64,000 bases of DNA from Staphylococcus sp. Its GTDB lineage: Bacteria > Bacteroidota > Bacteroidia > Bacteroidales > Muribaculaceae. The stretch covers positions 2,240,021 through 2,304,020 of the forward strand of contig JAMPDC010000001.1 in the NCBI GenBank assembly GCA_023665865.1, read 5' to 3'. The notes below the pieces were generated by a model. It had not been told where the DNA came from. It worked only from the letters and a program-made list of their open reading frames with translations, and ran no database searches. The translations under genes and the position numbers were made by a program. This document shows, piece after piece, positions 1 to 64,000 of the stretch (positions are counted from its first letter, which is position 1; each line of letters starts with the position of its first letter).

Positions 1-13
1 TCAACACTACAGC

Positions 14-1195
14 ATGTTTCGTAAAACAAGTCTTTTACTTCTATCACTATTTACGTCTACCGCTTTGGTTGCGTCAGATTTTGACGATGTCCTTGATTCG
101 GTCATGGGCAATAATCTGTCTTTAAAATACAGATATGTGGAAAATGAGGCTGCGCTTGATGAAATGAAAGCCGAAAACACTCTTCCTGCGCCCGAATTCT
201 CCTATGAAAATCTATGGGGAGCCAAAGGTATCGGCGATAAACGCAATTTTTCGATCGGTCAATCCTTTGACTGGCCCGGTGTTTATGCTGCAAGAAGAAA
301 GGCTATAGCCGATTCCCGTACGGCAATGCAATATCTCCGTGAGGCTGAGGCGCTTGATGTCCGCATGTCAATCCGTGTGACTCTGATTGATATAATAAAC
401 TTCCGCAAGCGGATCGCTGCATCCGAAAAGATCGTTGCAGCCCTCTCTGACATGGTCTCATATTTTAAAAAGGCTGTTGCCGAAGGTCTGGAGACGCGGC
501 TTGACTATAATAAAGCGGTGGTCGAGCACATCAATGCAGTCCGTGAACTGAAGACTCTTCGTGCTGAATATGCTGTTGTCAAAGCCTCGCTTGTGGAGCT
601 CAACGGCGGTAAAGATGTGGAGGCTCTGATTGATAAGCTCGGCACTACATATCCTACTGCAAATCTTGAATCTCTGCGTCCGGACAGGAATACAATTCTC
701 AAGAAGGATCCTGCCATGGCTGCATCGGCTGCTTCTGAGGAAATGCAAAAATCACTTGTAAAAGTGGAAAAACAATCTCTCCTTCCCGGATTCTCAGTGG
801 CCTATCTTCACGAATGGGAGATGGGTGATAATTTCAACGGTGTTTCAATTTCCATATCGTTGCCTTTCCTGACCGGTCGAAAGAAAGTCAAAGCTGCCGG
901 AGCCCGGTTGGAGACACTTTCGCTACAGAGAGAGATGGATCTGATCGCTTTGATGCAAAAGATGGATGGAGACTACCGGGCAGTTCTTGATCTGAAGGAG
1001 GTGTTGGATGAATATCGCGGTGTTATGTCCGACGATTCAAACTTTGAGCTCCTTAAAAAAGCCCATGATTCAGGACAGATAAGTTTCCTTACATACATGC
1101 AAGAGCTTAACTATTTCTTGACTGCCCGTCAGGATTTTCTTGATCTACACTACCGTTACCATCTCGCACTGGCCCGCCTCCAGCGTTACGAGTAA
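14..1195 (+). CDS. TolC-family outer membrane efflux protein
   Basis: The 393-residue product has a cleavable signal peptide (hydrophobic run at residues 5-20, ending near ALVASD). It continues as a long helical protein of the outer membrane efflux (OEP/TolC, CzcC-like) type. A helical stretch at about 95-205 and a second at about 290-390 match the two helical-hairpin repeats of TolC proteins. Such proteins form the outer-membrane channel of RND or MFP export systems. The inner-membrane partners are not in the window and may lie just upstream, since the gene begins 14 bases from the edge. The start is chosen because it places the signal peptide at the N-terminus. A strong hairpin follows the stop. 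Substrate cannot be read from the sequence; metal-cation efflux is possible. Confidence 0.85.
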   Translation: MFRKTSLLLLSLFTSTALVASDFDDVLDSVMGNNLSLKYRYVENEAALDEMKAENTLPAPEFSYENLWGAKGIGDKRNFSIGQSFDWPGVYAARRKAIADSRTAMQYLREAEALDVRMSIRVTLIDIINFRKRIAASEKIVAALSDMVSYFKKAVAEGLETRLDYNKAVVEHINAVRELKTLRAEYAVVKASLVELNGGKDVEALIDKLGTTYPTANLESLRPDRNTILKKDPAMAASAASEEMQKSLVKVEKQSLLPGFSVAYLHEWEMGDNFNGVSISISLPFLTGRKKVKAAGARLETLSLQREMDLIALMQKMDGDYRAVLDLKEVLDEYRGVMSDDSNFELLKKAHDSGQISFLTYMQELNYFLTARQDFLDLHYRYHLALARLQRYE

Positions 1196-1217
1196 GGAGA
1201 AACGATCACATTACAAT

Positions 1218-1265
1218 AAAAAGATGGAGTCGGCAACACTTTGATTGCTGGCTCCATCTTTTTTC
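1218..1265. terminator. Bidirectional intrinsic terminator
   Basis: A long stem reads AAAAAGATGGAGTCGGCAA on one arm. The other arm pairs with it apart from two G-T wobbles, and the loop is short. A-run and T-run tails lie on the two sides. It sits between two convergent genes and can end transcription from both. Confidence 0.85.
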
Positions 1266-1287
1266 GTTATACAGTCAGGGCTTATCT

Positions 1288-2043
1288 TCAAAGGCTGATT
1301 CCCTGATTCTTCAAAAACTCTTTGTAAACGCGTGAAAATTGCTCGTTGGCGGCCTTGGGATAGCGCACTTCGGCGAATACTTGTGCGAGATTTTGCTTAT
1401 TATTCTCCTTGACAAACTGGCATGAAGATGGGAGAGCTTCTTTTTTAGCATAAATCTCACGAATTTCATCGTCGGAAGAGGCGGCGTATCTTCCTATATG
1501 CATTATAGCGTCTATTGGCAGGCGTTCCTGTAACTCCGGAGATTCAGCGGGATAGCCGAGTGTGACTGTGATAACCGGTACCACCCCTTCGGGAAGTCCC
1601 AGTGTCTCGGCTATTTGACCCGCATTGTAGGTAGTTGTGCCGAGATAGCATGTCCCGAGACCATTCATCTCGGCAATAGTGACAAATTGCTGTGCGAAAA
1701 GAGAGGTATCAATCACTCCCCATGTGAAGCCTTGAAGATTGTTAAGCCCCGGTTCAGTGTCATTCAGTCGACACCAATGGTTGAATCTATTGAAGTCAAT
1801 GCAAAATGTCAGCACGGCCTTTGCCCCTGTTGCAGCAGGCTGATTGAAATGAGCCGGTGCGAGGCGTGAAATTTCTTCCGGATCGGTGGTGACAATCACC
1901 GAATATGTCTGCATGTTGCCCGTATTAGCGGCACGAGACGCTTCTACAAGCATTTCTTTTATCATCGAAACATCAACTGCACGAGCAGGATCATACTTAC
2001 GGATTGTCCGTCGGGTTGAAAAATATTCAGGAGTATTCATCAT
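1288..2043 (-). CDS. Nitroreductase-family NAD(P)H oxidoreductase
   Basis: This is an FMN-dependent nitroreductase-like protein of about 251 residues. The N-terminus carries the family's RRTIRKYDP motif, which binds FMN phosphate. A middle stretch, GLGTCYLGTTTYNA, followed by LGLPEGVVPVITVTLGYP, is typical of the NfsA/FRP subgroup. The open frame extends 20 codons upstream of 2043, but those residues do not resemble the family. I therefore prefer the tandem ATG at 2043/2040 that gives MMNTPEYFSTRR. The gene runs divergently from the ribonucleotide reductase gene. The physiological substrate is unknown; quinone, flavin or nitro-compound reduction are the usual activities of the family. Confidence 0.8.
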   Translation of the reverse strand: MMNTPEYFSTRRTIRKYDPARAVDVSMIKEMLVEASRAANTGNMQTYSVIVTTDPEEISRLAPAHFNQPAATGAKAVLTFCIDFNRFNHWCRLNDTEPGLNNLQGFTWGVIDTSLFAQQFVTIAEMNGLGTCYLGTTTYNAGQIAETLGLPEGVVPVITVTLGYPAESPELQERLPIDAIMHIGRYAASSDDEIREIYAKKEALPSSCQFVKENNKQNLAQVFAEVRYPKAANEQFSRVYKEFLKNQGISL

Positions 2044-2161
2044 GAATGGTTGAATTTGAGACTTGTATGAAATTCTAAGCAACATGATCCGCAGAGAAAT
2101 CACGTTATTGGCTGCAAGTTACAATTTTCTTGCCGGATGTTGATAACTTGGAACCAAAAAT

Positions 2162-2193
2162 TTTGCATGATAGGAAATAATTCTTCAACTTTG
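2162..2193 (+). promoter_or_regulatory. Promoter for nrdJ
   Basis: TTTG at 2162-2165 is followed by exactly 20 bases and then CAACTTTG at 2186-2193. This is one base off the Bacteroidota consensus TTTG-N20-TAnnTTTG. The expected transcript start leaves a leader of about 15-20 bases before the ATG at 2214. I see no cobalamin riboswitch fold in the 110-base intergenic space. Confidence 0.6.
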
Positions 2194-2213
2194 CACTATC
2201 AAAACCAAAAATA

Positions 2214-4805
2214 ATGGAAAGAGTAAAGCATACGTTTGAAGAAGCCTATCAAGCTTCAGTAGAATACTTCGGTGGCGACGAGCTCGCGGCCAAAGTCTGG
2301 GTCAGCAAATATGCTCTGAAAGATTCTTTTGGCAATATTTATGAGCTGACTCCGGCCGACATGCACCATCGTCTGGCCGGTGAACTTGCCAGAATCGAAC
2401 GGAAATATCCTAACCCTATGTCGGATCAGGAAATCTTTGATCTGTTGGATGGATTCAATTACATCGTCCCTCAGGGTAGTCCTATGGCAGGTATCGGCAA
2501 TAGTTTCCAGACCGGTTCTCTTTCCAACTGCTTCGTCATAGGTCTTGACGGGCATCCGGATTCCTATGGAAGTATCATTAAGATTGACGAGGAACAAGTG
2601 CAGTTGATGAAGCGCCGTGGCGGTGTCGGGCATGATATGAGTGATCTCCGCCCGAAAGGTACACCGGTCAAAAATTCAGCTTTAACATCGACCGGTCTTG
2701 TTCCGTTTATGGAACGTTATTCAAATTCGACCAGAGAGGTTGCTCAGGATGGCCGCCGTGGAGCTCTCATGCTGACGGTTTCCATCAAGCACCCGGATTC
2801 AGAGCGTTTCATTGATGCGAAACTTGAGCAGGGAAAGATTACCGGAGCCAATGTGTCTGTCAAGATTGACGATGAATTCATGAAGTGTGTCGAAACTGAT
2901 ACTCCTTATACTTGTCAGTTCCCGATCTACAGTTCAACTCCTGAGGTGAAAACGGAGATTAATGCAAAGGCTCTATGGAACAAAATTGTCTACAATGCCT
3001 GGAAGTCCGCGGAACCCGGTGTGCTTTTCTGGGATACGATCATCCGTGAATCACTTCCGGATTGTTACGCCGACCTGGGCTTCCAGACCGTTTCGACCAA
3101 TCCCTGTGGAGAGATTCCTCTCTGCCCTTATGATAGCTGCCGTCTATTGGCTGTGAACCTTTATTCCTATGTCAAGAATCCTTTTACTCCCGAGGCATAT
3201 TTCGATTTCGAGCTCTTCAGAACCCACATTATGAAAGCTCAGCGTCTCATGGACGATATCATTGATCTTGAGATGGAAAAGATTGATGCTATTATTGATA
3301 AAATCAAGAGTGATCCTGAGTTTGACGAGGTCAAGGGTACGGAACTCCACCTTTGGAATAAGATAAAGGCCAAGACGCTCAAGGGGCGTCGCACCGGACT
3401 CGGCACAACCGGCGAAGGAGACATGATCGCTGCTCTCGGTCTTCGCTATGGCACTGAGGAGGCAACAGCCAAGTCTGTCGAGGTACATAAGGCTCTCGCC
3501 CTGGCGGCCTTTGCGTCATCGGTACAGATGGCTAAGGAACGAGGTGCTTTTGAGGTGTATGATGCCGAGAGAGAACGTAACAATCCCTATATTTCACGTC
3601 TGCGGGAGGCTGATCCGGCTCTTATTGCAGAGATGGAGAAGAATGGTCGTCGTAACATCGCATGTCTGACAATAGCTCCTACAGGTACCACATCGCTGAT
3701 GACACGTACATCATCAGGTATTGAGCCTGTGTTCATGCCTGTCTACAAGCGCCGTCGCAAGGTCAACGCCAACGATGTCGATGTACGCATAGATTTCGTT
3801 GATGAGTCAGGCGATGCCTTTGAGGAATATGTGGTGTATCATCCTAAATTCCTTGAATGGATGCGCGTCAATGGGATAGATGCCCGAAATGATTTCAGCC
3901 AGGCTGAGCTTGACAGCCTCGTCGCAAGCTCTCCATATAATAAAGCCACGGCCAATGACATTGATTGGCTTGAGAAGGTCAAGATGCAGGGCGCGGTTCA
4001 GAAGTGGGTCGATCATTCGATTTCAGTGACTATCAATCTTCCGTCCGATACCCCTGTAGAGTTGGTCGACCGTCTCTATATGGAAGCATGGAAAGTAGGC
4101 TGCAAAGGTTGCACCATCTACCGTGACGGTTGCCGTGCCGGTGTCCTTATTTCTGTCGATGAAAATAAAAAGAAGGATCGTGAGAAAGGTGTCACCAAAG
4201 TCAGTGAGGATGACGTCAAAGAGCCAAAGACCGCTGAGGGTGCTAACATGCCCGCCCCTGTTGGAAAGAGACCGATTGAGTTGGAGGCTGATGTGGTCCG
4301 TTTCCAGAACAATAAGGAAAAATGGATTGCTTTCGTCGGTCTCAAAAATGGACGTCCCTACGAAATATTCACCGGTCTTGCCGATGATGACGATGGTATT
4401 TTCTGCCCCAAGTCAGTATCTAAAGGCAAAATCATCAAGGCTACAGACGATAAGGGTAATAAACGCTATGACTTCCAGTTTATCAACAAACGTGGCTACA
4501 AAACCACAATCGAAGGTCTGTCAGACAAATTCAATCCTGAATACTGGAACTATGCGAAGTTGATTTCAGGAGTGCTGCGCTATGGCATGCCTATCGATCA
4601 GGTGATCAAACTTGTCAACGGTCTTGAACTTGATTCGCAGTCGATCAATACGTGGAAGATGGGTGTGGAGCGTGCGTTAAAGAAATACATCCCATCTGGT
4701 ACAGCGGCCGGTGGACAGAAGTGTCCCAACTGTGGTCAGGAGACATTAATTTATCAGGAGGGTTGCCTCATCTGCACATCATGCGGTTCATCCCGTTGTG
4801 GATGA
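2214..4805 (+). CDS. nrdJ: Adenosylcobalamin-dependent (class II) ribonucleotide reductase
   Basis: The 863-residue enzyme reduces ribonucleotides to deoxyribonucleotides with a coenzyme B12 radical, needing no oxygen. Visible family hallmarks are the substrate-site region SLSNCFVIG (about 102-110), MKRRGGVGHDMSDLRP, the thiyl-radical cysteine loop STNPCGEIPL (about 295-304), and IAPTGTTS (about 492). The C-terminus is a cysteine-rich tail with CPNCG, CLICTSCG and a final SRCG. The last is the usual swinging redox-cysteine tail of NrdJ. No NrdB-type radical subunit or NrdG activase is adjacent. The gene has its own promoter and ends 8 bases from the end of a convergent gene. Confidence 0.95.
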   Translation: MERVKHTFEEAYQASVEYFGGDELAAKVWVSKYALKDSFGNIYELTPADMHHRLAGELARIERKYPNPMSDQEIFDLLDGFNYIVPQGSPMAGIGNSFQTGSLSNCFVIGLDGHPDSYGSIIKIDEEQVQLMKRRGGVGHDMSDLRPKGTPVKNSALTSTGLVPFMERYSNSTREVAQDGRRGALMLTVSIKHPDSERFIDAKLEQGKITGANVSVKIDDEFMKCVETDTPYTCQFPIYSSTPEVKTEINAKALWNKIVYNAWKSAEPGVLFWDTIIRESLPDCYADLGFQTVSTNPCGEIPLCPYDSCRLLAVNLYSYVKNPFTPEAYFDFELFRTHIMKAQRLMDDIIDLEMEKIDAIIDKIKSDPEFDEVKGTELHLWNKIKAKTLKGRRTGLGTTGEGDMIAALGLRYGTEEATAKSVEVHKALALAAFASSVQMAKERGAFEVYDAERERNNPYISRLREADPALIAEMEKNGRRNIACLTIAPTGTTSLMTRTSSGIEPVFMPVYKRRRKVNANDVDVRIDFVDESGDAFEEYVVYHPKFLEWMRVNGIDARNDFSQAELDSLVASSPYNKATANDIDWLEKVKMQGAVQKWVDHSISVTINLPSDTPVELVDRLYMEAWKVGCKGCTIYRDGCRAGVLISVDENKKKDREKGVTKVSEDDVKEPKTAEGANMPAPVGKRPIELEADVVRFQNNKEKWIAFVGLKNGRPYEIFTGLADDDDGIFCPKSVSKGKIIKATDDKGNKRYDFQFINKRGYKTTIEGLSDKFNPEYWNYAKLISGVLRYGMPIDQVIKLVNGLELDSQSINTWKMGVERALKKYIPSGTAAGGQKCPNCGQETLIYQEGCLICTSCGSSRCG

Positions 4806-4813
4806 TGATCCTC

Positions 4814-6496
4814 TTAAAGAATTCGATTCAAATCCACGGCTTTGTTGTGATCTGACAGATAGAGCGGAGTTCGGGGTTTGTAATCTCTCGAAAATAGTGA
4901 AGCGGTAGTGTCCGGCAGGGCATTGCCGCTAACTTTTATCCCCGCCATGTCGAGCGCTGATGGCGCATAGGAACGCGACGAGGATACCAACCGTCTCATA
5001 TTCCGGCTGACATTATCCGAATATTCCGGATACGTTGTCTTATACTCATCCGAAAGCCATGCGATCATCGGCACATGCACCTGATGGATAGTGGGGCGGG
5101 GAGAAGCATGGAGGAAGCGCTCCGCCTTGTCATCGTAGATATCCTCTCCATGATCCGACGTATAGAGCAATCCGCATAAGCCCCCGATTGACTCCAGACG
5201 CTCGATGCAGGAGTTAAGAAATCTGTCGGTGACTACGATTGTGTTGTCATAGGCATTGATTAGCTTCTGACGTTCGTTGGCAGCCGCTTTATGATAGTCA
5301 CAGGGAGCGAATATATTATCTTCTTCCATATAGCGGTCGCGGTAATTGAAATGTGAACCGTAGGTGTGAAGCACTACCAACTGCTTGAGTTTCCCTTTTG
5401 CTATGATCTCATCGAGAATCGGCATTAGATCAGAATCCGGTTTCCGGTTGATGTCCAGATCAAGTGTTAGAGTATCGTTTTCCTTTATAAAAACAGTGGT
5501 GTCGCTCTCGAAAGCGAAAAAGTCGATAAACGAATGGTTATACCGTTGATTAGAAAGAAATGCTGTCGAAAAGCCTGCTTCTTTAAAGGCTGTGATAATA
5601 CTTTTGACTGAATATATTTTTTCATCGAAAGTTGTGGCATCGACCGGACTTAACAGCATCGGCACACTTTTATGAGTAGTGTTACTCTCGCTATATGTTT
5701 TCGGGGCATGATAGATGTCACCGCGCTTGCTCAATTTCGGATTGGTATTTCGATCATATCCCATCAGTTGCCAGTTGCCAGCCCGCGATGTCTCTCCAAT
5801 GACAAGCAGATAAAGCTCGCGTTCGTTATCGGGATGGACTGAATATGAATCATATCTGAAGCCGGCAGAAGTCTTATCGTAGGCGAGGGTTCGACGAGTG
5901 CGGTCATAGGCGAGATAGATATTATAGCATACGTTGACCGGATAAAGATCTGCTTTGACTGAGTAGTTTCCGCAGGAAATGGTTTCGGCGCAAATCAAGG
6001 CAAGCAATCCGGCCACACATGTCGCAGCCGCGATATTACGATTGATTCTCAGAAATCGGTCAGTAAGCCGGATTCTTTTAGAAATGAATACTGAGGCTGC
6101 AATAAGGCTGGGAACATAAAGGACAACTACAAGAATGATTGCCGGAAGCATATTGCCCAACAGTTCTGTGACTTCCGCTACATTGGTCGTCACGAGGTTA
6201 AGAAACATATCTACTGCAATGATGCTGCGTCCGTATAATTTAAGCAACACTATCTGAAATGCTGCCAGAAATACCAGTGGAAACATAAACCAGATTGTGC
6301 GTCCGATTTTTCGTGAGATTGACAGTAAGAGATATATGATACCTCCCGGGAACAGAACGTTTGCCAATCCTCCAGTCAGTCCAAGCGATTCAGTGAACGA
6401 GAGGATAACATTAGGGATGAGTAGTGTCAGTAAAAAGAAGTAAAATACATATTTTTTTAACATAGCAGGGACTTTATCTTTTTCCATCGTCATCAT
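4814..6496 (-). CDS. Lipid A-type phosphoethanolamine transferase (sulfatase fold)
   Basis: This is a membrane-anchored alkaline-phosphatase/sulfatase-superfamily enzyme of about 560 residues. The N-terminus has about five membrane helices (to about residue 175). A periplasmic domain follows with the catalytic threonine in GETSRAGNW (about residue 236), LMGYDRNTNP, and the metal-binding YTSDHGEDIYD. This arrangement is that of EptA/MCR-like transferases, which move phosphoethanolamine from phosphatidylethanolamine onto lipid A or glycans. The frame opens 12 codons earlier, inside the upstream gene. The ATG at 6496, two bases after that gene's TGA, is the better start. The tight spacing implies co-transcription with the Omp85-like gene. 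The acceptor is inferred, not shown. Confidence 0.85.
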   Translation of the reverse strand: MMTMEKDKVPAMLKKYVFYFFLLTLLIPNVILSFTESLGLTGGLANVLFPGGIIYLLLSISRKIGRTIWFMFPLVFLAAFQIVLLKLYGRSIIAVDMFLNLVTTNVAEVTELLGNMLPAIILVVVLYVPSLIAASVFISKRIRLTDRFLRINRNIAAATCVAGLLALICAETISCGNYSVKADLYPVNVCYNIYLAYDRTRRTLAYDKTSAGFRYDSYSVHPDNERELYLLVIGETSRAGNWQLMGYDRNTNPKLSKRGDIYHAPKTYSESNTTHKSVPMLLSPVDATTFDEKIYSVKSIITAFKEAGFSTAFLSNQRYNHSFIDFFAFESDTTVFIKENDTLTLDLDINRKPDSDLMPILDEIIAKGKLKQLVVLHTYGSHFNYRDRYMEEDNIFAPCDYHKAAANERQKLINAYDNTIVVTDRFLNSCIERLESIGGLCGLLYTSDHGEDIYDDKAERFLHASPRPTIHQVHVPMIAWLSDEYKTTYPEYSDNVSRNMRRLVSSSRSYAPSALDMAGIKVSGNALPDTTASLFSRDYKPRTPLYLSDHNKAVDLNRIL

Positions 6497-6497
6497 A

Positions 6498-7682
6498 TCA
6501 GAACGCCTCGTTGAGACCGAATGTGAAACCACTGCAGTGCTTGCCGAAACCTATGTCAAAGCGTATATTTGAATTTTTCTTAAACTCCCAACGGTAACCG
6601 ACTCCGATCTCGGGCAGAATACGTTTGAAACATAAATCCGACAGTTTGTGATAGACAGTCCCGGCGCCACACCATACGGCAATTCCCGATCTGCGGAAAA
6701 TATGCTGGCGCAGTTCCACTGTGATGTCTGTCGAACATTTGTCACGATAGCGTCCTTTATAGTAGCCTCTCATAGAGCTTCCACCGAGGAAGGGTAATTT
6801 TCCCCATGGCGTATGCCCGTATGTCCATTCGCCATGAAACCGAGCTGCAATGATTCCTCCTTTCCAGACACCGAAATAGCGGTTATAGCCTATCTCCGTA
6901 CTTGAGAAGCCACGGTCTCCATTGGCCATGAAGCGCGGAGAGAAAAGCTGTGTCACCTCAAGAAGATGACCGCGCGTCGGGTAGGTGAGATTATCGCGCG
7001 TATCGCTCTGCAGGAGAAATCCGGCAGAAAAAGTGCAGTATCTGAGCTCCTCTCCCTGCCAGGGCTCGTAGTTGTCAATGCTATGGGCATTTGTATAGCT
7101 GACCTCAATCGCCGGGCCGACAAAGATGTCATTTTTCAAGCGCCATTCGTAGTCTGCGGCGAGAGTTATCTCAAAGAGATTGTATTTTGTCTTGTTTGCA
7201 TCATTGTTTCCCCACTTGTAGCCAATTCCCCAGAAATAGGTGCCAAACGATACGAAGTTGAGTTCGTAGTTGATACGGCGGGTGTCGCGCGGAAAGATGT
7301 GTGCTCCTAAAATGCCTATGGAATAATATTTCTTTGTTGCAAAAGTCGCAGTCATCGAAACGTTTGATGCAGGCAGTAACGTGTCGGTAGGGCAAGTGGA
7401 GTAATCGCCCGCAACAACGAGTCCGATACCGAAACCCTTCTCCGAGGAATAGTAAGGCCCACCGAGCGGAGCGAAGTTGGGGCGTTTAGTCAGTTGACGC
7501 TTGTTTGACTGGTGGAAATATTCAATGACGTTGTTGATTGTACCCATCAATCCCTTTGATTTGGATTTTGCAGGTATGGAGTCCGGCATCTGCACTTCTT
7601 CAGGACTGTCTGTCTGTGCTGACAGATATAATGCAGGAAAGCATATTAGTACGATCAGTATATATCGAAAGAGTTGAAACAT
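6498..7682 (-). CDS. Omp85/BamA-type outer membrane barrel without POTRA domains
   Basis: The 394-residue protein has a signal peptide (about 1-22, ending LYLSAQ) and then a 16-strand-like barrel sequence. The Omp85 loop-6 signature appears as GGSSMRGYYKGRYRD (about 295-309). The final aromatic residue fits an outer-membrane barrel. There is no room for the POTRA repeats of BamA or TamA. It therefore resembles the short 'surface antigen D15' barrels that are common in Bacteroidota. Its role is unknown. Its partner in the operon is a phosphoethanolamine transferase, which may hint at envelope modification. A TAAATTTG box lies only about six bases upstream of the ATG. Confidence 0.8.
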   Translation of the reverse strand: MFQLFRYILIVLICFPALYLSAQTDSPEEVQMPDSIPAKSKSKGLMGTINNVIEYFHQSNKRQLTKRPNFAPLGGPYYSSEKGFGIGLVVAGDYSTCPTDTLLPASNVSMTATFATKKYYSIGILGAHIFPRDTRRINYELNFVSFGTYFWGIGYKWGNNDANKTKYNLFEITLAADYEWRLKNDIFVGPAIEVSYTNAHSIDNYEPWQGEELRYCTFSAGFLLQSDTRDNLTYPTRGHLLEVTQLFSPRFMANGDRGFSSTEIGYNRYFGVWKGGIIAARFHGEWTYGHTPWGKLPFLGGSSMRGYYKGRYRDKCSTDITVELRQHIFRRSGIAVWCGAGTVYHKLSDLCFKRILPEIGVGYRWEFKKNSNIRFDIGFGKHCSGFTFGLNEAF

Positions 7683-7687
7683 GAGTG

Positions 7688-7695
7688 CAAATTTA
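7688..7695 (-). promoter_or_regulatory. Putative -7 promoter box for the Omp85-like gene
   Basis: TAAATTTG on the minus strand is a perfect match to TAnnTTTG, five bases upstream of the ATG at 7682. No clear TTTG is found at the right distance upstream. If used, the mRNA would be leaderless or nearly so. Confidence 0.35.
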
Positions 7696-7809
7696 CATAT
7701 TTAGCGGAGCAAAAAAATCCACAATAATGGTTATTTTGTCATATCATTCCGACAATTAATCCAAAATATCGTGTCTTTTTATGAAAACACCGTTATGGAT
7801 GATTTGGTT

Positions 7810-8544
7810 TCAGCTCTGTTGAGTTATTGCGAGTGAATAAATGCTGATTCGTGCCGTGGGCGAAGCGCTATGAATTGCTTTTATGCAACTTAACAGGGTT
7901 GATCCGGTAGTGATGACGTCATCTACGAGCAATATGTGTTTTCCATTGAGATCAATACCGGAATCGGCCGAATAGACATCAATGGTGTTGACAAGACGCG
8001 CATGTGCGCTTTTTCGAGTCTGCGATTTGTGAAACTTCGCTTTCAGCGCGTTGATGACCTCGATCCCGGTCTTCTCGCTGATTGCATGAGCAAGTCTCTC
8101 GGCTTGATTGTATCCGCGATGAAATTCTTTCAGGAAATGAAGCGGAACGGGAACTATGGCATCTATCCCGGAGAAAAAGCCTATCTTCTGAAGCTCCTCA
8201 GCATAGGTCTTGGTCAAAGTCTCTCCGACAATAGGGCGTCCTCTGTATTTAGTGTCATGGACAAGACGGGCATACTTGTTTTCCCTGTAATAATAGTACA
8301 GGGATGTAGCGCGTTCGATAGGATGTCCGACCGCCATCACACGTTCATGGATCATATTGGGTTGGGATTTATGCAGATTGGTACGAGGGAGAGAGAGGAG
8401 GCAATCAAGACACAATATTTCTTCACCGCGCACAAGCGTGCGGTCGCATACCGTACATACGTTGGGAAATATAATATTCCCGACATCTTTTGCAAGCCTG
8501 CCAAAACCACTTGCCATATCTATGAAAAATGACGGAAATTTCAT
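7810..8544 (-). CDS. comF: ComF-family phosphoribosyltransferase
   Basis: The 244-residue protein has an N-terminal four-cysteine zinc motif (CTVCDRTL then CLDCLLSLP, about residues 30-52). The C-terminal type I phosphoribosyltransferase domain carries the PRPP-binding signature LLVDDVITTGSTL (about 208-220). ComF proteins support DNA uptake and recombination in some bacteria, but their reaction is not settled. The ATG overlaps the recX stop in an ATGA junction, so the two are translationally coupled. It is the last gene of the kinase-prmC-recX-comF run. Confidence 0.9.
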   Translation of the reverse strand: MKFPSFFIDMASGFGRLAKDVGNIIFPNVCTVCDRTLVRGEEILCLDCLLSLPRTNLHKSQPNMIHERVMAVGHPIERATSLYYYYRENKYARLVHDTKYRGRPIVGETLTKTYAEELQKIGFFSGIDAIVPVPLHFLKEFHRGYNQAERLAHAISEKTGIEVINALKAKFHKSQTRKSAHARLVNTIDVYSADSGIDLNGKHILLVDDVITTGSTLLSCIKAIHSASPTARISIYSLAITQQS

Positions 8545-9053
8545 GATTCCATGATTTCTTCATGAAGACTCTGAAGTCGGTTACGGACGATATCGGCAAT
8601 GAGATTGTATTCAAACCCCCGTGTCATCGCAAATTTTACCAGTTTGAGTTTGGATTCCCGACTCAGTGGCCACTCCTTCAACTGACGCAGCTTGGATTTA
8701 ACTACACGTGTAGCCACGGCCTGATATTCATCTTCTTCGTCAAAGAGTGTATCACATGCGGCATCAATGATATCAGGCGGGAGCCGCTTAGCCCATAGAC
8801 CTTGACGAATTTTCATACGTCCCCAACCACTGAAATGCAGTTTATCATGGGCATATGCCTTGGCATATCGCTCATCATCAATAAATCTGAGTTCACACAG
8901 ACGTGCGATGACTTTCTCTGCATCACCGGCCGATAGGCCCCATGTCGAGAGTTTCTTCATGATATCCGGAGAACATTGCTCGCACTTGGAGCAAAGTCCG
9001 GCTGCGCGTGAGAGCGCATTTTCATAGCTCAGCGGAGATTTACGTTTCAGCAT
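8541..9053 (-). CDS. recX: RecX regulatory protein
   Basis: The 170-residue protein matches RecX in length and in its three-helix repeats. Recognisable blocks are LCELRFIDDERYAKAYAHDK (about 70-89) and the following GRMKIRQGLWAKRLPPDII. RecX binds RecA filaments and limits strand exchange. recA itself is not in the window. It is preceded by prmC with a 9-base gap and overlaps comF by four bases. Confidence 0.88.
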   Translation of the reverse strand: MLKRKSPLSYENALSRAAGLCSKCEQCSPDIMKKLSTWGLSAGDAEKVIARLCELRFIDDERYAKAYAHDKLHFSGWGRMKIRQGLWAKRLPPDIIDAACDTLFDEEDEYQAVATRVVKSKLRQLKEWPLSRESKLKLVKFAMTRGFEYNLIADIVRNRLQSLHEEIMES

Positions 9054-9062
9054 GTCAGGATC

Positions 9063-9908
9063 CTATTTTGATGCAATCATGAAGCGAGTTTTGGCATGTA
9101 TGTCCGGCAAGAGTTCCACATCGCTCCATCCATTGTCAAGCATCCATGCTTTGAGCCCGGAAGCTGTCAAGGGGTTAAGCTCGAAGTAGAGTCTGCCGCC
9201 ATCTGAAAGCGAGGATAGGGCAAACGTAGCTATCGCTTTGTAGAATTTAAGGGCATCGTCATCTGGGACAAACAAGGCAAGATGTGGCTCGTGGTCAAGC
9301 ACATTCTTATCCATAGCCTTCGCTTCGCTATCCATGACGTATGGTGGATTGGAAACTATTATATCATAGGCCCCTGGCTGTGGAGAGAGCAATAGGGCAT
9401 CTTCGCAAAGCAAGCGTACATTCACATTCTGTAAACTGCAGTTTTCCCCGGCGACCTCAAGTGCCGGTCGGGAGATGTCAATCGCGGTTACCTCAGGAAA
9501 TTTCAGTGTTTTTGCAAGAGCAATAGCAATACAACCGCTGCCCGTACATATATCAAGTACCCTCAGATCTGAGGTGGTGTTGTGCTCAGTTATGATATCA
9601 ACAAGCTCCTCGGTCTCTGGACGCGGTATGAGAACATCCGGCGTAACCTTAAGGGTCATGCCATGCCAATAGGTATCACCATAGATATACTGCACGGGTT
9701 CTCCTTTCATTAGACGGCCGACTGCTTCGTCAACGCGACCGATGATGAAATCCGACACTTCGTCATTGGCCCGGAGCGCAAGCTCCACTTGGTCCCAACC
9801 TTTGATGTGTTCCATCACGATGCGTAGCAACCAACGGGCTTCGCCATCGCCATAGAGCGGCGATAGCTGTCCACGTGATCTGTCTAAAAGTTCTCTTAAT
9901 GTTGTCAT
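9063..9908 (-). CDS. prmC: Release factor glutamine N5-methyltransferase
   Basis: The 281-residue protein has the PrmC helical N-terminal domain, then a Rossmann-type methyltransferase. The SAM-binding motif is VLDICTGSGCIAIALA (about 124-139). The substrate-binding motif NPPYV lies at about 190-194. PrmC methylates the GGQ glutamine of release factors RF1 and RF2. The ATG lies within the last bases of the upstream histidine kinase (4-base overlap), indicating one operon. Confidence 0.93.
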   Translation of the reverse strand: MTTLRELLDRSRGQLSPLYGDGEARWLLRIVMEHIKGWDQVELALRANDEVSDFIIGRVDEAVGRLMKGEPVQYIYGDTYWHGMTLKVTPDVLIPRPETEELVDIITEHNTTSDLRVLDICTGSGCIAIALAKTLKFPEVTAIDISRPALEVAGENCSLQNVNVRLLCEDALLLSPQPGAYDIIVSNPPYVMDSEAKAMDKNVLDHEPHLALFVPDDDALKFYKAIATFALSSLSDGGRLYFELNPLTASGLKAWMLDNGWSDVELLPDIHAKTRFMIASK

Positions 9909-11182
9909 GATTGTTGGGTTTGTGGTGCGGTTGATTCCTCAAAGACAGGAAATTCGATAGCAAAAGTTGTGCCGATGCCAACCTCAGACCTTTTCACATA
10001 TATGGCTCCGCCATGATAGTCTTCGATGATTCTTTTTGTGAGAGTCAGCCCGAGGCCCCATCCTCGTTTCTTTGTCGTGAATCCGGGATTGAAGATTGTC
10101 TTTTGATTCTTTCGGGGGATACCTTTGCCGGTATCTTCGATTTCAATGACAGCCTTGGCTTTTTCATAGTAAACAGTGATATTGATGAACCCACTGCCTT
10201 CCATTGCGTCAACTGCATTTTTGATAAGGTTCTCCATCACCCATTCGGTCAATGGTGGAGAAAGAGTGACTATGAGCGGATAGGGATATGGCTTGAGAGT
10301 AAGCTTGATCCTTTTGGAGATACGTGTGGTCATGTAGTCAGTCGCATGACGGACGATTTCGTTGAGATCATAAGGCTCCATTGACGGCTTTGAACCTATT
10401 TTGGAGAAACGGGATGCTATCGTCGAAAGACGTTTGACATCCTTGTTCATCTCTGCAACCGTCTCCGGGCTTACTCCCGAATCTTCGAGCAGCTCCATCC
10501 ATGCCATCAGTGATGAGATAGGAGTGCCGAGCTGGTGGGCTGTTTCTTTTGAGAGTCCGACCCACACCTTGTTTTGTTCGGCACGTTTGCTGGACGAGAC
10601 GGCATAGTAGACTATCAATACAAATGCGAGAAGCACCACCACCTGAACATAAGGATAGAAACTCAAGCTTTTAAGCACCTTGGAGTCCTCGTAGTAGAGC
10701 CATTGTTTGCCGGCTTCTCCCATGTCAATCTCTATGACATTGGGCGAATTACGCAATTTGTTCAACTTCCCCTCAAGAAACTTTCGGTTGACGTCGCTTA
10801 AGCTGAATAGTGACAGAGAATCCACCGGCTCGGGAAGAGAAAAATTTCGCTGCATGATGATATTACCACCGTCATCCGTCAGCAATACCGGTATATTGCG
10901 GTTGCGTTCGATGATTGTCAGGAGGAAATCGACATTGCTTGCCGGAGCGTCAGAACTTCCAAGGTTGACAATCTCACTGGTTGCATCTGCCCATATCTGC
11001 ATTCTTTCCCGTTCCTGTTCTGAGAGATCATTAACGAGAGAATCTGAATATAGGAGAAACCCACTGACAACTACCACCGACAATATCAAAAAGCCGATGA
11101 TGCCTCTGCGCCTTATGTCGTAAATATTGTGACCCAATGGATTTAGTCTGTATAAAATACCGGAAAGGACTGACATGAGCAT
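9905..11182 (-). CDS. Membrane sensor histidine kinase (orphan)
   Basis: The 425-residue kinase has two membrane helices (about 27-45 and 173-193) flanking an extracytoplasmic sensor segment of about 130 residues with no recognised fold. The H-box is KETAHQLGTPISSLMAW (phospho-accepting His near 218). The ATPase domain has the N-box (ENLIKNAVDAM), G1 (EIEDTGKGIP) and G2 (GWGLGLTLTKRI). No response regulator gene is nearby, so its partner is encoded elsewhere. It overlaps prmC by four bases and heads the prmC-recX-comF run, an unexpected setting for a sensor. Signal unknown. Confidence 0.85.
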   Translation of the reverse strand: MLMSVLSGILYRLNPLGHNIYDIRRRGIIGFLILSVVVVSGFLLYSDSLVNDLSEQERERMQIWADATSEIVNLGSSDAPASNVDFLLTIIERNRNIPVLLTDDGGNIIMQRNFSLPEPVDSLSLFSLSDVNRKFLEGKLNKLRNSPNVIEIDMGEAGKQWLYYEDSKVLKSLSFYPYVQVVVLLAFVLIVYYAVSSSKRAEQNKVWVGLSKETAHQLGTPISSLMAWMELLEDSGVSPETVAEMNKDVKRLSTIASRFSKIGSKPSMEPYDLNEIVRHATDYMTTRISKRIKLTLKPYPYPLIVTLSPPLTEWVMENLIKNAVDAMEGSGFINITVYYEKAKAVIEIEDTGKGIPRKNQKTIFNPGFTTKKRGWGLGLTLTKRIIEDYHGGAIYVKRSEVGIGTTFAIEFPVFEESTAPQTQQS

Positions 11183-11240
11183 GCGCTAAGCCCATATCAG
11201 TCCTGTCTGGCTTATGTCAAATTAAACAATATTCAGGGAA

Positions 11241-12899
11241 TTAATGTTTGTCGTCGACAATGGAGCAACCGGCACAGCGGTTTGAGATTTCGGTAAAGAA
11301 ATCATTGCCCTTGTCATCAACGAGGATGAATGCAGGGAAGTCCTCGACTTCGATTTTCCAGATTGCTTCCATGCCAAGCTCAGGATATTCGAGAAGTTCA
11401 ACTTTCTTGATGCTGTTCTGGGCGAGGATAGCTGCGGGGCCGCCGATCGATCCGAGATAGAAACCGCCATGCTTCTTGCAAGCATCAGTGACCTGCTTGC
11501 TGCGGTTGCCTTTTGCAATCATCACCATTGAGCCGCCTGCGCTCTGGAATTGATCGACATATGAGTCCATACGTCCTGCTGTTGTCGGGCCAAATGAGCC
11601 TGAAGGCATACCGGCAGGTGTTTTAGCAGGACCTGCATAGTAGATGGGATGATCCTTGAGATACTGAGGCATAGGCTCGCCGTTGTCAAGACGTTCCTTG
11701 ATCTTCGCATGTGCTATGTCGCGGCCGACGATAATAGTGCCGTTGAGTGAGAGACGTGTTGCAACGGGGTATTTAGTAAGTTCTGCGAGAATCTCAGGCA
11801 TCGGGCGGTTAAGATCAATCTTGACTGCATTTCCTTCTCCCTGCTTGCGATATTCTTCAGGGATGAGTTCTCCAGGGTTGCTGTCGAGTTTCTCGATCCA
11901 GAGGCCTTCACGGTTAATCTTTGCTTTGATGTTGCGGTCAGCGGAACATGAAACGCCGAGACCTACCGGACACGAAGCTCCGTGACGGGGGAGACGGATG
12001 ACACGGATATCGTGAGCGAAATATTTGCCGCCAAACTGTGCACCAAGGCCGAGACGTTCAGCCTCCTTCTTGAGAATAGCCTCAAGTTCTTTATCGCGGA
12101 AAGCGTGACCGAGTTCGTTGCCATGATCTGGAAGGTTGTCGTAATATTTCACAGAAGCCTTCTTGACTGTCTCAAGATTCTTTTCGGCAGAAGTGCCGCC
12201 GATCACAAAGGCGATGTGGTAGGGAGGGCAGGCAGCGGTGCCGAGGCTCTTCATCTTTTCGACAAGGAAGGGGACAAGGGTCTTGGGATTGAGGATAGCT
12301 TTGGTCTCCTGATAGAGATAAGTCTTGTTGGCAGAGCCACCGCCCTTGGCTACGAAAAGGAATTTATATTCGTCACCCTCGCCGGCATGAATATCAATCT
12401 GAGCCGGAAGATTGCAACCTGTGTTGACTTCATCATACATGGTAAGCGGTGCATTCTGCGAATAGCGGAGGTTGTCTGTAGTATAAGTCAGATATACGCC
12501 CTTGCTGATTTTTTCTTCATCATCGCAACCGGTGTAGACGTTCTGGCCTTTCTCTCCATGCACGATAGCTGTGCCGGTATCCTGGCAGAAAGGAAGCGCC
12601 CCTTTGGCAGCAACCTCTGCATTGCGCAGCATGGTGAGGGCTACAAACTTGTCGTTTTCAGAAGCCTCAGGGTCTGAAAGAATCTTAGCCACCATTTCAT
12701 TGTGCTCACGGCGGAGCATGAAAGCATTGTCGTGGGTGCATGCGCGGGCAAGAACTGTCAGAGCCTCCGGATCCACGACAAGGAACTCATGGCCGCCCCA
12801 GTTCTCGACTTTAACATAGTCAGATGTGAGTTTGTAATATTCAGTAGTATCAGGGCCGAGAGGGAACATCGGCTGATATTTAAACGGTTTGGTTGCCAT
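11241..12899 (-). CDS. fumA: Fumarate hydratase, class I (iron-sulfur)
   Basis: The 552-residue enzyme converts fumarate and malate in the TCA cycle and in fumarate respiration. It is a fused alpha/beta class I fumarase with a [4Fe-4S] cluster. The likely cluster cysteines lie in [10 protein letters not shown] (about 103), ACPPYH (about 223) and GVSCSADRN (about 317). The C-terminal beta domain includes [13 protein letters not shown]. The oxygen-sensitive cluster fits an anaerobic life style. A single gene with its own promoter at 12,944-12,974. Confidence 0.93.
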
Positions 12900-12943
12900 T
12901 TTAATAAAATTTGATGATTTACACTTGGAATTTCTTTGGATGA

Positions 12944-12974
12944 CAAATTTACAAACTTAATTTTAAAAAGCAAG
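12944..12974 (-). promoter_or_regulatory. Promoter for fumarase
   Basis: On the minus strand CTTG (12,971-12,974) is followed by 19 bases and TAAATTTG (12,944-12,951). This matches the Bacteroidota promoter pattern, with a leader of about 40 bases to the ATG at 12,899. Confidence 0.55.
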
Positions 12975-13022
12975 CGAATTCATGCCGCTATTTTTTCATT
13001 TGCGATTGTCATAACAGGGCGT

Positions 13023-15494
13023 TTATTTAAGATTGACTACCGTGATGCCGGCTCCGCCAAACCTCACGTCTTCGTCATGAAACGATTCAACACCCGGAGT
13101 CGTCGACAGAAGTTGTCTGACGGCCTGTCGCAGTGCTCCAGTACCTGTCCCGTGGAGGATTCTTACACGGGCGATGCAGAAACGGATGGCATCATCTATG
13201 AAATATGTCACTGTCTGAATCGCTTCGTCAGCCCTCATGCCGCGCAGGTCTATCTCCTGTTTAAAGTTAAGCTGCCGTTCATAGCCGGAGTCTATTGTCT
13301 GCATCGAAACAGTAGATTTAGCTGTGGTCTTAGGCTGCGCATCAGTGACCGTAAGTCGCTCGGCTTTTACGGTAGTTTTCAAATTTCCGAAGGCTACCAC
13401 GGCGTTCTTACCGGATATTTCCAGGACAGTACCAATCGTCCCACCGCCATCAAGCTTGACATTGACACCGGGCTCGATTTGTCTCGTGGTTTTGACTACT
13501 GACTGCGCGCTGTCAGTCATCGCAGGTGAATTGCGCTTCTTGCTTTTTGGAACCTTTGTCAACAGAGCGTTGGTCTCACGATGATGCCGGGCCTCCTTTT
13601 CAAGAGCAAGGCGTTCCTCTTTCAGCTTTCTACGGGCTTCGAGAGTGCGTTCACGCTCGGCATTGGCTTGCTTGATGTCTGCGATAGTGCGTTCGATAAC
13701 CGCATTTGACGAATCAAGTATTTTCCGCGCCTCCGTGCGGGCCTCTTCAATGATGTCGCGTCGTTTACTTTTGAGCTGTTCGGCATCCTCTGCATATTGA
13801 GCCAGCATCTGTTCGAGTTTCTTCTCTTTTTGTCGGATTGCCGTACGCTTGTTTTCCCAATATCGTTTATCGCGGGTGATGTCAAGGAGATAGTTGTCAA
13901 GATTTACATACTCCTTGCCGACAATCTCCTCGGCCGCTGAAATAATCTCAGCAGGCAGACCAATTTTTCTTGCAATCTCAACCGCAAACGATGAGCCGGG
14001 ATTGCCTATTGACAGTTTAAACATCGGCTGCATCAGATGACGGTCATAAAGCATAGAGCCATTGATCAGTCCGGGAGTATCTTCAGCAAACTGTTTCAGT
14101 ATCTGATAGTGGGTGGTGACGATGCCCCACATTTCTTTGACGTTCATCTGCTCGAGAATCGCACGTGCAAGAGCTCCACCTATCTGCGGTTCTGTACCTG
14201 AGCCCATTTCATCAATCAGAAACAGTGACCCTCTTCGTCCGCGCTGCAGCATGAACTTCATGCTGCGGAGGTGGCTGCTGTAGGTTGAGAGATCATCTTC
14301 AAACGATTGATCATCGCCTATGTCGACAAAAATATCTTTGAAGATACCAAAATGGGAATTGTCGTAGACCGGAGGGAGTATACCGCATTGTAGCATGTAT
14401 TGGAGTGTCCCCACGGTTTTAAGACAGACCGACTTGCCACCGGCATTCGGTCCGGAAATGACAAGGATGCGTTTGTTGCGGTCAAGTTTGATATCAATCG
14501 GCACAATCTCGCGGTGTTGCCTCTCAAGAGACAGTTTCAATACCGGATGGCAAGCGTGATACCATTCCATCTCCTCATTCTGATGGAGATGCGGCATCAT
14601 TCCACCTACGGCATCTGCATAGAGCGCTTTCGCGTTGATAAAGTCAAGATGATAGATAATATTGGCGCAGGTAAGCATCTCACCGATGTGAGGGCGCAGT
14701 TCGTCAGCTATCGATGTGAGGATACGAATGATCTCACGGTGTTCTTCAAGCTGCAGTTCCCTCGTCAAGTTGTTGGCTTCAACTACCTCAGCCGGTTCAA
14801 TGAATAGAGTTTTTCCGGATGCGGATTCATCATGTACTATGCCTTGAATCTTACGCTTATTCATAGGCGGTACGGGAATGACAAGTCGGCCGTCGCGGAC
14901 TGCAGGTGTAGTGTCCGGCTCAAGCCATCCCTGAGAGATTGCAGAGCTGAGCACTTTGCGGAGGATGGAGTTGACACGCCCCGACATGCCACGCAACCTC
15001 GACCTGATATCGGCAAGGGCGGGGGAGGCATTATCCTTCACAAGTCCGGTGGAAATATCGACAGCCCTGTCAATCATCATGCCGAGTGTCGGCGGAAGAA
15101 TAGACAATTCCTCAGATATATCTGTCAGCACCGGGTAGATTGTGCGACCGTCGCTCTTATGACGATGGAAAAATGATGCGACCGCACCGAAACAATCAAG
15201 CATGCGCCTGACTTTGATCAGCTCTTTGATCTCAAGGAAAGTGCCGGGAATTTTTATGACCGCAAGATTATGGTCGATGTCATTGACCCCTTCAAGGGGC
15301 AATGTCTCGTCGCTATGATTTGCGCTGACCATCTCGGTGACTGCTCTTAATGCCGCATCAACGGCTTTAAACTCAGCTACAAACGACATTTCGCGGCAAT
15401 AGTTGCGCGCGCTGTCACAATGGCATCTCGACATGATCTCCGCACGCACAGCGGTAAACCCTATTTTATCTTCTATTTTTTCAGGATAAATCAT
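13023..15494 (-). CDS. mutS2: MutS2 family ATPase/endonuclease
   Basis: The 823-residue protein has MutS core and clamp regions, then an ABC-type ATPase with Walker A GPNAGGKS (about 350) and Walker B region LFLIDEMGSGTEP. A long charged coiled coil follows (about 525-640). The C-terminal Smr domain begins DLRGMRADEAI and ends with RILHGTGTGALR, the Smr nuclease signature. It lacks the mismatch-recognition domain of MutS. MutS2 acts on branched DNA or on collided ribosomes, depending on the species. A TAAATTTG box ends only five bases before the ATG. Confidence 0.93.
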   Translation of the reverse strand: MIYPEKIEDKIGFTAVRAEIMSRCHCDSARNYCREMSFVAEFKAVDAALRAVTEMVSANHSDETLPLEGVNDIDHNLAVIKIPGTFLEIKELIKVRRMLDCFGAVASFFHRHKSDGRTIYPVLTDISEELSILPPTLGMMIDRAVDISTGLVKDNASPALADIRSRLRGMSGRVNSILRKVLSSAISQGWLEPDTTPAVRDGRLVIPVPPMNKRKIQGIVHDESASGKTLFIEPAEVVEANNLTRELQLEEHREIIRILTSIADELRPHIGEMLTCANIIYHLDFINAKALYADAVGGMMPHLHQNEEMEWYHACHPVLKLSLERQHREIVPIDIKLDRNKRILVISGPNAGGKSVCLKTVGTLQYMLQCGILPPVYDNSHFGIFKDIFVDIGDDQSFEDDLSTYSSHLRSMKFMLQRGRRGSLFLIDEMGSGTEPQIGGALARAILEQMNVKEMWGIVTTHYQILKQFAEDTPGLINGSMLYDRHLMQPMFKLSIGNPGSSFAVEIARKIGLPAEIISAAEEIVGKEYVNLDNYLLDITRDKRYWENKRTAIRQKEKKLEQMLAQYAEDAEQLKSKRRDIIEEARTEARKILDSSNAVIERTIADIKQANAERERTLEARRKLKEERLALEKEARHHRETNALLTKVPKSKKRNSPAMTDSAQSVVKTTRQIEPGVNVKLDGGGTIGTVLEISGKNAVVAFGNLKTTVKAERLTVTDAQPKTTAKSTVSMQTIDSGYERQLNFKQEIDLRGMRADEAIQTVTYFIDDAIRFCIARVRILHGTGTGALRQAVRQLLSTTPGVESFHDEDVRFGGAGITVVNLK

Positions 15495-15498
15495 ATTG

Positions 15499-15506
15499 CA
15501 AATTTA
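15499..15506 (-). promoter_or_regulatory. Putative -7 promoter box abutting mutS2
   Basis: TAAATTTG on the minus strand is a perfect -7 element, but it ends about five bases from the mutS2 ATG. Transcription from it would give a leaderless or near-leaderless message. No convincing -33 element is seen. Confidence 0.35.
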
Positions 15507-15544
15507 CAAATTATTTTGCCATCCGCCCACTTTAAAAAGGAGAT

Positions 15545-16828
15545 TTAGTGTAGCTCGATAATATCTTTCCAACATGTCGTCGGGCTTGGTGAACGGTGTT
15601 CATGCTTCATGACATCGTCATTATTGTGGATTTCATTATAGATCTGCGAACCGAGAGTGATAGTGGATTTCCCCTGTGCACGGTTAATCTTATCAACAGC
15701 CTCATCGAGCTTATGCCGCTTGAGCATCTTATCAGAATCATATTCAAAAAGGTCAGGTTGTACACAACCGGCATCCGAGATGCCCATCAATATTACGCCG
15801 GCCTTCTTGTAGGCAAAACCTTCGCGGTATATGTGTTGCAGTCCCTGATGAGCGCCTTTGACAATATCGATTGTTGATGATGAAGGAGTCGACAGACGGA
15901 AATCAACCATATTCCCATATTGAGGCTCATCATTACGGTTGCGGTTTGTCACGATGAAAACCCCGACAATCGCGGCAAGAGAGCCATGACGCCGTAACTT
16001 TTCGGCGCATGAGGCTGCAAAATTGGCTACACAGGTGTCAAGGGTTGCAAAATCCTTTATGCTTCGGGCAAAACTACGGCTCGTTGTGATGCTTTTGGCA
16101 ACGACGATTGCTTCATCAGGTATACAGTCTTCTCCATGTAGTTCGTGCCATGTGCGTTGGGTGGTGATATTAACATGTGCCGTTACCCAATCGATAGGTT
16201 TGGACGCAAAATCATTAGCGGAGATTATCCCGTAGCCATACAATTTTGAGCCAACACGCTTACCTATGCCCCAGACATCACAGGCATCGGTCAATTCAAG
16301 GGCCTTTATCCTTTTTTCATCCGTGTCGATCACACAGCAACGTCTGTAGCCAGGATAACGCTTCGCAAAATGGACAGCGAGCTTGGCTAAAGTCTTGTTG
16401 GGCGCAATCCCGATACTGAGTGGCATCCCTGTTGCACGTCTGATCCATGCTGAAAGGTCTTCACCCCATTGTTTCATCTCATCATATTCCATATCTGGAA
16501 GAACACAAAACGCTTCGTCGATTGAATAACGGAAAAAGGAGGGGGCAAATTTGCGTATGAGACTCATCACTCGTCCGGTCATGTCGGCATATAGTTCATG
16601 ATTTGAAGAGAAGGCCACTACCTCTTCCTCACTGAAACGCTGGCGTAACTGATAGTATGGGATGCCCATCTTGACTCCGAGGGCCTTTGCCTCACGGCTA
16701 CGTGCCACAACACAACCGTCGTTGTTTGACAAAACGACGACAGGCTTCGATTCGAGGTCGGGTCTGAACACCCTCTCGCAACTCACGAAACAATTATCGC
16801 AGTCACAGATTGCGTAATACATAGACAA
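15545..16828 (-). CDS. umuC: Y-family DNA polymerase UmuC-like
   Basis: The 427-residue translesion polymerase shows [19 protein letters not shown] at the N-terminus (first catalytic Asp) and [13 protein letters not shown] (second catalytic acidic pair, about 104-112). The [20 protein letters not shown] helix-hairpin-helix region follows. The C-terminal little-finger domain is present, so it is full length. Together with the upstream UmuD-like protein it would form a Pol V-type error-prone polymerase. The umuD stop lies 15 bases upstream, consistent with one transcript. DNA-damage control is expected from the family; I did not find a recognisable operator. Confidence 0.92.
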
Positions 16829-16843
16829 TAGGACAGCAGAGGG

Positions 16844-17281
16844 TCAGGATCTCCATTTTTTTATAGTCCACACCACTACGCCCCAAACTTTAAAATCATC
16901 TACCGAAGATATCCTTATAGGGTTGAATGACTCGTTGGCCGGACGCAATTCCACATATCCGTTTTGGATATGGCTCAGATCGAGATATTTTATAGTAAAC
17001 TCATTGTTGACATAGGCTACCACAATATCGCCGTCGACAGGCTCCACCGATCGGTCGATGACTGCGATGTCGCCGTCGCAGATACCTGCATCTATCATCG
17101 AATCTCCATAGACACGACCATAAAATGTCGCCTCAGGGTGACGTATGAGGTCGCGGTTGAAATCAATCGAATCGTTTGAATAGCCCTCGGCCGGGCTCGG
17201 GAAGCCGGCTTTTATAGCATTGGCAAAGGGAAGTTCACAGACACGTTCAAATTCAGAATCTATAATTTTTATATACGACAT
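16844..17281 (-). CDS. umuD: UmuD-like S24 peptidase (LexA-type self-cleaving)
   Basis: The 145-residue protein has no DNA-binding domain, which separates it from LexA. The self-cleavage site is Ala25-Gly26 in KAGFPSPA. The catalytic dyad is Ser61 in YGDSMIDAG and Lys98 in EFTIKYLDL. RecA-stimulated cleavage yields UmuD', the accessory subunit of Pol V. It precedes umuC on the same strand and is divergent from the PepSY-like gene. Confidence 0.92.
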   Translation of the reverse strand: MSYIKIIDSEFERVCELPFANAIKAGFPSPAEGYSNDSIDFNRDLIRHPEATFYGRVYGDSMIDAGICDGDIAVIDRSVEPVDGDIVVAYVNNEFTIKYLDLSHIQNGYVELRPANESFNPIRISSVDDFKVWGVVVWTIKKWRS

Positions 17282-17387
17282 ATCGGCTTTGGATTGTGGG
17301 CTTTGGCCGAACCATTACAGCCACGGATTGTTTTACTTTATATAAATGCAATATAATAATGCAAATTTAATAAAAACTTCACAAGTT

Positions 17388-17891
17388 ATGAAAATTTACA
17401 CATTGATGTCAATGGCCACTGCATTTGCAATCGCTGCCGGCGCAGCCGACGCAATGGCCCAGGTGCCTGTAATCGAGGGTGGGAATCCGGGCATCGTTGT
17501 TTCAGGTTCGCAGGAGCCGGCACAGCTTCCAAAAAAAGCTTCATCATTCATTGATAAACATTACAAGGATGTCGGTATTCGTTCTTGTGAGAAAAACTTC
17601 ATCAAAAATGAATATGATGTCACTCTCAGCAATGGCGTTGAGATTGAGTTTAACGGACATGGCGATATCCTGGAGATTGATGCCGCTGACCGCAGCTTGC
17701 TTCCTCCGGCCATTGTAAAGGACGTGATTCCCGACAGAGCTTACCATCGTCTTGCCAAAGCCGGTTATGAGAAAAAAGTTGAGTCTATAGATCACACCAA
17801 GGATAACAATTACGAGATTGATCTTTATATTGCAGGTCCCGATACTTTTATCTTTGATCATTCAGGCCATTTCCTCGCAAAACAGGATTAA
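17388..17891 (+). CDS. Exported PepSY-like (DUF2874) protein
   Basis: The 167-residue product begins at the ATG at 17,388, which gives a clean signal peptide (MKIYTLMSMATAFAIAAGAA, cleavage near AMAQ). An upstream in-frame ATG at 17,346 would bury it. The mature part has two beta-rich repeats, with YDVTLSNGVEIEFNGHG and YEIDLYIAGPDTFIFDHSG. This is the pattern of the Bacteroidota PepSY-like, BLIP-like fold. These periplasmic proteins are abundant but of unknown role. A strong terminator follows. Confidence 0.75.
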   Translation: MKIYTLMSMATAFAIAAGAADAMAQVPVIEGGNPGIVVSGSQEPAQLPKKASSFIDKHYKDVGIRSCEKNFIKNEYDVTLSNGVEIEFNGHGDILEIDAADRSLLPPAIVKDVIPDRAYHRLAKAGYEKKVESIDHTKDNNYEIDLYIAGPDTFIFDHSGHFLAKQD

Positions 17892-17923
17892 TATTACAAT
17901 CTTTTGGGTCTTAACCCCATAGT

Positions 17924-17960
17924 AAAAGCGCTGTATCTGTTGTTCAGATACGGCGCTTTT
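17924..17960 (+). terminator. Intrinsic terminator after the PepSY-like gene
   Basis: A 16-bp stem starts AAAAGCGC and ends GCGCTTTT, with one G-T wobble and a 5-base loop. It lies 33 bases after the stop codon. It is symmetrical enough to work in both directions. Confidence 0.8.
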
Positions 17961-18031
17961 GACATTGAGGCGGGTAGACAGCTGTTTCCTAAATGTCATG
18001 GCTCCCGCTTTCAGTTGAGAATTATATTTCT

Positions 18032-18039
18032 TAAATTTG
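18032..18039 (+). promoter_or_regulatory. -7 promoter box for tilS
   Basis: TAAATTTG matches TAnnTTTG exactly. A transcript starting just after it would begin downstream of the first in-frame ATG (18,037). This supports the ATG at 18,058 as the tilS start. Confidence 0.5.
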
Positions 18040-18057
18040 CAGAAAATATCAGCCACC

Positions 18058-19410
18058 ATGTCGCTAAATCTGTCAACAGTTGTCAAAGGTTTTATTGAAA
18101 GTCATCATCTGCTTGCGCCATCCGACAAGATTATTGTCGGGTTGAGCGGTGGTGCTGATTCGGTGGCCCTATTGCTCATTTTGAGTCATCTTGGCTATGA
18201 TTGTCTGGCCGCCCATTGCAATTTCCATCTTCGCAACGAAGAGAGTACGCGTGATGAGGATTTCTGTCGCGGCTTGTGTTCACGTCATGGGATAGAAATT
18301 ATTGTTCGTGACTTTGATGTGCCAGAGCGCTGTCGGGCAACGGGAGAGTCTATAGAAATGGCATGCAGAGGCTTGAGATATGAATGGTGGAACTCTCTGC
18401 TTTGCGAGGGAAAAGGCTCGGTCATCGCAGTCGGGCACCATAAGGAAGATAATGTTGAAACATTTTTCCTGAATCTACTCCGAGGAAGCGGTATTGCAGG
18501 ACTTAAAGCCATGATGCCACGGGCCATCAATATCATACGCCCACTGCTCGAAACCTCAAAGGCAGAAATCCTCGCATATCTTGAAGAGATGGGTGAGAGT
18601 TTTGTCGTTGATTCCAGTAATCTCTCGAATGACTATAAACGGAACAGGTTGCGTAATCTCATATTGCCCGAGATAGAAAAAATGTTTCCGGGAGCTATGG
18701 ATTCGATAGCTTACAGTGTCACATGTCTGCGTGAAAACTATGATCTTTACACTTGTCTAACCGATAGATTAAGAGAAAAATATATCGGTAAGGATGGAGT
18801 GGTAGATCTTAACCGAATTATTGCCAATGAGCAGGATGCAAGGATGGTTATTTTTGAAATATTATCGAAGACCGGCATCAATATGTCGCAGGTCGATAAT
18901 ATTCTTGTTTCCCTCAATTCTGAAACTGCCAACCGCACGTCCGGCCAAATATTTAAAGCCACTGGGATATCCTATTTGCTCAACCGAGGAAAACTCATCC
19001 CGCTTCAGGATGAAGAGGATAGTAATGATACTATCAGTATTAAAAGTCTCGATAATCCTCCGTTCTCTTGCTATCGGATGGACACAGGCGTGTTTTTCAC
19101 GCGTAGAACTAACAAGACCCTTGATTCCTCCGCCCTATATCTTGACAGCCGTGTGCTCGAGGGGGATCCTGTTTTCACTCTTCGGCCATGGTTCAAAGGT
19201 GACAGGATCAGACCTTATGGCATGAAAGGCTCTCGTCTGGTCAGTGACCTGCTTAGTGATGCGAAATATTCACTTGCCGATAAGCGGAACGTCAGGATAT
19301 TGGCAGTAAATGATAAAATTCTATGGGTGATTGGCCTCAGAGCCTCATCATTGTTTTCAATATCGGAAGAAACACCCGAAGTTTTAGAGATAACGTATAA
19401 AAACGATTAA
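18058..19410 (+). CDS. tilS: tRNA(Ile)-lysidine synthase
   Basis: The 450-residue enzyme attaches lysine to C34 of the tRNA-Ile that reads AUA, and is essential in most bacteria. The PP-loop ATP-binding motif is VGLSGGADSVALL, near residue 30. The KEDNVETFFLNLLRGSGIAG block follows. The C-terminal TilS domains include WFKGDRIRPYGMKGSR. The start at 18,058 is favoured by the promoter position and by the family alignment around MSLNLSTVVKGFI. Its TAA shares one base with the ATG of the next gene, so the two are translationally coupled. Confidence 0.93.
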   Translation: MSLNLSTVVKGFIESHHLLAPSDKIIVGLSGGADSVALLLILSHLGYDCLAAHCNFHLRNEESTRDEDFCRGLCSRHGIEIIVRDFDVPERCRATGESIEMACRGLRYEWWNSLLCEGKGSVIAVGHHKEDNVETFFLNLLRGSGIAGLKAMMPRAINIIRPLLETSKAEILAYLEEMGESFVVDSSNLSNDYKRNRLRNLILPEIEKMFPGAMDSIAYSVTCLRENYDLYTCLTDRLREKYIGKDGVVDLNRIIANEQDARMVIFEILSKTGINMSQVDNILVSLNSETANRTSGQIFKATGISYLLNRGKLIPLQDEEDSNDTISIKSLDNPPFSCYRMDTGVFFTRRTNKTLDSSALYLDSRVLEGDPVFTLRPWFKGDRIRPYGMKGSRLVSDLLSDAKYSLADKRNVRILAVNDKILWVIGLRASSLFSISEETPEVLEITYKND

Positions 19411-19970
19411 TGATGACCGAACTGCTCATTAAAGATATGGTATGCCGACATTGTGTCAATGCGGTAAGACAGCTTCTCACTGATCTTGGTCTGGATGTAG
19501 TGGAAGTTGAACTTGGGAAAGCCGTGGTCAAAAATCTACTTTCTCCTCAACTCCGTGACTCCATAGCTGAAGTTTTGGCTGCCAATGGCTTTGAGTTACT
19601 TACCGATCCGGAAATCCAGCTCGTTGAACGAGCCAAGATTTTGGTCATGCACCATGTCCGGGAGGAACATGGCAAACCTCATAATCTCTCAGAATGTCTT
19701 GAGCGCAATCTCAATGTCAGCTATGATACAGTCAGCCGTCTTTTCTCACAGAAAGAGGGAAGGACGTTGGAGAAATATCATATTGCTCAGAAAGTAGAGC
19801 GCGTCAAGGAGCTGCTGCAACATGGTCAATACTCGCTGAGTGAGATTGCTGATATGGTCGACTATTCAAGCGTGGCTCACCTTTCACGTCAATTCAAAAG
19901 TGTCACCGGAATGACTCCGACAGAATATCTGCGCAGTCCGCGTGAGCGCAAGGCGCTTAATGAAATTTAA
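19410..19970 (+). CDS. HMA domain fused to AraC-type regulator
   Basis: The 186-residue protein has an N-terminal ferredoxin-like heavy-metal-associated domain (about 1-68). Its metal-site CxxC lies in KDMVCRHCVNAV (Cys12 and Cys15). A linker region (about 70-105) follows, then an AraC/XylS double helix-turn-helix (about 105-180) with SLSEIADMVDYSSVAHLSRQ and FKSVTGMTPTEYLR. The layout suggests a transcription factor that senses a soft metal such as copper; that is inference from domains. Translation is coupled to tilS by a TAATG junction. No metal exporter gene is adjacent, so its targets are likely elsewhere or autoregulatory. Confidence 0.82.
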   Translation: MMTELLIKDMVCRHCVNAVRQLLTDLGLDVVEVELGKAVVKNLLSPQLRDSIAEVLAANGFELLTDPEIQLVERAKILVMHHVREEHGKPHNLSECLERNLNVSYDTVSRLFSQKEGRTLEKYHIAQKVERVKELLQHGQYSLSEIADMVDYSSVAHLSRQFKSVTGMTPTEYLRSPRERKALNEI

Positions 19971-20044
19971 TCTTGATCCGTATTGCTCCGTGATGACATC
20001 TCCTGAGCCGTGTGATATGTGAGGAGTCATACTGTGACCAAATA

Positions 20045-20095
20045 CACAGCTCCCGGTTGACTTGAAAACCAACCGGGAGCTGTGCATGATTTTTA
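20045..20095. terminator. Bidirectional intrinsic terminator
   Basis: A perfect 15-bp stem (CACAGCTCCCGGTTG and its complement) with a 10-base loop is followed by ATTTTTAT. It separates the convergent HMA-AraC and rmuC genes. Confidence 0.88.
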
Positions 20096-20097
20096 TA

Positions 20098-21480
20098 TTA
20101 TTCCTCAAGACCTTTAGCCGCTGAAGCAGCTAATTGTTTTGAGGATTTTACACCTAAATCCTGAAGATTTTTTGCGCGACGCACCAGATTTCCGGTGCCT
20201 GTCGAGAGCTTTGTCATTGCATCATCGTATGCTTTGCGTGTTCCGGCGATTGCTTTGTCGATTTTTTCCATATCCTTCGTGAAATCGGCAAATTTGTCAA
20301 GCATCTTGCCGGCTTCTTCAGCTATTGTGATGGCATTCTTTGTATGCCGGTCGCGGCTCCACAGTTGAGATATGAGCTTCAAACCGGAAACAAGATGGGT
20401 GGGGGAGACAATCAATACGTTTCGGTCATAGGCATCCTGCCATAGCGACGGCTCAAGACGCATTGCTGCGATATATGCCGGCTCGTTAGGGATGAACATC
20501 ATAACGAAGTCGAGCTTTGCATCACCGACATATTCCTGATAGCGTTTGCGTGCCAATTCGTCAATATGTTTCTTGACTGAACGCACGTGGCGCATGGCTG
20601 CTCCATCGCGGCTTTCGGGATCCTCTGCGTTAGCATAGTCAACAAATGCGGTGAGTGAAACTTTAGAATCAATAACGACAAAACGACCGTCGGGGTATTT
20701 CACCACCACGTCAGGCCTGAGAAGACTCCCGTCTTCATTGCGTAGCGTGTTGCCTGCTTCGTCAGTTGTTGCCTGAGTGAAATATTCCTCTCCTTTGATG
20801 AGCCCCGATTTTTCAAGAATCGATTCGAGCACCATTTCGCCCCAGTCACCCTGCACTTTGCTGTCGCCACGTAGGGCCTCTGACAGCTCGCGTGCCTGAC
20901 GTGAGATCGACTGGTTAAGATCTACAAGTTCTTTGATGCGCTCTGAGAGAGAAAAACGCTCCCGGGCTTCCGAATTGTATGTGTCAAAAACCGTTTTTCG
21001 GAACTCATCAATATTAGTTTTAAGCGGATTAAGCAACTCCAGCAGGCGCTCTTCATTCTGAGCCTTGAGATCAGAAGTGTTCTGCTTCAGTATATCATTG
21101 GCTAAATTTCTGAACCGGCTTTCAAGCAAAGAATTCTGTTCTTTTTGGAACGCTTCCATTTTCTCCGCCTCACGCATCTGTAGTTCCAGTCGCGTTGACA
21201 GGGCTGAGTTTTCCTCGCGTGCAGATGTCAGCGCCGCGGTTATTTCTGCTAGTTTTAAAGCTTGCCGTTCACTTGTCTGGCGCGACTCGGATAGTGCATT
21301 GTTGAGCGCTTCTGTCTGAGCCTGAGCTTCAGCTCTGACTTTCTCGGCCTCAAGAGCAATCGATAAGTTGTCTTTTTTAGTGGCTTCAAGCTGTTTGATC
21401 ACACTGCGCAGGTAGCACACGAGCGCAACCACAGCAGCCGTCAGGACCAATGTGAGAATTAATGATGGTATGGTCATCAA
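20098..21480 (-). CDS. rmuC: DNA recombination protein RmuC
   Basis: The 460-residue protein starts with one membrane helix (about 5-24), then a long coiled coil (about 28-190). The conserved RmuC nuclease-like domain follows, with QGDWGEMVLESILEKSGL, LRPDVVVKYPDGRFVVIDSK and MFIPNEPAYIAAM. RmuC limits inversion at short repeats in E. coli, and is thought to be a membrane-anchored nuclease of the PD-(D/E)XK type. It stands alone on its strand apart from a possible 55-codon ORF just upstream. Confidence 0.93.
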   Translation of the reverse strand: MMTIPSLILTLVLTAAVVALVCYLRSVIKQLEATKKDNLSIALEAEKVRAEAQAQTEALNNALSESRQTSERQALKLAEITAALTSAREENSALSTRLELQMREAEKMEAFQKEQNSLLESRFRNLANDILKQNTSDLKAQNEERLLELLNPLKTNIDEFRKTVFDTYNSEARERFSLSERIKELVDLNQSISRQARELSEALRGDSKVQGDWGEMVLESILEKSGLIKGEEYFTQATTDEAGNTLRNEDGSLLRPDVVVKYPDGRFVVIDSKVSLTAFVDYANAEDPESRDGAAMRHVRSVKKHIDELARKRYQEYVGDAKLDFVMMFIPNEPAYIAAMRLEPSLWQDAYDRNVLIVSPTHLVSGLKLISQLWSRDRHTKNAITIAEEAGKMLDKFADFTKDMEKIDKAIAGTRKAYDDAMTKLSTGTGNLVRRAKNLQDLGVKSSKQLAASAAKGLEE

Positions 21481-21491
21481 AAATCGATTGA

Positions 21492-21659
21492 TTAGTTGGC
21501 AACAACTCCTCCGAGCGAAACAACCCGTGTATTTACAAAGGTATATGAGCGCGCGAACTGGCGGATTTTGGCGAGGGTGATTTTAGCGGGAGCCTCTGAA
21601 GTCCGGTAGTGATGAGATGGAGTTGATGTGAGGGTTGTTGAAGTAGAATTTTTATTCAT
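21492..21659 (-). CDS. Small hypothetical protein (55 residues)
   Basis: An ATG at 21,659 opens a 55-codon frame ending with TAA at 21,494-21,492, eleven bases before rmuC. The N-terminal half is rich in Ser, Thr and Pro. The C-terminal half is ordered and reads KITLAKIRQFARSYTFVN and then VVSLGGVVAN. It has no signal peptide or membrane helix. I recall similar short Bacteroidales proteins with a TLAxIRQFARxY core, but cannot verify this here. A CAAAGGTA box (TACCTTTG on the minus strand, 21,536-21,543) inside it may be the rmuC promoter. That raises the possibility that the frame is only rmuC upstream sequence. Confidence 0.45.
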   Translation of the reverse strand: MNKNSTSTTLTSTPSHHYRTSEAPAKITLAKIRQFARSYTFVNTRVVSLGGVVAN

Positions 21660-21791
21660 AGGCGAATCGGGTTGAAAAATAAACGATTATTTATCCTATA
21701 TGACATTAACGCTTCTGTGAATAGTTTTATTGTCTGAAATTTTTTTATAATTATTTTATTATTGTAACGTGTGATTTTAATTTTAATTTTA

Positions 21792-21799
21792 TACTTTTG
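21792..21799 (+). promoter_or_regulatory. -7 promoter box for the lplA-gcv operon
   Basis: TACTTTTG fits TAnnTTTG and lies after a long AT-rich tract, 58 bases before the lplA ATG. The -33 position carries only a weak match (CGTG, 20 bases upstream). I see no glycine riboswitch in the leader. Confidence 0.45.
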
Positions 21800-21857
21800 C
21801 AGTGAGGCCCACAAACTCATCGCGGACCTCATGACCATATAAATCTATATACCCACA

Positions 21858-22838
21858 ATGGACTTGGCAGTCATCAAAGACACCGGCTTCCGCAGGCTCG
21901 CGTTTTATCTTGCGGAAGAAGAGTATTTGGCAAAGCGCTATCCGGACCGCGATTTCTTTTTCGCATGGCAGGTGAAACCATCAGTGATCATCGGCCGCAA
22001 CCAGTTGCTTGAAAAAGAGATCGATGTCGACTACTGCCGCAATAACGGCGTTGACATCATCCGTAGGAAAAGTGGCGGTGGGGCTGTAGTCTCTGATCTG
22101 AACAATATAATGTTCTCTTATGTCACATCATCCGACAATATCTGCTCCACTTTCAAGCAATATACGTCTATGGTGGTCGATGCTCTCTGCAAACTTGGCC
22201 TTGATGCTTCTGACAATTCCCGAAACGACATTCTCATAGGATCACGCAAAGTGTCGGGTAACGCATATTATCATATTCCCGGCCGAAGTATTGTGCATGG
22301 CACCATGCTCTATGACTACGATCCGGATCTTATGGTAAAAACCTTACGCCCGTCAGTAGCTAAACTCACATCCCACGGTGTTAATTCGACACGAAGCCGT
22401 GTCACGACGATCCGCGAGCATCTGCCGTCGCTTTCGCTTCCGGACTTCCTTTCCCACATGCTTTCGACCGTCCCACGCGGGGGAGAAATCTATACGCTCA
22501 CTGACGATGACATAAATGCGATAGAAGCTATGGAGCAGGATTATTACAATCCTACCTGGCTCGCCGGAAATAGCCCTAAAGGTAGTGTAAGGCATAGCGA
22601 ACGTATTAATGGTGTAGGTGAGATCACTGTTGATATTGACTTGTCGCATGGCAATATCTCCGGTTTAATCATGTCAGGCGACTATCTTGAGAACTCTGAC
22701 GCGCAATCTGTGCTTTATGAATCCCTCTGTGGCCTCCCATATCAACGTGAGGTTATCAGCAATACTCTGGATAGTCTCGACCTTCCACTCCTCATCCCGG
22801 GGCTTACAAAAGAAAAGTTCATCAACCTTATATTCTAA
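21858..22838 (+). CDS. lplA: Lipoate-protein ligase A
   Basis: The 326-residue enzyme activates free lipoate with ATP and attaches it to lipoyl domains such as GcvH. The catalytic-domain signature RRKSGGGAVVSDLNNIMFSY lies at about 71-90. The substrate-binding VSGNAYYHIPGRSIVHGTML region follows. The extra C-terminal domain of E. coli-type LplA is present (about 245-326). It leads the glycine cleavage operon, so its main client is probably the GcvH made three genes later. The upstream leader holds the only promoter seen for the whole operon. Confidence 0.93.
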   Translation: MDLAVIKDTGFRRLAFYLAEEEYLAKRYPDRDFFFAWQVKPSVIIGRNQLLEKEIDVDYCRNNGVDIIRRKSGGGAVVSDLNNIMFSYVTSSDNICSTFKQYTSMVVDALCKLGLDASDNSRNDILIGSRKVSGNAYYHIPGRSIVHGTMLYDYDPDLMVKTLRPSVAKLTSHGVNSTRSRVTTIREHLPSLSLPDFLSHMLSTVPRGGEIYTLTDDDINAIEAMEQDYYNPTWLAGNSPKGSVRHSERINGVGEITVDIDLSHGNISGLIMSGDYLENSDAQSVLYESLCGLPYQREVISNTLDSLDLPLLIPGLTKEKFINLIF

Positions 22839-22871
22839 ATACACAACAACCAAACAAAACACCAATTCGAT

Positions 22872-23969
22872 ATGGAAGAATTGAGAAAGACCTGTCTTCA
22901 TGACAAGCATGTCGCCCTTGGCGCACAGATGAGTCCCTTCGGTGGCTTCGATATGCCGATCCAATATGCAGGTATCGTCGAAGAACACAATGCTGTCCGC
23001 AATGCGTGTGGCGTCTTTGATGTCTCACACATGGGCGAAGTGCTCATTGACGGTCCGGAGGCCGAAAAATACGTGAACCATATTTTCACCAACAATGTCA
23101 CCGGGCTCCATGATGGTGGCATCCTCTACGGAATGATGCTCAACCCCAATGGTGGTGTGGTCGACGATTTGCTCGTCTATAAACGCGGCGACAACGACTT
23201 CCTTCTTGTCATAAACGCTTCCAACATTGCAAAAGATGTCGCATGGATAGAAAGCCATGCCGAAGGCTATCAGGTAAACATCAAGAATATCAGCGACGAG
23301 GTCGGCGAACTCGCCATCCAGGGGCCCGATGCAGAGAGTGTTGTAGAGACGGTGCTTGATATCCGTTGCAAGGAGCTTATATTCTATAACTTCACAGAGA
23401 CAACCTATGAGGGTAAGAAAATACTCATCAGTCGCACCGGTTACACCGGCGAAGATGGTTTTGAGATCTATGCCGACCATGAGACTATACGAAATATTTG
23501 GGACAAGCTTCTCGCTTCCGGCAAAGTCAGCCCCTGTGGTCTTGGTTGCCGCGACACCCTCCGTTTTGAAGTAGGTCTGCCTTTGTATGGCGACGAGCTC
23601 TCGGATGAGATCTCACCTGTAGAAGCATGTCTTTCGATGTTCGTGCGTCTCGAAAAACCTGAATTTATCGGACGAGATGTCATCGAGCGTCAGAAAGCGG
23701 AAGGCGCGCCACGCAAACTCATTGGTCTTGAGATGGCCGACAAAGCTATCCCGCGCCACGGTTATGAAGTGCTCAACGACAAGGATGAGGTTATCGGATA
23801 TGTGACCACCGGCTACCGTGGCATATCTGTCGACAAGAGCATAGCTGCCGCGCTTGTCGAGACACCTTACGCAGTGAAGGATTCAGAATTGAAAATCAGA
23901 ATCCGCCGCAAAACATTCCCCGCAAAGGTCGTGGCAAAAAAATTCTACAAAAAATCTTATAAGAAATAA
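22872..23969 (+). CDS. gcvT: Glycine cleavage T protein (aminomethyltransferase)
   Basis: The 365-residue T protein takes the aminomethyl group from lipoylated GcvH and passes the carbon to tetrahydrofolate, releasing ammonia. The N-terminus has PFGGFDMPIQYAG and CGVFDVSHMGE. The folate-binding core has ISRTGYTGEDGFEIYA and GCRDTLRFEVGLPLYGDEL. The C-terminal barrel with PRHGYEVL is complete. It follows lplA by 33 bases and is part of one operon. Confidence 0.95.
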   Translation: MEELRKTCLHDKHVALGAQMSPFGGFDMPIQYAGIVEEHNAVRNACGVFDVSHMGEVLIDGPEAEKYVNHIFTNNVTGLHDGGILYGMMLNPNGGVVDDLLVYKRGDNDFLLVINASNIAKDVAWIESHAEGYQVNIKNISDEVGELAIQGPDAESVVETVLDIRCKELIFYNFTETTYEGKKILISRTGYTGEDGFEIYADHETIRNIWDKLLASGKVSPCGLGCRDTLRFEVGLPLYGDELSDEISPVEACLSMFVRLEKPEFIGRDVIERQKAEGAPRKLIGLEMADKAIPRHGYEVLNDKDEVIGYVTTGYRGISVDKSIAAALVETPYAVKDSELKIRIRRKTFPAKVVAKKFYKKSYKK

Positions 23970-24042
23970 TATATCAATCGGATTTGACGAATCAATCTAA
24001 ATCAATTTAACAACTTAATAACCTGTTTAAAATAAAAGAATT

Positions 24043-24417
24043 ATGAGCAAGACATATTATTCCCGCACACATGAGTATGTAACAGTTGACGGTAACATCG
24101 GTTATATCGGCATCAGTGATTACGCACAGCATGCACTCGGAAACGTGGTCTACGTAGACATGCCTGAACAGGGCGACGACCTGACTGCAGGTGAAGAATT
24201 TGGCGCAGTTGAAAGCGTGAAAGCCGCCAGTGATCTCTTTGCTCCCGTCAGCGGTGCTGTCATCGAGGCAAATGAGCAACTCATTGATAATCCCCGTCTG
24301 ATCAACGAGGACGCAATGGCAAACTGGATTGTGCAGATCGAGCTCACCGATCCGTCAGAACTCGACAACCTCATGGACGAGGAAGCATATAAAGCTTTCT
24401 GCGCAGCCGAGCACTAA
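24043..24417 (+). CDS. gcvH: Glycine cleavage H protein
   Basis: The 124-residue lipoyl carrier shuttles the aminomethyl group between the P, T and L proteins. The lipoylated lysine is in AVESVKAASDLFAP, near residue 63. The N-terminal HEYVTVDGNIGYIGISDYAQ block and the C-terminal acidic tail are typical. The 73-base gap after gcvT is AT-rich and shows no terminator. Confidence 0.96.
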   Translation: MSKTYYSRTHEYVTVDGNIGYIGISDYAQHALGNVVYVDMPEQGDDLTAGEEFGAVESVKAASDLFAPVSGAVIEANEQLIDNPRLINEDAMANWIVQIELTDPSELDNLMDEEAYKAFCAAEH

Positions 24418-24453
24418 TCACAACGGTCTTTCAATTATAATTATCATTCAGAC

Positions 24454-25836
24454 GTGATCCACAGATATTTCCCCCATACGCCTGAGGATATCGCCGCCAT
24501 GCTCGAACGCTGTGGCATGAAGAGTCTCGACGAGCTCTACAGCGATGTCCCCGACAGCCTCAAACTCAAGCGCGATTATGAGTTGAAATCTCAGATGAGC
24601 GAGAAAGAGGTCCGCGATTTCTTCGAGGAGCTGGCTGTCAGAAATCAACCGCTGACATGTTTTGCCGGAGCAGGATTCTATGACCACTATAGCCCTGCCG
24701 TAGCTCAGTCGATCACTGCCCGCTCGGAATTTTTGACCGCATATACCCCTTACCAGCCTGAGATTTCTCAAGGCACACTTCAATACATTTTCGAATATCA
24801 ATCAATGATGACCCAGTTGACTGGGCTTGAGGTGTCGAATGCTTCTATGTATGACGGTACTACAGCTGTGGCTGAAGCCATGCTTATGGCTGTCGCACAT
24901 GCGCGTAAGAAAAACCGTGTACTTGTATCCGCGACTCTCAATCAGATCTACCGTGAAGTCATCGACACTTATGCACACTATCATGGTGTAGCAGTCGACA
25001 CAATACCGGAAAAGGAAGGTGTCACGGATCTTGATGCCGTCAGAGAGATGCTCACCGCAGGCGACGTAGCCGGTGTAATTGTTGCCACCCCCAACTTTTA
25101 TGGCATACTTGAAGACTATAGCGGTCTCGCCGATATGGTTCATTCAGCTAAAGCTCTGCTTATTATGACGGCCCCGGCTTCGGCTCTCGGGGTAATCCGC
25201 ACACCGGGAGAGTGGGGCGCAGACATTGCAGCCGGAGAGGCTCAGTCGCTCGGCATGCCACTCAATTTCGGAGGCCCATATCTCGGCTACATCTGCTGTA
25301 CAAAAGCGCTTATCCGCAAACTCCCCGGGCGCATCGTAGGAGCTACTACCGATGCCGACGGACAGCGTGTATTCGTGTTGACACTTCAGGCTCGTGAGCA
25401 GCACATCAGACGAGACAAGGCGACCTCAAACATCTGCTCCAACCAGGGGCTGATGGCGCTCTATGCTGCAATATATCTCTCGCTCATGGGGGCTAAGGGT
25501 CTCCGTGAGGTCAATGATCTCTCAGCGGCCGGAGCACACTATCTGGCTTCGAAACTTGTCGAGACCGGTGCATTTGAATTGAAATATCCGGACAAACCCT
25601 TCCTCAATGAGTTTGTCGTGCGCTTTAAAGGAGAGGTCAAGCTCGCCGATTTTGTCGAGGTTTGCACTACTTGCGGCTGCCTGCCCGGTGTGATGATCTC
25701 AGACAACGAACTCCTTGTCTGTGTGACTGAAACCCGCACTAAAGAGGAAATCGACCGTTACATCTGGCGTGCCGAGACCTTCTCGAAGGCGACTCTTCCG
25801 GCGATGAACGATACAAGTAAAGAAATGTCTAACTGA
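24454..25836 (+). CDS. gcvPA: Glycine dehydrogenase (decarboxylating) subunit 1
   Basis: The 460-residue N-terminal half of the P protein corresponds to the split form found in Firmicutes and Thermotogae, not to the fused form of about 950 residues. It starts with GTG at 24,454 (MIHRYFPHTPEDIAAML). Typical blocks are TCFAGAGFYDHYSPA, ASMYDGTTAVAEAMLMA and LGMPLNFGGPYLGYI. It pairs with GcvPB to decarboxylate glycine with PLP. The gap to gcvPB is 16 bases. Confidence 0.95.
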   Translation: MIHRYFPHTPEDIAAMLERCGMKSLDELYSDVPDSLKLKRDYELKSQMSEKEVRDFFEELAVRNQPLTCFAGAGFYDHYSPAVAQSITARSEFLTAYTPYQPEISQGTLQYIFEYQSMMTQLTGLEVSNASMYDGTTAVAEAMLMAVAHARKKNRVLVSATLNQIYREVIDTYAHYHGVAVDTIPEKEGVTDLDAVREMLTAGDVAGVIVATPNFYGILEDYSGLADMVHSAKALLIMTAPASALGVIRTPGEWGADIAAGEAQSLGMPLNFGGPYLGYICCTKALIRKLPGRIVGATTDADGQRVFVLTLQAREQHIRRDKATSNICSNQGLMALYAAIYLSLMGAKGLREVNDLSAAGAHYLASKLVETGAFELKYPDKPFLNEFVVRFKGEVKLADFVEVCTTCGCLPGVMISDNELLVCVTETRTKEEIDRYIWRAETFSKATLPAMNDTSKEMSN

Positions 25837-25852
25837 TAGATGTCCCGAAATC

Positions 25853-27325
25853 ATGAATAAGAAATATTACGGAAAAGTAATTTTTGAGCTCTCACGTCCG
25901 GGACGTCAAGGCTACAGCCTCCCGTCCAACGGTTGCGAAGCGGTTGAACTGCCCGCAGGTCTTATGCGCGAGAAAGCTCCTGAGCTGCCACAGGCCGATG
26001 AACTGACCGTCGTCAGACATTACAACAATATGTCGACCAACAATTTCGGTGTCGACACCGGCTTCTATCCTCTCGGATCCTGCACGATGAAATATAATCC
26101 CAAGATCAATGAGGAGATGGCATCGCTTCCGTCATTCACTTCGCTCCATCCGTTCCAGCCATCGGCAACTGTACAGGGTGCTCTGGAAGCATACTATACG
26201 CTCCAGCAGATGCTGAGTGAGATAGGTGGTATGGCAGAGTTTACACTTAATCCCTACGCAGGAGCTCATGGCGAGCTCACCGGACTCATGGTCATCAGAG
26301 CATACTATGAGAGTCGTGGCGATACAAAGCGCACCAAAGTCATAGTCCCGGATTCAGCACATGGCACAAACCCGGCATCAGCCGCAGTTGCAGGACTGAA
26401 AGTTGTGGAGGTCAAGAGTCTTCCGGACGGAACAGTTGATGTCGATGCACTTCGTTCATTGCTTGATGATACAGTTGCCGCGGTCATGATGACCAACCCC
26501 AATACTGTGGGCATTTTCGAACACAACATCCCTCAGATTGCAGAGATGGTCCACTCATGCGGAGCTCTGATGTACTACGACGGAGCCAATCTCAACCCGT
26601 TGCTTGGCATTGCACGTCCAGGCGACATGGGCTTTGACGTCATGCACATCAATCTCCACAAGACCTTCTCCACTCCTCATGGCGGTGGTGGCCCCGGTGC
26701 AGGGCCTGTCGGCGTCCGTGCAGGTCTCGAGCAGTTCCTCCCGAATCCGCGCGTGGTGAAGCATACACGCAACGACGAGAATCTTTTTGAACTCGATTTC
26801 GGAACCGAAAAAGCACCTCATGCCCTTGGCCGGATATCATCATGGCTCGGCAATTTTGCCGTCGAGCTCCGTGCTTTGGCCTATATACTTTCGCTCGGTG
26901 CCGACGGTCTGAAAATGGCTGGTACACTGGCAACTCTCAATGCCAACTACATCAAGGAATCTTTGCGCGATCTCTACGCACTCCCGATAGACCGTGTCTG
27001 CAAACATGAATTCGTATTTGACGGTCTCGCTGATAAGTCTACAGGAGTAACTACTCTCAATGTCGCAAAACGCCTTCTTGATCATGGATTCCACGCACCT
27101 ACCATCTATTTCCCCCTGTTGTTCCATGAGTCGCTTATGATCGAACCGACTGAAACTGAAAGCAAGGAGACCCTCGATGAGTTTATCGATGTGATGCGCG
27201 ACATCGCACGCGAAGCATCCGAGAATCCTGATGTCGTCAAAAATGCGCCTTTGGAGACTCCTATCCGCAAACCCGACGACACTGCTGCCGCTCTCAATCC
27301 GGTAGTCACTTTCGCTGAACTCTAA
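25853..27325 (+). CDS. gcvPB: Glycine dehydrogenase (decarboxylating) subunit 2
   Basis: The 490-residue C-terminal half of the P protein carries the PLP lysine in HINLHKTFSTPHGGGGPGAG (about 266-285). Other conserved stretches are TNNFGVDTGFYPLGSCTMKY, DSAHGTNPASAA and PTETESKETLDEF. It forms the alpha2-beta2 enzyme with GcvPA. The gene follows gcvPA closely and is followed 15 bases later by lpdA. Confidence 0.95.
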   Translation: MNKKYYGKVIFELSRPGRQGYSLPSNGCEAVELPAGLMREKAPELPQADELTVVRHYNNMSTNNFGVDTGFYPLGSCTMKYNPKINEEMASLPSFTSLHPFQPSATVQGALEAYYTLQQMLSEIGGMAEFTLNPYAGAHGELTGLMVIRAYYESRGDTKRTKVIVPDSAHGTNPASAAVAGLKVVEVKSLPDGTVDVDALRSLLDDTVAAVMMTNPNTVGIFEHNIPQIAEMVHSCGALMYYDGANLNPLLGIARPGDMGFDVMHINLHKTFSTPHGGGGPGAGPVGVRAGLEQFLPNPRVVKHTRNDENLFELDFGTEKAPHALGRISSWLGNFAVELRALAYILSLGADGLKMAGTLATLNANYIKESLRDLYALPIDRVCKHEFVFDGLADKSTGVTTLNVAKRLLDHGFHAPTIYFPLLFHESLMIEPTETESKETLDEFIDVMRDIAREASENPDVVKNAPLETPIRKPDDTAAALNPVVTFAEL

Positions 27326-27340
27326 TCGGTTTTATCTCAC

Positions 27341-28672
27341 ATGGAAAAATCAGATCTCATCATTATCGGAGCGGGCCCCGGCGGTTATGAAACAGCTGTC
27401 GAGGCTGCCGCTCTCGGTAAGAGCGTTACTTTGATAGAACGCTCCCAACCGGGAGGCACCTGTCTCAACCGGGGCTGCATCCCGACCAAGACTCTCTGTC
27501 GCTCTGCCGAGATTGCCATGACGCTCTCTGATGCTGGAGAGTTTGGCTTCGACATACCATCGGTGGTTGTCGATTTCAAGCGTGTCATGGAGCGAAAGGA
27601 TAAGGTTGTTGCAGAACTGCGCGATGGCGTCAGGACTTTGCTCAAGAATGTAAATCTTGTAGAAGGTGAGGCCCGTTTTATCAATGCTTCTATAGTCGAA
27701 GTCAACGGAAAGCAATATACCGCTCCGCAGATCATCATTGCAACTGGTTCTGCTCCGGCTCAACTGCCGATCGAGGGAAAGGAACTCGCACTGACAAGCG
27801 ATGAGATTCTCTCGCTTGACACTCTGCCAAAGTCACTATGTGTGATCGGTGGTGGTGTGATTGGCATGGAATTCGCCTCTATATTCGCCGCTTTCGGTAC
27901 CGAGGTCACGGTCGTTGAATATTGTAAGGAAATTCTTCCTCCATTTGACTCCGAGATTGCCAAGCGTTTGCGCATGTCTTTGAAACGTCGCGGCATCAAG
28001 ATCGAGACCGGAGCGCAGGTCACTGCTATAACAGATGGCCCCGTTGTCCATTACACCGTCAAAGGTAAGGAGAAAACCGTTGAAGCCGAGATGGTATTGA
28101 TGGCTGTTGGTCGTCGTCCGCAGTTACCAGCTGGCATTATCGAAGCCGGTGCGACACTTAGCCGCAACGCTATCGCCGTCAACGATGACATGACTGTCAT
28201 TTTTGAAGAGGGGAAAGCTCCGGCCGACACCAAAATCTATGCAATCGGTGATGTCAATGGACGTTGTATGCTCGCTCATGCGGCAACGCGACACGGCAAA
28301 ATAGCACTTGGCATTGCTCAACCGACAGATGTCATACCCTCGGCTGTGTTCACTGTACCTGAATGTGCCATGGTCGGGATGACCGAAGAGCAATGTATTC
28401 AGAATGGCCGAAACATCAAAGTGGGCAAGTCCACATACCGGTCAAATGGCAAAGCTCTCGCAATGGGTGAACCCGATGGGCTTGTCAAGCTCATTGCTGA
28501 CGCTGATACAGGCGAACTACTCGGCGGTCATATATGTGGGGCTCATGCAGCAGATCTCATTCAGGAGATCGCCACTGCAATGCAAGCCGGTCTGAAAGCT
28601 GACGCAATCAAAGATGCAATTCATGCACATCCGACCTTGACAGAAATAGTGATGGCAGCCGTGCCTGAATAA
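27341..28672 (+). CDS. lpdA: Dihydrolipoyl dehydrogenase (L protein)
   Basis: The 443-residue flavoprotein reoxidises dihydrolipoyl-GcvH with NAD+. It shows the FAD motif IIGAGPGGYETAVEAA, the redox disulfide GGTCLNRGCIPTKTL (about 39-53), the NAD motif VIGGGVIGMEFAS, and the C-terminal His-Glu region HAHPTLTEIV. Being last in the gcv operon, it is probably dedicated to glycine cleavage. A strong terminator follows within about 12 bases. Confidence 0.95.
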   Translation: MEKSDLIIIGAGPGGYETAVEAAALGKSVTLIERSQPGGTCLNRGCIPTKTLCRSAEIAMTLSDAGEFGFDIPSVVVDFKRVMERKDKVVAELRDGVRTLLKNVNLVEGEARFINASIVEVNGKQYTAPQIIIATGSAPAQLPIEGKELALTSDEILSLDTLPKSLCVIGGGVIGMEFASIFAAFGTEVTVVEYCKEILPPFDSEIAKRLRMSLKRRGIKIETGAQVTAITDGPVVHYTVKGKEKTVEAEMVLMAVGRRPQLPAGIIEAGATLSRNAIAVNDDMTVIFEEGKAPADTKIYAIGDVNGRCMLAHAATRHGKIALGIAQPTDVIPSAVFTVPECAMVGMTEEQCIQNGRNIKVGKSTYRSNGKALAMGEPDGLVKLIADADTGELLGGHICGAHAADLIQEIATAMQAGLKADAIKDAIHAHPTLTEIVMAAVPE

Positions 28673-28683
28673 GAAATTCTCAT

Positions 28684-28742
28684 CTGTAAAAACGAGAGGA
28701 GTCTGCTTCATCAATAGTTGCAGACTCTTCTTGTTTTACAGT
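28684..28742. terminator. Bidirectional terminator closing the gcv operon
   Basis: A long stem pairs CTGTAAAA..GAGTCTGC with GCAGACTC..TTTTACAG, with few mismatches and an 11-base loop. It lies between convergent lpdA and the DUF4924 gene. Its T-rich arms serve either strand. Confidence 0.85.
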
Positions 28743-28757
28743 GGAAATATAGCCGGA

Positions 28758-29312
28758 TTACTGCTCTTCGGGTGGGAAGAGTTTGTCTTCTCGGTCAAGG
28801 TGGTAATCTTTGGTCAATACGGAGATAAATCGTGAGATCTGTTTGATGGCTGCCTGGGTCTCGGGGGTGATATCTTTACTTTGAAGACGGAGCATCAGCA
28901 TACCGTAAAGGGCGTTGAAACATGTCTCTATCTCACCATCCGGATTATCTCCTCCTTTGGCACGCAATTCCACGATATATGGAAGGGTCTTATAGAATTC
29001 GGCTGTATATTCAGGGAAACGTGGATCTTTCAACAACGCCAGATGGAGATCAGTCAGTTGTATGATTACATTTTTGTTCAGCTGCAGATGACCGCTTTTC
29101 TCAATGTTTTCCCTGCGCATCATATCGATGAGCGATTCATACCATTCAACCATTTCTTTTTCTCTTGCAGGATCAAGATTGAACTTGTCAATGATATTGG
29201 CCTTGATTTTGTCAATGTCAAGCCCGTTGGCGCGGATCAGATCTTCAATCTGCCACATGTATAAGAGATATTCCGATATGTTTTCCTTATGTTTCTGTGA
29301 TGCTATATACAT
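28758..29312 (-). CDS. DUF4924 family protein
   Basis: The 184-residue, all-helical, cytoplasmic protein opens MYIASQKHKENISEYLLYMW. It contains LTDLHLALLKDPRFPEYTAEF and CFNALYGMLMLRLQSK, features of the Bacteroidales-specific DUF4924 family. No signal peptide, membrane helix or catalytic motif is seen, and its function is unknown. It is a single gene between the gcv terminator and menD. Confidence 0.75.
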   Translation of the reverse strand: MYIASQKHKENISEYLLYMWQIEDLIRANGLDIDKIKANIIDKFNLDPAREKEMVEWYESLIDMMRRENIEKSGHLQLNKNVIIQLTDLHLALLKDPRFPEYTAEFYKTLPYIVELRAKGGDNPDGEIETCFNALYGMLMLRLQSKDITPETQAAIKQISRFISVLTKDYHLDREDKLFPPEEQ

Positions 29313-29423
29313 ATTATTTAGTGATTAGGTTCTGATTGATGATTATTGAACTCTTGATTGCGGAGCGGTCTACAAAATTAACACATTCCGGTGTAATTTG
29401 GTGCTGAGTTGACGCAATATTTG

Positions 29424-29431
29424 TAAATTTG
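29424..29431 (+). promoter_or_regulatory. -7 promoter box for menD
   Basis: TAAATTTG lies 34 bases before the menD ATG. The nearest TTTG upstream (29,397-29,400) is 23 bases away, slightly longer than the usual spacing. Confidence 0.4.
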
Positions 29432-29465
29432 TAACCCATTTACGAATCCTAAATTACTTCAGGAC

Positions 29466-31151
29466 ATGCTTACGACCGAAAAAATGTCATGCAATATTCT
29501 CGCTGATCTTCTCGTCGCTCATGGCGTCAACACTGTGATACTTTCACCAGGAAGCCGCAATGCTCCGCTTGTCATGGCTCTACATCGTCATGGAAGTCTG
29601 CGTACCGAAGTGGTCATCGACGAGCGTTCGGCTGCATTCATTGCACTGGGAGTCTCATTGCAAAGCGGTCGTCCTGTCGCCTTGGTCTGTACAAGCGGAA
29701 CCGCTCTTCTCAACTATGCTCCCGCAATAGCTGAAGCGTTCTATCGGAGACTCCCTCTTGTAGTGATCTCTGCTGACCGTCCTGAAGAGTGGATTGATCA
29801 AGATGACTCGCAGACAATCTGGCAACAAAACGCACTCGCGCCCTATGTCAAGCGCAGTTGTGATATTCCGGCTCATCTTGGGTTTGAGAACGGGGAATGG
29901 TTCTGTAACAGAATGATCAACGATCTTCTACTCGAAGCCGTCAACGGTCGCAAAGGGCCGGTGCATATCAATATCCGGTTGGACGCTCCACTCAACAAGG
30001 AGATAGAAAAGGCCGATTCCCGCCCACGGGTGATACAGATGATCTCACCGTCATCCGAGCTCCCGACGACTGAAATCCGCTCGCTTGGCGAGAAAATAGC
30101 TTCTCCACGAAAGGTGCTTATCATTGTCGGTTTCCATGAGCCTGACGAGCGCCTTAACCGCGCGCTTGTCAAACTTGCACGCAGACCGAATGTGGCTGTC
30201 ATGACCGAAAGCATAGCGAATCTACATTCGCCGCTATTCATCGATCGCATAGACTCTACCTTATGCCGTCTATCATCTGACGATAAGCATCGTCTTTCGC
30301 CTGACGTAGTCATTACGGCAGGAGGAGCTTTGGTTTCACGTTTCGTCAAGGAATGGATACGCTCTCTTGACAACGTGGAGCATTGGCATATCGGCATCGC
30401 CCATACCACAATAGATTGCTTCAAACATCTGTCACTACGCATTGAGATGCGGCCCGCAGTATTCCTGCGTCAGCTCGCTTCTGCAATGCAGATTTTCAAC
30501 GCGCGGTCGGACTATGGTGACCAGTGGCGACAGGCCGCCGTAAAAGCAGTCGGAATCCATGATTCATACGTTAAAGACTGTCCGTGGTCGGATATGAAAG
30601 CTTTTTCGTTTATTATCCGTAATATTCCTGCACGTTGGAATCTCCATTTGTCAAATGGTACCCCCGTCCGCTACGCTCAGCTGATGGACTGCTCGTCTAT
30701 CCACCGCAGCGATTGCAACAGAGGTGTCAGCGGTATCGACGGATGTACATCTACAGCCATAGGCTCATCATCGGTCTACACCGGAACCACTCTGCTCATC
30801 ACCGGAGATATGAGCTGTCAGTATGACATATCCGCACTCTCGTCGACTCTTGTGACACCTCGCTTCAAAATGATAGTTATCTGCAATGGTGGGGGTGGAA
30901 TATTCAGATTTATTACATCGACATCATCTCTGCCGGAGCTTGAAAAATATTTTGCAGTCGGTACCAGACTGCCCTTACAGGAACTTGCCAAAGGCTATGG
31001 ATTCAATTATTATGAGGCTATAGACGAAGCAAGTCTACAAAAACAATTCAAAGCCTTTGCCGAGTGCTCAGACAAGCCGGCGATTCTGGCGGTCTTCACC
31101 CCTGCGGAGGAGTCTGCCGAAATTTTGAAACGATATTTTCAGCATCCTTGA
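29466..31151 (+). CDS. menD: SEPHCHC synthase (menaquinone synthesis)
   Basis: The 561-residue thiamine-diphosphate enzyme adds 2-oxoglutarate to isochorismate, the first committed step of menaquinone synthesis. The N-terminus has VILSPGSRNAPLVMAL and DERSAAFIALG. The ThDP/Mg site has LITGDMSCQYD and ICNGGGGIFRF. Other men genes are not in the window. Its last 56 bases overlap the end of the convergent nucleotidyltransferase gene. Confidence 0.93.
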   Translation: MLTTEKMSCNILADLLVAHGVNTVILSPGSRNAPLVMALHRHGSLRTEVVIDERSAAFIALGVSLQSGRPVALVCTSGTALLNYAPAIAEAFYRRLPLVVISADRPEEWIDQDDSQTIWQQNALAPYVKRSCDIPAHLGFENGEWFCNRMINDLLLEAVNGRKGPVHINIRLDAPLNKEIEKADSRPRVIQMISPSSELPTTEIRSLGEKIASPRKVLIIVGFHEPDERLNRALVKLARRPNVAVMTESIANLHSPLFIDRIDSTLCRLSSDDKHRLSPDVVITAGGALVSRFVKEWIRSLDNVEHWHIGIAHTTIDCFKHLSLRIEMRPAVFLRQLASAMQIFNARSDYGDQWRQAAVKAVGIHDSYVKDCPWSDMKAFSFIIRNIPARWNLHLSNGTPVRYAQLMDCSSIHRSDCNRGVSGIDGCTSTAIGSSSVYTGTTLLITGDMSCQYDISALSSTLVTPRFKMIVICNGGGGIFRFITSTSSLPELEKYFAVGTRLPLQELAKGYGFNYYEAIDEASLQKQFKAFAECSDKPAILAVFTPAEESAEILKRYFQHP

Positions 31152-31863
31152 GCGATGCCGGTTTACCTATGTCAATCCAGATGTAATCACTTTTCGGCAT
31201 GAAGCCCTGTATGTGCAGACAGCCGCACATATCTGTGTAAAACGGCGTAATTGAAAACACCGGACTGTCGCTATAGCCGTCCAGTGCTGCGAGCAGAGAT
31301 GGATTGACGATATGGACTCCACCAAATGCGAGGCGTCTTGACTCCACGAGAGCGTTGACGGGTAGGGGAGAGCGTAGTTCTCCGGTTTTTACATTTTCCC
31401 AACCGATCATTCTGTAAGCTTTGTCAAAAAGCAAATAGCGGGAAGTCTCCCTTTCTGCCACAAGCAGAGTGGCGTCAGCTCCGGAATTCATGTGTGAGGC
31501 ATACATTCCTTCAATATCAAAGTCTGTAAGGATATCCGCGTTGTGAACTATCACAGGTTCATTGCCGTCAAAAAAATGTCGGGCTTTCAGGAGTCCTCCT
31601 CCTGTGTCGAGCAGCATATCTGTTTCATCACTGATATGAATCTCCACACCGAAATTATTGTTGGCTGCGAGATAATCAATGATCGACTGAGCATAATGGT
31701 GGACGTTGATGACAAATTCTCTTACTCCGGCACTTTTCAGTTTGAGAATGACACGCTTCAACATAGGCTCACCACCGACCTCAACCAAAGCTTTCGGCAT
31801 TGTCCGCGTGATATCACCAAGGCGTGTCCCCAGCCCGGCTGCAAATATCATGGCTCTCCTCAT
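31096..31863 (-). CDS. MurU-like sugar-1-phosphate nucleotidyltransferase
   Basis: The 255-residue protein is a single-domain nucleotidyltransferase. The pyrophosphorylase signature is AMIFAAGLGTRLGDITRTMPKA (first half at about 4-18). GDP/UDP-sugar-type motifs follow: EPMLKRVI, IVHNADILTDFDI and FGGVHIVNPSLL. It has no C-terminal acyltransferase domain, as in MurU. MurU makes UDP-MurNAc from MurNAc-1-P in peptidoglycan recycling. The upstream partner has an AmgK-like kinase domain, which makes MurNAc-1-P in the same pathway; the two overlap by four bases. Function is thus inferred from both fold and context. Confidence 0.8.
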   Translation of the reverse strand: MRRAMIFAAGLGTRLGDITRTMPKALVEVGGEPMLKRVILKLKSAGVREFVINVHHYAQSIIDYLAANNNFGVEIHISDETDMLLDTGGGLLKARHFFDGNEPVIVHNADILTDFDIEGMYASHMNSGADATLLVAERETSRYLLFDKAYRMIGWENVKTGELRSPLPVNALVESRRLAFGGVHIVNPSLLAALDGYSDSPVFSITPFYTDMCGCLHIQGFMPKSDYIWIDIGKPASLKDAENIVSKFRQTPPQG

Positions 31864-33257
31864 AACACCCTGTCGATTTTCTGTTCACGGTGAACAAGAT
31901 GGACATTGACGTGAGGGAACAACGCTTTGATATGCTCGGCCATAGCCTGAGCTGAATACACACTGCGATGCTGACCTCCGGTGCAACCGAAACTTACCAT
32001 CAGTGATGAGAACCCACGCCGGTCATAGCATCTGACCGATGGGTCGACTATTCCATAGCAGTGCTCAAGAAACGGTTGTATCTCACCCTTGCTTTCGAGA
32101 AAGTCAATCACGGGCCTATCGAGGCCGGTCAACGGTCTGTATTCATCATAACGGCCCGGATTTTCCATCCCGCGACAATCAAATACGAAGCCACCTCCAT
32201 TGCCTGACGTATCCTCAGGCAGACCACGTTTGTATGAAAAGCTTGTCACAGTCACCGTCAGACTACTCGGCTTCGTTTCATCTGTATCCATATCCTTGCT
32301 CGCGCGGTCGTGACATGCGTCAAGCATCTTGCCAAGGATTTCGGTGATGTATGGGAATTCATCAAACGGTTTTGAGAGCAGATGCCGCAGATTCTCAAGA
32401 GCCATCGGTATGCTTTTCAGAAAATGAGGTTTTCTTTCAAACTTACCTCTGAATCCGTATGCGCCGAGGACTTGCAACATTCTCAACAATGAGAATAGCC
32501 TGACTCTTTCCTTAAACAAGGGGACATCGATATCAATGAAGCGAGAAGCGCTCTTGATATAAGTCTCAATCAGATGCTCGCGCAATGATGCATGAAAATT
32601 GGCGCGGGCCTGAGTCACAAACGACACTATGTCATATTCGGCAGGGCCACGACGTCCTCCCTGATAGTCGATGAAATACGGGCAGCCATCCTTGATCATC
32701 ACATTTCTTGACTGAAAATCACGATACATGAAAGTTCCCGCCGGATTGCACGACAGTTTCGTGGACAACTTTCGGAATTCATCTTCCAGACGACCTTCAA
32801 GATATGGGATAGAAGTGGTATTAAGAAAACAATATTTGAAATAATTCAGATCCCACAATATCGACTGCGCATCGAAATCACTCACCGGATAGCATTTCGA
32901 GAAATCAAGACCTTCCGCTCCGCGATATTGAAATTCCGGCAATGCAGCGACTGCCTTATCAAGCAATTCCACCGAATCGCGCAATTCAAATAGCGATGTG
33001 TCGCCAAGATCACTCTGGAGATAACACATCGAATCGTCGGACACAGCCAGGATCTCGGGTACATTCAGTCCCTTTGATGTGAAATGTCGCGTGAGGTATA
33101 TGAAAGCCTTATTTTCTTCGATAGAGGTTCCGATCACTCCGACCACAGTTCCCCGGCCTGTCAAACGGAAGTATTGGCGGTTGCTGCCTGCCGGAGTCAG
33201 TGGTCGCACAGATTCCGGCTCGACTCCAAACGTTCTTTTATATAAATCCTTTAGCAT
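31860..33257 (-). CDS. AmgK-like kinase fused to RapZ C-terminal domain
   Basis: The 465-residue protein has two parts. Residues 1 to about 325 form an aminoglycoside-phosphotransferase fold. It has the catalytic loop MYRDFQSRN (Asp180, Asn185) and the metal loop FIDYQGGRRGPAEYDIVSF (Asp197), close in pattern to the MurNAc/GlcNAc kinase AmgK. Residues from about 333 match the C-terminal domain of RapZ, with RPLTGLDRPVIDFLE and SFGCTGGQHRSVYSAQAM. In E. coli that domain senses glucosamine-6-phosphate and binds RNA. RapZ's own N-terminal kinase is absent. The ATGA overlap with the MurU-like gene suggests an amino-sugar salvage unit with built-in sensing. The combined role is inference. Confidence 0.82.
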   Translation of the reverse strand: MLKDLYKRTFGVEPESVRPLTPAGSNRQYFRLTGRGTVVGVIGTSIEENKAFIYLTRHFTSKGLNVPEILAVSDDSMCYLQSDLGDTSLFELRDSVELLDKAVAALPEFQYRGAEGLDFSKCYPVSDFDAQSILWDLNYFKYCFLNTTSIPYLEGRLEDEFRKLSTKLSCNPAGTFMYRDFQSRNVMIKDGCPYFIDYQGGRRGPAEYDIVSFVTQARANFHASLREHLIETYIKSASRFIDIDVPLFKERVRLFSLLRMLQVLGAYGFRGKFERKPHFLKSIPMALENLRHLLSKPFDEFPYITEILGKMLDACHDRASKDMDTDETKPSSLTVTVTSFSYKRGLPEDTSGNGGGFVFDCRGMENPGRYDEYRPLTGLDRPVIDFLESKGEIQPFLEHCYGIVDPSVRCYDRRGFSSLMVSFGCTGGQHRSVYSAQAMAEHIKALFPHVNVHLVHREQKIDRVL

Positions 33258-33323
33258 TTCTGATATTTGTTTCTACAAAAGTACGCAAAATCTCTAATTA
33301 TCGTCCACACGCAGCATCTGCTT

Positions 33324-33355
33324 TTTGTATATTTTTATTTTAATATGTAACTTTG
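33324..33355 (+). promoter_or_regulatory. Promoter for the TrmH-family methyltransferase
   Basis: TTTG (33,324-33,327), exactly 20 bases, then TAACTTTG (33,348-33,355) is a full match to the Bacteroidota consensus. The ATG follows at 33,375, a leader of about 15 bases. Confidence 0.75.
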
Positions 33356-33374
33356 GCATTAAATATCCTGCACT

Positions 33375-34142
33375 ATGACTGATATAACCAACAATATATG
33401 CCGCATGGTCAAATCGCTTGAAGAGCGTAAAGGCCGGCGCAAGGAGGGCTTGTTTAAAGCAGAGGGTACAAAATGTGTCCTTGATACTCTTGCCCATTTC
33501 AAACTGCGTTACCTATTTGCCACTGCACAATGGCTTGACGAGCACGCAGAAGAGTGGAATGGCAGAGAACTATCCGGCGAAATTGTCACTACCGGGCGAC
33601 GCGATCTCGGCAAAATGTCGAGTCTCACCACTCCCTCCGACGTTATAGCTGTTTACGATATCCCACAACGGGTCATTGTTCCCGAAGCCCTCGGTGATAA
33701 ATTGCTGCTCGCCCTTGATACAATTCAAGATCCGGGCAATCTGGGTACAATCATCAGGGTTGCAGATTGGTTTGGTGTACATGACATCATCTGTAGTCAG
33801 GAAACCGCTGATTGTTTCGCGCCAAAAGTGATTCAGTCAACCATGGGATCCATTTCACGTGTGCGCCTCCACTATGGTAGTCTCACCGAGATGATCCGCG
33901 ACATCAAACCTAAAGCTGTCTACGGCACATTCTTGGATGGCCGTGAAATTTCCGATGTGGACTTATTGACTGAAGGAATTATTGTAATTGGAAACGAGGG
34001 TAAAGGAATTTCCCCGGAAATTGAACGGATAGTGACCGAACGGCTCTTCATTCCTTCATATCCCCCGGGACAGGAAACCGGCGAGTCGCTCAATGCCGCG
34101 ATAGCAACCGCTATCACGCTTGCTAAGTTTCGAGGTGTCTAA
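33375..34142 (+). CDS. TrmH/SpoU-family RNA 2'-O-methyltransferase (RlmB-like)
   Basis: The 255-residue protein has an N-terminal substrate-binding domain with RKGRRKEGLFKAEGTK. The C-terminal SPOUT knot domain has motif 1 LDTIQDPGNLGTIIRVADW, motif 2 IVIGNEGKGISPEI and motif 3 IPSYPPGQETGESLNAAIA. The family methylates ribose in rRNA or tRNA, and RlmB (23S G2251) is the closest named type. The target cannot be read from the sequence. It has its own promoter and may continue into radA, 48 bases downstream. Confidence 0.88.
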   Translation: MTDITNNICRMVKSLEERKGRRKEGLFKAEGTKCVLDTLAHFKLRYLFATAQWLDEHAEEWNGRELSGEIVTTGRRDLGKMSSLTTPSDVIAVYDIPQRVIVPEALGDKLLLALDTIQDPGNLGTIIRVADWFGVHDIICSQETADCFAPKVIQSTMGSISRVRLHYGSLTEMIRDIKPKAVYGTFLDGREISDVDLLTEGIIVIGNEGKGISPEIERIVTERLFIPSYPPGQETGESLNAAIATAITLAKFRGV

Positions 34143-34189
34143 ATGCTCTTAATCTCAAGTATTTCATATTCAACTATATCTCTAAATCA

Positions 34190-35560
34190 ATGAAAGGTAA
34201 TAAGACAGCATGGTTCTGCACCAGTTGTGGCGCACAGTCTCCGAAATGGCAGGGCAAATGTCCCGCATGTGGAGAATGGAACACTATGGTCGAAGAGCGT
34301 ATCGTTACTGAGAAAAAATCACGCACTCTTTCACCTGCAGGCGGCACACAAACACGCACGAAGCCTCAGTTGATCCATGAGATCCAACTTGCCGAGGAAC
34401 CACGCATCAAAATGCCATCTGCCGAACTCAACCGTGTACTCGGTGGAGGCCTTGTCGCAGGAAGTCTTGTATTGATCGGTGGTGAACCGGGCATCGGAAA
34501 ATCTACGCTTGTCCTTCAAAACATACTATCTATTCGTTCTCGCCGTATCCTTTATATTTCCGGCGAGGAAAGTGCGCGGCAGTTGAAAATGCGTGCCGAC
34601 CGGATTGGACGCCCCAATGATAACGTGTATATTGTCTGCGAGACATCTCTGCAGAATATCCGTGACCATATCGAGGAGGTCGATCCTGGGCTCGTTGTCG
34701 TCGATTCAATCCAGACCATTGCCTCCGACGACATTGAGTCGGTGGCCGGAAGTGTGTCACAAGTCCGGGAGTGTGCCGCCCAGCTATTGAAATATGCCAA
34801 AGAGACAGGCGTGCCTGTTATACTTATCGGTCATATCACAAAGGAGGGTAGCATCGCAGGCCCGAAAGTGCTCGAACATATAGTCGATGCGGTGCTTCAG
34901 TTTGAAGGTGACCGTCAAGGTATCTATCGAATACTCAGATCGATCAAAAACCGTTTTGGATCCACTGCGGAACTTGGCATCTATGAGATGTGTCAGCGCG
35001 GTCTGCGTGAAGTATCAAACCCATCCGAGATGTTTCTCTCGCAGGGGAGCGACGACCTGTCGGGCATATCAATCGGAGTGACAATGGAAGGGATCCGCGC
35101 CTTCCTGATCGAAGTCCAGGCGCTTGTCAGCACGGCCGCCTATGGTACTCCACAGCGCTCGGTGACAGGGTTTGATTCCAAGAGAATGAACATGCTCCTT
35201 GCTGTTCTCGAAAAGCGTGTCGGGTTTAAACTCGCTGCAAAAGATGTATTCCTGAACATAGCCGGAGGTCTCAAGGTCAATGATCCTGCACTTGACTTGG
35301 CTGTGATCTGCGCGATCCTTTCATCAAACGTGGATATAACCATCCCCAAACGCATCTGTATGGCCGGTGAAGTGGGGCTATCTGGCGAGGTGAGGGGCGT
35401 GGCCAGGATCGAACAGCGCATCCGCGAAGCCGAAAAGCTCGGCATGGAGACGATAATAATCCCTAAGCACAATCTGAAAGGTGTTGATGTTTCAGGACTA
35501 AATATCAAAATTATTGAGGTTGCAAAAGTAGAGGAAGCATTCCGCACACTCTTTGCGTAG
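34190..35560 (+). CDS. radA: DNA repair protein RadA (Sms)
   Basis: The 456-residue DnaB-like ATPase promotes branch migration in recombination. In order: an N-terminal zinc finger CTSCGAQSPKWQGKCPACG (about 10-28), Walker A GGEPGIGKSTL (about 96-106), the RadA-specific KNRFGSTAELG (about 254) and a C-terminal Lon-protease-like domain with DPALDLAVICAILSS. All parts are present. The PCMD protein gene starts 24 bases after its stop. Confidence 0.94.
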   Translation: MKGNKTAWFCTSCGAQSPKWQGKCPACGEWNTMVEERIVTEKKSRTLSPAGGTQTRTKPQLIHEIQLAEEPRIKMPSAELNRVLGGGLVAGSLVLIGGEPGIGKSTLVLQNILSIRSRRILYISGEESARQLKMRADRIGRPNDNVYIVCETSLQNIRDHIEEVDPGLVVVDSIQTIASDDIESVAGSVSQVRECAAQLLKYAKETGVPVILIGHITKEGSIAGPKVLEHIVDAVLQFEGDRQGIYRILRSIKNRFGSTAELGIYEMCQRGLREVSNPSEMFLSQGSDDLSGISIGVTMEGIRAFLIEVQALVSTAAYGTPQRSVTGFDSKRMNMLLAVLEKRVGFKLAAKDVFLNIAGGLKVNDPALDLAVICAILSSNVDITIPKRICMAGEVGLSGEVRGVARIEQRIREAEKLGMETIIIPKHNLKGVDVSGLNIKIIEVAKVEEAFRTLFA

Positions 35561-35584
35561 TGTGAACACCTAAGTACATACATC

Positions 35585-36547
35585 ATGGACATAAAAACAT
35601 CTTTTCTAATCATCGCATCACTCGTCGTATCGGCAGCTACTGCGACGGCACAGCGGATTGAGAAAATCAAATATGGAGATTTCTCAAACTGGGTCACCCG
35701 CAATATTCACGAGTCAGCTGTCATCGGAGGCCATGAGAAAAAGCTATATGAGATCGGCCCGACACAAGTGATCAATGGTAATAAAGCATATCAGAACCTC
35801 GGCGGTTCCCCATGGGCAACAAGCAATGTATATGCCAAGGTTTCCGGAGTGTCAAAGGGCTCGAATGCCGTATATCCGGCCGACAGAGGGAATGGCGATA
35901 AGTGTGCCAAGCTATGCACCCAGATAGAGACAGTCAAAGTGCTCGGTCTGATCAATATGGATGTCATGGTTGCCGGGTCAATGTTTCTCGGAGAGATGAT
36001 CGAACCGATCACATCTACCAAAAATCCATATTCCAAGATGGAAATGGGAATGCCGTTCAAAAAACGGCCCAAAAGTCTCGTCTTTGACTATAAAATAGAG
36101 ATGCCGGATGTCAATTACCGGATTAAATCATCGGGATTCGGGGCAAAGAAAAAGATTGCCGGACGTGATGAAGCCGTGGTATTCGTCTATCTTCAGCACC
36201 GATGGGAAGATGCGGAAGGTAACATTCATGCAAAAAGAGTAGGGACAGCCGGCAAGCATTTCACATCATCGGCTACGTGGACCAATAAATTCAGACTTCC
36301 GTTGGAATACGGAGACCTATCTAAAAAAGGCTCTATCCCTGAGTATCTTAAACTCCGCACGAAGGCTAACTGTTACTATGCCCGTAACTCTAAAGGCATA
36401 ATGGTGCCTGTGGTGGAGGAAGGGTGGGCTACCGCCGGAACTGTGCCGACACACGCCATTGTCATGTTCTCATCTGGTAACGGCGCTCCATACGTCGGGA
36501 CTGAAGGGCTGACATTCTATGTCGATAATGTTGGTTTTGAATATTGA
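35585..36547 (+). CDS. Exported PCMD-domain protein
   Basis: The 320-residue product has a signal peptide (about 1-22, SAATATAQ). A beta-rich body has GDFSNWVTRN, NGNKAYQNLGGSPWATSNVYA and, near the C-terminus, GTEGLTFYVDNVGFEY. The pattern matches the 'putative carbohydrate metabolism domain' (PCMD), a galactose-binding-like fold of Bacteroidota outer-surface proteins. No catalytic residues can be assigned. It sits between radA and a tRNA methyltransferase, so the context does not clarify its role. The fold assignment is from memory of the family. Confidence 0.65.
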   Translation: MDIKTSFLIIASLVVSAATATAQRIEKIKYGDFSNWVTRNIHESAVIGGHEKKLYEIGPTQVINGNKAYQNLGGSPWATSNVYAKVSGVSKGSNAVYPADRGNGDKCAKLCTQIETVKVLGLINMDVMVAGSMFLGEMIEPITSTKNPYSKMEMGMPFKKRPKSLVFDYKIEMPDVNYRIKSSGFGAKKKIAGRDEAVVFVYLQHRWEDAEGNIHAKRVGTAGKHFTSSATWTNKFRLPLEYGDLSKKGSIPEYLKLRTKANCYYARNSKGIMVPVVEEGWATAGTVPTHAIVMFSSGNGAPYVGTEGLTFYVDNVGFEY

Positions 36548-36560
36548 ACGGGATAGATCC

Positions 36561-37292
36561 ATGGGACTTTTCAGATTCAAGAGATTCAACGTCGACGATA
36601 GCCGTTGTGGAATGAAGATCGGGACAGACGCAGTCCTGCTTGGAGCATGGGCCGAAGTTGATGGCTTTAGTTCCATATTGGATGCCGGATGTGGCTCTGG
36701 GGTCATAGCACTGATGATGGCACAGCGCAATGCGGACGCCTCCATTACTGCTATTGACATAAACCATGATGCATGGCTCGACACGATTGCAAACATCGCC
36801 GCCTCTCCATGGCCCGACCGCATCGTAGCTGTTGAGGGGGATGTGACTGCGGAATTTCCGGATTTCAGGAGCGGCCGGCCACTGCTCATCATCTCAAATC
36901 CACCGTTTTTCAACGAGACGCTACGTTCGCCATCGGCCGATAGAGCCTTGGCTCGCCACGGCGATGATTTCGGAGTGGAAAGTCTCTTGAAAATCGCTGC
37001 CGCAAACTTTAAATCAGCTGAAGATTCTCTTGCCTTTATCGCTCCGACATCACGCGAAAGTGAGATAGAATTTCTACTTTCCATGTCTCAGCTCTCACCA
37101 CGACGCGTCACACATGTATTCTCGAATCCCAGGAAACCATCCATCCGGACACTGTGGCAGGTTGGACGCGAATCTTTCGGACAAGACAGGGTAGCCCCTA
37201 TTGAACGTGAAGATCTCTTTATCCGTGACGCTGACAACATATTCACTCAACAATATCTATCGCTTACATCTCCATTCTACCTTGATAGATAA
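36561..37292 (+). CDS. trmN6: tRNA1(Val) (adenine-37-N6)-methyltransferase
   Basis: The 243-residue Rossmann methyltransferase opens MGLFRFKRFNVDDSRCGMKI and has the TrmN6/YfiC block GTDAVLLGAWA. The SAM site is ILDAGCGSGVIALMMAQR and the adenine-N6 catalytic motif is NPPFF. An upstream in-frame ATG at 36,519 lies inside the preceding gene. The start at 36,561, after GGGATAG, fits the family. It modifies A37 of tRNA-Val. Confidence 0.87.
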   Translation: MGLFRFKRFNVDDSRCGMKIGTDAVLLGAWAEVDGFSSILDAGCGSGVIALMMAQRNADASITAIDINHDAWLDTIANIAASPWPDRIVAVEGDVTAEFPDFRSGRPLLIISNPPFFNETLRSPSADRALARHGDDFGVESLLKIAAANFKSAEDSLAFIAPTSRESEIEFLLSMSQLSPRRVTHVFSNPRKPSIRTLWQVGRESFGQDRVAPIEREDLFIRDADNIFTQQYLSLTSPFYLDR

Positions 37293-37338
37293 TCACGTCT
37301 GTGTACGCATATCCCGTAGTATATCATCCTTATAAACA

Positions 37339-38229
37339 ATGAACCAGCATTTCACATCAGCACAACGTATCTTCATTCTTATAATCTCGCTGTGTATCTC
37401 AACTTTTATAGCAGCCATCTTGACTATGCTTGTCAGAAGCGGCAGTTCAGAGCTTTATGTATTGAGAGTTTCAACAGTTATCCAGGATTGTGTCATTTTT
37501 ATCCTTCCGGCCTTGATCACAGCCCTGCTTATCAGTAGGAAACCACTCGGCTTCCTCTGTCTTGACAGGTCACCGGAACTGCGGCTGGTGATATTGGCAC
37601 TACTGGCCATGATTGTATCTATCCCGGCAATGAACTATATCGTCATGCTCAACAATGATATAGTCTTTCCAGAAAGTCTCAAAGAGGTGGAGGAGATGAT
37701 GCGGCAATCAGAAAACCATGCTCAGGAGATGGTCGACCTCTTTCTCAGCGGTACAAGCGTCGGGTCGCTAATTGTAAATATCCTCATTATTGGTGTACTT
37801 GCCGCCGTCAGTGAGGAACTGCTCTTCCGCGGTGCGCTTCAAGGCATACTTTGGGAAAGCAAAATGAACCGTCATGCTGTCATCTGGGTGACAGCATTCA
37901 TATTCAGCACATTCCACATGCAGTTTTTCGGATTCTTCCCACGTCTGATCCTCGGTGCATATTTTGGCTATCTTCTGGCTTGGTCCCGCTCATTGTGGTT
38001 GCCGATGCTGCTCCATTTTTTCAACAACAGCATTGTAGTCGTCTCGACATGGTCTCAAAAAGTAAATCATATTGATCAGCCCGACACTACGATCAACAAT
38101 CTGGGAGTTGAATCACCTATATTGATTATAGCTTCGGTAATCCTGACTTTTTTTGTAATTTTGCAACTGAAAAGGGTTTGCGCGACCGACGGAGAACTCT
38201 CTTCGAAGCATCTTGGTAATGTTAATTAA
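37339..38229 (+). CDS. CPBP-family intramembrane metalloprotease
   Basis: The 296-residue membrane protein has about eight hydrophobic segments. The CAAX-protease/bacteriocin-processing (Abi) motifs are present. They are SEELLFRGALQGILW (EExxxR, about 159-164), FSTFHMQFFGF (second motif), and LLHFFNNSIVV (final HxxxN type motif). Substrates of bacterial CPBP proteins are mostly unknown; bacteriocin immunity or peptide processing are examples. No bacteriocin gene is visible nearby. Confidence 0.88.
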   Translation: MNQHFTSAQRIFILIISLCISTFIAAILTMLVRSGSSELYVLRVSTVIQDCVIFILPALITALLISRKPLGFLCLDRSPELRLVILALLAMIVSIPAMNYIVMLNNDIVFPESLKEVEEMMRQSENHAQEMVDLFLSGTSVGSLIVNILIIGVLAAVSEELLFRGALQGILWESKMNRHAVIWVTAFIFSTFHMQFFGFFPRLILGAYFGYLLAWSRSLWLPMLLHFFNNSIVVVSTWSQKVNHIDQPDTTINNLGVESPILIIASVILTFFVILQLKRVCATDGELSSKHLGNVN

Positions 38230-38248
38230 GATTAAATTTTAAATTATA

Positions 38249-38280
38249 ATTGCAATCTGTCAGAAAAATACATAATTTTG
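38249..38280 (+). promoter_or_regulatory. Promoter upstream of rlmD
   Basis: ATTG (38,249-38,252), 20 bases, then TAATTTTG (38,273-38,280) follows the Bacteroidota pattern. Its transcript would carry a leader of about 145 bases containing the hairpin at 38,325-38,377. Confidence 0.5.
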
Positions 38281-38324
38281 ACATCATAATTTAAAAGATA
38301 TCTTAACCTAACTTACAAAAATAC

Positions 38325-38377
38325 ATCGCTCGTCGGTCAATGGCTTTGATATAGCCATTGAGCCGGCGATATTTTTT
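38325..38377 (+). terminator. Terminator-like hairpin in the rlmD leader
   Basis: The arm ATCGC..CGGTCAATGGCT pairs with AGCCATTGAGCCGGCGAT around a short loop, and ATTTTTTG follows directly. This has the form of an intrinsic terminator. It lies downstream of the likely rlmD promoter and 54 bases before the rlmD ATG, so it may attenuate rlmD or end a short RNA. It could also simply be the terminator of the CPBP gene. Confidence 0.6.
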
Positions 38378-38430
38378 GAAGGAAAATTTCTCTGCCGTAG
38401 GGTAGAGGCAAGCATATAACATATCATAAT

Positions 38431-39840
38431 ATGGCAAGAAAAAAGAAAGATCTACCGTTGCTCAACGGTGTTGAAATACTCGACGTCGCAGCTGAAGGCA
38501 ATTCAATAGCCCGCGTCGATGACATGGTTGTTTTCATTCCGTTTGGCGCTCCGGGCGACATCGCGGATGTCAAGATCGACCGCAAGAAAAAGAGTTATGC
38601 CGAAGGTCACATCGAAAAACTCACAACTCCTTCGCCGATCCGCGTGACTCCGCGCTGCGAACACTTCACACTTTGTGGAGGTTGCCGTTGGCAGCATCTG
38701 CCTTACGAATTTCAGTTGAAGTGCAAACGCCAGCAAGTCGTCGACGCTCTCGAGCGCATTGCAAAAATCCCACATCCCGAAGTGATGCCCATTCTTGGCT
38801 CGGAGAATATCTGGGAATACCGCAATAAGATGGAATATACTTTTTCCAATAAAAAATGGCTTACATTTGACCAACTTAGGTCGGGAGAGGAATTCCCTGA
38901 GCGTCGTGCTGCCGGATTTCATATTTCTGGCGCTTTCGATAAGGTCCTTGACATCAACCGTTGCCATCTTCAAGATGATCTTGGTAATCGCCTCAGATTG
39001 TTTATCAAACAGTTTGGCATGGATCATAACTACTCATTCTATGATCTACGTGGACAGAATGGTTTCCTCCGTACCCTGATGATCCGTATCGCATCCACAG
39101 GCGAGGTGATGGCTGTTATGGTGTTTGGCGAAGACGACAGGGAGAAAATCGACACGTTGCTCACCGCTGTCGCAACAGAATTTCCGGAAATAACGTCTCT
39201 TCTATATGTCGTAAACACAAAGGTCAACGATACTATCGCCGATCAGGATATACATCTGTTCAAAGGACGTGAATATATAGAAGAGGATATGGAAGGATTG
39301 AAATTCCGTATCGGTCCCAAATCATTCTACCAGACCAATTCCCGTCAGGCCTATCGTCTGTATAGCGTGGCGCGTGACTTCGCCAAACTCAATGGCGATG
39401 AGCTTGTCTATGACCTATATACCGGAACCGGCACAATCGCATGCTTTATAGCGCGTCAGGTACGCCACGTGATTGGTATCGAATATGTCCCTGAAGCCAT
39501 TGAAGATGCAAAAATCAATGCAGCTGCCAACAATCTTGAAAATACAGAGTTCTATGCCGGTGATATGAAAAATGTCCTCACAACAGAATTCATCCAGCGT
39601 CACGGACATCCGGATGTGATGATAGTCGATCCTCCCAGAGCGGGTATGCACGAAGATGTCGTTAACGTCATTCTGTCCGCAGCCCCCAAGCGCATAGTCT
39701 ATGTGAGCTGTAACCCCGCGACACAGGCACGCGATCTGGCGCTTCTGCATGAAAAATATGACATCGAAGCAGTCTGCCCGGTCGATATGTTCCCGCATAC
39801 GCAGCACGTCGAAAACGTTGTGGCACTGACACGTAGGTAA
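38431..39840 (+). CDS. rlmD: 23S rRNA (uracil-C5)-methyltransferase RlmD-type
   Basis: The 469-residue enzyme has an N-terminal TRAM domain (about 1-60). The iron-sulfur cysteine cluster is CEHFTLCGGCRWQHL (about 76-90) with a fourth cysteine in LKCKRQQV. The C-terminal SAM domain has LVYDLYTGTGTIACFIA, the motif IVDPPRAGM, and the catalytic cysteine region VYVSCNPATQARDL. It methylates a uridine in 23S rRNA; the RlmD versus RlmCD identity is not certain. Confidence 0.9.
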   Translation: MARKKKDLPLLNGVEILDVAAEGNSIARVDDMVVFIPFGAPGDIADVKIDRKKKSYAEGHIEKLTTPSPIRVTPRCEHFTLCGGCRWQHLPYEFQLKCKRQQVVDALERIAKIPHPEVMPILGSENIWEYRNKMEYTFSNKKWLTFDQLRSGEEFPERRAAGFHISGAFDKVLDINRCHLQDDLGNRLRLFIKQFGMDHNYSFYDLRGQNGFLRTLMIRIASTGEVMAVMVFGEDDREKIDTLLTAVATEFPEITSLLYVVNTKVNDTIADQDIHLFKGREYIEEDMEGLKFRIGPKSFYQTNSRQAYRLYSVARDFAKLNGDELVYDLYTGTGTIACFIARQVRHVIGIEYVPEAIEDAKINAAANNLENTEFYAGDMKNVLTTEFIQRHGHPDVMIVDPPRAGMHEDVVNVILSAAPKRIVYVSCNPATQARDLALLHEKYDIEAVCPVDMFPHTQHVENVVALTRR

Positions 39841-39878
39841 ATAAAAAAAGCGCCCGCGGCATCACGCAGCGGAACGCT
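39841..39878 (-). terminator. Intrinsic terminator on the minus strand
   Basis: On the minus strand AGCG..CCGC pairs with GCGG..CGCT, with small internal bulges, followed by TTTTTTTAT. It directly abuts the rlmD stop but points leftward. It would therefore end a leftward transcript from the gene-free region, not rlmD. Confidence 0.6.
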
Positions 39879-40217
39879 CGAAATTATAATCATCAATTCT
39901 AATTATCGGTATTCGTTTTCTCAAACTCTTTTCTGAATGGAGCGTTTTGACCAATCAAAACGCTCCATCGTCAGATTGATAACTGCTTAATAATTGATAA
40001 GAGATAGGAAAATTAGCGGTATAAATTAAAATTCAGAAAAGGATAAGAATGGTATTTCAGATTGATTTACGTCAATTTTGGCGATTATAATTCTATGAAA
40101 AATAGGAATTTACATGTGTTATATATGGTGGTATAGAGATTGTTATTTTAATGTATATTCATTCATTTCAAAGGAGGGTGGGGAAAGATCGTTTTAAACT
40201 GGATATTTTTCTTTTGC
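39843..40217 (-). ncRNA. Candidate non-coding RNA of about 375 nt
   Basis: A leftward promoter (40,222-40,253) and a leftward terminator (39,841-39,878) bracket a stretch with no credible ORF on either strand. It contains a perfect 14-bp inverted repeat at 39,937-39,968 and is otherwise AT-rich. I looked for the marks of tmRNA (terminal CCA and alanine-like ends) and RNase P RNA (GAGGAAAGTCC) and found neither. It could be an unrecognised small RNA, or remnants of a lost gene. The two ends are predictions, not mapped. Confidence 0.35.
39937..39968. repeat. Perfect 14-bp inverted repeat
   Basis: ATGGAGCGTTTTGA and its exact complement flank the 4-base loop CCAA. There is no T-run on either side, so it is not a standard intrinsic terminator. 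It could be a structured element of the candidate RNA or a Rho-type stop for rlmD. Confidence 0.8.
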
Positions 40218-40221
40218 TGTG

Positions 40222-40253
40222 CAAAGTTAGTGCTAAAAATCAAAGTCCGCAAG
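40222..40253 (-). promoter_or_regulatory. Leftward promoter in the gene-free region
   Basis: On the minus strand CTTG (40,250-40,253), exactly 20 bases, then TAACTTTG (40,222-40,229). It is a near-consensus Bacteroidota promoter with no ORF downstream. Confidence 0.5.
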
Positions 40254-40695
40254 AAGCTTAACTCTTATTAGCTAAATAGTTAGCTCTTTTAACTACCGTG
40301 GTCTCAAGATGGCCTAAAAAGCTGATAATTTAAGTTAAAATTTATTTGAATAAAAATCGAGAGCAAAATGCGACTCTCGAATTGCAGAACATCTAACCCT
40401 TAAAATATTTTTCATCTGCCTTATAAAAAATATGATGACTAAGCCCACACACATCTCATCAAGGAAATAGAACCGCGAAAAACCAAACTGAAATCACGGT
40501 AAAATAATAAGAAAATACAGATGAGCACAAGAGACCAAAAAAAGACAAATAGATTTCATATCTGTAAAAAATAGTCTTCAGTTGCTTTTCCCGAATTTAA
40601 AATCTATTTATTCGTAGGACCGGACTTTCGGATTGTGCCCAAAGGAAATCAATAATAATATGTACAAATCTATATTTCTATAAATTCACAGATCG
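40254..40695. other. Gene-free AT-rich stretch leading to the dif-like site
   Basis: No ORF with plausible composition is found on either strand. There is a small hairpin with TCGAGAG/CTCTCGA arms (about 40,359-40,382) and short repeats of GCTAA/TTAGC type near 40,269. I see nothing else I can name. Gene-free sequence beside a chromosome-dimer resolution site is not unusual. Confidence 0.6.
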
Positions 40696-40723
40696 TTTTC
40701 TCATAATCACGATTATATTTAGA
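40696..40723 (+). other. attL: attL: dif-like site at the left provirus end
   Basis: The left arm TTTTCTCATAA, spacer TCACGA and right arm TTATATTTAGA follow the 11-6-11 layout of XerC/XerD sites. The central 15 bases CATAATCACGATTAT (40,702-40,716) recur exactly at attR. The left arm should be chromosomal and the right arm phage-derived. Confidence 0.8.
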
Positions 40724-40746
40724 AAATATAGTTAAAAAAAACAAAA

Positions 40747-42201
40747 TTACTGCATATCTTTTTGAGTATTCAAACAAAATTTTAAAGATTTTTGGTACAA
40801 AACAGTATAGCGATCGGAAGCGGGAGGCAAATCATCCTCATGTTTTTTCACTCGAGCAATAAACCGTCGGGAGACGCGGTCCCGGACAGAAATCTGAGTA
40901 AGAACCCAAGGAATATCAACACTGAAATTAGAAAGGATCTCACAATTCCGAACAAGACGAGTATAAAGTTTCTCAAAATCAAAATCAACGGAAACTCTCT
41001 CAAATTGTTTTTTCCAATACTCATCTGAGCCATAATAGAAACCTAAAAGTTGATCAAAAGGAGAGACAATTTTCAAGCAATCAGAAATAACATAATCAGA
41101 ATTTTTAAAAAGTTCAGGAAGAATATCAAAACGAGAGCTGGAGTTGGAGAGAAGAAATTCGTTTGCAGAATCAGTAATACGGGAAATAAGACCGGAAAAA
41201 ATACATTTATTATCTCTTAGACAATCAAGCAAACAAAGATCTTTACGAGATTGTATATAAGCCTCACGAATCTCACGTGAAATATATTTGCGGAGAGGAG
41301 GAAGAATCTTATCACGGACATAAGCAGGGAGAGTAACTGTATAAGTCCTATCATCGACCGGAATAGTGATAGTAGGAAAGTGAGGCGTATGACATAACTC
41401 TAAAAAACGATCAGATTCAAGAATCTTAGAACCTAAACCACCATCACGACGAGAAGCAGTCCAAAAATTAGGATTTTTCTTAGGTTTTTTAATAAACTCA
41501 TCAAATCCAGGGTCACAAGGGAGCAAATCAATATCAGAAAAAGCATCCTTACCAACATATTTAGAGACATACTGAAAAGCACGAGAATGAATAATATCAT
41601 AACGGACAAAACCTTTGCCCCAGGCCTTTTCAAGAACATTAAAAAACTCCATACGATCATCATAAGTATCTTTAAGATCCAAACCAAACAAAACACCATG
41701 ATAGTGAGCACGACCATTTTTATGACCATATTCAGAGAAGAATACATGACGAAAATAAGTAGAACGGCCGGCACGACCAAGATACAAATGAAGGCGATTT
41801 AAAAAACGCTTGACATCGGTTTTAGATACACCATCGGAAGGAAGATGTTCATTATTGTAGGTAAGAGTAACAAAGATAGGGGGAACCTCATGCGACATCT
41901 GCTCCAAGTACATACGCACACGGATAGCAGAGCGCTTAGACTCTATACATTCTAAGCACTTACCACATGGAACAGCCATAAAGATAGGCACACAAGTGCC
42001 ATCATCATCTACTGCATAAAAATCGGATATAGTAGAATTATCAAGCCAAAGAGAGCTAAAAGGAGGTAAATTAACAGGATAATAGTAGCTATCACCAAGG
42101 GGATTTTGATTAATAACGGTATTTTGAAGGTGGATTTCTCTGAACTCATGACGATGTTGAGAATAATTAGGATTAAGAATTATATTGGGTTGTAAACACA
42201 T
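40747..42201 (-). CDS. Microvirus replication initiator VP4 (HUH endonuclease)
   Basis: The 484-residue protein begins rolling-circle replication by nicking the virion strand. It shows a cysteine pair in PCGKCLECIESKR (about 78-90), motif I region FVTLTYNNEHLP, the HUH-type metal motif RAHYHGVLFG (His156, His158) and the twin-tyrosine motif YVSKYVGK (Tyr201, Tyr205). These are the marks of the phiX174 gene A/gokushovirus VP4 group. The gene is last in the phage transcript and ends 24 bases from attL. A TAAATTTG box lies immediately before the ATG and might give extra expression. Size and motifs suggest it is functional. Confidence 0.93.
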   Translation of the reverse strand: MCLQPNIILNPNYSQHRHEFREIHLQNTVINQNPLGDSYYYPVNLPPFSSLWLDNSTISDFYAVDDDGTCVPIFMAVPCGKCLECIESKRSAIRVRMYLEQMSHEVPPIFVTLTYNNEHLPSDGVSKTDVKRFLNRLHLYLGRAGRSTYFRHVFFSEYGHKNGRAHYHGVLFGLDLKDTYDDRMEFFNVLEKAWGKGFVRYDIIHSRAFQYVSKYVGKDAFSDIDLLPCDPGFDEFIKKPKKNPNFWTASRRDGGLGSKILESDRFLELCHTPHFPTITIPVDDRTYTVTLPAYVRDKILPPLRKYISREIREAYIQSRKDLCLLDCLRDNKCIFSGLISRITDSANEFLLSNSSSRFDILPELFKNSDYVISDCLKIVSPFDQLLGFYYGSDEYWKKQFERVSVDFDFEKLYTRLVRNCEILSNFSVDIPWVLTQISVRDRVSRRFIARVKKHEDDLPPASDRYTVLYQKSLKFCLNTQKDMQ

Positions 42202-42251
42202 GCAAATTTAAAAAATTTTATTCAAACAAGGAGTAAATTCTATCCGCCAAG

Positions 42252-42266
42252 TGACACGGTGTGTCA
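42252..42266. repeat. Small palindrome upstream of the replication gene
   Basis: TGACAC and GTGTCA flank GGT in the only sizeable gap between VP2 and VP4. With the hairpin at 42,296-42,318 it makes this gap the best non-coding candidate for a replication or packaging signal, but that is speculation. Confidence 0.5.
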
Positions 42267-42295
42267 TTGGCTATGTTAATGTCGAGCAATAGAAG

Positions 42296-42318
42296 AGCAA
42301 GGGCATTTCGCCCTTGCT
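42296..42318 (-). terminator. Hairpin between VP2 and VP4
   Basis: AGCAAGGGC pairs perfectly with GCCCTTGCT around a 5-base loop, four bases after the VP2 stop. There is only a weak T-run (CTCTTCTATTG) on the minus strand. It may reduce read-through into VP4, or act as a structural element in the ssDNA genome. Confidence 0.55.
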
Positions 42319-42322
42319 AACC

Positions 42323-43453
42323 CTATCTACCGAAACCCTTGACACGAACAGGTCCAGGAGCAGCAGCTTTACGAACACTAAGACAAGAGCCAACAGCTTC
42401 GCCAAGTCCATGAATTAAATCCGAGGCAATGCCGGAGCGCCACATCCATTCACGAAAAGTAGTACCAGTACCGAAAGAATCATCAGAAAAAATTTCCAAA
42501 TCAAGTTGAGAAACATCACCCTGAATATTAAGCAAACGATTTAAAGGATTTTTCTCATCTTTTTCCCATTCAAGACCAGCAGATGCTAAAAGATAATTTT
42601 TATAAGCCTGCTCAACTTGCGCATAAGAAACAGAAATACGCGCTTTAGACTCATTAACACGCTGAACAACTTCAGCGATCTGAGCTTTCATCATAGAAGA
42701 CTTAAAAGCACGTTCAATCTCATTAAGAAAACGCTGAGAATCATTCAACATACCCTGAGAACGAAGTTCGTCAATTTGAGCTTCCAATAAATCCATTTCA
42801 TGAACAACTTTTTCAGCTTGACGATAAGCAATACGAGTCTCAGCATCAGTAAGTTTTATATTAGAAAGACCAAGACGAACGCTAACAGAACCAAGATTAA
42901 TTTCATTAGTCAAAAGAGACTGTTGAAAAGTATTATAAGTAAGAACCGTATCAGTATCGGCCTCAGTCTTTTTAGTCTGAGCCTTGATAGCTTGAGTCTC
43001 TGCATTAGTACGAGCAATCTCAGCAGCACGGAGAGACAAATCAGAAAGACCCTGAGGAGAAGCAGGAGCAGAAGGAGACGAAGCCATAGAACCGGAAGGA
43101 GCAGAAGCAGCAGCTCCGGACATAGAACCACCATACATAAGAGAGGGATTCAATCCGGCAGCGACATAACGCTTAACTTGTTCCTGAGGAGAATTGTAAG
43201 CATTAGTCTCATCAAACATTTGCTTCTGAAAATCACGATTAAGTTGAGCCTCATTGTGTGCAAAATCCTGCTGACGCTTCAACATCTCATATTGAGCACG
43301 AAGAGAAGCATTAGCATCAGACTGAGCACCAAAAGAACCGACAAGACCATCAATACCTTTAGAAAGATATTGACCAACGCCGGGAATCATAGAGGCGCCG
43401 AAACTTGCGACGCCTCCAAGACCTTTAAAAACAGATTTTAAAAAATTACCCAT
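42323..43453 (-). CDS. Microvirus DNA pilot protein VP2
   Basis: The 376-residue protein starts at the ATG at 43,453 (MGNFLKSVFKGLGGVASFGA), two bases after the VP3 stop. The frame is open further upstream, but there it overlaps VP3. A glycine-rich N-terminus with an amphipathic helix is followed by NRDFQKQMFDETNAYNSP and VKRYVAAGLNPSLMYGG, the hallmark of VP2 minor spike/pilot proteins. An Ala/Ser/Pro-rich linker and long coiled coils (about 200-320) come next. VP2 is thought to form the conduit for DNA entry. The large antisense frame on the plus strand has shadow composition and is not a gene. Confidence 0.92.
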   Translation of the reverse strand: MGNFLKSVFKGLGGVASFGASMIPGVGQYLSKGIDGLVGSFGAQSDANASLRAQYEMLKRQQDFAHNEAQLNRDFQKQMFDETNAYNSPQEQVKRYVAAGLNPSLMYGGSMSGAAASAPSGSMASSPSAPASPQGLSDLSLRAAEIARTNAETQAIKAQTKKTEADTDTVLTYNTFQQSLLTNEINLGSVSVRLGLSNIKLTDAETRIAYRQAEKVVHEMDLLEAQIDELRSQGMLNDSQRFLNEIERAFKSSMMKAQIAEVVQRVNESKARISVSYAQVEQAYKNYLLASAGLEWEKDEKNPLNRLLNIQGDVSQLDLEIFSDDSFGTGTTFREWMWRSGIASDLIHGLGEAVGSCLSVRKAAAPGPVRVKGFGR

Positions 43454-43454
43454 A

Positions 43455-43757
43455 TCAATCGTAAGCTTGTTTATCCAACTTATGAGCAGCGACAATACGT
43501 TTACGAGCCGTTTTCTGAGCTTCCCAAACAGCATTGACATCAATACCACGTCTATCCTCAATAGGAATATCAAACGAGGGATTAGTGGTACCATCAAAGA
43601 ATGTTTCAGACATCTGAGCTGTGATCGGGATTCCCTTCTCAGCCATACGAGCCATTTGAGAGGGAGAAACAGAAAGACCAGGAGTAACTTTTTCAAAAGC
43701 ATCATCTACTATATGAGCAGACCGGGCATGCTTACTTTGACGAATTCGTGAAAACAT
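43455..43757 (-). CDS. Microvirus internal scaffolding protein VP3
   Basis: The 100-residue, charged, largely helical protein has GLSVSPSQMARMAEKGIPI and AVWEAQKTARKRIVAAHKLD. Size, charge and position between capsid and pilot genes fit the microvirus internal scaffolding protein (VP3, equivalent to phiX174 B). It guides procapsid assembly and is later lost. The stop codon lies just before the VP2 start. Confidence 0.82.
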   Translation of the reverse strand: MFSRIRQSKHARSAHIVDDAFEKVTPGLSVSPSQMARMAEKGIPITAQMSETFFDGTTNPSFDIPIEDRRGIDVNAVWEAQKTARKRIVAAHKLDKQAYD

Positions 43758-43769
43758 AATATTAAAATT

Positions 43770-43853
43770 TTAAGAGGTATTCGCTACGCTCATGATTAAA
43801 TTAAGAGGAGAGAGGAGAATGAGTAATTGTTTGAATCTCCGGAGAACAAACAT
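43770..43853 (-). CDS. Possible 27-residue hydrophobic peptide
   Basis: An ATG at 43,853 opens 27 codons in the VP1-VP3 gap, starting MFVLRRFKQLLILLSPLN. An exact AAGGAG lies at ideal distance upstream, unusual for this genome. The product is a basic start followed by a short hydrophobic helix. phiX174-like phages encode small DNA-binding (J) or lysis (E) peptides in similar places, but I see no homology. It may be chance. Confidence 0.3.
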   Translation of the reverse strand: MFVLRRFKQLLILLSPLNLIMSVANTS

Positions 43854-43871
43854 TAGCTCCTTCTTTTGTTT

Positions 43872-45938
43872 TTATTCAAGGCGGGGAACACCAAAGCGAG
43901 GAATCGGGCGTTTAGCCTTAATATCAAAATAAACTTGACCGAGAATAACGTCAACCGGCTCACCTTCAACCTCAGAAACGGTAAATACATCATTCAACTG
44001 AGCAGGATCAACAACAGTAAACGAAGGACCAAGAACGGGGAGATTTTGGAATACACGATTCATGACAAAATTACGGAGAGTAGTGCGGAATTGACCATGA
44101 ACTTCATCAACTGACTGCAAGTAGTCATACCAAGCACGTTGATAACCAAAAGTACCTGAACGAGTAGAAGAGGTACATTGAAGAGGCGAAACCTCCTCAT
44201 TAGAGATAGCCTGCAAACCAAGGTGCCCAAACTCGGGAGAATAGTAATCAAGCGAGTCAGAGTATTTAAGGAAGTGTTTAGGAAGTAGCTGTGAATAATT
44301 AGGCACCGGGACAACAGACATAACAATCATGACAAAACCATGCTCATCAAAATATTTATTAATAGAATGTTTCGACGAACCTGAAGCATAAAGCTGACCA
44401 GCGTAAGAGCCAAGAGGATTGTCAGAGGTATCCGCAGAAGTCTGAGAAATAGTCTGAGGAGTGACATCAATAGAAACACCGCCGATAAACTCAGGCATAT
44501 CTAACTCTTGATAAGAAATGTCGACATCAAAATGAGACTTAATCATGTCGCGGTACTTAAAGCCTCGACGAATGTTAGTCTCGAGCCATCGTTGGTAAGC
44601 ATTGACATTACGGAAATCATTAATAGAAATACCGGAAGAGGCATAATTAACGAGAGAACGGGTGACAGCTTTAGGGAGAGTCTCAGTAACATCATAACCA
44701 ATGATAGTATCGGCATCACCGGCGGTCTTAGCCTGAACTTGATAATTTTGGCCAGAATCAGGATCCTGAATAGTCATGACACCAGTAGCAGAAATACCGA
44801 CAAGAGGAGCAGTTCCTTGTTGAGGAGTAGGAACGGCAGTAGTCAAGAAATCTTGCTCCCAATTTCGATAATGGATTTGATAAGGAGAATTATCGGCACC
44901 GCCTTCAGTAGTAAAGGTATAGCGATTATATTCCTTCTCGCCATCGAGGACAAACGGGTTATTGCGTTCATCACGATAGAACGAGTTGTAAATCGACTCA
45001 TAAGCACGGAAAGGAAGAGCGGAAATAGGAGTCTGATCCTTATAAATATCCGTAGGCAAATCAGGATAATCCAAATAAAGATAATTTTCAGAAGAATATG
45101 ACATAGAAGTCAAAGCCAACTGAATAGATTCATTTGTACGAAGCGGGAAAACAAGGACACAATACGTAGATCTATAAATACCATCAGGGACAATATAGTC
45201 TACAGTATAAACAATATCCTGGCCAGAATCATCAACAGAAACAGAACCTTTAATATCAACCAAAACAAGATCATCCGAATTACAAAGAAGAAGAGTAGGA
45301 GGATCTGAAACATCATATTGTCCTCGATAAACAAAACGAAGAATGTCACCACCATTAAAAGCAGTAACGCCGTATTCACACTGAAGAACGGGCGAATAAT
45401 CATTACCAGAAGGAGTAACAAAACCAGGAACTAAAGGAGTAGAACCCAAACCGCCATTAGCGACAGCATAATCTAAAGGGATACGAGAAGTATCAAGATA
45501 GTATTGCTTAAAACCACCGCTAAATTTAGCACTAATACCGGTAAAACTCTCACCAAAACCATAAATGACAGAAGGCACACCTAAATAATCCGCAAGACCG
45601 CCAGTCTTAAAAAAGGATTTAGGCTGAGACAAAGTAGGAGGGACCAAATTAGATTTAGTCTTACCAAACCAATCAGGCCAATCTTTCCACAAATTACGAT
45701 TTCTTACATAAAAAGCATGAAAATCACACCTCATACGAGTCTGCAAAGGGAAAGCAGTAGGCATAAAACGAAGTCCAGCAGTAATATCTATATTAAAAGA
45801 ATCAGCGGGAATGACTTCTTTACACATGACTGGAATAAGGGCACCAAACCGAGCTGTAATATTATTCTGAAAGCTCAAATCAAAAGTATTACGAGGCACA
45901 GAATTAACCGGACCTCCATTTTTTCCAAAAGGATTCAT
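43872..45938 (-). CDS. Microvirus major capsid protein VP1
   Basis: The 688-residue capsid protein starts at the ATG at 45,938 (MNPFGKNGGPVNSVPRNTFD). The frame opens two codons earlier with TTG. Typical VP1 features are NNITARFGALIPVMCKEVIPADSF near the N-terminus (first part at about 26-40), LQTRMRCDFHAFYVRNR and the C-terminal KRPIPRFGVPRLE. The length is at the long end for the family, fitting the large surface loops of Alpavirinae-like viruses. The frame is intact. Confidence 0.93.
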   Translation of the reverse strand: MNPFGKNGGPVNSVPRNTFDLSFQNNITARFGALIPVMCKEVIPADSFNIDITAGLRFMPTAFPLQTRMRCDFHAFYVRNRNLWKDWPDWFGKTKSNLVPPTLSQPKSFFKTGGLADYLGVPSVIYGFGESFTGISAKFSGGFKQYYLDTSRIPLDYAVANGGLGSTPLVPGFVTPSGNDYSPVLQCEYGVTAFNGGDILRFVYRGQYDVSDPPTLLLCNSDDLVLVDIKGSVSVDDSGQDIVYTVDYIVPDGIYRSTYCVLVFPLRTNESIQLALTSMSYSSENYLYLDYPDLPTDIYKDQTPISALPFRAYESIYNSFYRDERNNPFVLDGEKEYNRYTFTTEGGADNSPYQIHYRNWEQDFLTTAVPTPQQGTAPLVGISATGVMTIQDPDSGQNYQVQAKTAGDADTIIGYDVTETLPKAVTRSLVNYASSGISINDFRNVNAYQRWLETNIRRGFKYRDMIKSHFDVDISYQELDMPEFIGGVSIDVTPQTISQTSADTSDNPLGSYAGQLYASGSSKHSINKYFDEHGFVMIVMSVVPVPNYSQLLPKHFLKYSDSLDYYSPEFGHLGLQAISNEEVSPLQCTSSTRSGTFGYQRAWYDYLQSVDEVHGQFRTTLRNFVMNRVFQNLPVLGPSFTVVDPAQLNDVFTVSEVEGEPVDVILGQVYFDIKAKRPIPRFGVPRLE

Positions 45939-45990
45939 AATCAATCTTTTTTAGATAATAAAATAGCAACTTTTAATAATAAAGTTAAAA

Positions 45991-46080
45991 TTAAATAGAA
46001 GCAGCGCCAAGGCAACCGAGAAAAGCGGAAGCGACAGCTATAATTACTTCTAAAACTTTTTTGATAACATTTTTCGTCAT
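45991..46080 (-). CDS. 'Smalltalk'-like membrane peptide (29 residues)
   Basis: An ATG at 46,080 overlaps the TGA of the M15 peptidase gene in an ATGA junction and opens 29 codons, ending TAA at 45,993-45,991. The peptide has a basic start (MTKNVIKKVLE) and one membrane helix (VIIAVASAFLGCLGAASI). This layout, with a charged head, a hydrophobic helix and a small-residue C-terminus, resembles the 'smalltalk' peptides found next to lysis enzymes in Bacteroidetes phages. A holin-like or spanin-like role is plausible but unproven. The coupling to the peptidase gene argues that it is real. Confidence 0.6.
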   Translation of the reverse strand: MTKNVIKKVLEVIIAVASAFLGCLGAASI

Positions 46081-46580
46081 AAGGCAACATGTATAAAAGT
46101 ATTATAATCAAGCAATTCAACATGAGGCAAAGCACTGAGAATATTATATAATTCATTATGCTTACCGAAAGGAGCAACTATATCAGCAGCACGACCATAC
46201 AAATGGTAACTGTTAGACGCACCACCAACAAGACGATTGAGAGCCTGAGAACGATAACCGGAGGTAACAATTATAGGGCCACCAATCTTTAAACGAGCAG
46301 GCTCAAGAACTTTAGAACAAAGATTTAGTAAGTTGTTGTAAATATTCTGATTAGGCGAAAGAGTCAGATTATTTTTAACAGCAGTAGGAGAAGCCAAGAA
46401 CTCATCAAGATTAAAATGATCTGTAAGACAGTTAGGCTTAGAATCGGAAAGGGATTCAAGGACATTAATAACTTCATCAAAAACAGAAGACGAGTCAGAA
46501 CTATAAGGATTAGTTATAGCAGAATTAAGAAGCGTTATACAACGACGTAACGCAAAACGTTCAGTATTAGTCAAGCTCAT
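46077..46580 (-). CDS. M15-family murein peptidase (putative endolysin)
   Basis: The 167-residue protein carries the zinc DD-peptidase pattern of Peptidase_M15_3. It has IVTSGYRSQALNRLVGG (about 104-120), then YHLYGRAADIVAP with zinc ligands His126 and Asp133, and the third ligand His164 in TFIHVAL at the very C-terminus. The N-terminal 90 residues are helical and unassigned. There is no signal peptide. Peptidoglycan cleavage at release or entry is the natural role. It begins inside the end of the 75-residue gene (14-base overlap) and is followed by the smalltalk-like peptide. Confidence 0.85.
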   Translation of the reverse strand: MSLTNTERFALRRCITLLNSAITNPYSSDSSSVFDEVINVLESLSDSKPNCLTDHFNLDEFLASPTAVKNNLTLSPNQNIYNNLLNLCSKVLEPARLKIGGPIIVTSGYRSQALNRLVGGASNSYHLYGRAADIVAPFGKHNELYNILSALPHVELLDYNTFIHVAL

Positions 46581-46794
46581 TGCGACGCAAAATTAAATCC
46601 GCTTTAAGGTTATAGGCAGCACCTATCGCACGGAGACGGTTAGAAATTGATGAAGAAGTAAGAGCACATGAATAATCGTTAATCAAACGAAGCTGAGAAG
46701 CAATAAAAGCATCCAAGTTACGTTGAAAACGATAAGGATTAGCACAAAAACACTCATGAAGAGTGCGAGGGGGATTAGACTTATTTTTTGCCAT
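46567..46794 (-). CDS. Hypothetical phage protein (75 residues)
   Basis: This is the first gene of the phage transcript. The 75-residue product is basic and helical (LDAFIASQLRLINDY and RLRAIGAAYNLKADLILRR) with two cysteines near residue 16. I do not recognise it. It lies about 25 bases downstream of the promoter at attR and overlaps the peptidase gene by 14 bases, which argues for a real gene expressed with it. Confidence 0.6.
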   Translation of the reverse strand: MAKNKSNPPRTLHECFCANPYRFQRNLDAFIASQLRLINDYSCALTSSSISNRLRAIGAAYNLKADLILRRNELD

Positions 46795-46819
46795 AAAACA
46801 TAAAATTAAAGTTACAGCG

Positions 46820-46851
46820 CAAAATTAGCCCATAATCACGATTATGTTAAA
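46820..46851 (-). promoter_or_regulatory. Phage promoter straddling attR
   Basis: On the minus strand TAATTTTG (46,820-46,827) is a perfect -7 element inside the phage. The base block 20 bases upstream is TTTA (46,848-46,851) in the chromosomal arm of attR. In the excised circle the same position would read CTAA. The spacing and the 20-25 base leader to the first phage gene support it. Confidence 0.5.
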
Positions 46852-46852
46852 T
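46825..46852 (+). other. attR: attR: dif-like site at the right provirus end
   Basis: The left arm is TTAGCCCATAA and the spacer TCACGA. The right arm TTATGTTAAAT is identical to the XerD arm of E. coli dif. The right arm should be the chromosomal half and the left arm phage-derived. Joining the attL left arm to this right arm rebuilds a standard 28-bp dif, so this is probably the host dif locus near the replication terminus. Confidence 0.8.
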
Positions 46853-47066
46853 AGCCTCTCGAGCTTGTTCTATAGACTCTCCTAAAATTGGTATTTTCAT
46901 TCTTCCCTCTTCCCACATCCCTTTGGTGTGCTTGACACCAAACACAAATTCTATGATATTTATACATAATTCCAAACGCTGATGAAAATATGCGAATCTC
47001 AATGGGTTTATAATCGAGATTATTTTTCAATTTGCAGGAGTCGCACTTCTCCGTGGTCATACACAC
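46842..47066 (-). CDS. Possible 74-residue zinc-ribbon-like protein
   Basis: A GTG-started frame 13 bases after topB encodes a 74-residue basic product with two cysteine pairs (EKCDSCKLK and RICVWCQAHQ), which could bind zinc. Its stop codon is formed inside the XerD arm of attR. No known family is recognised. The distance from topB suits an operon, but the weak start and the end inside dif leave it doubtful. Confidence 0.3.
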   Translation of the reverse strand: MCMTTEKCDSCKLKNNLDYKPIEIRIFSSAFGIMYKYHRICVWCQAHQRDVGRGKNENTNFRRVYRTSSRGYLT

Positions 47067-47079
47067 GTTTAGCTCACGG

Positions 47080-49134
47080 CTATTTTTTACTTAACTGTTT
47101 CTTGAGCTTAGCCGGTGTCAGGGATTCAGGATATTCTGTAAAATTCAAGCGTAAGGTACATCCTTCCCTGAAGCGGCTACAACCAAACGCTGTTCTGCCC
47201 TTCAGTATATGCCCCTGCTTACACAACGGACACTCTACCTGCTCAAATTTTGTGGTTCTCGGAGCGCGAGGTTTGGTGGGACCTTGCGGCTTCACAAGTG
47301 AGCCGTTAGCATCACCGGATTTTTTCGGAGCGGAGTCTCCAACAAAAATCTTAGCATGCGAATTGTCGCTCAAGACATTTATAACAATCTGATTTATAAG
47401 TATTTTAAGCTCTTGGATAAACTCCGAGGCCGAATACTCTCCACGTTCAATACGGCGCAACTTATTCTCCCACAGGCCGGTAAGCTTTGCACTCTTCAAC
47501 AACTCCTCATTAATCGAAGCAATAAGGTCGATACCGGCTTGCGATGCCATGATTGACTTGCGGTTACGATAGATATACTTCCGTTTAAATAAAGTCTCGA
47601 TAATAGCCGCACGTGTTGAAGGTCTGCCGATGCCATTCTCCTTCATTGCCTCTCTAAGTTCTTCGTCTTCAACCGTTTTACCGGCCGATTCCATTGCTCG
47701 CAAGAGAGTACCCTCGGTATAATATTTTGGAGGCTGAGTAGTACGTTTCTGCAATGATGGCTCATGGGGGCCTGACTCCCCTACTACAAAGTCCGGCAAA
47801 ATACGGTCATCAGCATTGTCGTCGGCCGGCTGTTGAACTTCATCATTATTGCTATCATACAATTTTCTCCAACCTGCATCCTCGATGACCTTACCAGTGG
47901 CTTTGAAAGCCGTCTTGCCGACTTCGCCAATCACAGTGGTGCTCATGAATATACAATCCGGATAAAACGCTGCGATAAACCGAAGGGCGATTAAATGGTA
48001 GAGCTTTCGCTCGTTGCCTATAAGTACAGAAGGTGATTGTCCCGTCGGAATAATCGCATGGTGATCCGTCACCTTAGAGTTGTCAAACACCTTCTTGCTC
48101 TTCGGGAGTTTTGACCCGAGCAAAGGCGATGTCAGAGCAGCGTATGGTGTCATATTCTGAAAAATACCCGGCACTTTCGCATAGATATCCTCCGATAGAT
48201 ATGTCGTGTCGACACGCGGATATGTCGTCACCTTTTTCTCATAAAGCGATTGGATGAGCCGCAGCGTCTCATCTGCCGTCCATCCCCACTTTTTATTACA
48301 TTCTACCTGAAGACTCGTCAAGTCAAACAATCTTGGAGGTGCCTCGCGTCCCTTTTTCTTTTGGACATCCTTGATCACCATTGGCAAAGGACGTATCTCA
48401 TTAAGAATCGCATCGGCTTCTTCCGGCGATTTAAATCGTCCGGCCGTGGCATTGAACACAGCCCCACGATAGGTCGTCTTGAGTTCCCAGTAATCCTCAG
48501 GCTTGAAATTTTCGATCTCAAAATGGCGCTGCACAATCAAAGCCAGTGTCGGAGTCTGCACACGCCCTATTGACAGCACGTTGCCGGGCGAGGAATATTT
48601 CAGAGAATAGAGTCTTGTGGCATTCATCCCGAGGATCCAATCGCCGATGGCCCGTGACAAACCTGCATGATACAGATTGTCGAATTGAGATTCCGGCTGG
48701 AGGTGAGCAAAACCTTCACGTATCGACTCGTCGGTCAGCGAAGAAATCCACAGACGCTTCACCGGACAATGGATCGAAGCCTTCTGCATGACCCATCGCT
48801 GGATCAGCTCTCCTTCCTGGCCCGCGTCGCCGCAGTTGATGACCTCGTCAGCCTCGGCTATAAGATTCTCAATCACTCGAAACTGTCGCTCGATACCTTT
48901 GTCAGGTATCACCTTGATTCCAAAACGTACGGGAAGCATGGGCAACACACCGAGAGACCACCGTTTCCATCGCTCTTCATAGTCTCCGGGTTCTTTTAAA
49001 GTACAGAGATGGCCGAAGGTCCAGGTAACTTTATAGTCCCCACCCTCGTAATATCCGTCCCGGCGATCATTGGCGCCAAGGATCTGTGCAATATCTTTAG
49101 CTACACTCGGTTTCTCGGTAATGCAGAGCTTCAT
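47080..49134 (-). CDS. topB: DNA topoisomerase III
   Basis: The 684-residue type IA topoisomerase has the Toprim opening LCITEKPSVAKDIAQILGA and NCGDAGQEGELIQRW with the acidic metal site. The ILSIGRVQTPTLALIVQRH... core follows (here VLSIGRVQTPTLALIV), then the catalytic tyrosine region TTYPRVDTTYLSEDIY. The C-terminal zinc-finger-like tail has CPLCKQGHIL and FGCSRFREGC. It decatenates DNA and resolves recombination intermediates. Similar genes occur on Bacteroidales conjugative elements, but no such element is seen here. The ATG overlaps the stop of the upstream small exported protein. Confidence 0.93.
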   Translation of the reverse strand: MKLCITEKPSVAKDIAQILGANDRRDGYYEGGDYKVTWTFGHLCTLKEPGDYEERWKRWSLGVLPMLPVRFGIKVIPDKGIERQFRVIENLIAEADEVINCGDAGQEGELIQRWVMQKASIHCPVKRLWISSLTDESIREGFAHLQPESQFDNLYHAGLSRAIGDWILGMNATRLYSLKYSSPGNVLSIGRVQTPTLALIVQRHFEIENFKPEDYWELKTTYRGAVFNATAGRFKSPEEADAILNEIRPLPMVIKDVQKKKGREAPPRLFDLTSLQVECNKKWGWTADETLRLIQSLYEKKVTTYPRVDTTYLSEDIYAKVPGIFQNMTPYAALTSPLLGSKLPKSKKVFDNSKVTDHHAIIPTGQSPSVLIGNERKLYHLIALRFIAAFYPDCIFMSTTVIGEVGKTAFKATGKVIEDAGWRKLYDSNNDEVQQPADDNADDRILPDFVVGESGPHEPSLQKRTTQPPKYYTEGTLLRAMESAGKTVEDEELREAMKENGIGRPSTRAAIIETLFKRKYIYRNRKSIMASQAGIDLIASINEELLKSAKLTGLWENKLRRIERGEYSASEFIQELKILINQIVINVLSDNSHAKIFVGDSAPKKSGDANGSLVKPQGPTKPRAPRTTKFEQVECPLCKQGHILKGRTAFGCSRFREGCTLRLNFTEYPESLTPAKLKKQLSKK

Positions 49135-49541
49135 TTGCGTTTATGTGCTGTCTGTTTCGCGGTAGTGGTCGACTGACCATGAACTGTCGTGAAAAGAAAC
49201 TGCACCTGGGACGACGGCTTCGTTGCCGGGAAATCTATCTCGACAGGAATCTCTCCATCTTCCTCCCATTGAAAATAGCGCTTATAGTCCACGCCATCAA
49301 TATCAGTGGTCTCTAAAGTGCCGCCGGCACCCACATATTTCACATCATCGATCCGATTGGATGTGTGCGGGCGTCCCTTAACTGCGCCGTAGACTCGTGT
49401 AAGATCCTGACGGTAGTCTATACTGTCGACCCGGAATGTCAGTACATTGTCTGACGACGACGCGAAGTCTTTCACGACTTTAGCTTCTCCGCCAAAGCAG
49501 AGGAGCATGCCACATGCGATACTTGTGATGATTCTTTTCAT
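49131..49541 (-). CDS. Small exported protein of unknown function
   Basis: The 136-residue product starts at the ATG at 49,541 (MKRIITSIACGMLLCFGGEA), giving a signal peptide. Residues before it in the open frame are not signal-like. The mature part is beta-rich, with VLTFRVDSIDYRQDLTRVYG and DIDGVDYKRYFQWEEDG and a basic tail. I recognise no family. The first strands describe 'binding to ligand' type DUF proteins, but this is not certain. It overlaps topB by four bases. Confidence 0.65.
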   Translation of the reverse strand: MKRIITSIACGMLLCFGGEAKVVKDFASSSDNVLTFRVDSIDYRQDLTRVYGAVKGRPHTSNRIDDVKYVGAGGTLETTDIDGVDYKRYFQWEEDGEIPVEIDFPATKPSSQVQFLFTTVHGQSTTTAKQTAHKRK

Positions 49542-49600
49542 GATGAATGTTATTGCAAAGTTAGTGAGAATTATTAATTTTAGCAAACGGTGAACCCCTG

Positions 49601-50098
49601 TCAACGTTTCGACAGATACTTTTCAAGTGTTGAGACCGAAGGGTTGACTGCTACGATTTTGCCCTGCGGATCAATCAGATAGGATGAGAATCCTTTGTCC
49701 AGACGATAGCTTGCTGAGACTTTACCTCCTTTCGCATCTGAGATATGAAATTGTGTGGCTTCATCCAGTTTATCTTTCTTGACTATTTCCTTAAACAGTT
49801 CCGGACTCTCATCCATATTGACCGACAGCAGTGAGAACGGACTGTTGTGGTTGGTATGGAGAAATCTGTCATACTCTCCCGCAGCTATTCGGGACACAGC
49901 ATTGGATGAATCCCAAAAATTCACCAATACATATTTCCCTCTGAAATCACGCAAGGAGACGTTGACTGAATCATTTGCCAACATTTCTATTTCCGGTGCC
50001 GTGTAGCCCTGCTCGGCTTTGACGACACGCTGCGAATATGCTGACACAAGAAGTATGAGAGCTATAAAAAAAGCTATGTAGCTTAATGACTTTTTCAT
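49601..50098 (-). CDS. Thioredoxin-fold (TlpA/AhpC-like) protein lacking the CxxC
   Basis: The 165-residue protein starts at the ATG at 50,098 (MKKSLSYIAFFIALILLVSA), with a signal anchor. The thioredoxin-like domain has FRGKYVLVNFWDSSNAVSR, where a TlpA would have WCxxC; here the residues are DSSN. YLIDPQGKIVAVNP closes the fold as in redoxins. Without cysteines it cannot be an ordinary thiol oxidoreductase, so it may bind a partner. The longer open frame upstream is not coding. It lies between TamL and a small exported protein. Confidence 0.78.
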   Translation of the reverse strand: MKKSLSYIAFFIALILLVSAYSQRVVKAEQGYTAPEIEMLANDSVNVSLRDFRGKYVLVNFWDSSNAVSRIAAGEYDRFLHTNHNSPFSLLSVNMDESPELFKEIVKKDKLDEATQFHISDAKGGKVSASYRLDKGFSSYLIDPQGKIVAVNPSVSTLEKYLSKR

Positions 50099-50186
50099 AA
50101 ACAAAAACATTTGAGGTTTGAATTGCCCCTTATTATTAAGACAATCCAAACCTCTAAAAGTTCTGTCACGAAGCGTTGTAGTGATA

Positions 50187-52469
50187 TCAGAACGGATAAC
50201 CGATTGCAAGATGGAAAGCAAGAGACTTCTTGAACGACTCCATGTTGTAATATCCTCTCTTCCCTGTCTCATACGGAGCATGGATGCCGATACCGAGATC
50301 TCCGCGTATGACGAGCATTGAGAGATCAAATCTGAGGCCTACTCCGGTCCCGAGAGCAAGATCCTTGAAAAACGATGAGGCTTTCAGCTGTCCGCCCGGA
50401 CGAGATGGTTCGTCTTTAAGCGTCCATACATTACCGGCATCAAGGAACACCGCACCGTGAAGCGGGCCAAGAATCGGGAATCTATATTCAGCGTTGGCTA
50501 TAAACGTAAACGTACCCGTCTGATCGAAATATCCGTTGACCTGGTCAGCCGGAGCCCGGTATGATCCGGGGCCGATCGAGCGGACTGTGAACGCTCTGAC
50601 CGAGTTTGCACCGCCACAATAGAACTGCTCGCTGTATGGCACCTGCGAAGAGTTGCCGTAAGCATAAGCGGCGCCACTACCCAGACGGCTGACAAACCAA
50701 TGATTGCCAAACAGACGGCGTCCGTAGACAATCTGGGCATAACCTTTGACAAACTGGGAGAATGGAGTCTTGAACAGTGTCTTCTCCCCTTTCTTCCCAC
50801 AGAGTTCATAGATGCCCCAGAAGATATTGCCTGCTTCCTGAAGAGTAAACTGCACATTGATCGTATTGTCTCTGTTCATCGCGCGGTCATATACGAAGCT
50901 ATAGGAAATCTGCGGGATATACTGGCTCTGGAAACTCAAAGCGATCGCAGGATTTGCATTCATGATCGAGTCAAACACCTCTGTGGTATGCTGGAGTTTG
51001 TTGTATGTGAGTTTGAAGAGCGTCAGTGTATTCGAGATATACTTTGACGACTGCCAGTCGTAAGAAATGCCAGCATTGAACTGACTGAGTTTAAAATAGT
51101 GGGGGCGATTGAGCACATCCACGCCGAGCGACAGACGGGTCCAGTTGACCTCTCTGCGTGTGCGGGGGATGAAACGAGGGGCGAGAAGACGCGGGAAGGC
51201 AAGAGTTGCGTTGAGCCCGACTTCATACGAATTGAAAACCGAGCTCTTTTTCCCGGCACCGGTCTGCCACTCGTATGCACCCGTGAGCGAGAGTGTGAGC
51301 AGTTCACCGCCTCCGAAAAGGTTGCGGTTTGTGAGGCCAAGTGATATACCGGGGCCGAGATACGAGTTGGATTTCGAGGATACATTGGCTTCAATCGAGG
51401 CCTCCAACGGACGGTCGTAGGTACATTGTATTGTCACATTAAGCAGATTGTCGTTTTTATTGACGGTATCTCTTTCGACATCAATATTGATATTGTTGAA
51501 AATACCGAGACGCGACAGTCTTGTCTGCGTCATATTCATCTGCCGCACCGAGAATGTGCGTCCTTCTCTGAACGAAATACAAGAAGGGATGAGATTCTCG
51601 CGTAAACGGCCGGGCAGATAGCGGATGAGAGTGCCCTTGCGGGTTTCAGTAGTGTCAGGAGTGCCACCGCCACGGTTACGATAGATATATGTCGTGATAT
51701 TACCTGTGCGGTAACGCGCAAGCGCTGTCGCCGGGATATTATCGGCAAGATCCAGTTTGATGGCTATGCTGCCACGGTTGATGGTACTGTCGGCAAGATA
51801 CTGCACATATTCCGGTCTGAAAAAATAATATCCACGGTTGCGCACAGCATTGGCGATATCGACACGAAGCACCGACAGTGAATCGCTCGAATATCTTGAT
51901 CCCTTCTGGAAGTATTTCGACCGCTTCGCTACGGAATCTATCAGATGATACAGATGCACCGAATCAGGGAGCAAAATGATAGAGTCGAGCAGATACGGGC
52001 GTCCAGCCTCAACCTTATAGCGTATGGAAGCCTTCTTCTTGTTTTTTTTCTGCACAAGTTCATAGGAGGTCGTGCCGCTGAAGTAACCATTGTTGTCGAG
52101 AATCTGATCGAGCATATGGATTCTCACCTCCGGACGCACATCGCTCACCAACACCGGCTGAGCCACGAGTTTATTGTAGATCCAATGCTTGAACCCTTTT
52201 GGAGGATTAGGCCAGTTGTTGTAGACCCATAGACCTAAGGGAAACGGATAGCGGACGGAGGCCGATCCAAGCAGGGCATTGTTTGGCTTGACCGAAACTG
52301 CTTCCGTCAACGACGATCGGACTCCGGCCGGAAATTTCTCATTGTCGGGAGTGGTCACCTCCACTCCTTTCAATCCTGTATATAGAATCTCATCCTGTCC
52401 GATCCTGCGCGTCGTCGAGCAGCTTGCAAGCGAGAGGCAGACCGTCAGATATACCAGCAGTTTTTTCAT
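50187..52469 (-). CDS. tamL: TamL lipoprotein: TamA-like Omp85 barrel
   Basis: The 760-residue outer-membrane protein begins with a lipoprotein signal (LSLASCS, lipid cysteine at about 17). POTRA-type repeats follow (to about 340, e.g. VEAGRPYLLDSIILLPDS). A 16-strand Omp85 barrel has the loop-6 motif NSVRAFTVRSIGPGSYRAP and a terminal strand ending in Phe. Bacteroidota carry this lipoprotein version of TamA, called TamL, paired with TamB. It helps insert or transport envelope material across the periplasm. tamB lies directly upstream on the same strand with a 46-base gap. Confidence 0.9.
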   Translation of the reverse strand: MKKLLVYLTVCLSLASCSTTRRIGQDEILYTGLKGVEVTTPDNEKFPAGVRSSLTEAVSVKPNNALLGSASVRYPFPLGLWVYNNWPNPPKGFKHWIYNKLVAQPVLVSDVRPEVRIHMLDQILDNNGYFSGTTSYELVQKKNKKKASIRYKVEAGRPYLLDSIILLPDSVHLYHLIDSVAKRSKYFQKGSRYSSDSLSVLRVDIANAVRNRGYYFFRPEYVQYLADSTINRGSIAIKLDLADNIPATALARYRTGNITTYIYRNRGGGTPDTTETRKGTLIRYLPGRLRENLIPSCISFREGRTFSVRQMNMTQTRLSRLGIFNNINIDVERDTVNKNDNLLNVTIQCTYDRPLEASIEANVSSKSNSYLGPGISLGLTNRNLFGGGELLTLSLTGAYEWQTGAGKKSSVFNSYEVGLNATLAFPRLLAPRFIPRTRREVNWTRLSLGVDVLNRPHYFKLSQFNAGISYDWQSSKYISNTLTLFKLTYNKLQHTTEVFDSIMNANPAIALSFQSQYIPQISYSFVYDRAMNRDNTINVQFTLQEAGNIFWGIYELCGKKGEKTLFKTPFSQFVKGYAQIVYGRRLFGNHWFVSRLGSGAAYAYGNSSQVPYSEQFYCGGANSVRAFTVRSIGPGSYRAPADQVNGYFDQTGTFTFIANAEYRFPILGPLHGAVFLDAGNVWTLKDEPSRPGGQLKASSFFKDLALGTGVGLRFDLSMLVIRGDLGIGIHAPYETGKRGYYNMESFKKSLAFHLAIGYPF

Positions 52470-52515
52470 ATCTTTACTGTTAATGTGAGAATTGTTACGA
52501 TTTTAGCTATCATTA

Positions 52516-55500
52516 TCAGTCTCTGCGTATGCCGAAGAGTTCCCAAAGCGTGTTGAGTTTCTTTTTCAACACAAAACCGACACCGGTCTGGGTGATTTCA
52601 CCTTCAAGGATACTCTCATACCCCGTATGACGGAAGATCTTGACATACATGGAGCCTGATTTATTGAGCATATATTCAAACGAGATATCGTTGATAAGAT
52701 TCTGGGAGAAGTTCTCGTCGGCATCGGCATCTGACGAATAGTTTCCACCGATGACGATTTTAAACCGGTCGTCGAAGAAGGTCTTGCTGACACGATAACT
52801 GTAGGAAGTCGTGGTGGAAGTCGAGCCGCCATAGGTCTTGTCATATTGATCAATACCAAATGAGATGTCCACACCGCGGATATTATTTGCAGCCCACGAG
52901 TTTAGCCTTGACGTAAGGAATGAATAGAGCTGATTGCCCGAAAGATTTGCGTTGCCCTTGGTTCCGGCACCGGAATAGACATTGTAGAGCAGCATGTTCA
53001 TAGCCTGATTGGCTCTTTGTTCGGCTGACATGGAGGCAAGTTCATTCTGGACAGTGATGTCATCGTCGGTCGAGAGATCGAAAGCGACATTCATGTTGTC
53101 GAGTGTATTGGTGACACCGAGCATCACATTGAAATTGACCAGGCGCGAGTTCTGTCCTTCTTGAGTCACATTGGCTTTGATGACATCAACCGCATGGATA
53201 TTGAGTATTGGATTCATCATGTCACCGTTAAATGCCACGTATGATCCTTCCTCAAACGAGAAGTTTTTCTCGCTCATGAATGGAGGCGTGTAGCGTACAT
53301 AACCGCTGTTGATATTGATACGGCCTGTCAGGCGTTCGCCATTGAGGGCCGACATGGTAAACATTACGTTGCCAGACGGTTGGAGATGCACCTTGTTGGA
53401 GCTACCGGCCTCAAGGTCGACATTGATGGTCGACCCCTCTTCTATGCGGAGCGCGGCCTCAAGATTGAGCGCCATGGCGGTTGAGGTAATGGAATCCGCG
53501 TTCAGCACACTCGTCGTGTCGTTGAACTGTACAAAATGCACCATATCCTCTGTCGATTGCGAGGAGAGAGTCTGTGCGGCCTGGGTCATCACATAGGTGA
53601 CATTTGTCCCGGCAAGCACCGACAGATCGGCGTTGACATTGAGCGCCTCCATATCCCCTTTGGCAGTTGCATCGATATCAAGAAACGCTTTTCCATACAC
53701 TTCTGCACCATTGCGGGCACGAGATGCGTTGACAACCTCGATATTCTTTGCCTTAAGATCCAAATCAAGTCCGAGATTTGCCAGATTGCGGGCGTTGACT
53801 GTGCCGTTGACATACAGCGGATTATCGTTGCATCCCTTGATGGCAAAGTCGTTAAATGAGACTATACCGCTGTCAACCGGAATCTTTTCCTCTGAAAATT
53901 CAAACGATGTGCCGAGCATCTTGACCTTGACAGCTGTGGTGTCAAAGTCAATAAAGCCGTTAAACACCGGATGGGCCATATTGCCGGTGATCTCCATCTG
54001 ACCGTTCAGCATACCGGAGACAGTCGCCATCCCTTGCGGAATAAAAGGATTGACAACGCGTAGCGGGAAGCGGATCATACGGAAGTCGAGCAGGAAGGGA
54101 TTGCCTGAAGTGCTGTCGTTAAGGACACCGTGGGCAGTGATAGTCTTCACGGAGTCGACCATGAGGCTTACATCGGCCATGAGTTTGCCACCATGTGAAT
54201 TGGCCACATCGACCGCAAGATCAAAATCGCCCACTCTTTCGCGTCCGTAAAAGAGATCCGACAGACCCACATCACCCTTTCCGGTAAGCACACCCTGTTC
54301 ATATCTGAACCGCATATTAGCGCTGAGATCACCCTTGACAGGTGGAGCAAATGGATTGATGGCAAGCCAATCCTGGAGATGGACTTGTGAGATCTGTACC
54401 ACCAGGTCATCGGGACGTGCATTCGGTCCGTGGCCATGCGTAAGTGAGTCTTCCCCGGCAGGATGTTCTGTGAATATCTTGACAAAACTGTTGCCACCTT
54501 GGAGCTGGAGGTCGGCTTCAAGATGCTTGTTGGTCAGGTCAAGACTGATAAAGTTGTCCTTGTTCAATGTCCAGGGTTTGTAGGCGATTGTCGGTTTGGT
54601 CGGCACAAGTTTGACAGTGACCACACTGTCGATCAAACTTGCTGATAGGCCGAGGTTGAATCCGCTTTCGCCCTTGATATTTTGCTGCTTGAGATAGGCA
54701 GCGAAACGATTGCTGCCTGCAAATCCGTTTAATGCCACATGTGCGAAATCATCAAATGTCCCCGGACGATTGTTAATGTTGGCCGTATAGACGAGATACT
54801 GGCCGTGTTGGATCGCATTAAACGAGATTGTGTCGAGTCGTGTGGTTCCTGTAGCGAAACCGTCGACAAGCATATTGAGCGATATGAGGGAATCGTTGTG
54901 CAGACCTGCCGCCACACGGTTGAAATCGATTTTTGACGACTGGCTCAGAAATTTTGCAGCCACGTTGTTCTTACCCATATTAAGAACCATATCAAAACGC
55001 GGGAAGGAGTTATGCAATCTGTCAACGTCGACCCGCATGCTGTCCATCTGAGCCGACACCTCTGTCATACCGGCCGTGAGTCCATTGACAAACGACATAA
55101 GCGATGTCCTTGAATTCAGTTTCAGCAGCATGTCACCGTTGCTTAGATCTGCGTCCAGAATCGAATCAGACGAAACGAGAGTCACATCAATCGGCTGACG
55201 TGTCACAATGTCGGCATCCGGCAGATACCATACCAGATTTGTCACTCCCGCATTTGCATTGATCGCATTAGTGGCAAGGTTATAGTTACCTTTGGTTATC
55301 AGATCTACACTTCCTCGATTGAGAGTATCAGCGAATCCAAGTGCCTGAAGATTTATATTTCTGACATTTGAATTCAAATCCCACATGATGGTATCACCGT
55401 CAAGACGTCCGTCAAACCTGACCGTAGCGTCTACATCATGGTTCATACTTTCAAGTGTTCCGGTGGCATTTCCGTCGTGTAGGGAAGTATTCAGAGCGAT

Positions 55501-57243
55501 ATTGCTGTAGGTCGCTTTGTTATACTCAATACTACCTACTTTGACATCAGCATCAATAAATGTCTTTCGGCTCATCGGATTATATCCCCGTCCGTCGACA
55601 GTCACAGAGCCTGTGACTCTCCCTACCCCAAGCTCTGGCATGAAAGCGTCTACCGGAAACGCATGGAGTGCAAGGGTAGCGTTATATGATTCCGCCTTGC
55701 CGTTCCAACGGCCGGAACCGGCAACCTTACCGTCGCGGGTGGTGATGGCGACTTCCCCTTCCACGCGACCGGGATTATAATCGACCGTGCCGTCGATTGC
55801 GAGCGCGGGCACCCTCTTTATGGGAAGGAAAGAGAATTGCTTATCGGTGATTGTCGACATGTTGCCACGGATATTCAGTTCTCCTCCGATTTTCTCAGGA
55901 TTGAACGGATTGCTGATTTCGCCTTCGAGAGCCACATGAGCCATGGGCTGCATGCGTATATCAAGACCATACACATTCAGCAATCCTGCATTACCGTCGA
56001 TGTCTGCCGACACCGATATGGGTGTCAGAGGCTTCAACATTGCTTTCATATCGGGGAAGGCCATAGCCACCTCTGTCGGATCTATGCGTCCGGATGCTTT
56101 CAGCATCAGAGGCAGAGAAGGATCAGTAGTGATATCCCCTATTCCCATCTCGGCGTTGATATTGAGTGAGGACTTCAAGGTTTCTATCGAGAATTTCCGA
56201 GCCTGCATAGTGCTGCCGTCCATCTCAAAGAGACCATCTGCCCGTAGTTGCAGACCGCTGCGTTCACGGGCTGTCAATCTCTTCAACGGCACCGTGATTG
56301 ATGTCCCTTTATTATAAAATGAATCAACCTCGATGGTTACATCCGATACTTCGATATACGATGGGTCGAAACCAGCGAGCGGTTTCACTCCGCGCTGGGC
56401 GTATAGTCCATTACGGGCCGTCAGGCAGAGTGTATCAGCCGTTATAGTCCACATCTCAGCCTCAGGAGTCGCAGCGACAGTGTCGGCAGTCACCTGTTCG
56501 GTTGCCACGAGAGGATAAATATATGCAGCCGTCACACTGTCGACATGCAACGACTGTCCAAAGATGCGTTTGGTCGCCATATCGACATGTCCGTCGCGCA
56601 GTTCCATACGGTCTACGTGACAACCGAGGCTGTCGATGATCGGAAGCATCTCCATCTGATAGGTCAGATCTCTTACGGTGATTCTATCGGCCTTCACATT
56701 CCAAGGTGTGCCCTGTGCAGTGTCAACCGGTGCCGCAGTCGTATCGTTGAGCATACGCAGTCTGACATTCACACCGTCGATGTCGACAGTGGAGAGATCA
56801 ATGACACCATCTTTCAACTTCACGTCAGAACCGGAGATATCCGCACGTGCGATATTTGCACGCAGCCACATTATCGAGTCATTGTTGCCAAGCTGATAGA
56901 ACGCGCTGTCAAGTTCGGCGCCTTCGATATCAATGTCACCTTTTAACAAAGGCATCAGTTTGACATCGACCGCCAAGCGAGCCGATGTCAGCATGGTGTC
57001 TCCATTGGCTTGGATCACGACCGCATTATCAACATTCAGTTTGAGAGGGAATCCGAGCCGGAGTTTGCCGATCTCTACGTGCATACCGGTAGATTTGCTT
57101 ACCTGTTCCGTCGCTATTTTAACTGCAAAATCCTGAACGAACGGGACATACAGAAGCACCGGAATCAACACAAGAAGCAAGATGATACCAAGAAGTGTCA
57201 GGAGGAAAGCTTTAAAAAGCTTTTTAACAATACTACGGCTCAA
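52516..57243 (-). CDS. tamB: TamB-family translocation/assembly protein
   Basis: The very large 1,575-residue protein is anchored by one N-terminal helix (about 9-33). It then runs as a repetitive beta-taco of AsmA/DUF490 type across the periplasm. The conserved DUF490/TamB C-terminus is present, with SGYVRYTPPFMSEKNFSFEE, DITVQNELASMS and SYRVSKTFFDDRFKIVIGG. TamB-like proteins form a hydrophobic groove that connects inner and outer membranes and is implicated in lipid transport. Its partner TamL follows. The long beta repeats explain the lack of other domains. Confidence 0.92.
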   Translation of the reverse strand: MSRSIVKKLFKAFLLTLLGIILLLVLIPVLLYVPFVQDFAVKIATEQVSKSTGMHVEIGKLRLGFPLKLNVDNAVVIQANGDTMLTSARLAVDVKLMPLLKGDIDIEGAELDSAFYQLGNNDSIMWLRANIARADISGSDVKLKDGVIDLSTVDIDGVNVRLRMLNDTTAAPVDTAQGTPWNVKADRITVRDLTYQMEMLPIIDSLGCHVDRMELRDGHVDMATKRIFGQSLHVDSVTAAYIYPLVATEQVTADTVAATPEAEMWTITADTLCLTARNGLYAQRGVKPLAGFDPSYIEVSDVTIEVDSFYNKGTSITVPLKRLTARERSGLQLRADGLFEMDGSTMQARKFSIETLKSSLNINAEMGIGDITTDPSLPLMLKASGRIDPTEVAMAFPDMKAMLKPLTPISVSADIDGNAGLLNVYGLDIRMQPMAHVALEGEISNPFNPEKIGGELNIRGNMSTITDKQFSFLPIKRVPALAIDGTVDYNPGRVEGEVAITTRDGKVAGSGRWNGKAESYNATLALHAFPVDAFMPELGVGRVTGSVTVDGRGYNPMSRKTFIDADVKVGSIEYNKATYSNIALNTSLHDGNATGTLESMNHDVDATVRFDGRLDGDTIMWDLNSNVRNINLQALGFADTLNRGSVDLITKGNYNLATNAINANAGVTNLVWYLPDADIVTRQPIDVTLVSSDSILDADLSNGDMLLKLNSRTSLMSFVNGLTAGMTEVSAQMDSMRVDVDRLHNSFPRFDMVLNMGKNNVAAKFLSQSSKIDFNRVAAGLHNDSLISLNMLVDGFATGTTRLDTISFNAIQHGQYLVYTANINNRPGTFDDFAHVALNGFAGSNRFAAYLKQQNIKGESGFNLGLSASLIDSVVTVKLVPTKPTIAYKPWTLNKDNFISLDLTNKHLEADLQLQGGNSFVKIFTEHPAGEDSLTHGHGPNARPDDLVVQISQVHLQDWLAINPFAPPVKGDLSANMRFRYEQGVLTGKGDVGLSDLFYGRERVGDFDLAVDVANSHGGKLMADVSLMVDSVKTITAHGVLNDSTSGNPFLLDFRMIRFPLRVVNPFIPQGMATVSGMLNGQMEITGNMAHPVFNGFIDFDTTAVKVKMLGTSFEFSEEKIPVDSGIVSFNDFAIKGCNDNPLYVNGTVNARNLANLGLDLDLKAKNIEVVNASRARNGAEVYGKAFLDIDATAKGDMEALNVNADLSVLAGTNVTYVMTQAAQTLSSQSTEDMVHFVQFNDTTSVLNADSITSTAMALNLEAALRIEEGSTINVDLEAGSSNKVHLQPSGNVMFTMSALNGERLTGRININSGYVRYTPPFMSEKNFSFEEGSYVAFNGDMMNPILNIHAVDVIKANVTQEGQNSRLVNFNVMLGVTNTLDNMNVAFDLSTDDDITVQNELASMSAEQRANQAMNMLLYNVYSGAGTKGNANLSGNQLYSFLTSRLNSWAANNIRGVDISFGIDQYDKTYGGSTSTTTSYSYRVSKTFFDDRFKIVIGGNYSSDADADENFSQNLINDISFEYMLNKSGSMYVKIFRHTGYESILEGEITQTGVGFVLKKKLNTLWELFGIRRD

Positions 57244-57328
57244 TGTTGATGAATTTTACAAGGTTAATATTCAATTTTATATATCCGGACGGCCACTATG
57301 ATGTGTTCCCGATATGCTATATTAACCA

Positions 57329-57336
57329 CAAAAGTA
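57329..57336 (-). promoter_or_regulatory. -7 promoter box for tamB-tamL
   Basis: TACTTTTG on the minus strand, 85 bases before the tamB ATG, fits TAnnTTTG. The -33 element is not convincing. Confidence 0.35.
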
Positions 57337-57381
57337 CAATATTTGTTTTAAAAAGCGCTTCAAAAAGTTAAATCCACTATG

Positions 57382-57411
57382 CTTGGCTACAGATTTTATT
57401 TACTAATTTTG
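57382..57411 (+). promoter_or_regulatory. Promoter for the membrane protein-dus pair
   Basis: CTTG (57,382-57,385), 18 bases, then TAATTTTG (57,404-57,411), with the ATG at 57,464. The spacing is slightly short, but the -7 box is perfect. Confidence 0.45.
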
Positions 57412-57463
57412 CACATCCTAATCTACCGGCGCTTTTCTGCGCCCATAAATGATATCTGAACCG

Positions 57464-58042
57464 ATGGCAAATAATTCTTCTTCCGGCGACAAATTTCGCA
57501 CCGTTCTACTTGTAATCATAGGTTTTATCGTAATCATCCTGGCCGGCGGCTGTATGTCTCTCTACCAACGCACTTTGATTGACTGGTGGTGGCCTGTCGG
57601 CATAACCGCTCTTCTCGCTCTCATGTCGGCTGCGGCGATGTATCCCCGTTGGCGTCGCCTGACAGGCTCCGACAGCAAAATCCTGAACTTCATCTGCCAC
57701 ACCGTGGTCTCTTTCACACTTATCCTATTTGCGTTTTTCGCTGTCAATTATTTCTTTGCCGACGATAGCACCATCCATCCCGAGCAGGTGACAGTCGAAC
57801 GTAAATACCGCGAGAAGCGTAATCGCACCCGCCGTGTCGGCCGACGCACCTATACCACCGGTGAAGTTTACTACGAGTATTATATGGAGATCCGTTTCTC
57901 AAACGGACGCATTAAGTCTGTGCCCGTGCCTCGGGAGCGCTATAGCCGCATCCGTACCGGTTCTACCCTCACGTTCCATGTTGAGATGGGAAATCTGGGC
58001 GTTCCGGTTATAAAGGACAAAAAGACTGTGACCGATGAGTGA
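57464..58042 (+). CDS. Membrane protein of unknown function (192 residues)
   Basis: The product has three hydrophobic helices (about 15-35, 40-60 and 75-100). A charged, arginine-rich soluble tail follows, with EKRNRTRRVGRRTYTTGEVY and VPVPRERYSRIRTGSTLTFH. The ATG at 57,464 (MANNSSSGDKF) is chosen over an in-frame ATG five codons earlier. I do not recognise the family. Its stop overlaps the start of the dus gene by eight bases, so the two are co-translated. Confidence 0.7.
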   Translation: MANNSSSGDKFRTVLLVIIGFIVIILAGGCMSLYQRTLIDWWWPVGITALLALMSAAAMYPRWRRLTGSDSKILNFICHTVVSFTLILFAFFAVNYFFADDSTIHPEQVTVERKYREKRNRTRRVGRRTYTTGEVYYEYYMEIRFSNGRIKSVPVPRERYSRIRTGSTLTFHVEMGNLGVPVIKDKKTVTDE

Positions 58043-58985
58043 CTTCCGACATCTTGTAGCCCCTTTGCAGGGATTCACAGAGGCGCCTTTCCGTCACTTC
58101 CATGCCGCGCTCTATGGTCACGACAAATGCTCCCTATCACCACTGACATATTTCTCGCCCTTTCTCCGTGTGGAGAAAGGGGAACTTCGTGCCCGGGATC
58201 TCCGCGATATCGCCTCCCCTCTCGACGCCAACCACCATCTCATACCGCAAGCTATCTGCCGCGACCGCGATGAGTTTTCAAAGATAGCCGATGCCGTCAT
58301 CGCAGCCGGCTACGACACACTTGATCTTAACCTCGGCTGTCCATTTGTCCCTCAAGTACGTAAAGGCCGTGGCGCCGGACTGCTTGTGCGGCCTGACAGT
58401 CTTGCGGAAATAGCCTCGGTCATGACCAATGATTACGCCGGCATGAATTTTTCCATCAAAATGCGTCTCGGTATCGCCGATCCCGACGAATGGCGTCAGC
58501 TGCTTCCCATCATCGAGTCCATGCCGCTTACTCATCTCACCGTCCATCCGCGCACAGCCTCGCAGCAGTATTCCGGCGAGCTCCGGCTTGATGAATGTTC
58601 ACGTCTCGTATCTGCGACCCGCCATCCAGTGATATTCAATGGCGATCTCACCTCTGTGACAGATATTGTATCTATACGTGAGACTCTGCCGTCGCTCGCT
58701 GGCGTGATGGTAGGCCGAGGCATTTTAATGCGCCCCTCTCTGTTCCGAGAGTATATCGACGGGTATGAATGGCCTCTTCAGGAAAGACATGAGATGCTTC
58801 TCAGACTTCACTCTTCCATCCTTGATCATTTCATCTCTGTCCTTCATGGCGAGACTCAGATTTTAAGTAAGATCAAGCCCCTTTGGGAATATTTCGGCAA
58901 TGATTTTGACCGCAAGACCGTCAAAAAAATTCTGAAAGTGACCCGTCTGCCGGCATATATCGACGCAATTTCATCGCTTTCATGA
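58035..58985 (+). CDS. tRNA-dihydrouridine synthase family protein
   Basis: The 316-residue FMN enzyme has VAPLQGFTEAPFRHF at the N-terminus, then the Dus signature LDLNLGCPFVPQVRKGRGAG with its catalytic cysteine (about 103). The KMRLGIADPDEW and LTVHPRTASQQYSG blocks follow, then GVMVGRGILMRP for phosphate binding. It reduces uridines in tRNA D-loops. Which Dus position it serves is not clear. Confidence 0.88.
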   Translation: MSDFRHLVAPLQGFTEAPFRHFHAALYGHDKCSLSPLTYFSPFLRVEKGELRARDLRDIASPLDANHHLIPQAICRDRDEFSKIADAVIAAGYDTLDLNLGCPFVPQVRKGRGAGLLVRPDSLAEIASVMTNDYAGMNFSIKMRLGIADPDEWRQLLPIIESMPLTHLTVHPRTASQQYSGELRLDECSRLVSATRHPVIFNGDLTSVTDIVSIRETLPSLAGVMVGRGILMRPSLFREYIDGYEWPLQERHEMLLRLHSSILDHFISVLHGETQILSKIKPLWEYFGNDFDRKTVKKILKVTRLPAYIDAISSLS

Positions 58986-58994
58986 CTCCGGAGG

Positions 58995-59025
58995 GTTGCG
59001 CTCTAATTATTTTTCATTAAATTTG
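58995..59025 (+). promoter_or_regulatory. Promoter for cdsA
   Basis: GTTG (58,995-58,998), 19 bases, then TAAATTTG (59,018-59,025). The cdsA ATG follows at 59,046. Confidence 0.55.
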
Positions 59026-59045
59026 CAAAAATTTACTACTAAGCG

Positions 59046-59906
59046 ATGAAAAATCTCATATTAAGAAGTATAACAGGTATAATATATGTAGGTCTGATCT
59101 GCGCGACTGTTCTTCTCGGCGGTTGGAGCTACATAGTCTTCTTTGCTCTCATAACAATAGCGGCCCTTACTGAGTTCTACAATCTCAGCAACTCTTCGAC
59201 AGGCGGCGAGAACGTCACTACACTCGTGGTCGACGTGGCCGGAGGTCTAATCCTATGTGTAGGCCTGAGTTGTGTCAACATTCCTCCGCTCCTGTCGCCG
59301 TTCACAACCGCCGTCATAGGTGGCTCTTTTTTCACAGTCTATCTCCTCTATCTCATAGTGCGGCTCGTCATGCAACTCTACAGCCAGGAATCATCACCAC
59401 TGACCAATATCGCCTACTCTTATATGGGCCAGATGTATATCGCACTACCTCTCGGACTCATGTCGATGTACTACACCCTGCCCAACGGCCGCCATCTGTT
59501 GCTTGCCATGTTTGTGATGATCTGGCTCAACGACACCGGTGCCTTCTGCGTAGGGTCGCTAATTGGCAAGCATAAACTCTTCGAGCGTATATCCCCCAAG
59601 AAATCATGGGAAGGTTTCTTCGGAGGACTTGTTTTTGCGATAGCCTCCTCTTTTGTGTTTAAATATTGCTTCCCCGAATATTTCGAGGAAATATCCATTG
59701 CCGGACTCTGTGGTCTCGGTGCAGTCGTCAGCATCTTCTCCACCTGGGGTGACCTTGTGGAATCGCTCATCAAGCGTACGCTCGGAGTCAAGGACTCCGG
59801 CAAGCTTCTCCCCGGTCATGGCGGAATTCTCGACCGTATTGACTCCCTCCTGCTTGTCATCCCGGCATCGCTGCTCTACCTGACAGCACTTCGCCTCTAT
59901 ATCTGA
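59046..59906 (+). CDS. cdsA: Phosphatidate cytidylyltransferase
   Basis: The 286-residue membrane enzyme makes CDP-diacylglycerol, the branch point to all phospholipids. It has about seven membrane helices. The CdsA signature lies near the C-terminus, with GDLVESLIKRTLGVKDSGKL then PGHGGILDRIDSLL; the catalytic aspartates are in this stretch. The DTGAFCVGSLIGKHK loop is also typical. It has its own promoter. Confidence 0.93.
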   Translation: MKNLILRSITGIIYVGLICATVLLGGWSYIVFFALITIAALTEFYNLSNSSTGGENVTTLVVDVAGGLILCVGLSCVNIPPLLSPFTTAVIGGSFFTVYLLYLIVRLVMQLYSQESSPLTNIAYSYMGQMYIALPLGLMSMYYTLPNGRHLLLAMFVMIWLNDTGAFCVGSLIGKHKLFERISPKKSWEGFFGGLVFAIASSFVFKYCFPEYFEEISIAGLCGLGAVVSIFSTWGDLVESLIKRTLGVKDSGKLLPGHGGILDRIDSLLLVIPASLLYLTALRLYI

Positions 59907-59981
59907 GCCCTTTTCCCTCTCTCATAGCGATTGTATTTTTTTCATAATATTTTTCATACTTACACTCTTAATCTTTTTCAA

Positions 59982-61415
59982 ATGAATAAAATCATCTGTC
60001 TTGCCTTCATCGGGGCCGGCCTGTTGTTTTCATGCAATTCCGGCAATGATACCTCGGCAACCGTTGATACGAACAACGATGTGATCCTCCACGCTTGGTC
60101 TTGGTCTTTCGACACCATTGCTGCAAACATGAAAGACATCGCAGACGCCGGCTATGCCTACGTCCAGACATCTCCGGCCAACACCTGCTTTGTCGGCGAA
60201 GACGGCGGCATGGCCCTATTCTCGCAGGAGGGAGATTCTGTGAAAGGCAAGTGGTATTATTATTATCAGCCGACCGACTGGAAAATCGGCAACTATCTGC
60301 TCGGCAACCGCGACCAGTTCAAAGCCATGATGGATAGCGCGGCTAAGTATAATGTAAAGGTGATTGTCGATGTGCTTCCCAACCATACAGCTGTCGACCA
60401 CACTGCTGTCCTTCCTGACCTCGACGCAGCCGTCGGCGGCCACGAGAAACTGTTTCATGCCAACGGCTTCACTCCCATCAAGGACTACAATGACCGCTAC
60501 GAGTGCACAACAGGCGAGATGGGTGGTCTTCCCGATGTCAACACTGAGAATCCCGACTTTCAGCACTACTACATGACCTACGTCAACGACCTTCTCAGTC
60601 TTGGAGTGAAAGGCTTCAGATACGATACAGCCAAGCATATCGGTCTCCCCTCTGACCCGCTTGACAGTCTCGCCGCACGCAATAATTTTTGGGACGTAGC
60701 CACCGGCCGCGAAGCAGTCAAGGGCCTGACCCTCGCCGTTCCGGCCGACTCCCTCTTCATCTATGGTGAAGTGCTTCAGGACAAAAATGTCAAGGAGACA
60801 GAATATGCAGAATACATGGATCTCACCGCCAGTGCCTATGGTCACGCACTCCGCAATGTGCTTGAGAAAGGTGACTTTGCCGCTGATTCCCTCCTCAACT
60901 GGCACCACCCTGTCGAGGGTAAGAAACTCGTCACATGGGTGGAATCACATGACACCTATGCCAATGCTCATGAATCTGCCGGACTCTCCGACGATCAGAT
61001 CCGCATGGGTTGGGTATTCCTTGCCGCACGTCAGAACGGCACACCTCTCTTCTTCAGCCGTCCCGCCGGCAGTACCCGCGAGAACTACTGGGGCAACAAC
61101 CGCGTCGGCGCCCGTGGCAATGACGAGTTCAAACATCCCGAGGTTGTGGCCGTCAACAAATTCCGCCGCAACATGGCCGGACAGCCTGAGACCATCCATG
61201 CGACCGACAACGGTGCTGTGATCGAAGTATCACGTGGCGACAAGGGTGCAGCGTTAATCAACCTGTCTTCCGAAACACAAGCGGTTGATTCTCTGCCGAC
61301 TACTCTTCCAGATGGCACATACACCGACAGCGTTCACGGCACTGATTTCAAAGTCTCCAACGGTATTCTCAGCGGCTCGTTGGCGCCTTTCACATCCTAC
61401 CTGCTCTATCGCTGA
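59982..61415 (+). CDS. Lipoprotein alpha-amylase (GH13)
   Basis: The 477-residue product starts at 59,982 with a lipoprotein signal (LAFIGAGLLFSCNSGND, lipid cysteine near 18). The earlier in-frame ATG is poor. The TIM barrel shows VIVDVLPNHTA (region I), GFRYDTAKHIG with the nucleophile Asp (region II), FIYGEVLQ with the acid/base Glu (region III) and WVESHDTYAN (region IV). A short beta domain ends the protein. It should cut alpha-1,4-glucans at the cell surface or in the periplasm. No SusC/SusD pair or sus regulator is adjacent. Confidence 0.9.
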   Translation: MNKIICLAFIGAGLLFSCNSGNDTSATVDTNNDVILHAWSWSFDTIAANMKDIADAGYAYVQTSPANTCFVGEDGGMALFSQEGDSVKGKWYYYYQPTDWKIGNYLLGNRDQFKAMMDSAAKYNVKVIVDVLPNHTAVDHTAVLPDLDAAVGGHEKLFHANGFTPIKDYNDRYECTTGEMGGLPDVNTENPDFQHYYMTYVNDLLSLGVKGFRYDTAKHIGLPSDPLDSLAARNNFWDVATGREAVKGLTLAVPADSLFIYGEVLQDKNVKETEYAEYMDLTASAYGHALRNVLEKGDFAADSLLNWHHPVEGKKLVTWVESHDTYANAHESAGLSDDQIRMGWVFLAARQNGTPLFFSRPAGSTRENYWGNNRVGARGNDEFKHPEVVAVNKFRRNMAGQPETIHATDNGAVIEVSRGDKGAALINLSSETQAVDSLPTTLPDGTYTDSVHGTDFKVSNGILSGSLAPFTSYLLYR

Positions 61416-61439
61416 TTACCCCGGTTCCTAAAATATATC

Positions 61440-61476
61440 CACAAGGCGCTGATGTCTAAAGCATTGGCGCCTTGTG
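61440..61476 (+). terminator. Intrinsic terminator after the amylase gene
   Basis: CACAAGGCGC pairs with GCGCCTTGTG around a loop that itself partly pairs. AACTTTTAA follows. Confidence 0.78.
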
Positions 61477-61532
61477 AACTTTTAAGCGCATAAATTTGTT
61501 AGCAAAATAGCAATAAAATTAAAAAATAATTG

Positions 61533-61540
61533 TAAATTTG
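61533..61540 (+). promoter_or_regulatory. -7 promoter box for the winged-helix gene
   Basis: TAAATTTG lies about 143 bases before the ATG at 61,684. The long AT-rich leader includes a small hairpin AACAGAT/ATCTGTT near 61,570. A second TAAATTTG is at 61,491-61,498. Confidence 0.35.
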
Positions 61541-61683
61541 TGCCAGACACATAAAATAGGAATTTAAAAACAGATTGAATCATCTGTTTCACATGTATAA
61601 ACAATAATCATCATCGGCAATCACTTCTCATAGACGACTATTATAATTATCTTTTGTGTAATCTAATTAAATATTTACTAACA

Positions 61684-61896
61684 ATGAACACTGACACTAT
61701 TGGTTTGAATGCTGGAAGCGTATGGGCCGCTCTTAATGAAGCTGAAGCCCTCGGTACAAAACAGCTCAAGAAAAACGCCAAAGTCAAGACTGAAAAGGAG
61801 CTCTATGCGGCTCTCGGATGGCTTGCCCGTGAAGGAAAAATCAAATTTGAGGAGAGTGAGGATGGCAAAGAGGTCATCGTTTCTCTCGTCCAGTAA
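61684..61896 (+). CDS. Small winged-helix protein (DUF2582-type)
   Basis: The 70-residue product starts at the ATG at 61,684 (MNTDTIGLNAGSVWAALNEA). An in-frame ATG ten codons upstream adds a poor extension. The whole protein is a single winged helix-turn-helix: VWAALNEAEALGTKQLKKN, KTEKELYAALGWLAREGKI, then a two-strand wing. This matches the small wHTH family (PF10771/DUF2582), with unknown targets. It could bind DNA or proteins. A terminator follows. Confidence 0.8.
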   Translation: MNTDTIGLNAGSVWAALNEAEALGTKQLKKNAKVKTEKELYAALGWLAREGKIKFEESEDGKEVIVSLVQ

Positions 61897-61989
61897 TCAA
61901 CATCTCTTTCTCCCAACCGTTCCCGATCCTGAGGACTATGTGTCTTGATTTTATCGGTAGTAATCTTTAGGATCCAATAAGATAACAAC

Positions 61990-62020
61990 CTCCTGCCGTC
62001 CCCGAGTGAGTCGGCAGGAG
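61990..62020 (+). terminator. Intrinsic terminator
   Basis: CTCCTGCCG and CGGCAGGAG form a perfect 9-bp stem with a 13-base loop, followed by ATTCTATATTTC. It isolates the winged-helix gene from the glycosyltransferase gene. Confidence 0.78.
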
Positions 62021-62058
62021 ATTCTATATTTCAATCGACATTTTCTTTCTTGCAACAA

Positions 62059-62799
62059 ATGAACCCACTATTCTCCATCATCACCGTAACCTACAATGCC
62101 GAAAAGACCCTTCCGCCAACGCTTGAAAGCGTGAAGAGCCAGACATGTAAGCTATATGAATATATACTGATCGACGGTGCGTCTACCGACGACAGCGTGA
62201 AGCTGGCCATGGAGTCGGGTATAGATCCAATGACTGTTGTTTCAGAGAAAGACCATGGTCTCTATGATGCCATGAGCAAAGGTCTTGGTCTCGCGCACGG
62301 AGACTATGTGATATTTCTCAACGCCGGCGATGCTTTCCATAGCCCGAACACCCTGCAACTTATTGCCGATACCATAATGGACAACGATTATCCCGGCATT
62401 GTCTACGGTCAGACACAGATTGTAGATGCAGAACGTCGCCGCATCGGAGACCGCCATCTGACAGCTCCCGCAAATCTGACTCTCGATTCATTCAAGGAGG
62501 GCATGGTCGTCTGCCATCAGGCCTTCATCGCATTGCGTAAGATTGTCGACAATTTCGACACACGCTATCGCTTCTCGGCCGACTATGAATGGTGCATCCG
62601 CTGTCTCCAGCGCTCACACCGCAACTGCTACATCGACCGTATCATCATCGACTATCTCTCGGAAGGTGTCACCACTGCCAACCACAAAGCATCGCTCTGG
62701 GAGCGATTCAGGATCATGGCTCACTACTATGGTTTATTCCCCACCCTTATGCGCCATGTCGGATTTTTCTTCCGCAATCTGCGTCGGAAAAAATCATGA
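62059..62799 (+). CDS. Family 2 glycosyltransferase
   Basis: The 246-residue GT-A enzyme has FSIITVTYNAEKTLPPTLES and YILIDGASTDDS for nucleotide-sugar binding. GDYVIFLNAGD stands at the DxD position, and RFSADYEWCIRC is the acceptor-side motif. The ATG at 62,059 is preferred to the TTG three codons earlier. Such enzymes build surface polysaccharide or glycolipid. No sugar locus surrounds it, so the substrate is unknown. Confidence 0.88.
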   Translation: MNPLFSIITVTYNAEKTLPPTLESVKSQTCKLYEYILIDGASTDDSVKLAMESGIDPMTVVSEKDHGLYDAMSKGLGLAHGDYVIFLNAGDAFHSPNTLQLIADTIMDNDYPGIVYGQTQIVDAERRRIGDRHLTAPANLTLDSFKEGMVVCHQAFIALRKIVDNFDTRYRFSADYEWCIRCLQRSHRNCYIDRIIIDYLSEGVTTANHKASLWERFRIMAHYYGLFPTLMRHVGFFFRNLRRKKS

Positions 62800-62821
62800 C
62801 CATATACGTGCCTGAATATCG

Positions 62822-63376
62822 TCACTTCACCCTGTCGGGATTCTTGGCAATGAAATCTTTCCACGATTTCGGGCCCGCCACCTTGACGGGACGCGTGGAT
62901 TCATAGAAATGACATAGCGCGGCTGCAAGCGCATCGGTCGCATCGAGTTCAATCTCAAGCTGCTCGTTGGAAATTTTCAAGATCCTGCGCAACATTTCCC
63001 TTACCTGCTCCTTGCTTGCTGCGCCCGAGCCTGTTATGGCCATCTTGATTTTTCGGGGCTCATATTCCGTGATCGGCACATCCCGTGAGAGAGCCGCAGC
63101 CATAGCCACCCCCTGCGCACGTCCGAGTTTTAGCATTGACTGGACATTCTTGCCGAAAAACGGAGCCTCGATTGCCATCTCGTCCGGAAGAAATTGCTCG
63201 ACAAGCCCTACCACTCTTTCATGAATACGCAGGAGTCGCAGGTAGTGGCTGTCATATTTGTTGAGCTTGACCACTCCAAGGGCAATCAGCTCGGGAGTCT
63301 TTCCTCTGACCCCGAGGATGCCGTAGCCCATCACATTAGTACCCGGGTCGATGCCTATTATAACCTTGTCGTGCAT
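62822..63376 (-). CDS. ruvC: Holliday junction resolvase RuvC
   Basis: The 184-residue nuclease begins at the ATG at 63,376 ([20 protein letters not shown]), placing the first catalytic Asp in GIDPGTN. The second acidic site is in [22 protein letters not shown] and [15 protein letters not shown] complete the active site. It cuts Holliday junctions after RuvAB migration. Upstream codons in the frame belong to the DUF4286 region. It converges on the glycosyltransferase gene with a 22-base gap. Confidence 0.95.
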
Positions 63377-63398
63377 AAAACTGTTACTATCCTTTTTG

Positions 63399-63707
63399 TC
63401 AAAGCGGAAGCGACTCCATATAGGTAGTGAAAAACACAACTCCTTCGCCAAACATTTTTCTTAATCCGTCTCTAAGCTCTGCACCTTCGCCGTCGTGCCA
63501 ACTGACAGCATCCTCTGCGGTCGCGGCCTCAAAACTGACGGCATAGCTGACGCAGTCCTCCTGCACCTCGATCAATATCGCTGCGAAGCGTGGCGATGCC
63601 AGCAGTTGCGAACTCATTGCTGAAGGGATATAGACTTCTCTCACCCACGACTTGAACTTTTCATCGAGGCTGACATGGACGTGAAAACTGGTGTTGAGTA
63701 TTATCAT
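63399..63707 (-). CDS. DUF4286 family protein
   Basis: The 102-residue ferredoxin-like (stress-responsive A/B barrel type) protein opens [20 protein letters not shown]. It includes [19 protein letters not shown] and ends [11 protein letters not shown]. This is the Bacteroidota DUF4286 pattern, typically a small protein next to ruvC. It lies 22 bases upstream of ruvC on the same strand. Function unknown. Confidence 0.8.
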
Positions 63708-63738
63708 TTCAGAATACTTTTTTAGGGATGATTCTCGA

Positions 63739-64000
63739 TCATACAGCGCTTCCCTCTTCAGGAATCACTACTTTCTGACTGACACGGGTATTGGCAAGAA
63801 ATCCAAAACCGACAGTGCTTATAGCTGCAAGGGTGAAAGCCACAACACGGTTTTCGATTCCAAAAAACTGCGGTGACACAAACACGAAGCAAGTGACGAC
63901 AAATGTCATGGCGACAGCCGGAATCAGCGCTACCCAATAGTTGCTTTTGCGGCGGGCAAGCCACACATAGATTGTCCACAGCACTACCGCTGCCAGTGTC
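63739..64000 (-). CDS. CstA-like carbon starvation protein, C-terminal fragment
   Basis: The open frame runs into the window edge, so only the last 86 residues are seen. No start codon belongs to it here; the GTG at 63,984 is internal. The fragment has three membrane helices (WTIYVWLARR then YWVALIPAVAMTFVVTCFVF and VVAFTLAAISTVGFGFL). These resemble the end of CstA/YjiY peptide or pyruvate transporters. The gene is upstream of DUF4286 and ruvC on the same strand. Confidence 0.65.
   Translation of the reverse strand, partial: TLAAVVLWTIYVWLARRKSNYWVALIPAVAMTFVVTCFVFVSPQFFGIENRVVAFTLAAISTVGFGFLANTRVSQKVVIPEEGSAV

What the first reader, a model, noticed from the sequence alone, without database searches (positions are those of the whole stretch)
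40702..46845. Apparently intact integrated microvirus (temperate ssDNA phage)
A full set of microvirus genes (VP1, VP2, VP3, VP4) plus extra ORFs lies in one 6,129-bp unit. The ends are exact 15-bp repeats and all main frames are open. Microviruses are usually lytic, and integrated forms are known only from a few groups such as Bacteroidetes. The intact genes and sharp ends suggest a recent or still-active lysogen. The T-rich coding strand fits a packaged virion strand.
Basis: partly seen in the sequence, partly recalled or inferred. Interest (0 to 1): 0.9.

Follow-up and report, generated by a model that had tools for sequence, protein, structure and literature searches.

The report
Dif-integrated temperate microvirus in a Bacteroidota
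A complete-looking small single-stranded-DNA phage sits in the chromosome of a gut-type bacterium, apparently inserted by the bacterium's own chromosome-separation enzymes; this lifestyle is already known, but the case links phages seen only in rodent droppings to a likely host.

Summary
Window 40702-46830 is one 6,129-bp microvirus unit with seven open genes on the minus strand. Its two ends share the 15-bp core of the host's 28-bp Xer site, dif. Joining only the two host flanks gives a dif site, and dif lies empty between the same two genes (RlmD-like and TopB) in three provirus-free congeners (G005, G008, G021). A second congener (G020) carries a diverged provirus with the same gene set at dif next to TopB. 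The five closest free circular relatives (rodent-feces records) all have a dif-like attP where the circular form predicts it, between the Rep stop and the next gene; two share 18 exact bases with attR. No integrase is encoded; the host has XerC/XerD-like genes.

It is therefore a Xer-dependent temperate-type microvirus like the BMV proviruses of Krupovic and Forterre (2011): a new member of a known kind. 'Intact' holds at gene level. 'Recent' and 'still active' are not shown: the nearest free relative has only 67% identical VP1. Extras: an unannotated 29-aa 'smalltalk' ORF overlapping the M15 peptidase, a probable host genus for the free relatives, and varied dif centres in that genus, some shared with phage attP sites.

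The parts
38431..39840 (+). Host flank: RNA uracil-5-methyltransferase (RlmD-like)
   Evidence: PF05958
40696..40723 (+). attL: host XerC arm TTTTCTCATAA, centre TCACGA, phage XerD-side arm TTATATTTAGA (4 of 11 differ from host arm)
40747..42201 (-). VP4, rolling-circle replication initiator (484 aa); HYH and YVSKYVGK motifs kept in 7 of 7 aligned sequences
   Evidence: PF23343, phrog_942
42323..43453 (-). VP2, DNA pilot protein (376 aa from ATG at 43453)
   Evidence: phrog_8689 and others
43455..43757 (-). 100-aa ORF in the VP3-like position; no detectable scaffold homology
43872..45938 (-). VP1, major capsid protein (688 aa from ATG)
   Evidence: PF02305, phrog_514
45991..46080 (-). 29-aa smalltalk-family ORF overlapping the peptidase stop by 4 bases
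   Evidence: NF033879 27.9 bits, cut-off 24.7
46077..46580 (-). M15_3 peptidase (167 aa), putative endolysin
   Evidence: PF08291, phrog_894
46567..46794 (-). 75-aa ORF of unknown function
46825..46852 (+). attR: phage XerC arm TTAGCCCATAA, centre TCACGA, host consensus XerD arm TTATGTTAAAT
47080..49134 (-). Host flank: DNA topoisomerase (TopB-like)
   Evidence: PF01131

Best explanation
A temperate-type microvirus resembling the BMV/Alpavirinae proviruses, in a Bacteroidota chromosome. The circular double-stranded form carries one dif-like site (attP) just past the Rep stop. Host XerC/XerD pair it with the chromosomal dif, whose six-base centre is the same (TCACGA), and exchange strands at the borders of the centre. 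The 6,129-bp genome is left between two hybrid sites; attR keeps the consensus XerD arm and probably still serves the host as dif. Excision is the reverse reaction; the freed circle would replicate by rolling circle through VP4, be packaged in VP1 and VP2, and lyse the cell with the M15 peptidase, perhaps aided by the smalltalk peptide. Shown: gene content, att anatomy, empty site in congeners, attP in free relatives, recurrence at dif. Inferred: Xer catalysis, double-stranded substrate, excision, infectivity, lysis roles.
For: Empty dif between the same genes in G005, G008 and G021. Second provirus at dif in the genus and a third, different one at dif in the family. attP at the predicted place in 5 of 5 nearest free circular relatives, two identical to attR over 18 bases. 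No recombinase among the seven genes; two complete Xer-like genes in the host, 328.9 and 245.9 bits to the XerD model, both under its 329.6-bit cut-off. Site near a G-C skew change, roughly opposite the other change. Xer-dependent integration shown by experiment for gokushovirus EC6098 (PMC7062461, passages).
Against: No read-level evidence of excision or particles. The 15-bp repeat alone is weak. The skew profile is noisy. Only 3 of 397 family genomes carry a capsid gene. The exact 18-base site was not found in IMG/VR. Neither host Xer gene passes the XerD model cut-off.
Confidence: 0.82

Rival explanations
1. A fixed or decaying provirus: it entered through dif but can no longer excise or form virions.
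For: attL's XerD-side arm differs from the host arm at 4 of 11 bases, and no free form close to it was found: best phage-record match 73% DNA identity in the listed rows, none with the exact attP in IMG/VR.
Against: Seven open frames over 94% of the unit; catalytic motifs of Rep and peptidase kept; identical att cores. Free relatives' attP also lacks the consensus XerD arm, so that arm is not decay.
Confidence: 0.13
2. Integration by another recombinase or by homologous recombination, with dif involved by chance.
For: Five further, weaker tyrosine-recombinase-like matches exist in the genome.
Against: Four microvirus proviruses (window, G020, G056, L019) lie at dif or dif-like sites, and free relatives carry the matching site.
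Confidence: 0.03
3. Assembly artefact: a free phage circle joined into dif through the shared core.
For: The genome is an assembly in 4 contigs, 88.75% complete; read depth cannot be seen. The G020 provirus contig breaks 42 bases past its outer att site.
Against: The unit lies inside a 2.63-Mb contig with correctly hybrid att sites; the shared core is only 15 bases; other genomes show the same arrangement.
Confidence: 0.02

Closest known systems
BMV1-7 proviruses, proposed Alpavirinae (Krupovic and Forterre 2011, PMC3091885; passages seen)
   Same: 6-kb microvirus proviruses in Bacteroidales, VP1, a small ORF, VP2 and VP4 as a block, no recombinase, dif-like att sites, provirus-free relative showing the empty site.
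   Different: Hosts there are Bacteroides and Prevotella; the small ORF between VP1 and VP2 is about 150 codons there and 100 here; no peptidase is mentioned in that paper's text (term count 0).
Alpavirinae with M15_3 peptidase between VP4 and VP1 (Roux 2012, PMC3394797; passages seen)
   Same: Peptidase family and its place in the genome; long Rep.
   Different: Human gut and lung genomes; the overlapping smalltalk ORF is not described in the passages seen.
Enterogokushovirus EC6098 (Kirchberger and Ochman 2020, PMC7062461; passages seen)
   Same: dif motif carried by the phage; XerC/XerD required for lysogeny; phage-derived site differs from consensus in the XerD arm.
   Different: Gokushovirinae, 4.3-4.7 kb, in Escherichia; the VP1 tree separates them.
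VGJphi and TLCphi filamentous phages (review PMC4246890; passages seen)
   Same: Single dif-like attP integrated as double-stranded DNA by host Xer enzymes.
   Different: Filamentous phages. VGJphi lacks centre homology on the XerD side; here all six centre bases agree. TLCphi has a degenerate XerD arm, as here.

Membership tests
Microviridae | Major capsid protein of the Phage_F family, with pilot protein and rolling-circle Rep | tested here: met
   PF02305 248.7 bits (cut-off 25); pilot PHROGs; PF23343 61.6 bits (cut-off 27.8); VP1 profile also matches solved microvirus capsids
BMV/Alpavirinae | Provirus at dif-like sites in Bacteroidales without a recombinase | tested here: met
   dif sites and empty site; no recombinase in the seven genes. 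Host phylum from TamL; order level is inferred
BMV/Alpavirinae | Gene order VP1, small ORF, VP2, VP4 | tested here: met
BMV/Alpavirinae | VP1 phylogeny inside the Alpavirinae clade | not tested
   No labelled Alpavirinae sequence obtained; tree shows only a clade apart from Gokushovirinae and phiX174
Gokushovirinae | VP1 inside the Gokushovirinae clade | tested here: not met
   18-row clade with the window (97/96) apart from the four-row gokushovirus-side group (96/92), two of whose rows I placed there myself
Integrative element exploiting Xer (IMEX) | Element flanked by dif-type hybrid sites, attP in the free form | tested here: met
   attP seen in relatives, not in this phage itself
Integrative element exploiting Xer (IMEX) | Integration and excision depend on host XerC/XerD | not testable with these tools
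   needs deletion strains or purified enzymes

The most novel reading that the evidence does not exclude
The six-base dif centre is a host-range barcode under pressure from Xer-hijacking microviruses. In the host genus 21 of 27 genomes gave a site with an exact pattern, and their centres take 15 forms (two of the 21 are provirus-borne att sites, and the arms were fixed by the pattern). The attP sites after Rep in free relatives have four centre types; three equal a congener's dif centre (TCACGA in G005, TCACTA in G012, TCGCTA in G002), one (TGGCTA) does not. If strand exchange needs matching centres, a changed centre would block integration, and attP centres would name the hosts of uncultured microviruses. 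No chance expectation was computed.
Probability: 0.1. Interest if true: 0.7.

Novelty: new member of a known kind. Interest (0 to 1): 0.38.

Why it matters
It adds a well-delimited case, with an empty site, a sister provirus and attP-bearing free relatives, to the temperate-type microviruses of Bacteroidota. It gives a probable host genus and lifestyle to circular microviruses known only from rodent feces. A dif-like site at the end of Rep marks some sublineages of this capsid clade and is missing in others, so lysogenic capacity can be guessed from a free genome. The varied dif centres make a sequence-based host-prediction test possible.

Tried and rejected
Smalltalk ORF as a marker of temperate microviruses. 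Among the loci scanned the six free relatives with the peptide were the six with the site after Rep (L110 with one mismatch), but the dif-integrated G056 and L019 proviruses lack the peptide. An out-of-sample test on 8 of the 24 records that the peptide finds (many of the rest are near-copies or were already held) gave 0 of 8 with the exact core anywhere and none with it after Rep; two have a one-mismatch core inside Rep. In one of the 8 my ORF filter saw no peptide, and its Rep is not annotated. Rejected: the peptide is the more widespread trait. Peptide matches in the Dulem records are weak (E 0.09-0.3).

VP3 homology: none. Defence genes: 4 of the 7 proteins scanned, none matched.

Exact 18-base attP in IMG/VR: 0. 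VP1 in IMG/VR: 2 loci, then 6 with an alignment; none has a core with up to one mismatch.

Control for the barcode idea: a search of another family held only 2 genomes, so there is no proper control. Several single genomes of other families show TTTATA or TTAATA centres.

L114 has an exact core inside its peptidase gene and was not counted as attP after Rep.

Other elements beside dif in L053-L055: only ordinary-looking host ORFs seen.

Full report
Setting. The window is bases 2,240,021-2,304,020 of a 2,627,313-bp contig; the assembly has 2.69 Mb in 4 contigs and is 88.75% complete. A TamL gene at 50187-52469 (NF052279, 756.9 bits, cut-off 400) points to Bacteroidota (that the family is typical of this phylum is recall). 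Muribaculaceae would be my guess from the rodent-gut relatives, but that is recall, not a test.

The element. Between an RNA-methyltransferase gene (38431-39840) and a topoisomerase gene (47080-49134) lies a unit with 38.7% G+C, against 44.7-51.4% in the 2-kb steps outside 40-48 kb. Seven genes run on the minus strand: a 75-aa ORF, M15_3 peptidase, a 29-aa smalltalk ORF, VP1, a 100-aa ORF, VP2 and VP4. None has an internal stop, and they cover 94% of the unit. Rep keeps HYH and YVSKYVGK in 7 of 7 aligned sequences. The peptidase keeps the H, D and H that I recall as metal ligands in 7 of 7.

The ends. The 15-bp core is repeated 6,129 bp apart. Chance gave some repeated 15-mer in 13 of 200 shuffles, so the argument rests on what the core is. 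The outer, host sides of the two copies together read TTTTCTCATAA-TCACGA-TTATGTTAAAT, a 28-bp dif. A dif pattern with a free centre and up to two mismatches hit 76 of 101 genomes, this one once. I fetched the sites of 18 genus members and of two other genera. In 4 of these 20 loci both RlmD and TopB lie around dif (G005, G008, G012, G021); in 2 only RlmD (G002, G018); in 14 neither lies in the fetched stretch, so the neighbourhood is not conserved across the genus. VP1 and Rep were found in none of the 20. In G012 a 483-aa ORF separates RlmD from dif. G005 has the same centre, TCACGA. The joined host flanks align across the site, with further pieces in order on both sides, in G005, G008 and G021.

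Terminus. In 20-kb samples the G-C skew changes sign between 0.92 and 1.05 Mb and again near the window: +0.10 at 2.09 Mb, 0.00 at 2.20 Mb, +0.03, -0.02 and -0.05 through the window, -0.06 at 2.40 Mb. That puts the site roughly opposite the first change. Against this: weakly negative values at 1.57-1.96 Mb and +0.08 at 2.54 Mb.

Recurrence. A capsid search (PF02305) found 3 of 397 genomes of the host family and 1 of 393 of the order, this genome included in both. The three lie at dif. G020 (same genus) has the same gene set next to TopB, with dif on one side and an 88%-matching copy 42 bases before the contig end. G056 (another genus, a very different capsid, some masked bases in the flank) has 93%-matching 28-bp dif copies 6,065 bp apart. 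In a goat Bacteroidales MAG (L019; VP1 35% identical) a dif-like site precedes VP1; by eye another follows Rep with a spacer one base longer.

Free relatives. A DNA search of the phage records matched 157 records, none over 80% of the unit; the nearest are circular genomes from rodent feces. If the provirus formed by crossover at the core, their attP must lie between the Rep stop and the next gene. CATAAT-N4-ATTATG is there in 5 of 5, with at most 0.05 sites of up to one mismatch expected per genome in these five (20 shuffles each). Two carry CCCATAATCACGATTATG, as attR does. Of 27 loci scanned (25 relatives, phiX174, phiMH2K), L110 has the core with one mismatch right after Rep, L114 has an exact copy inside a gene (and a one-mismatch copy elsewhere), L108 a one-mismatch copy elsewhere, and 19 have none. 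Some of the 27 are contigs whose completeness is unproven.

Phylogeny. In a 27-row VP1 tree the window sits in an 18-row clade (97/96) apart from a four-row gokushovirus-side group (96/92; only two of the four are named Gokushovirinae in their records) and from phiX174. Its highest identity is 67% over 631 columns, to PQ006502. Several end branches are long. The eight attP rows form one side of a branch only if unlabelled rows are ignored: seven share a clade with one row without the site (L112; 99/97), and L110 pairs with L111, which lacks it. So the site was gained or lost more than once.

Mechanism. attL and attR share all six centre bases, and two free relatives' attP have the same centre, so exchange on both sides of the centre is possible. 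A review states that joining dif and attP strands needs complementary bases at the join (PMC4246890, passages). attR keeps the consensus XerD arm and a XerC arm ending CCCATAA, as in the dif of several congeners, so the lysogen probably keeps a working dif. The host has two complete Xer-like genes, both under the XerD model's cut-off, and five weaker matches. A related microvirus was shown by experiment to need XerC and XerD (PMC7062461, passages).

Lysis module. M15 peptidases between VP4 and VP1 are known in Alpavirinae and were proposed to act in lysis (PMC3394797, passages). The overlapping 29-aa ORF passes NCBIfam's smalltalk cut-off; it is the only such match in this genome, and of 99 family genomes only this one passes the cut-off. 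One paper of the library uses the phrase 'smalltalk protein', in the one passage shown, an expression table. A lysis-peptide role is a guess from size, charge and place.

Open points. Excision, particles and recency are untested. Alpavirinae membership by phylogeny is untested. Nine paper searches listed, by title and start of abstract, earlier Bacteroidetes and Escherichia microvirus proviruses; I saw in these listings none on the rodent-feces clade as a provirus or on dif centres as host markers. Preprints and most subscription papers are not held.

The arms' constancy in the dif survey follows from the search pattern and is no longer offered as a finding; the probability of the novel reading was lowered from 0.12 to 0.10 for that reason.

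Noticed in passing
window 45991-46080: A 29-aa ORF of the smalltalk family overlaps the M15 peptidase stop; similar unannotated or 'hypothetical' ORFs lie at the same place in related free microviruses.
   Followed up: partly
host genus dif sites: The six-base dif centre takes 15 forms in 21 genomes of one genus (arms fixed by the pattern).
   Followed up: partly
L098 4851-10943 (G056): A different microvirus provirus with M15 peptidase between 28-bp dif copies in another genus of the family.
   Followed up: partly
L019 about 7493-13620: A microvirus provirus with dif-like sites in a goat-cecum Bacteroidales MAG.
   Followed up: partly
L017, L018: Microvirus contigs of about 6.1 kb sit in MAG bins, one labelled Oscillospiraceae; perhaps mis-binned free phages.
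   Followed up: no
window 47010-47024: A two-mismatch copy of the att core on the minus strand lies in the host flank; probably chance.
   Followed up: no
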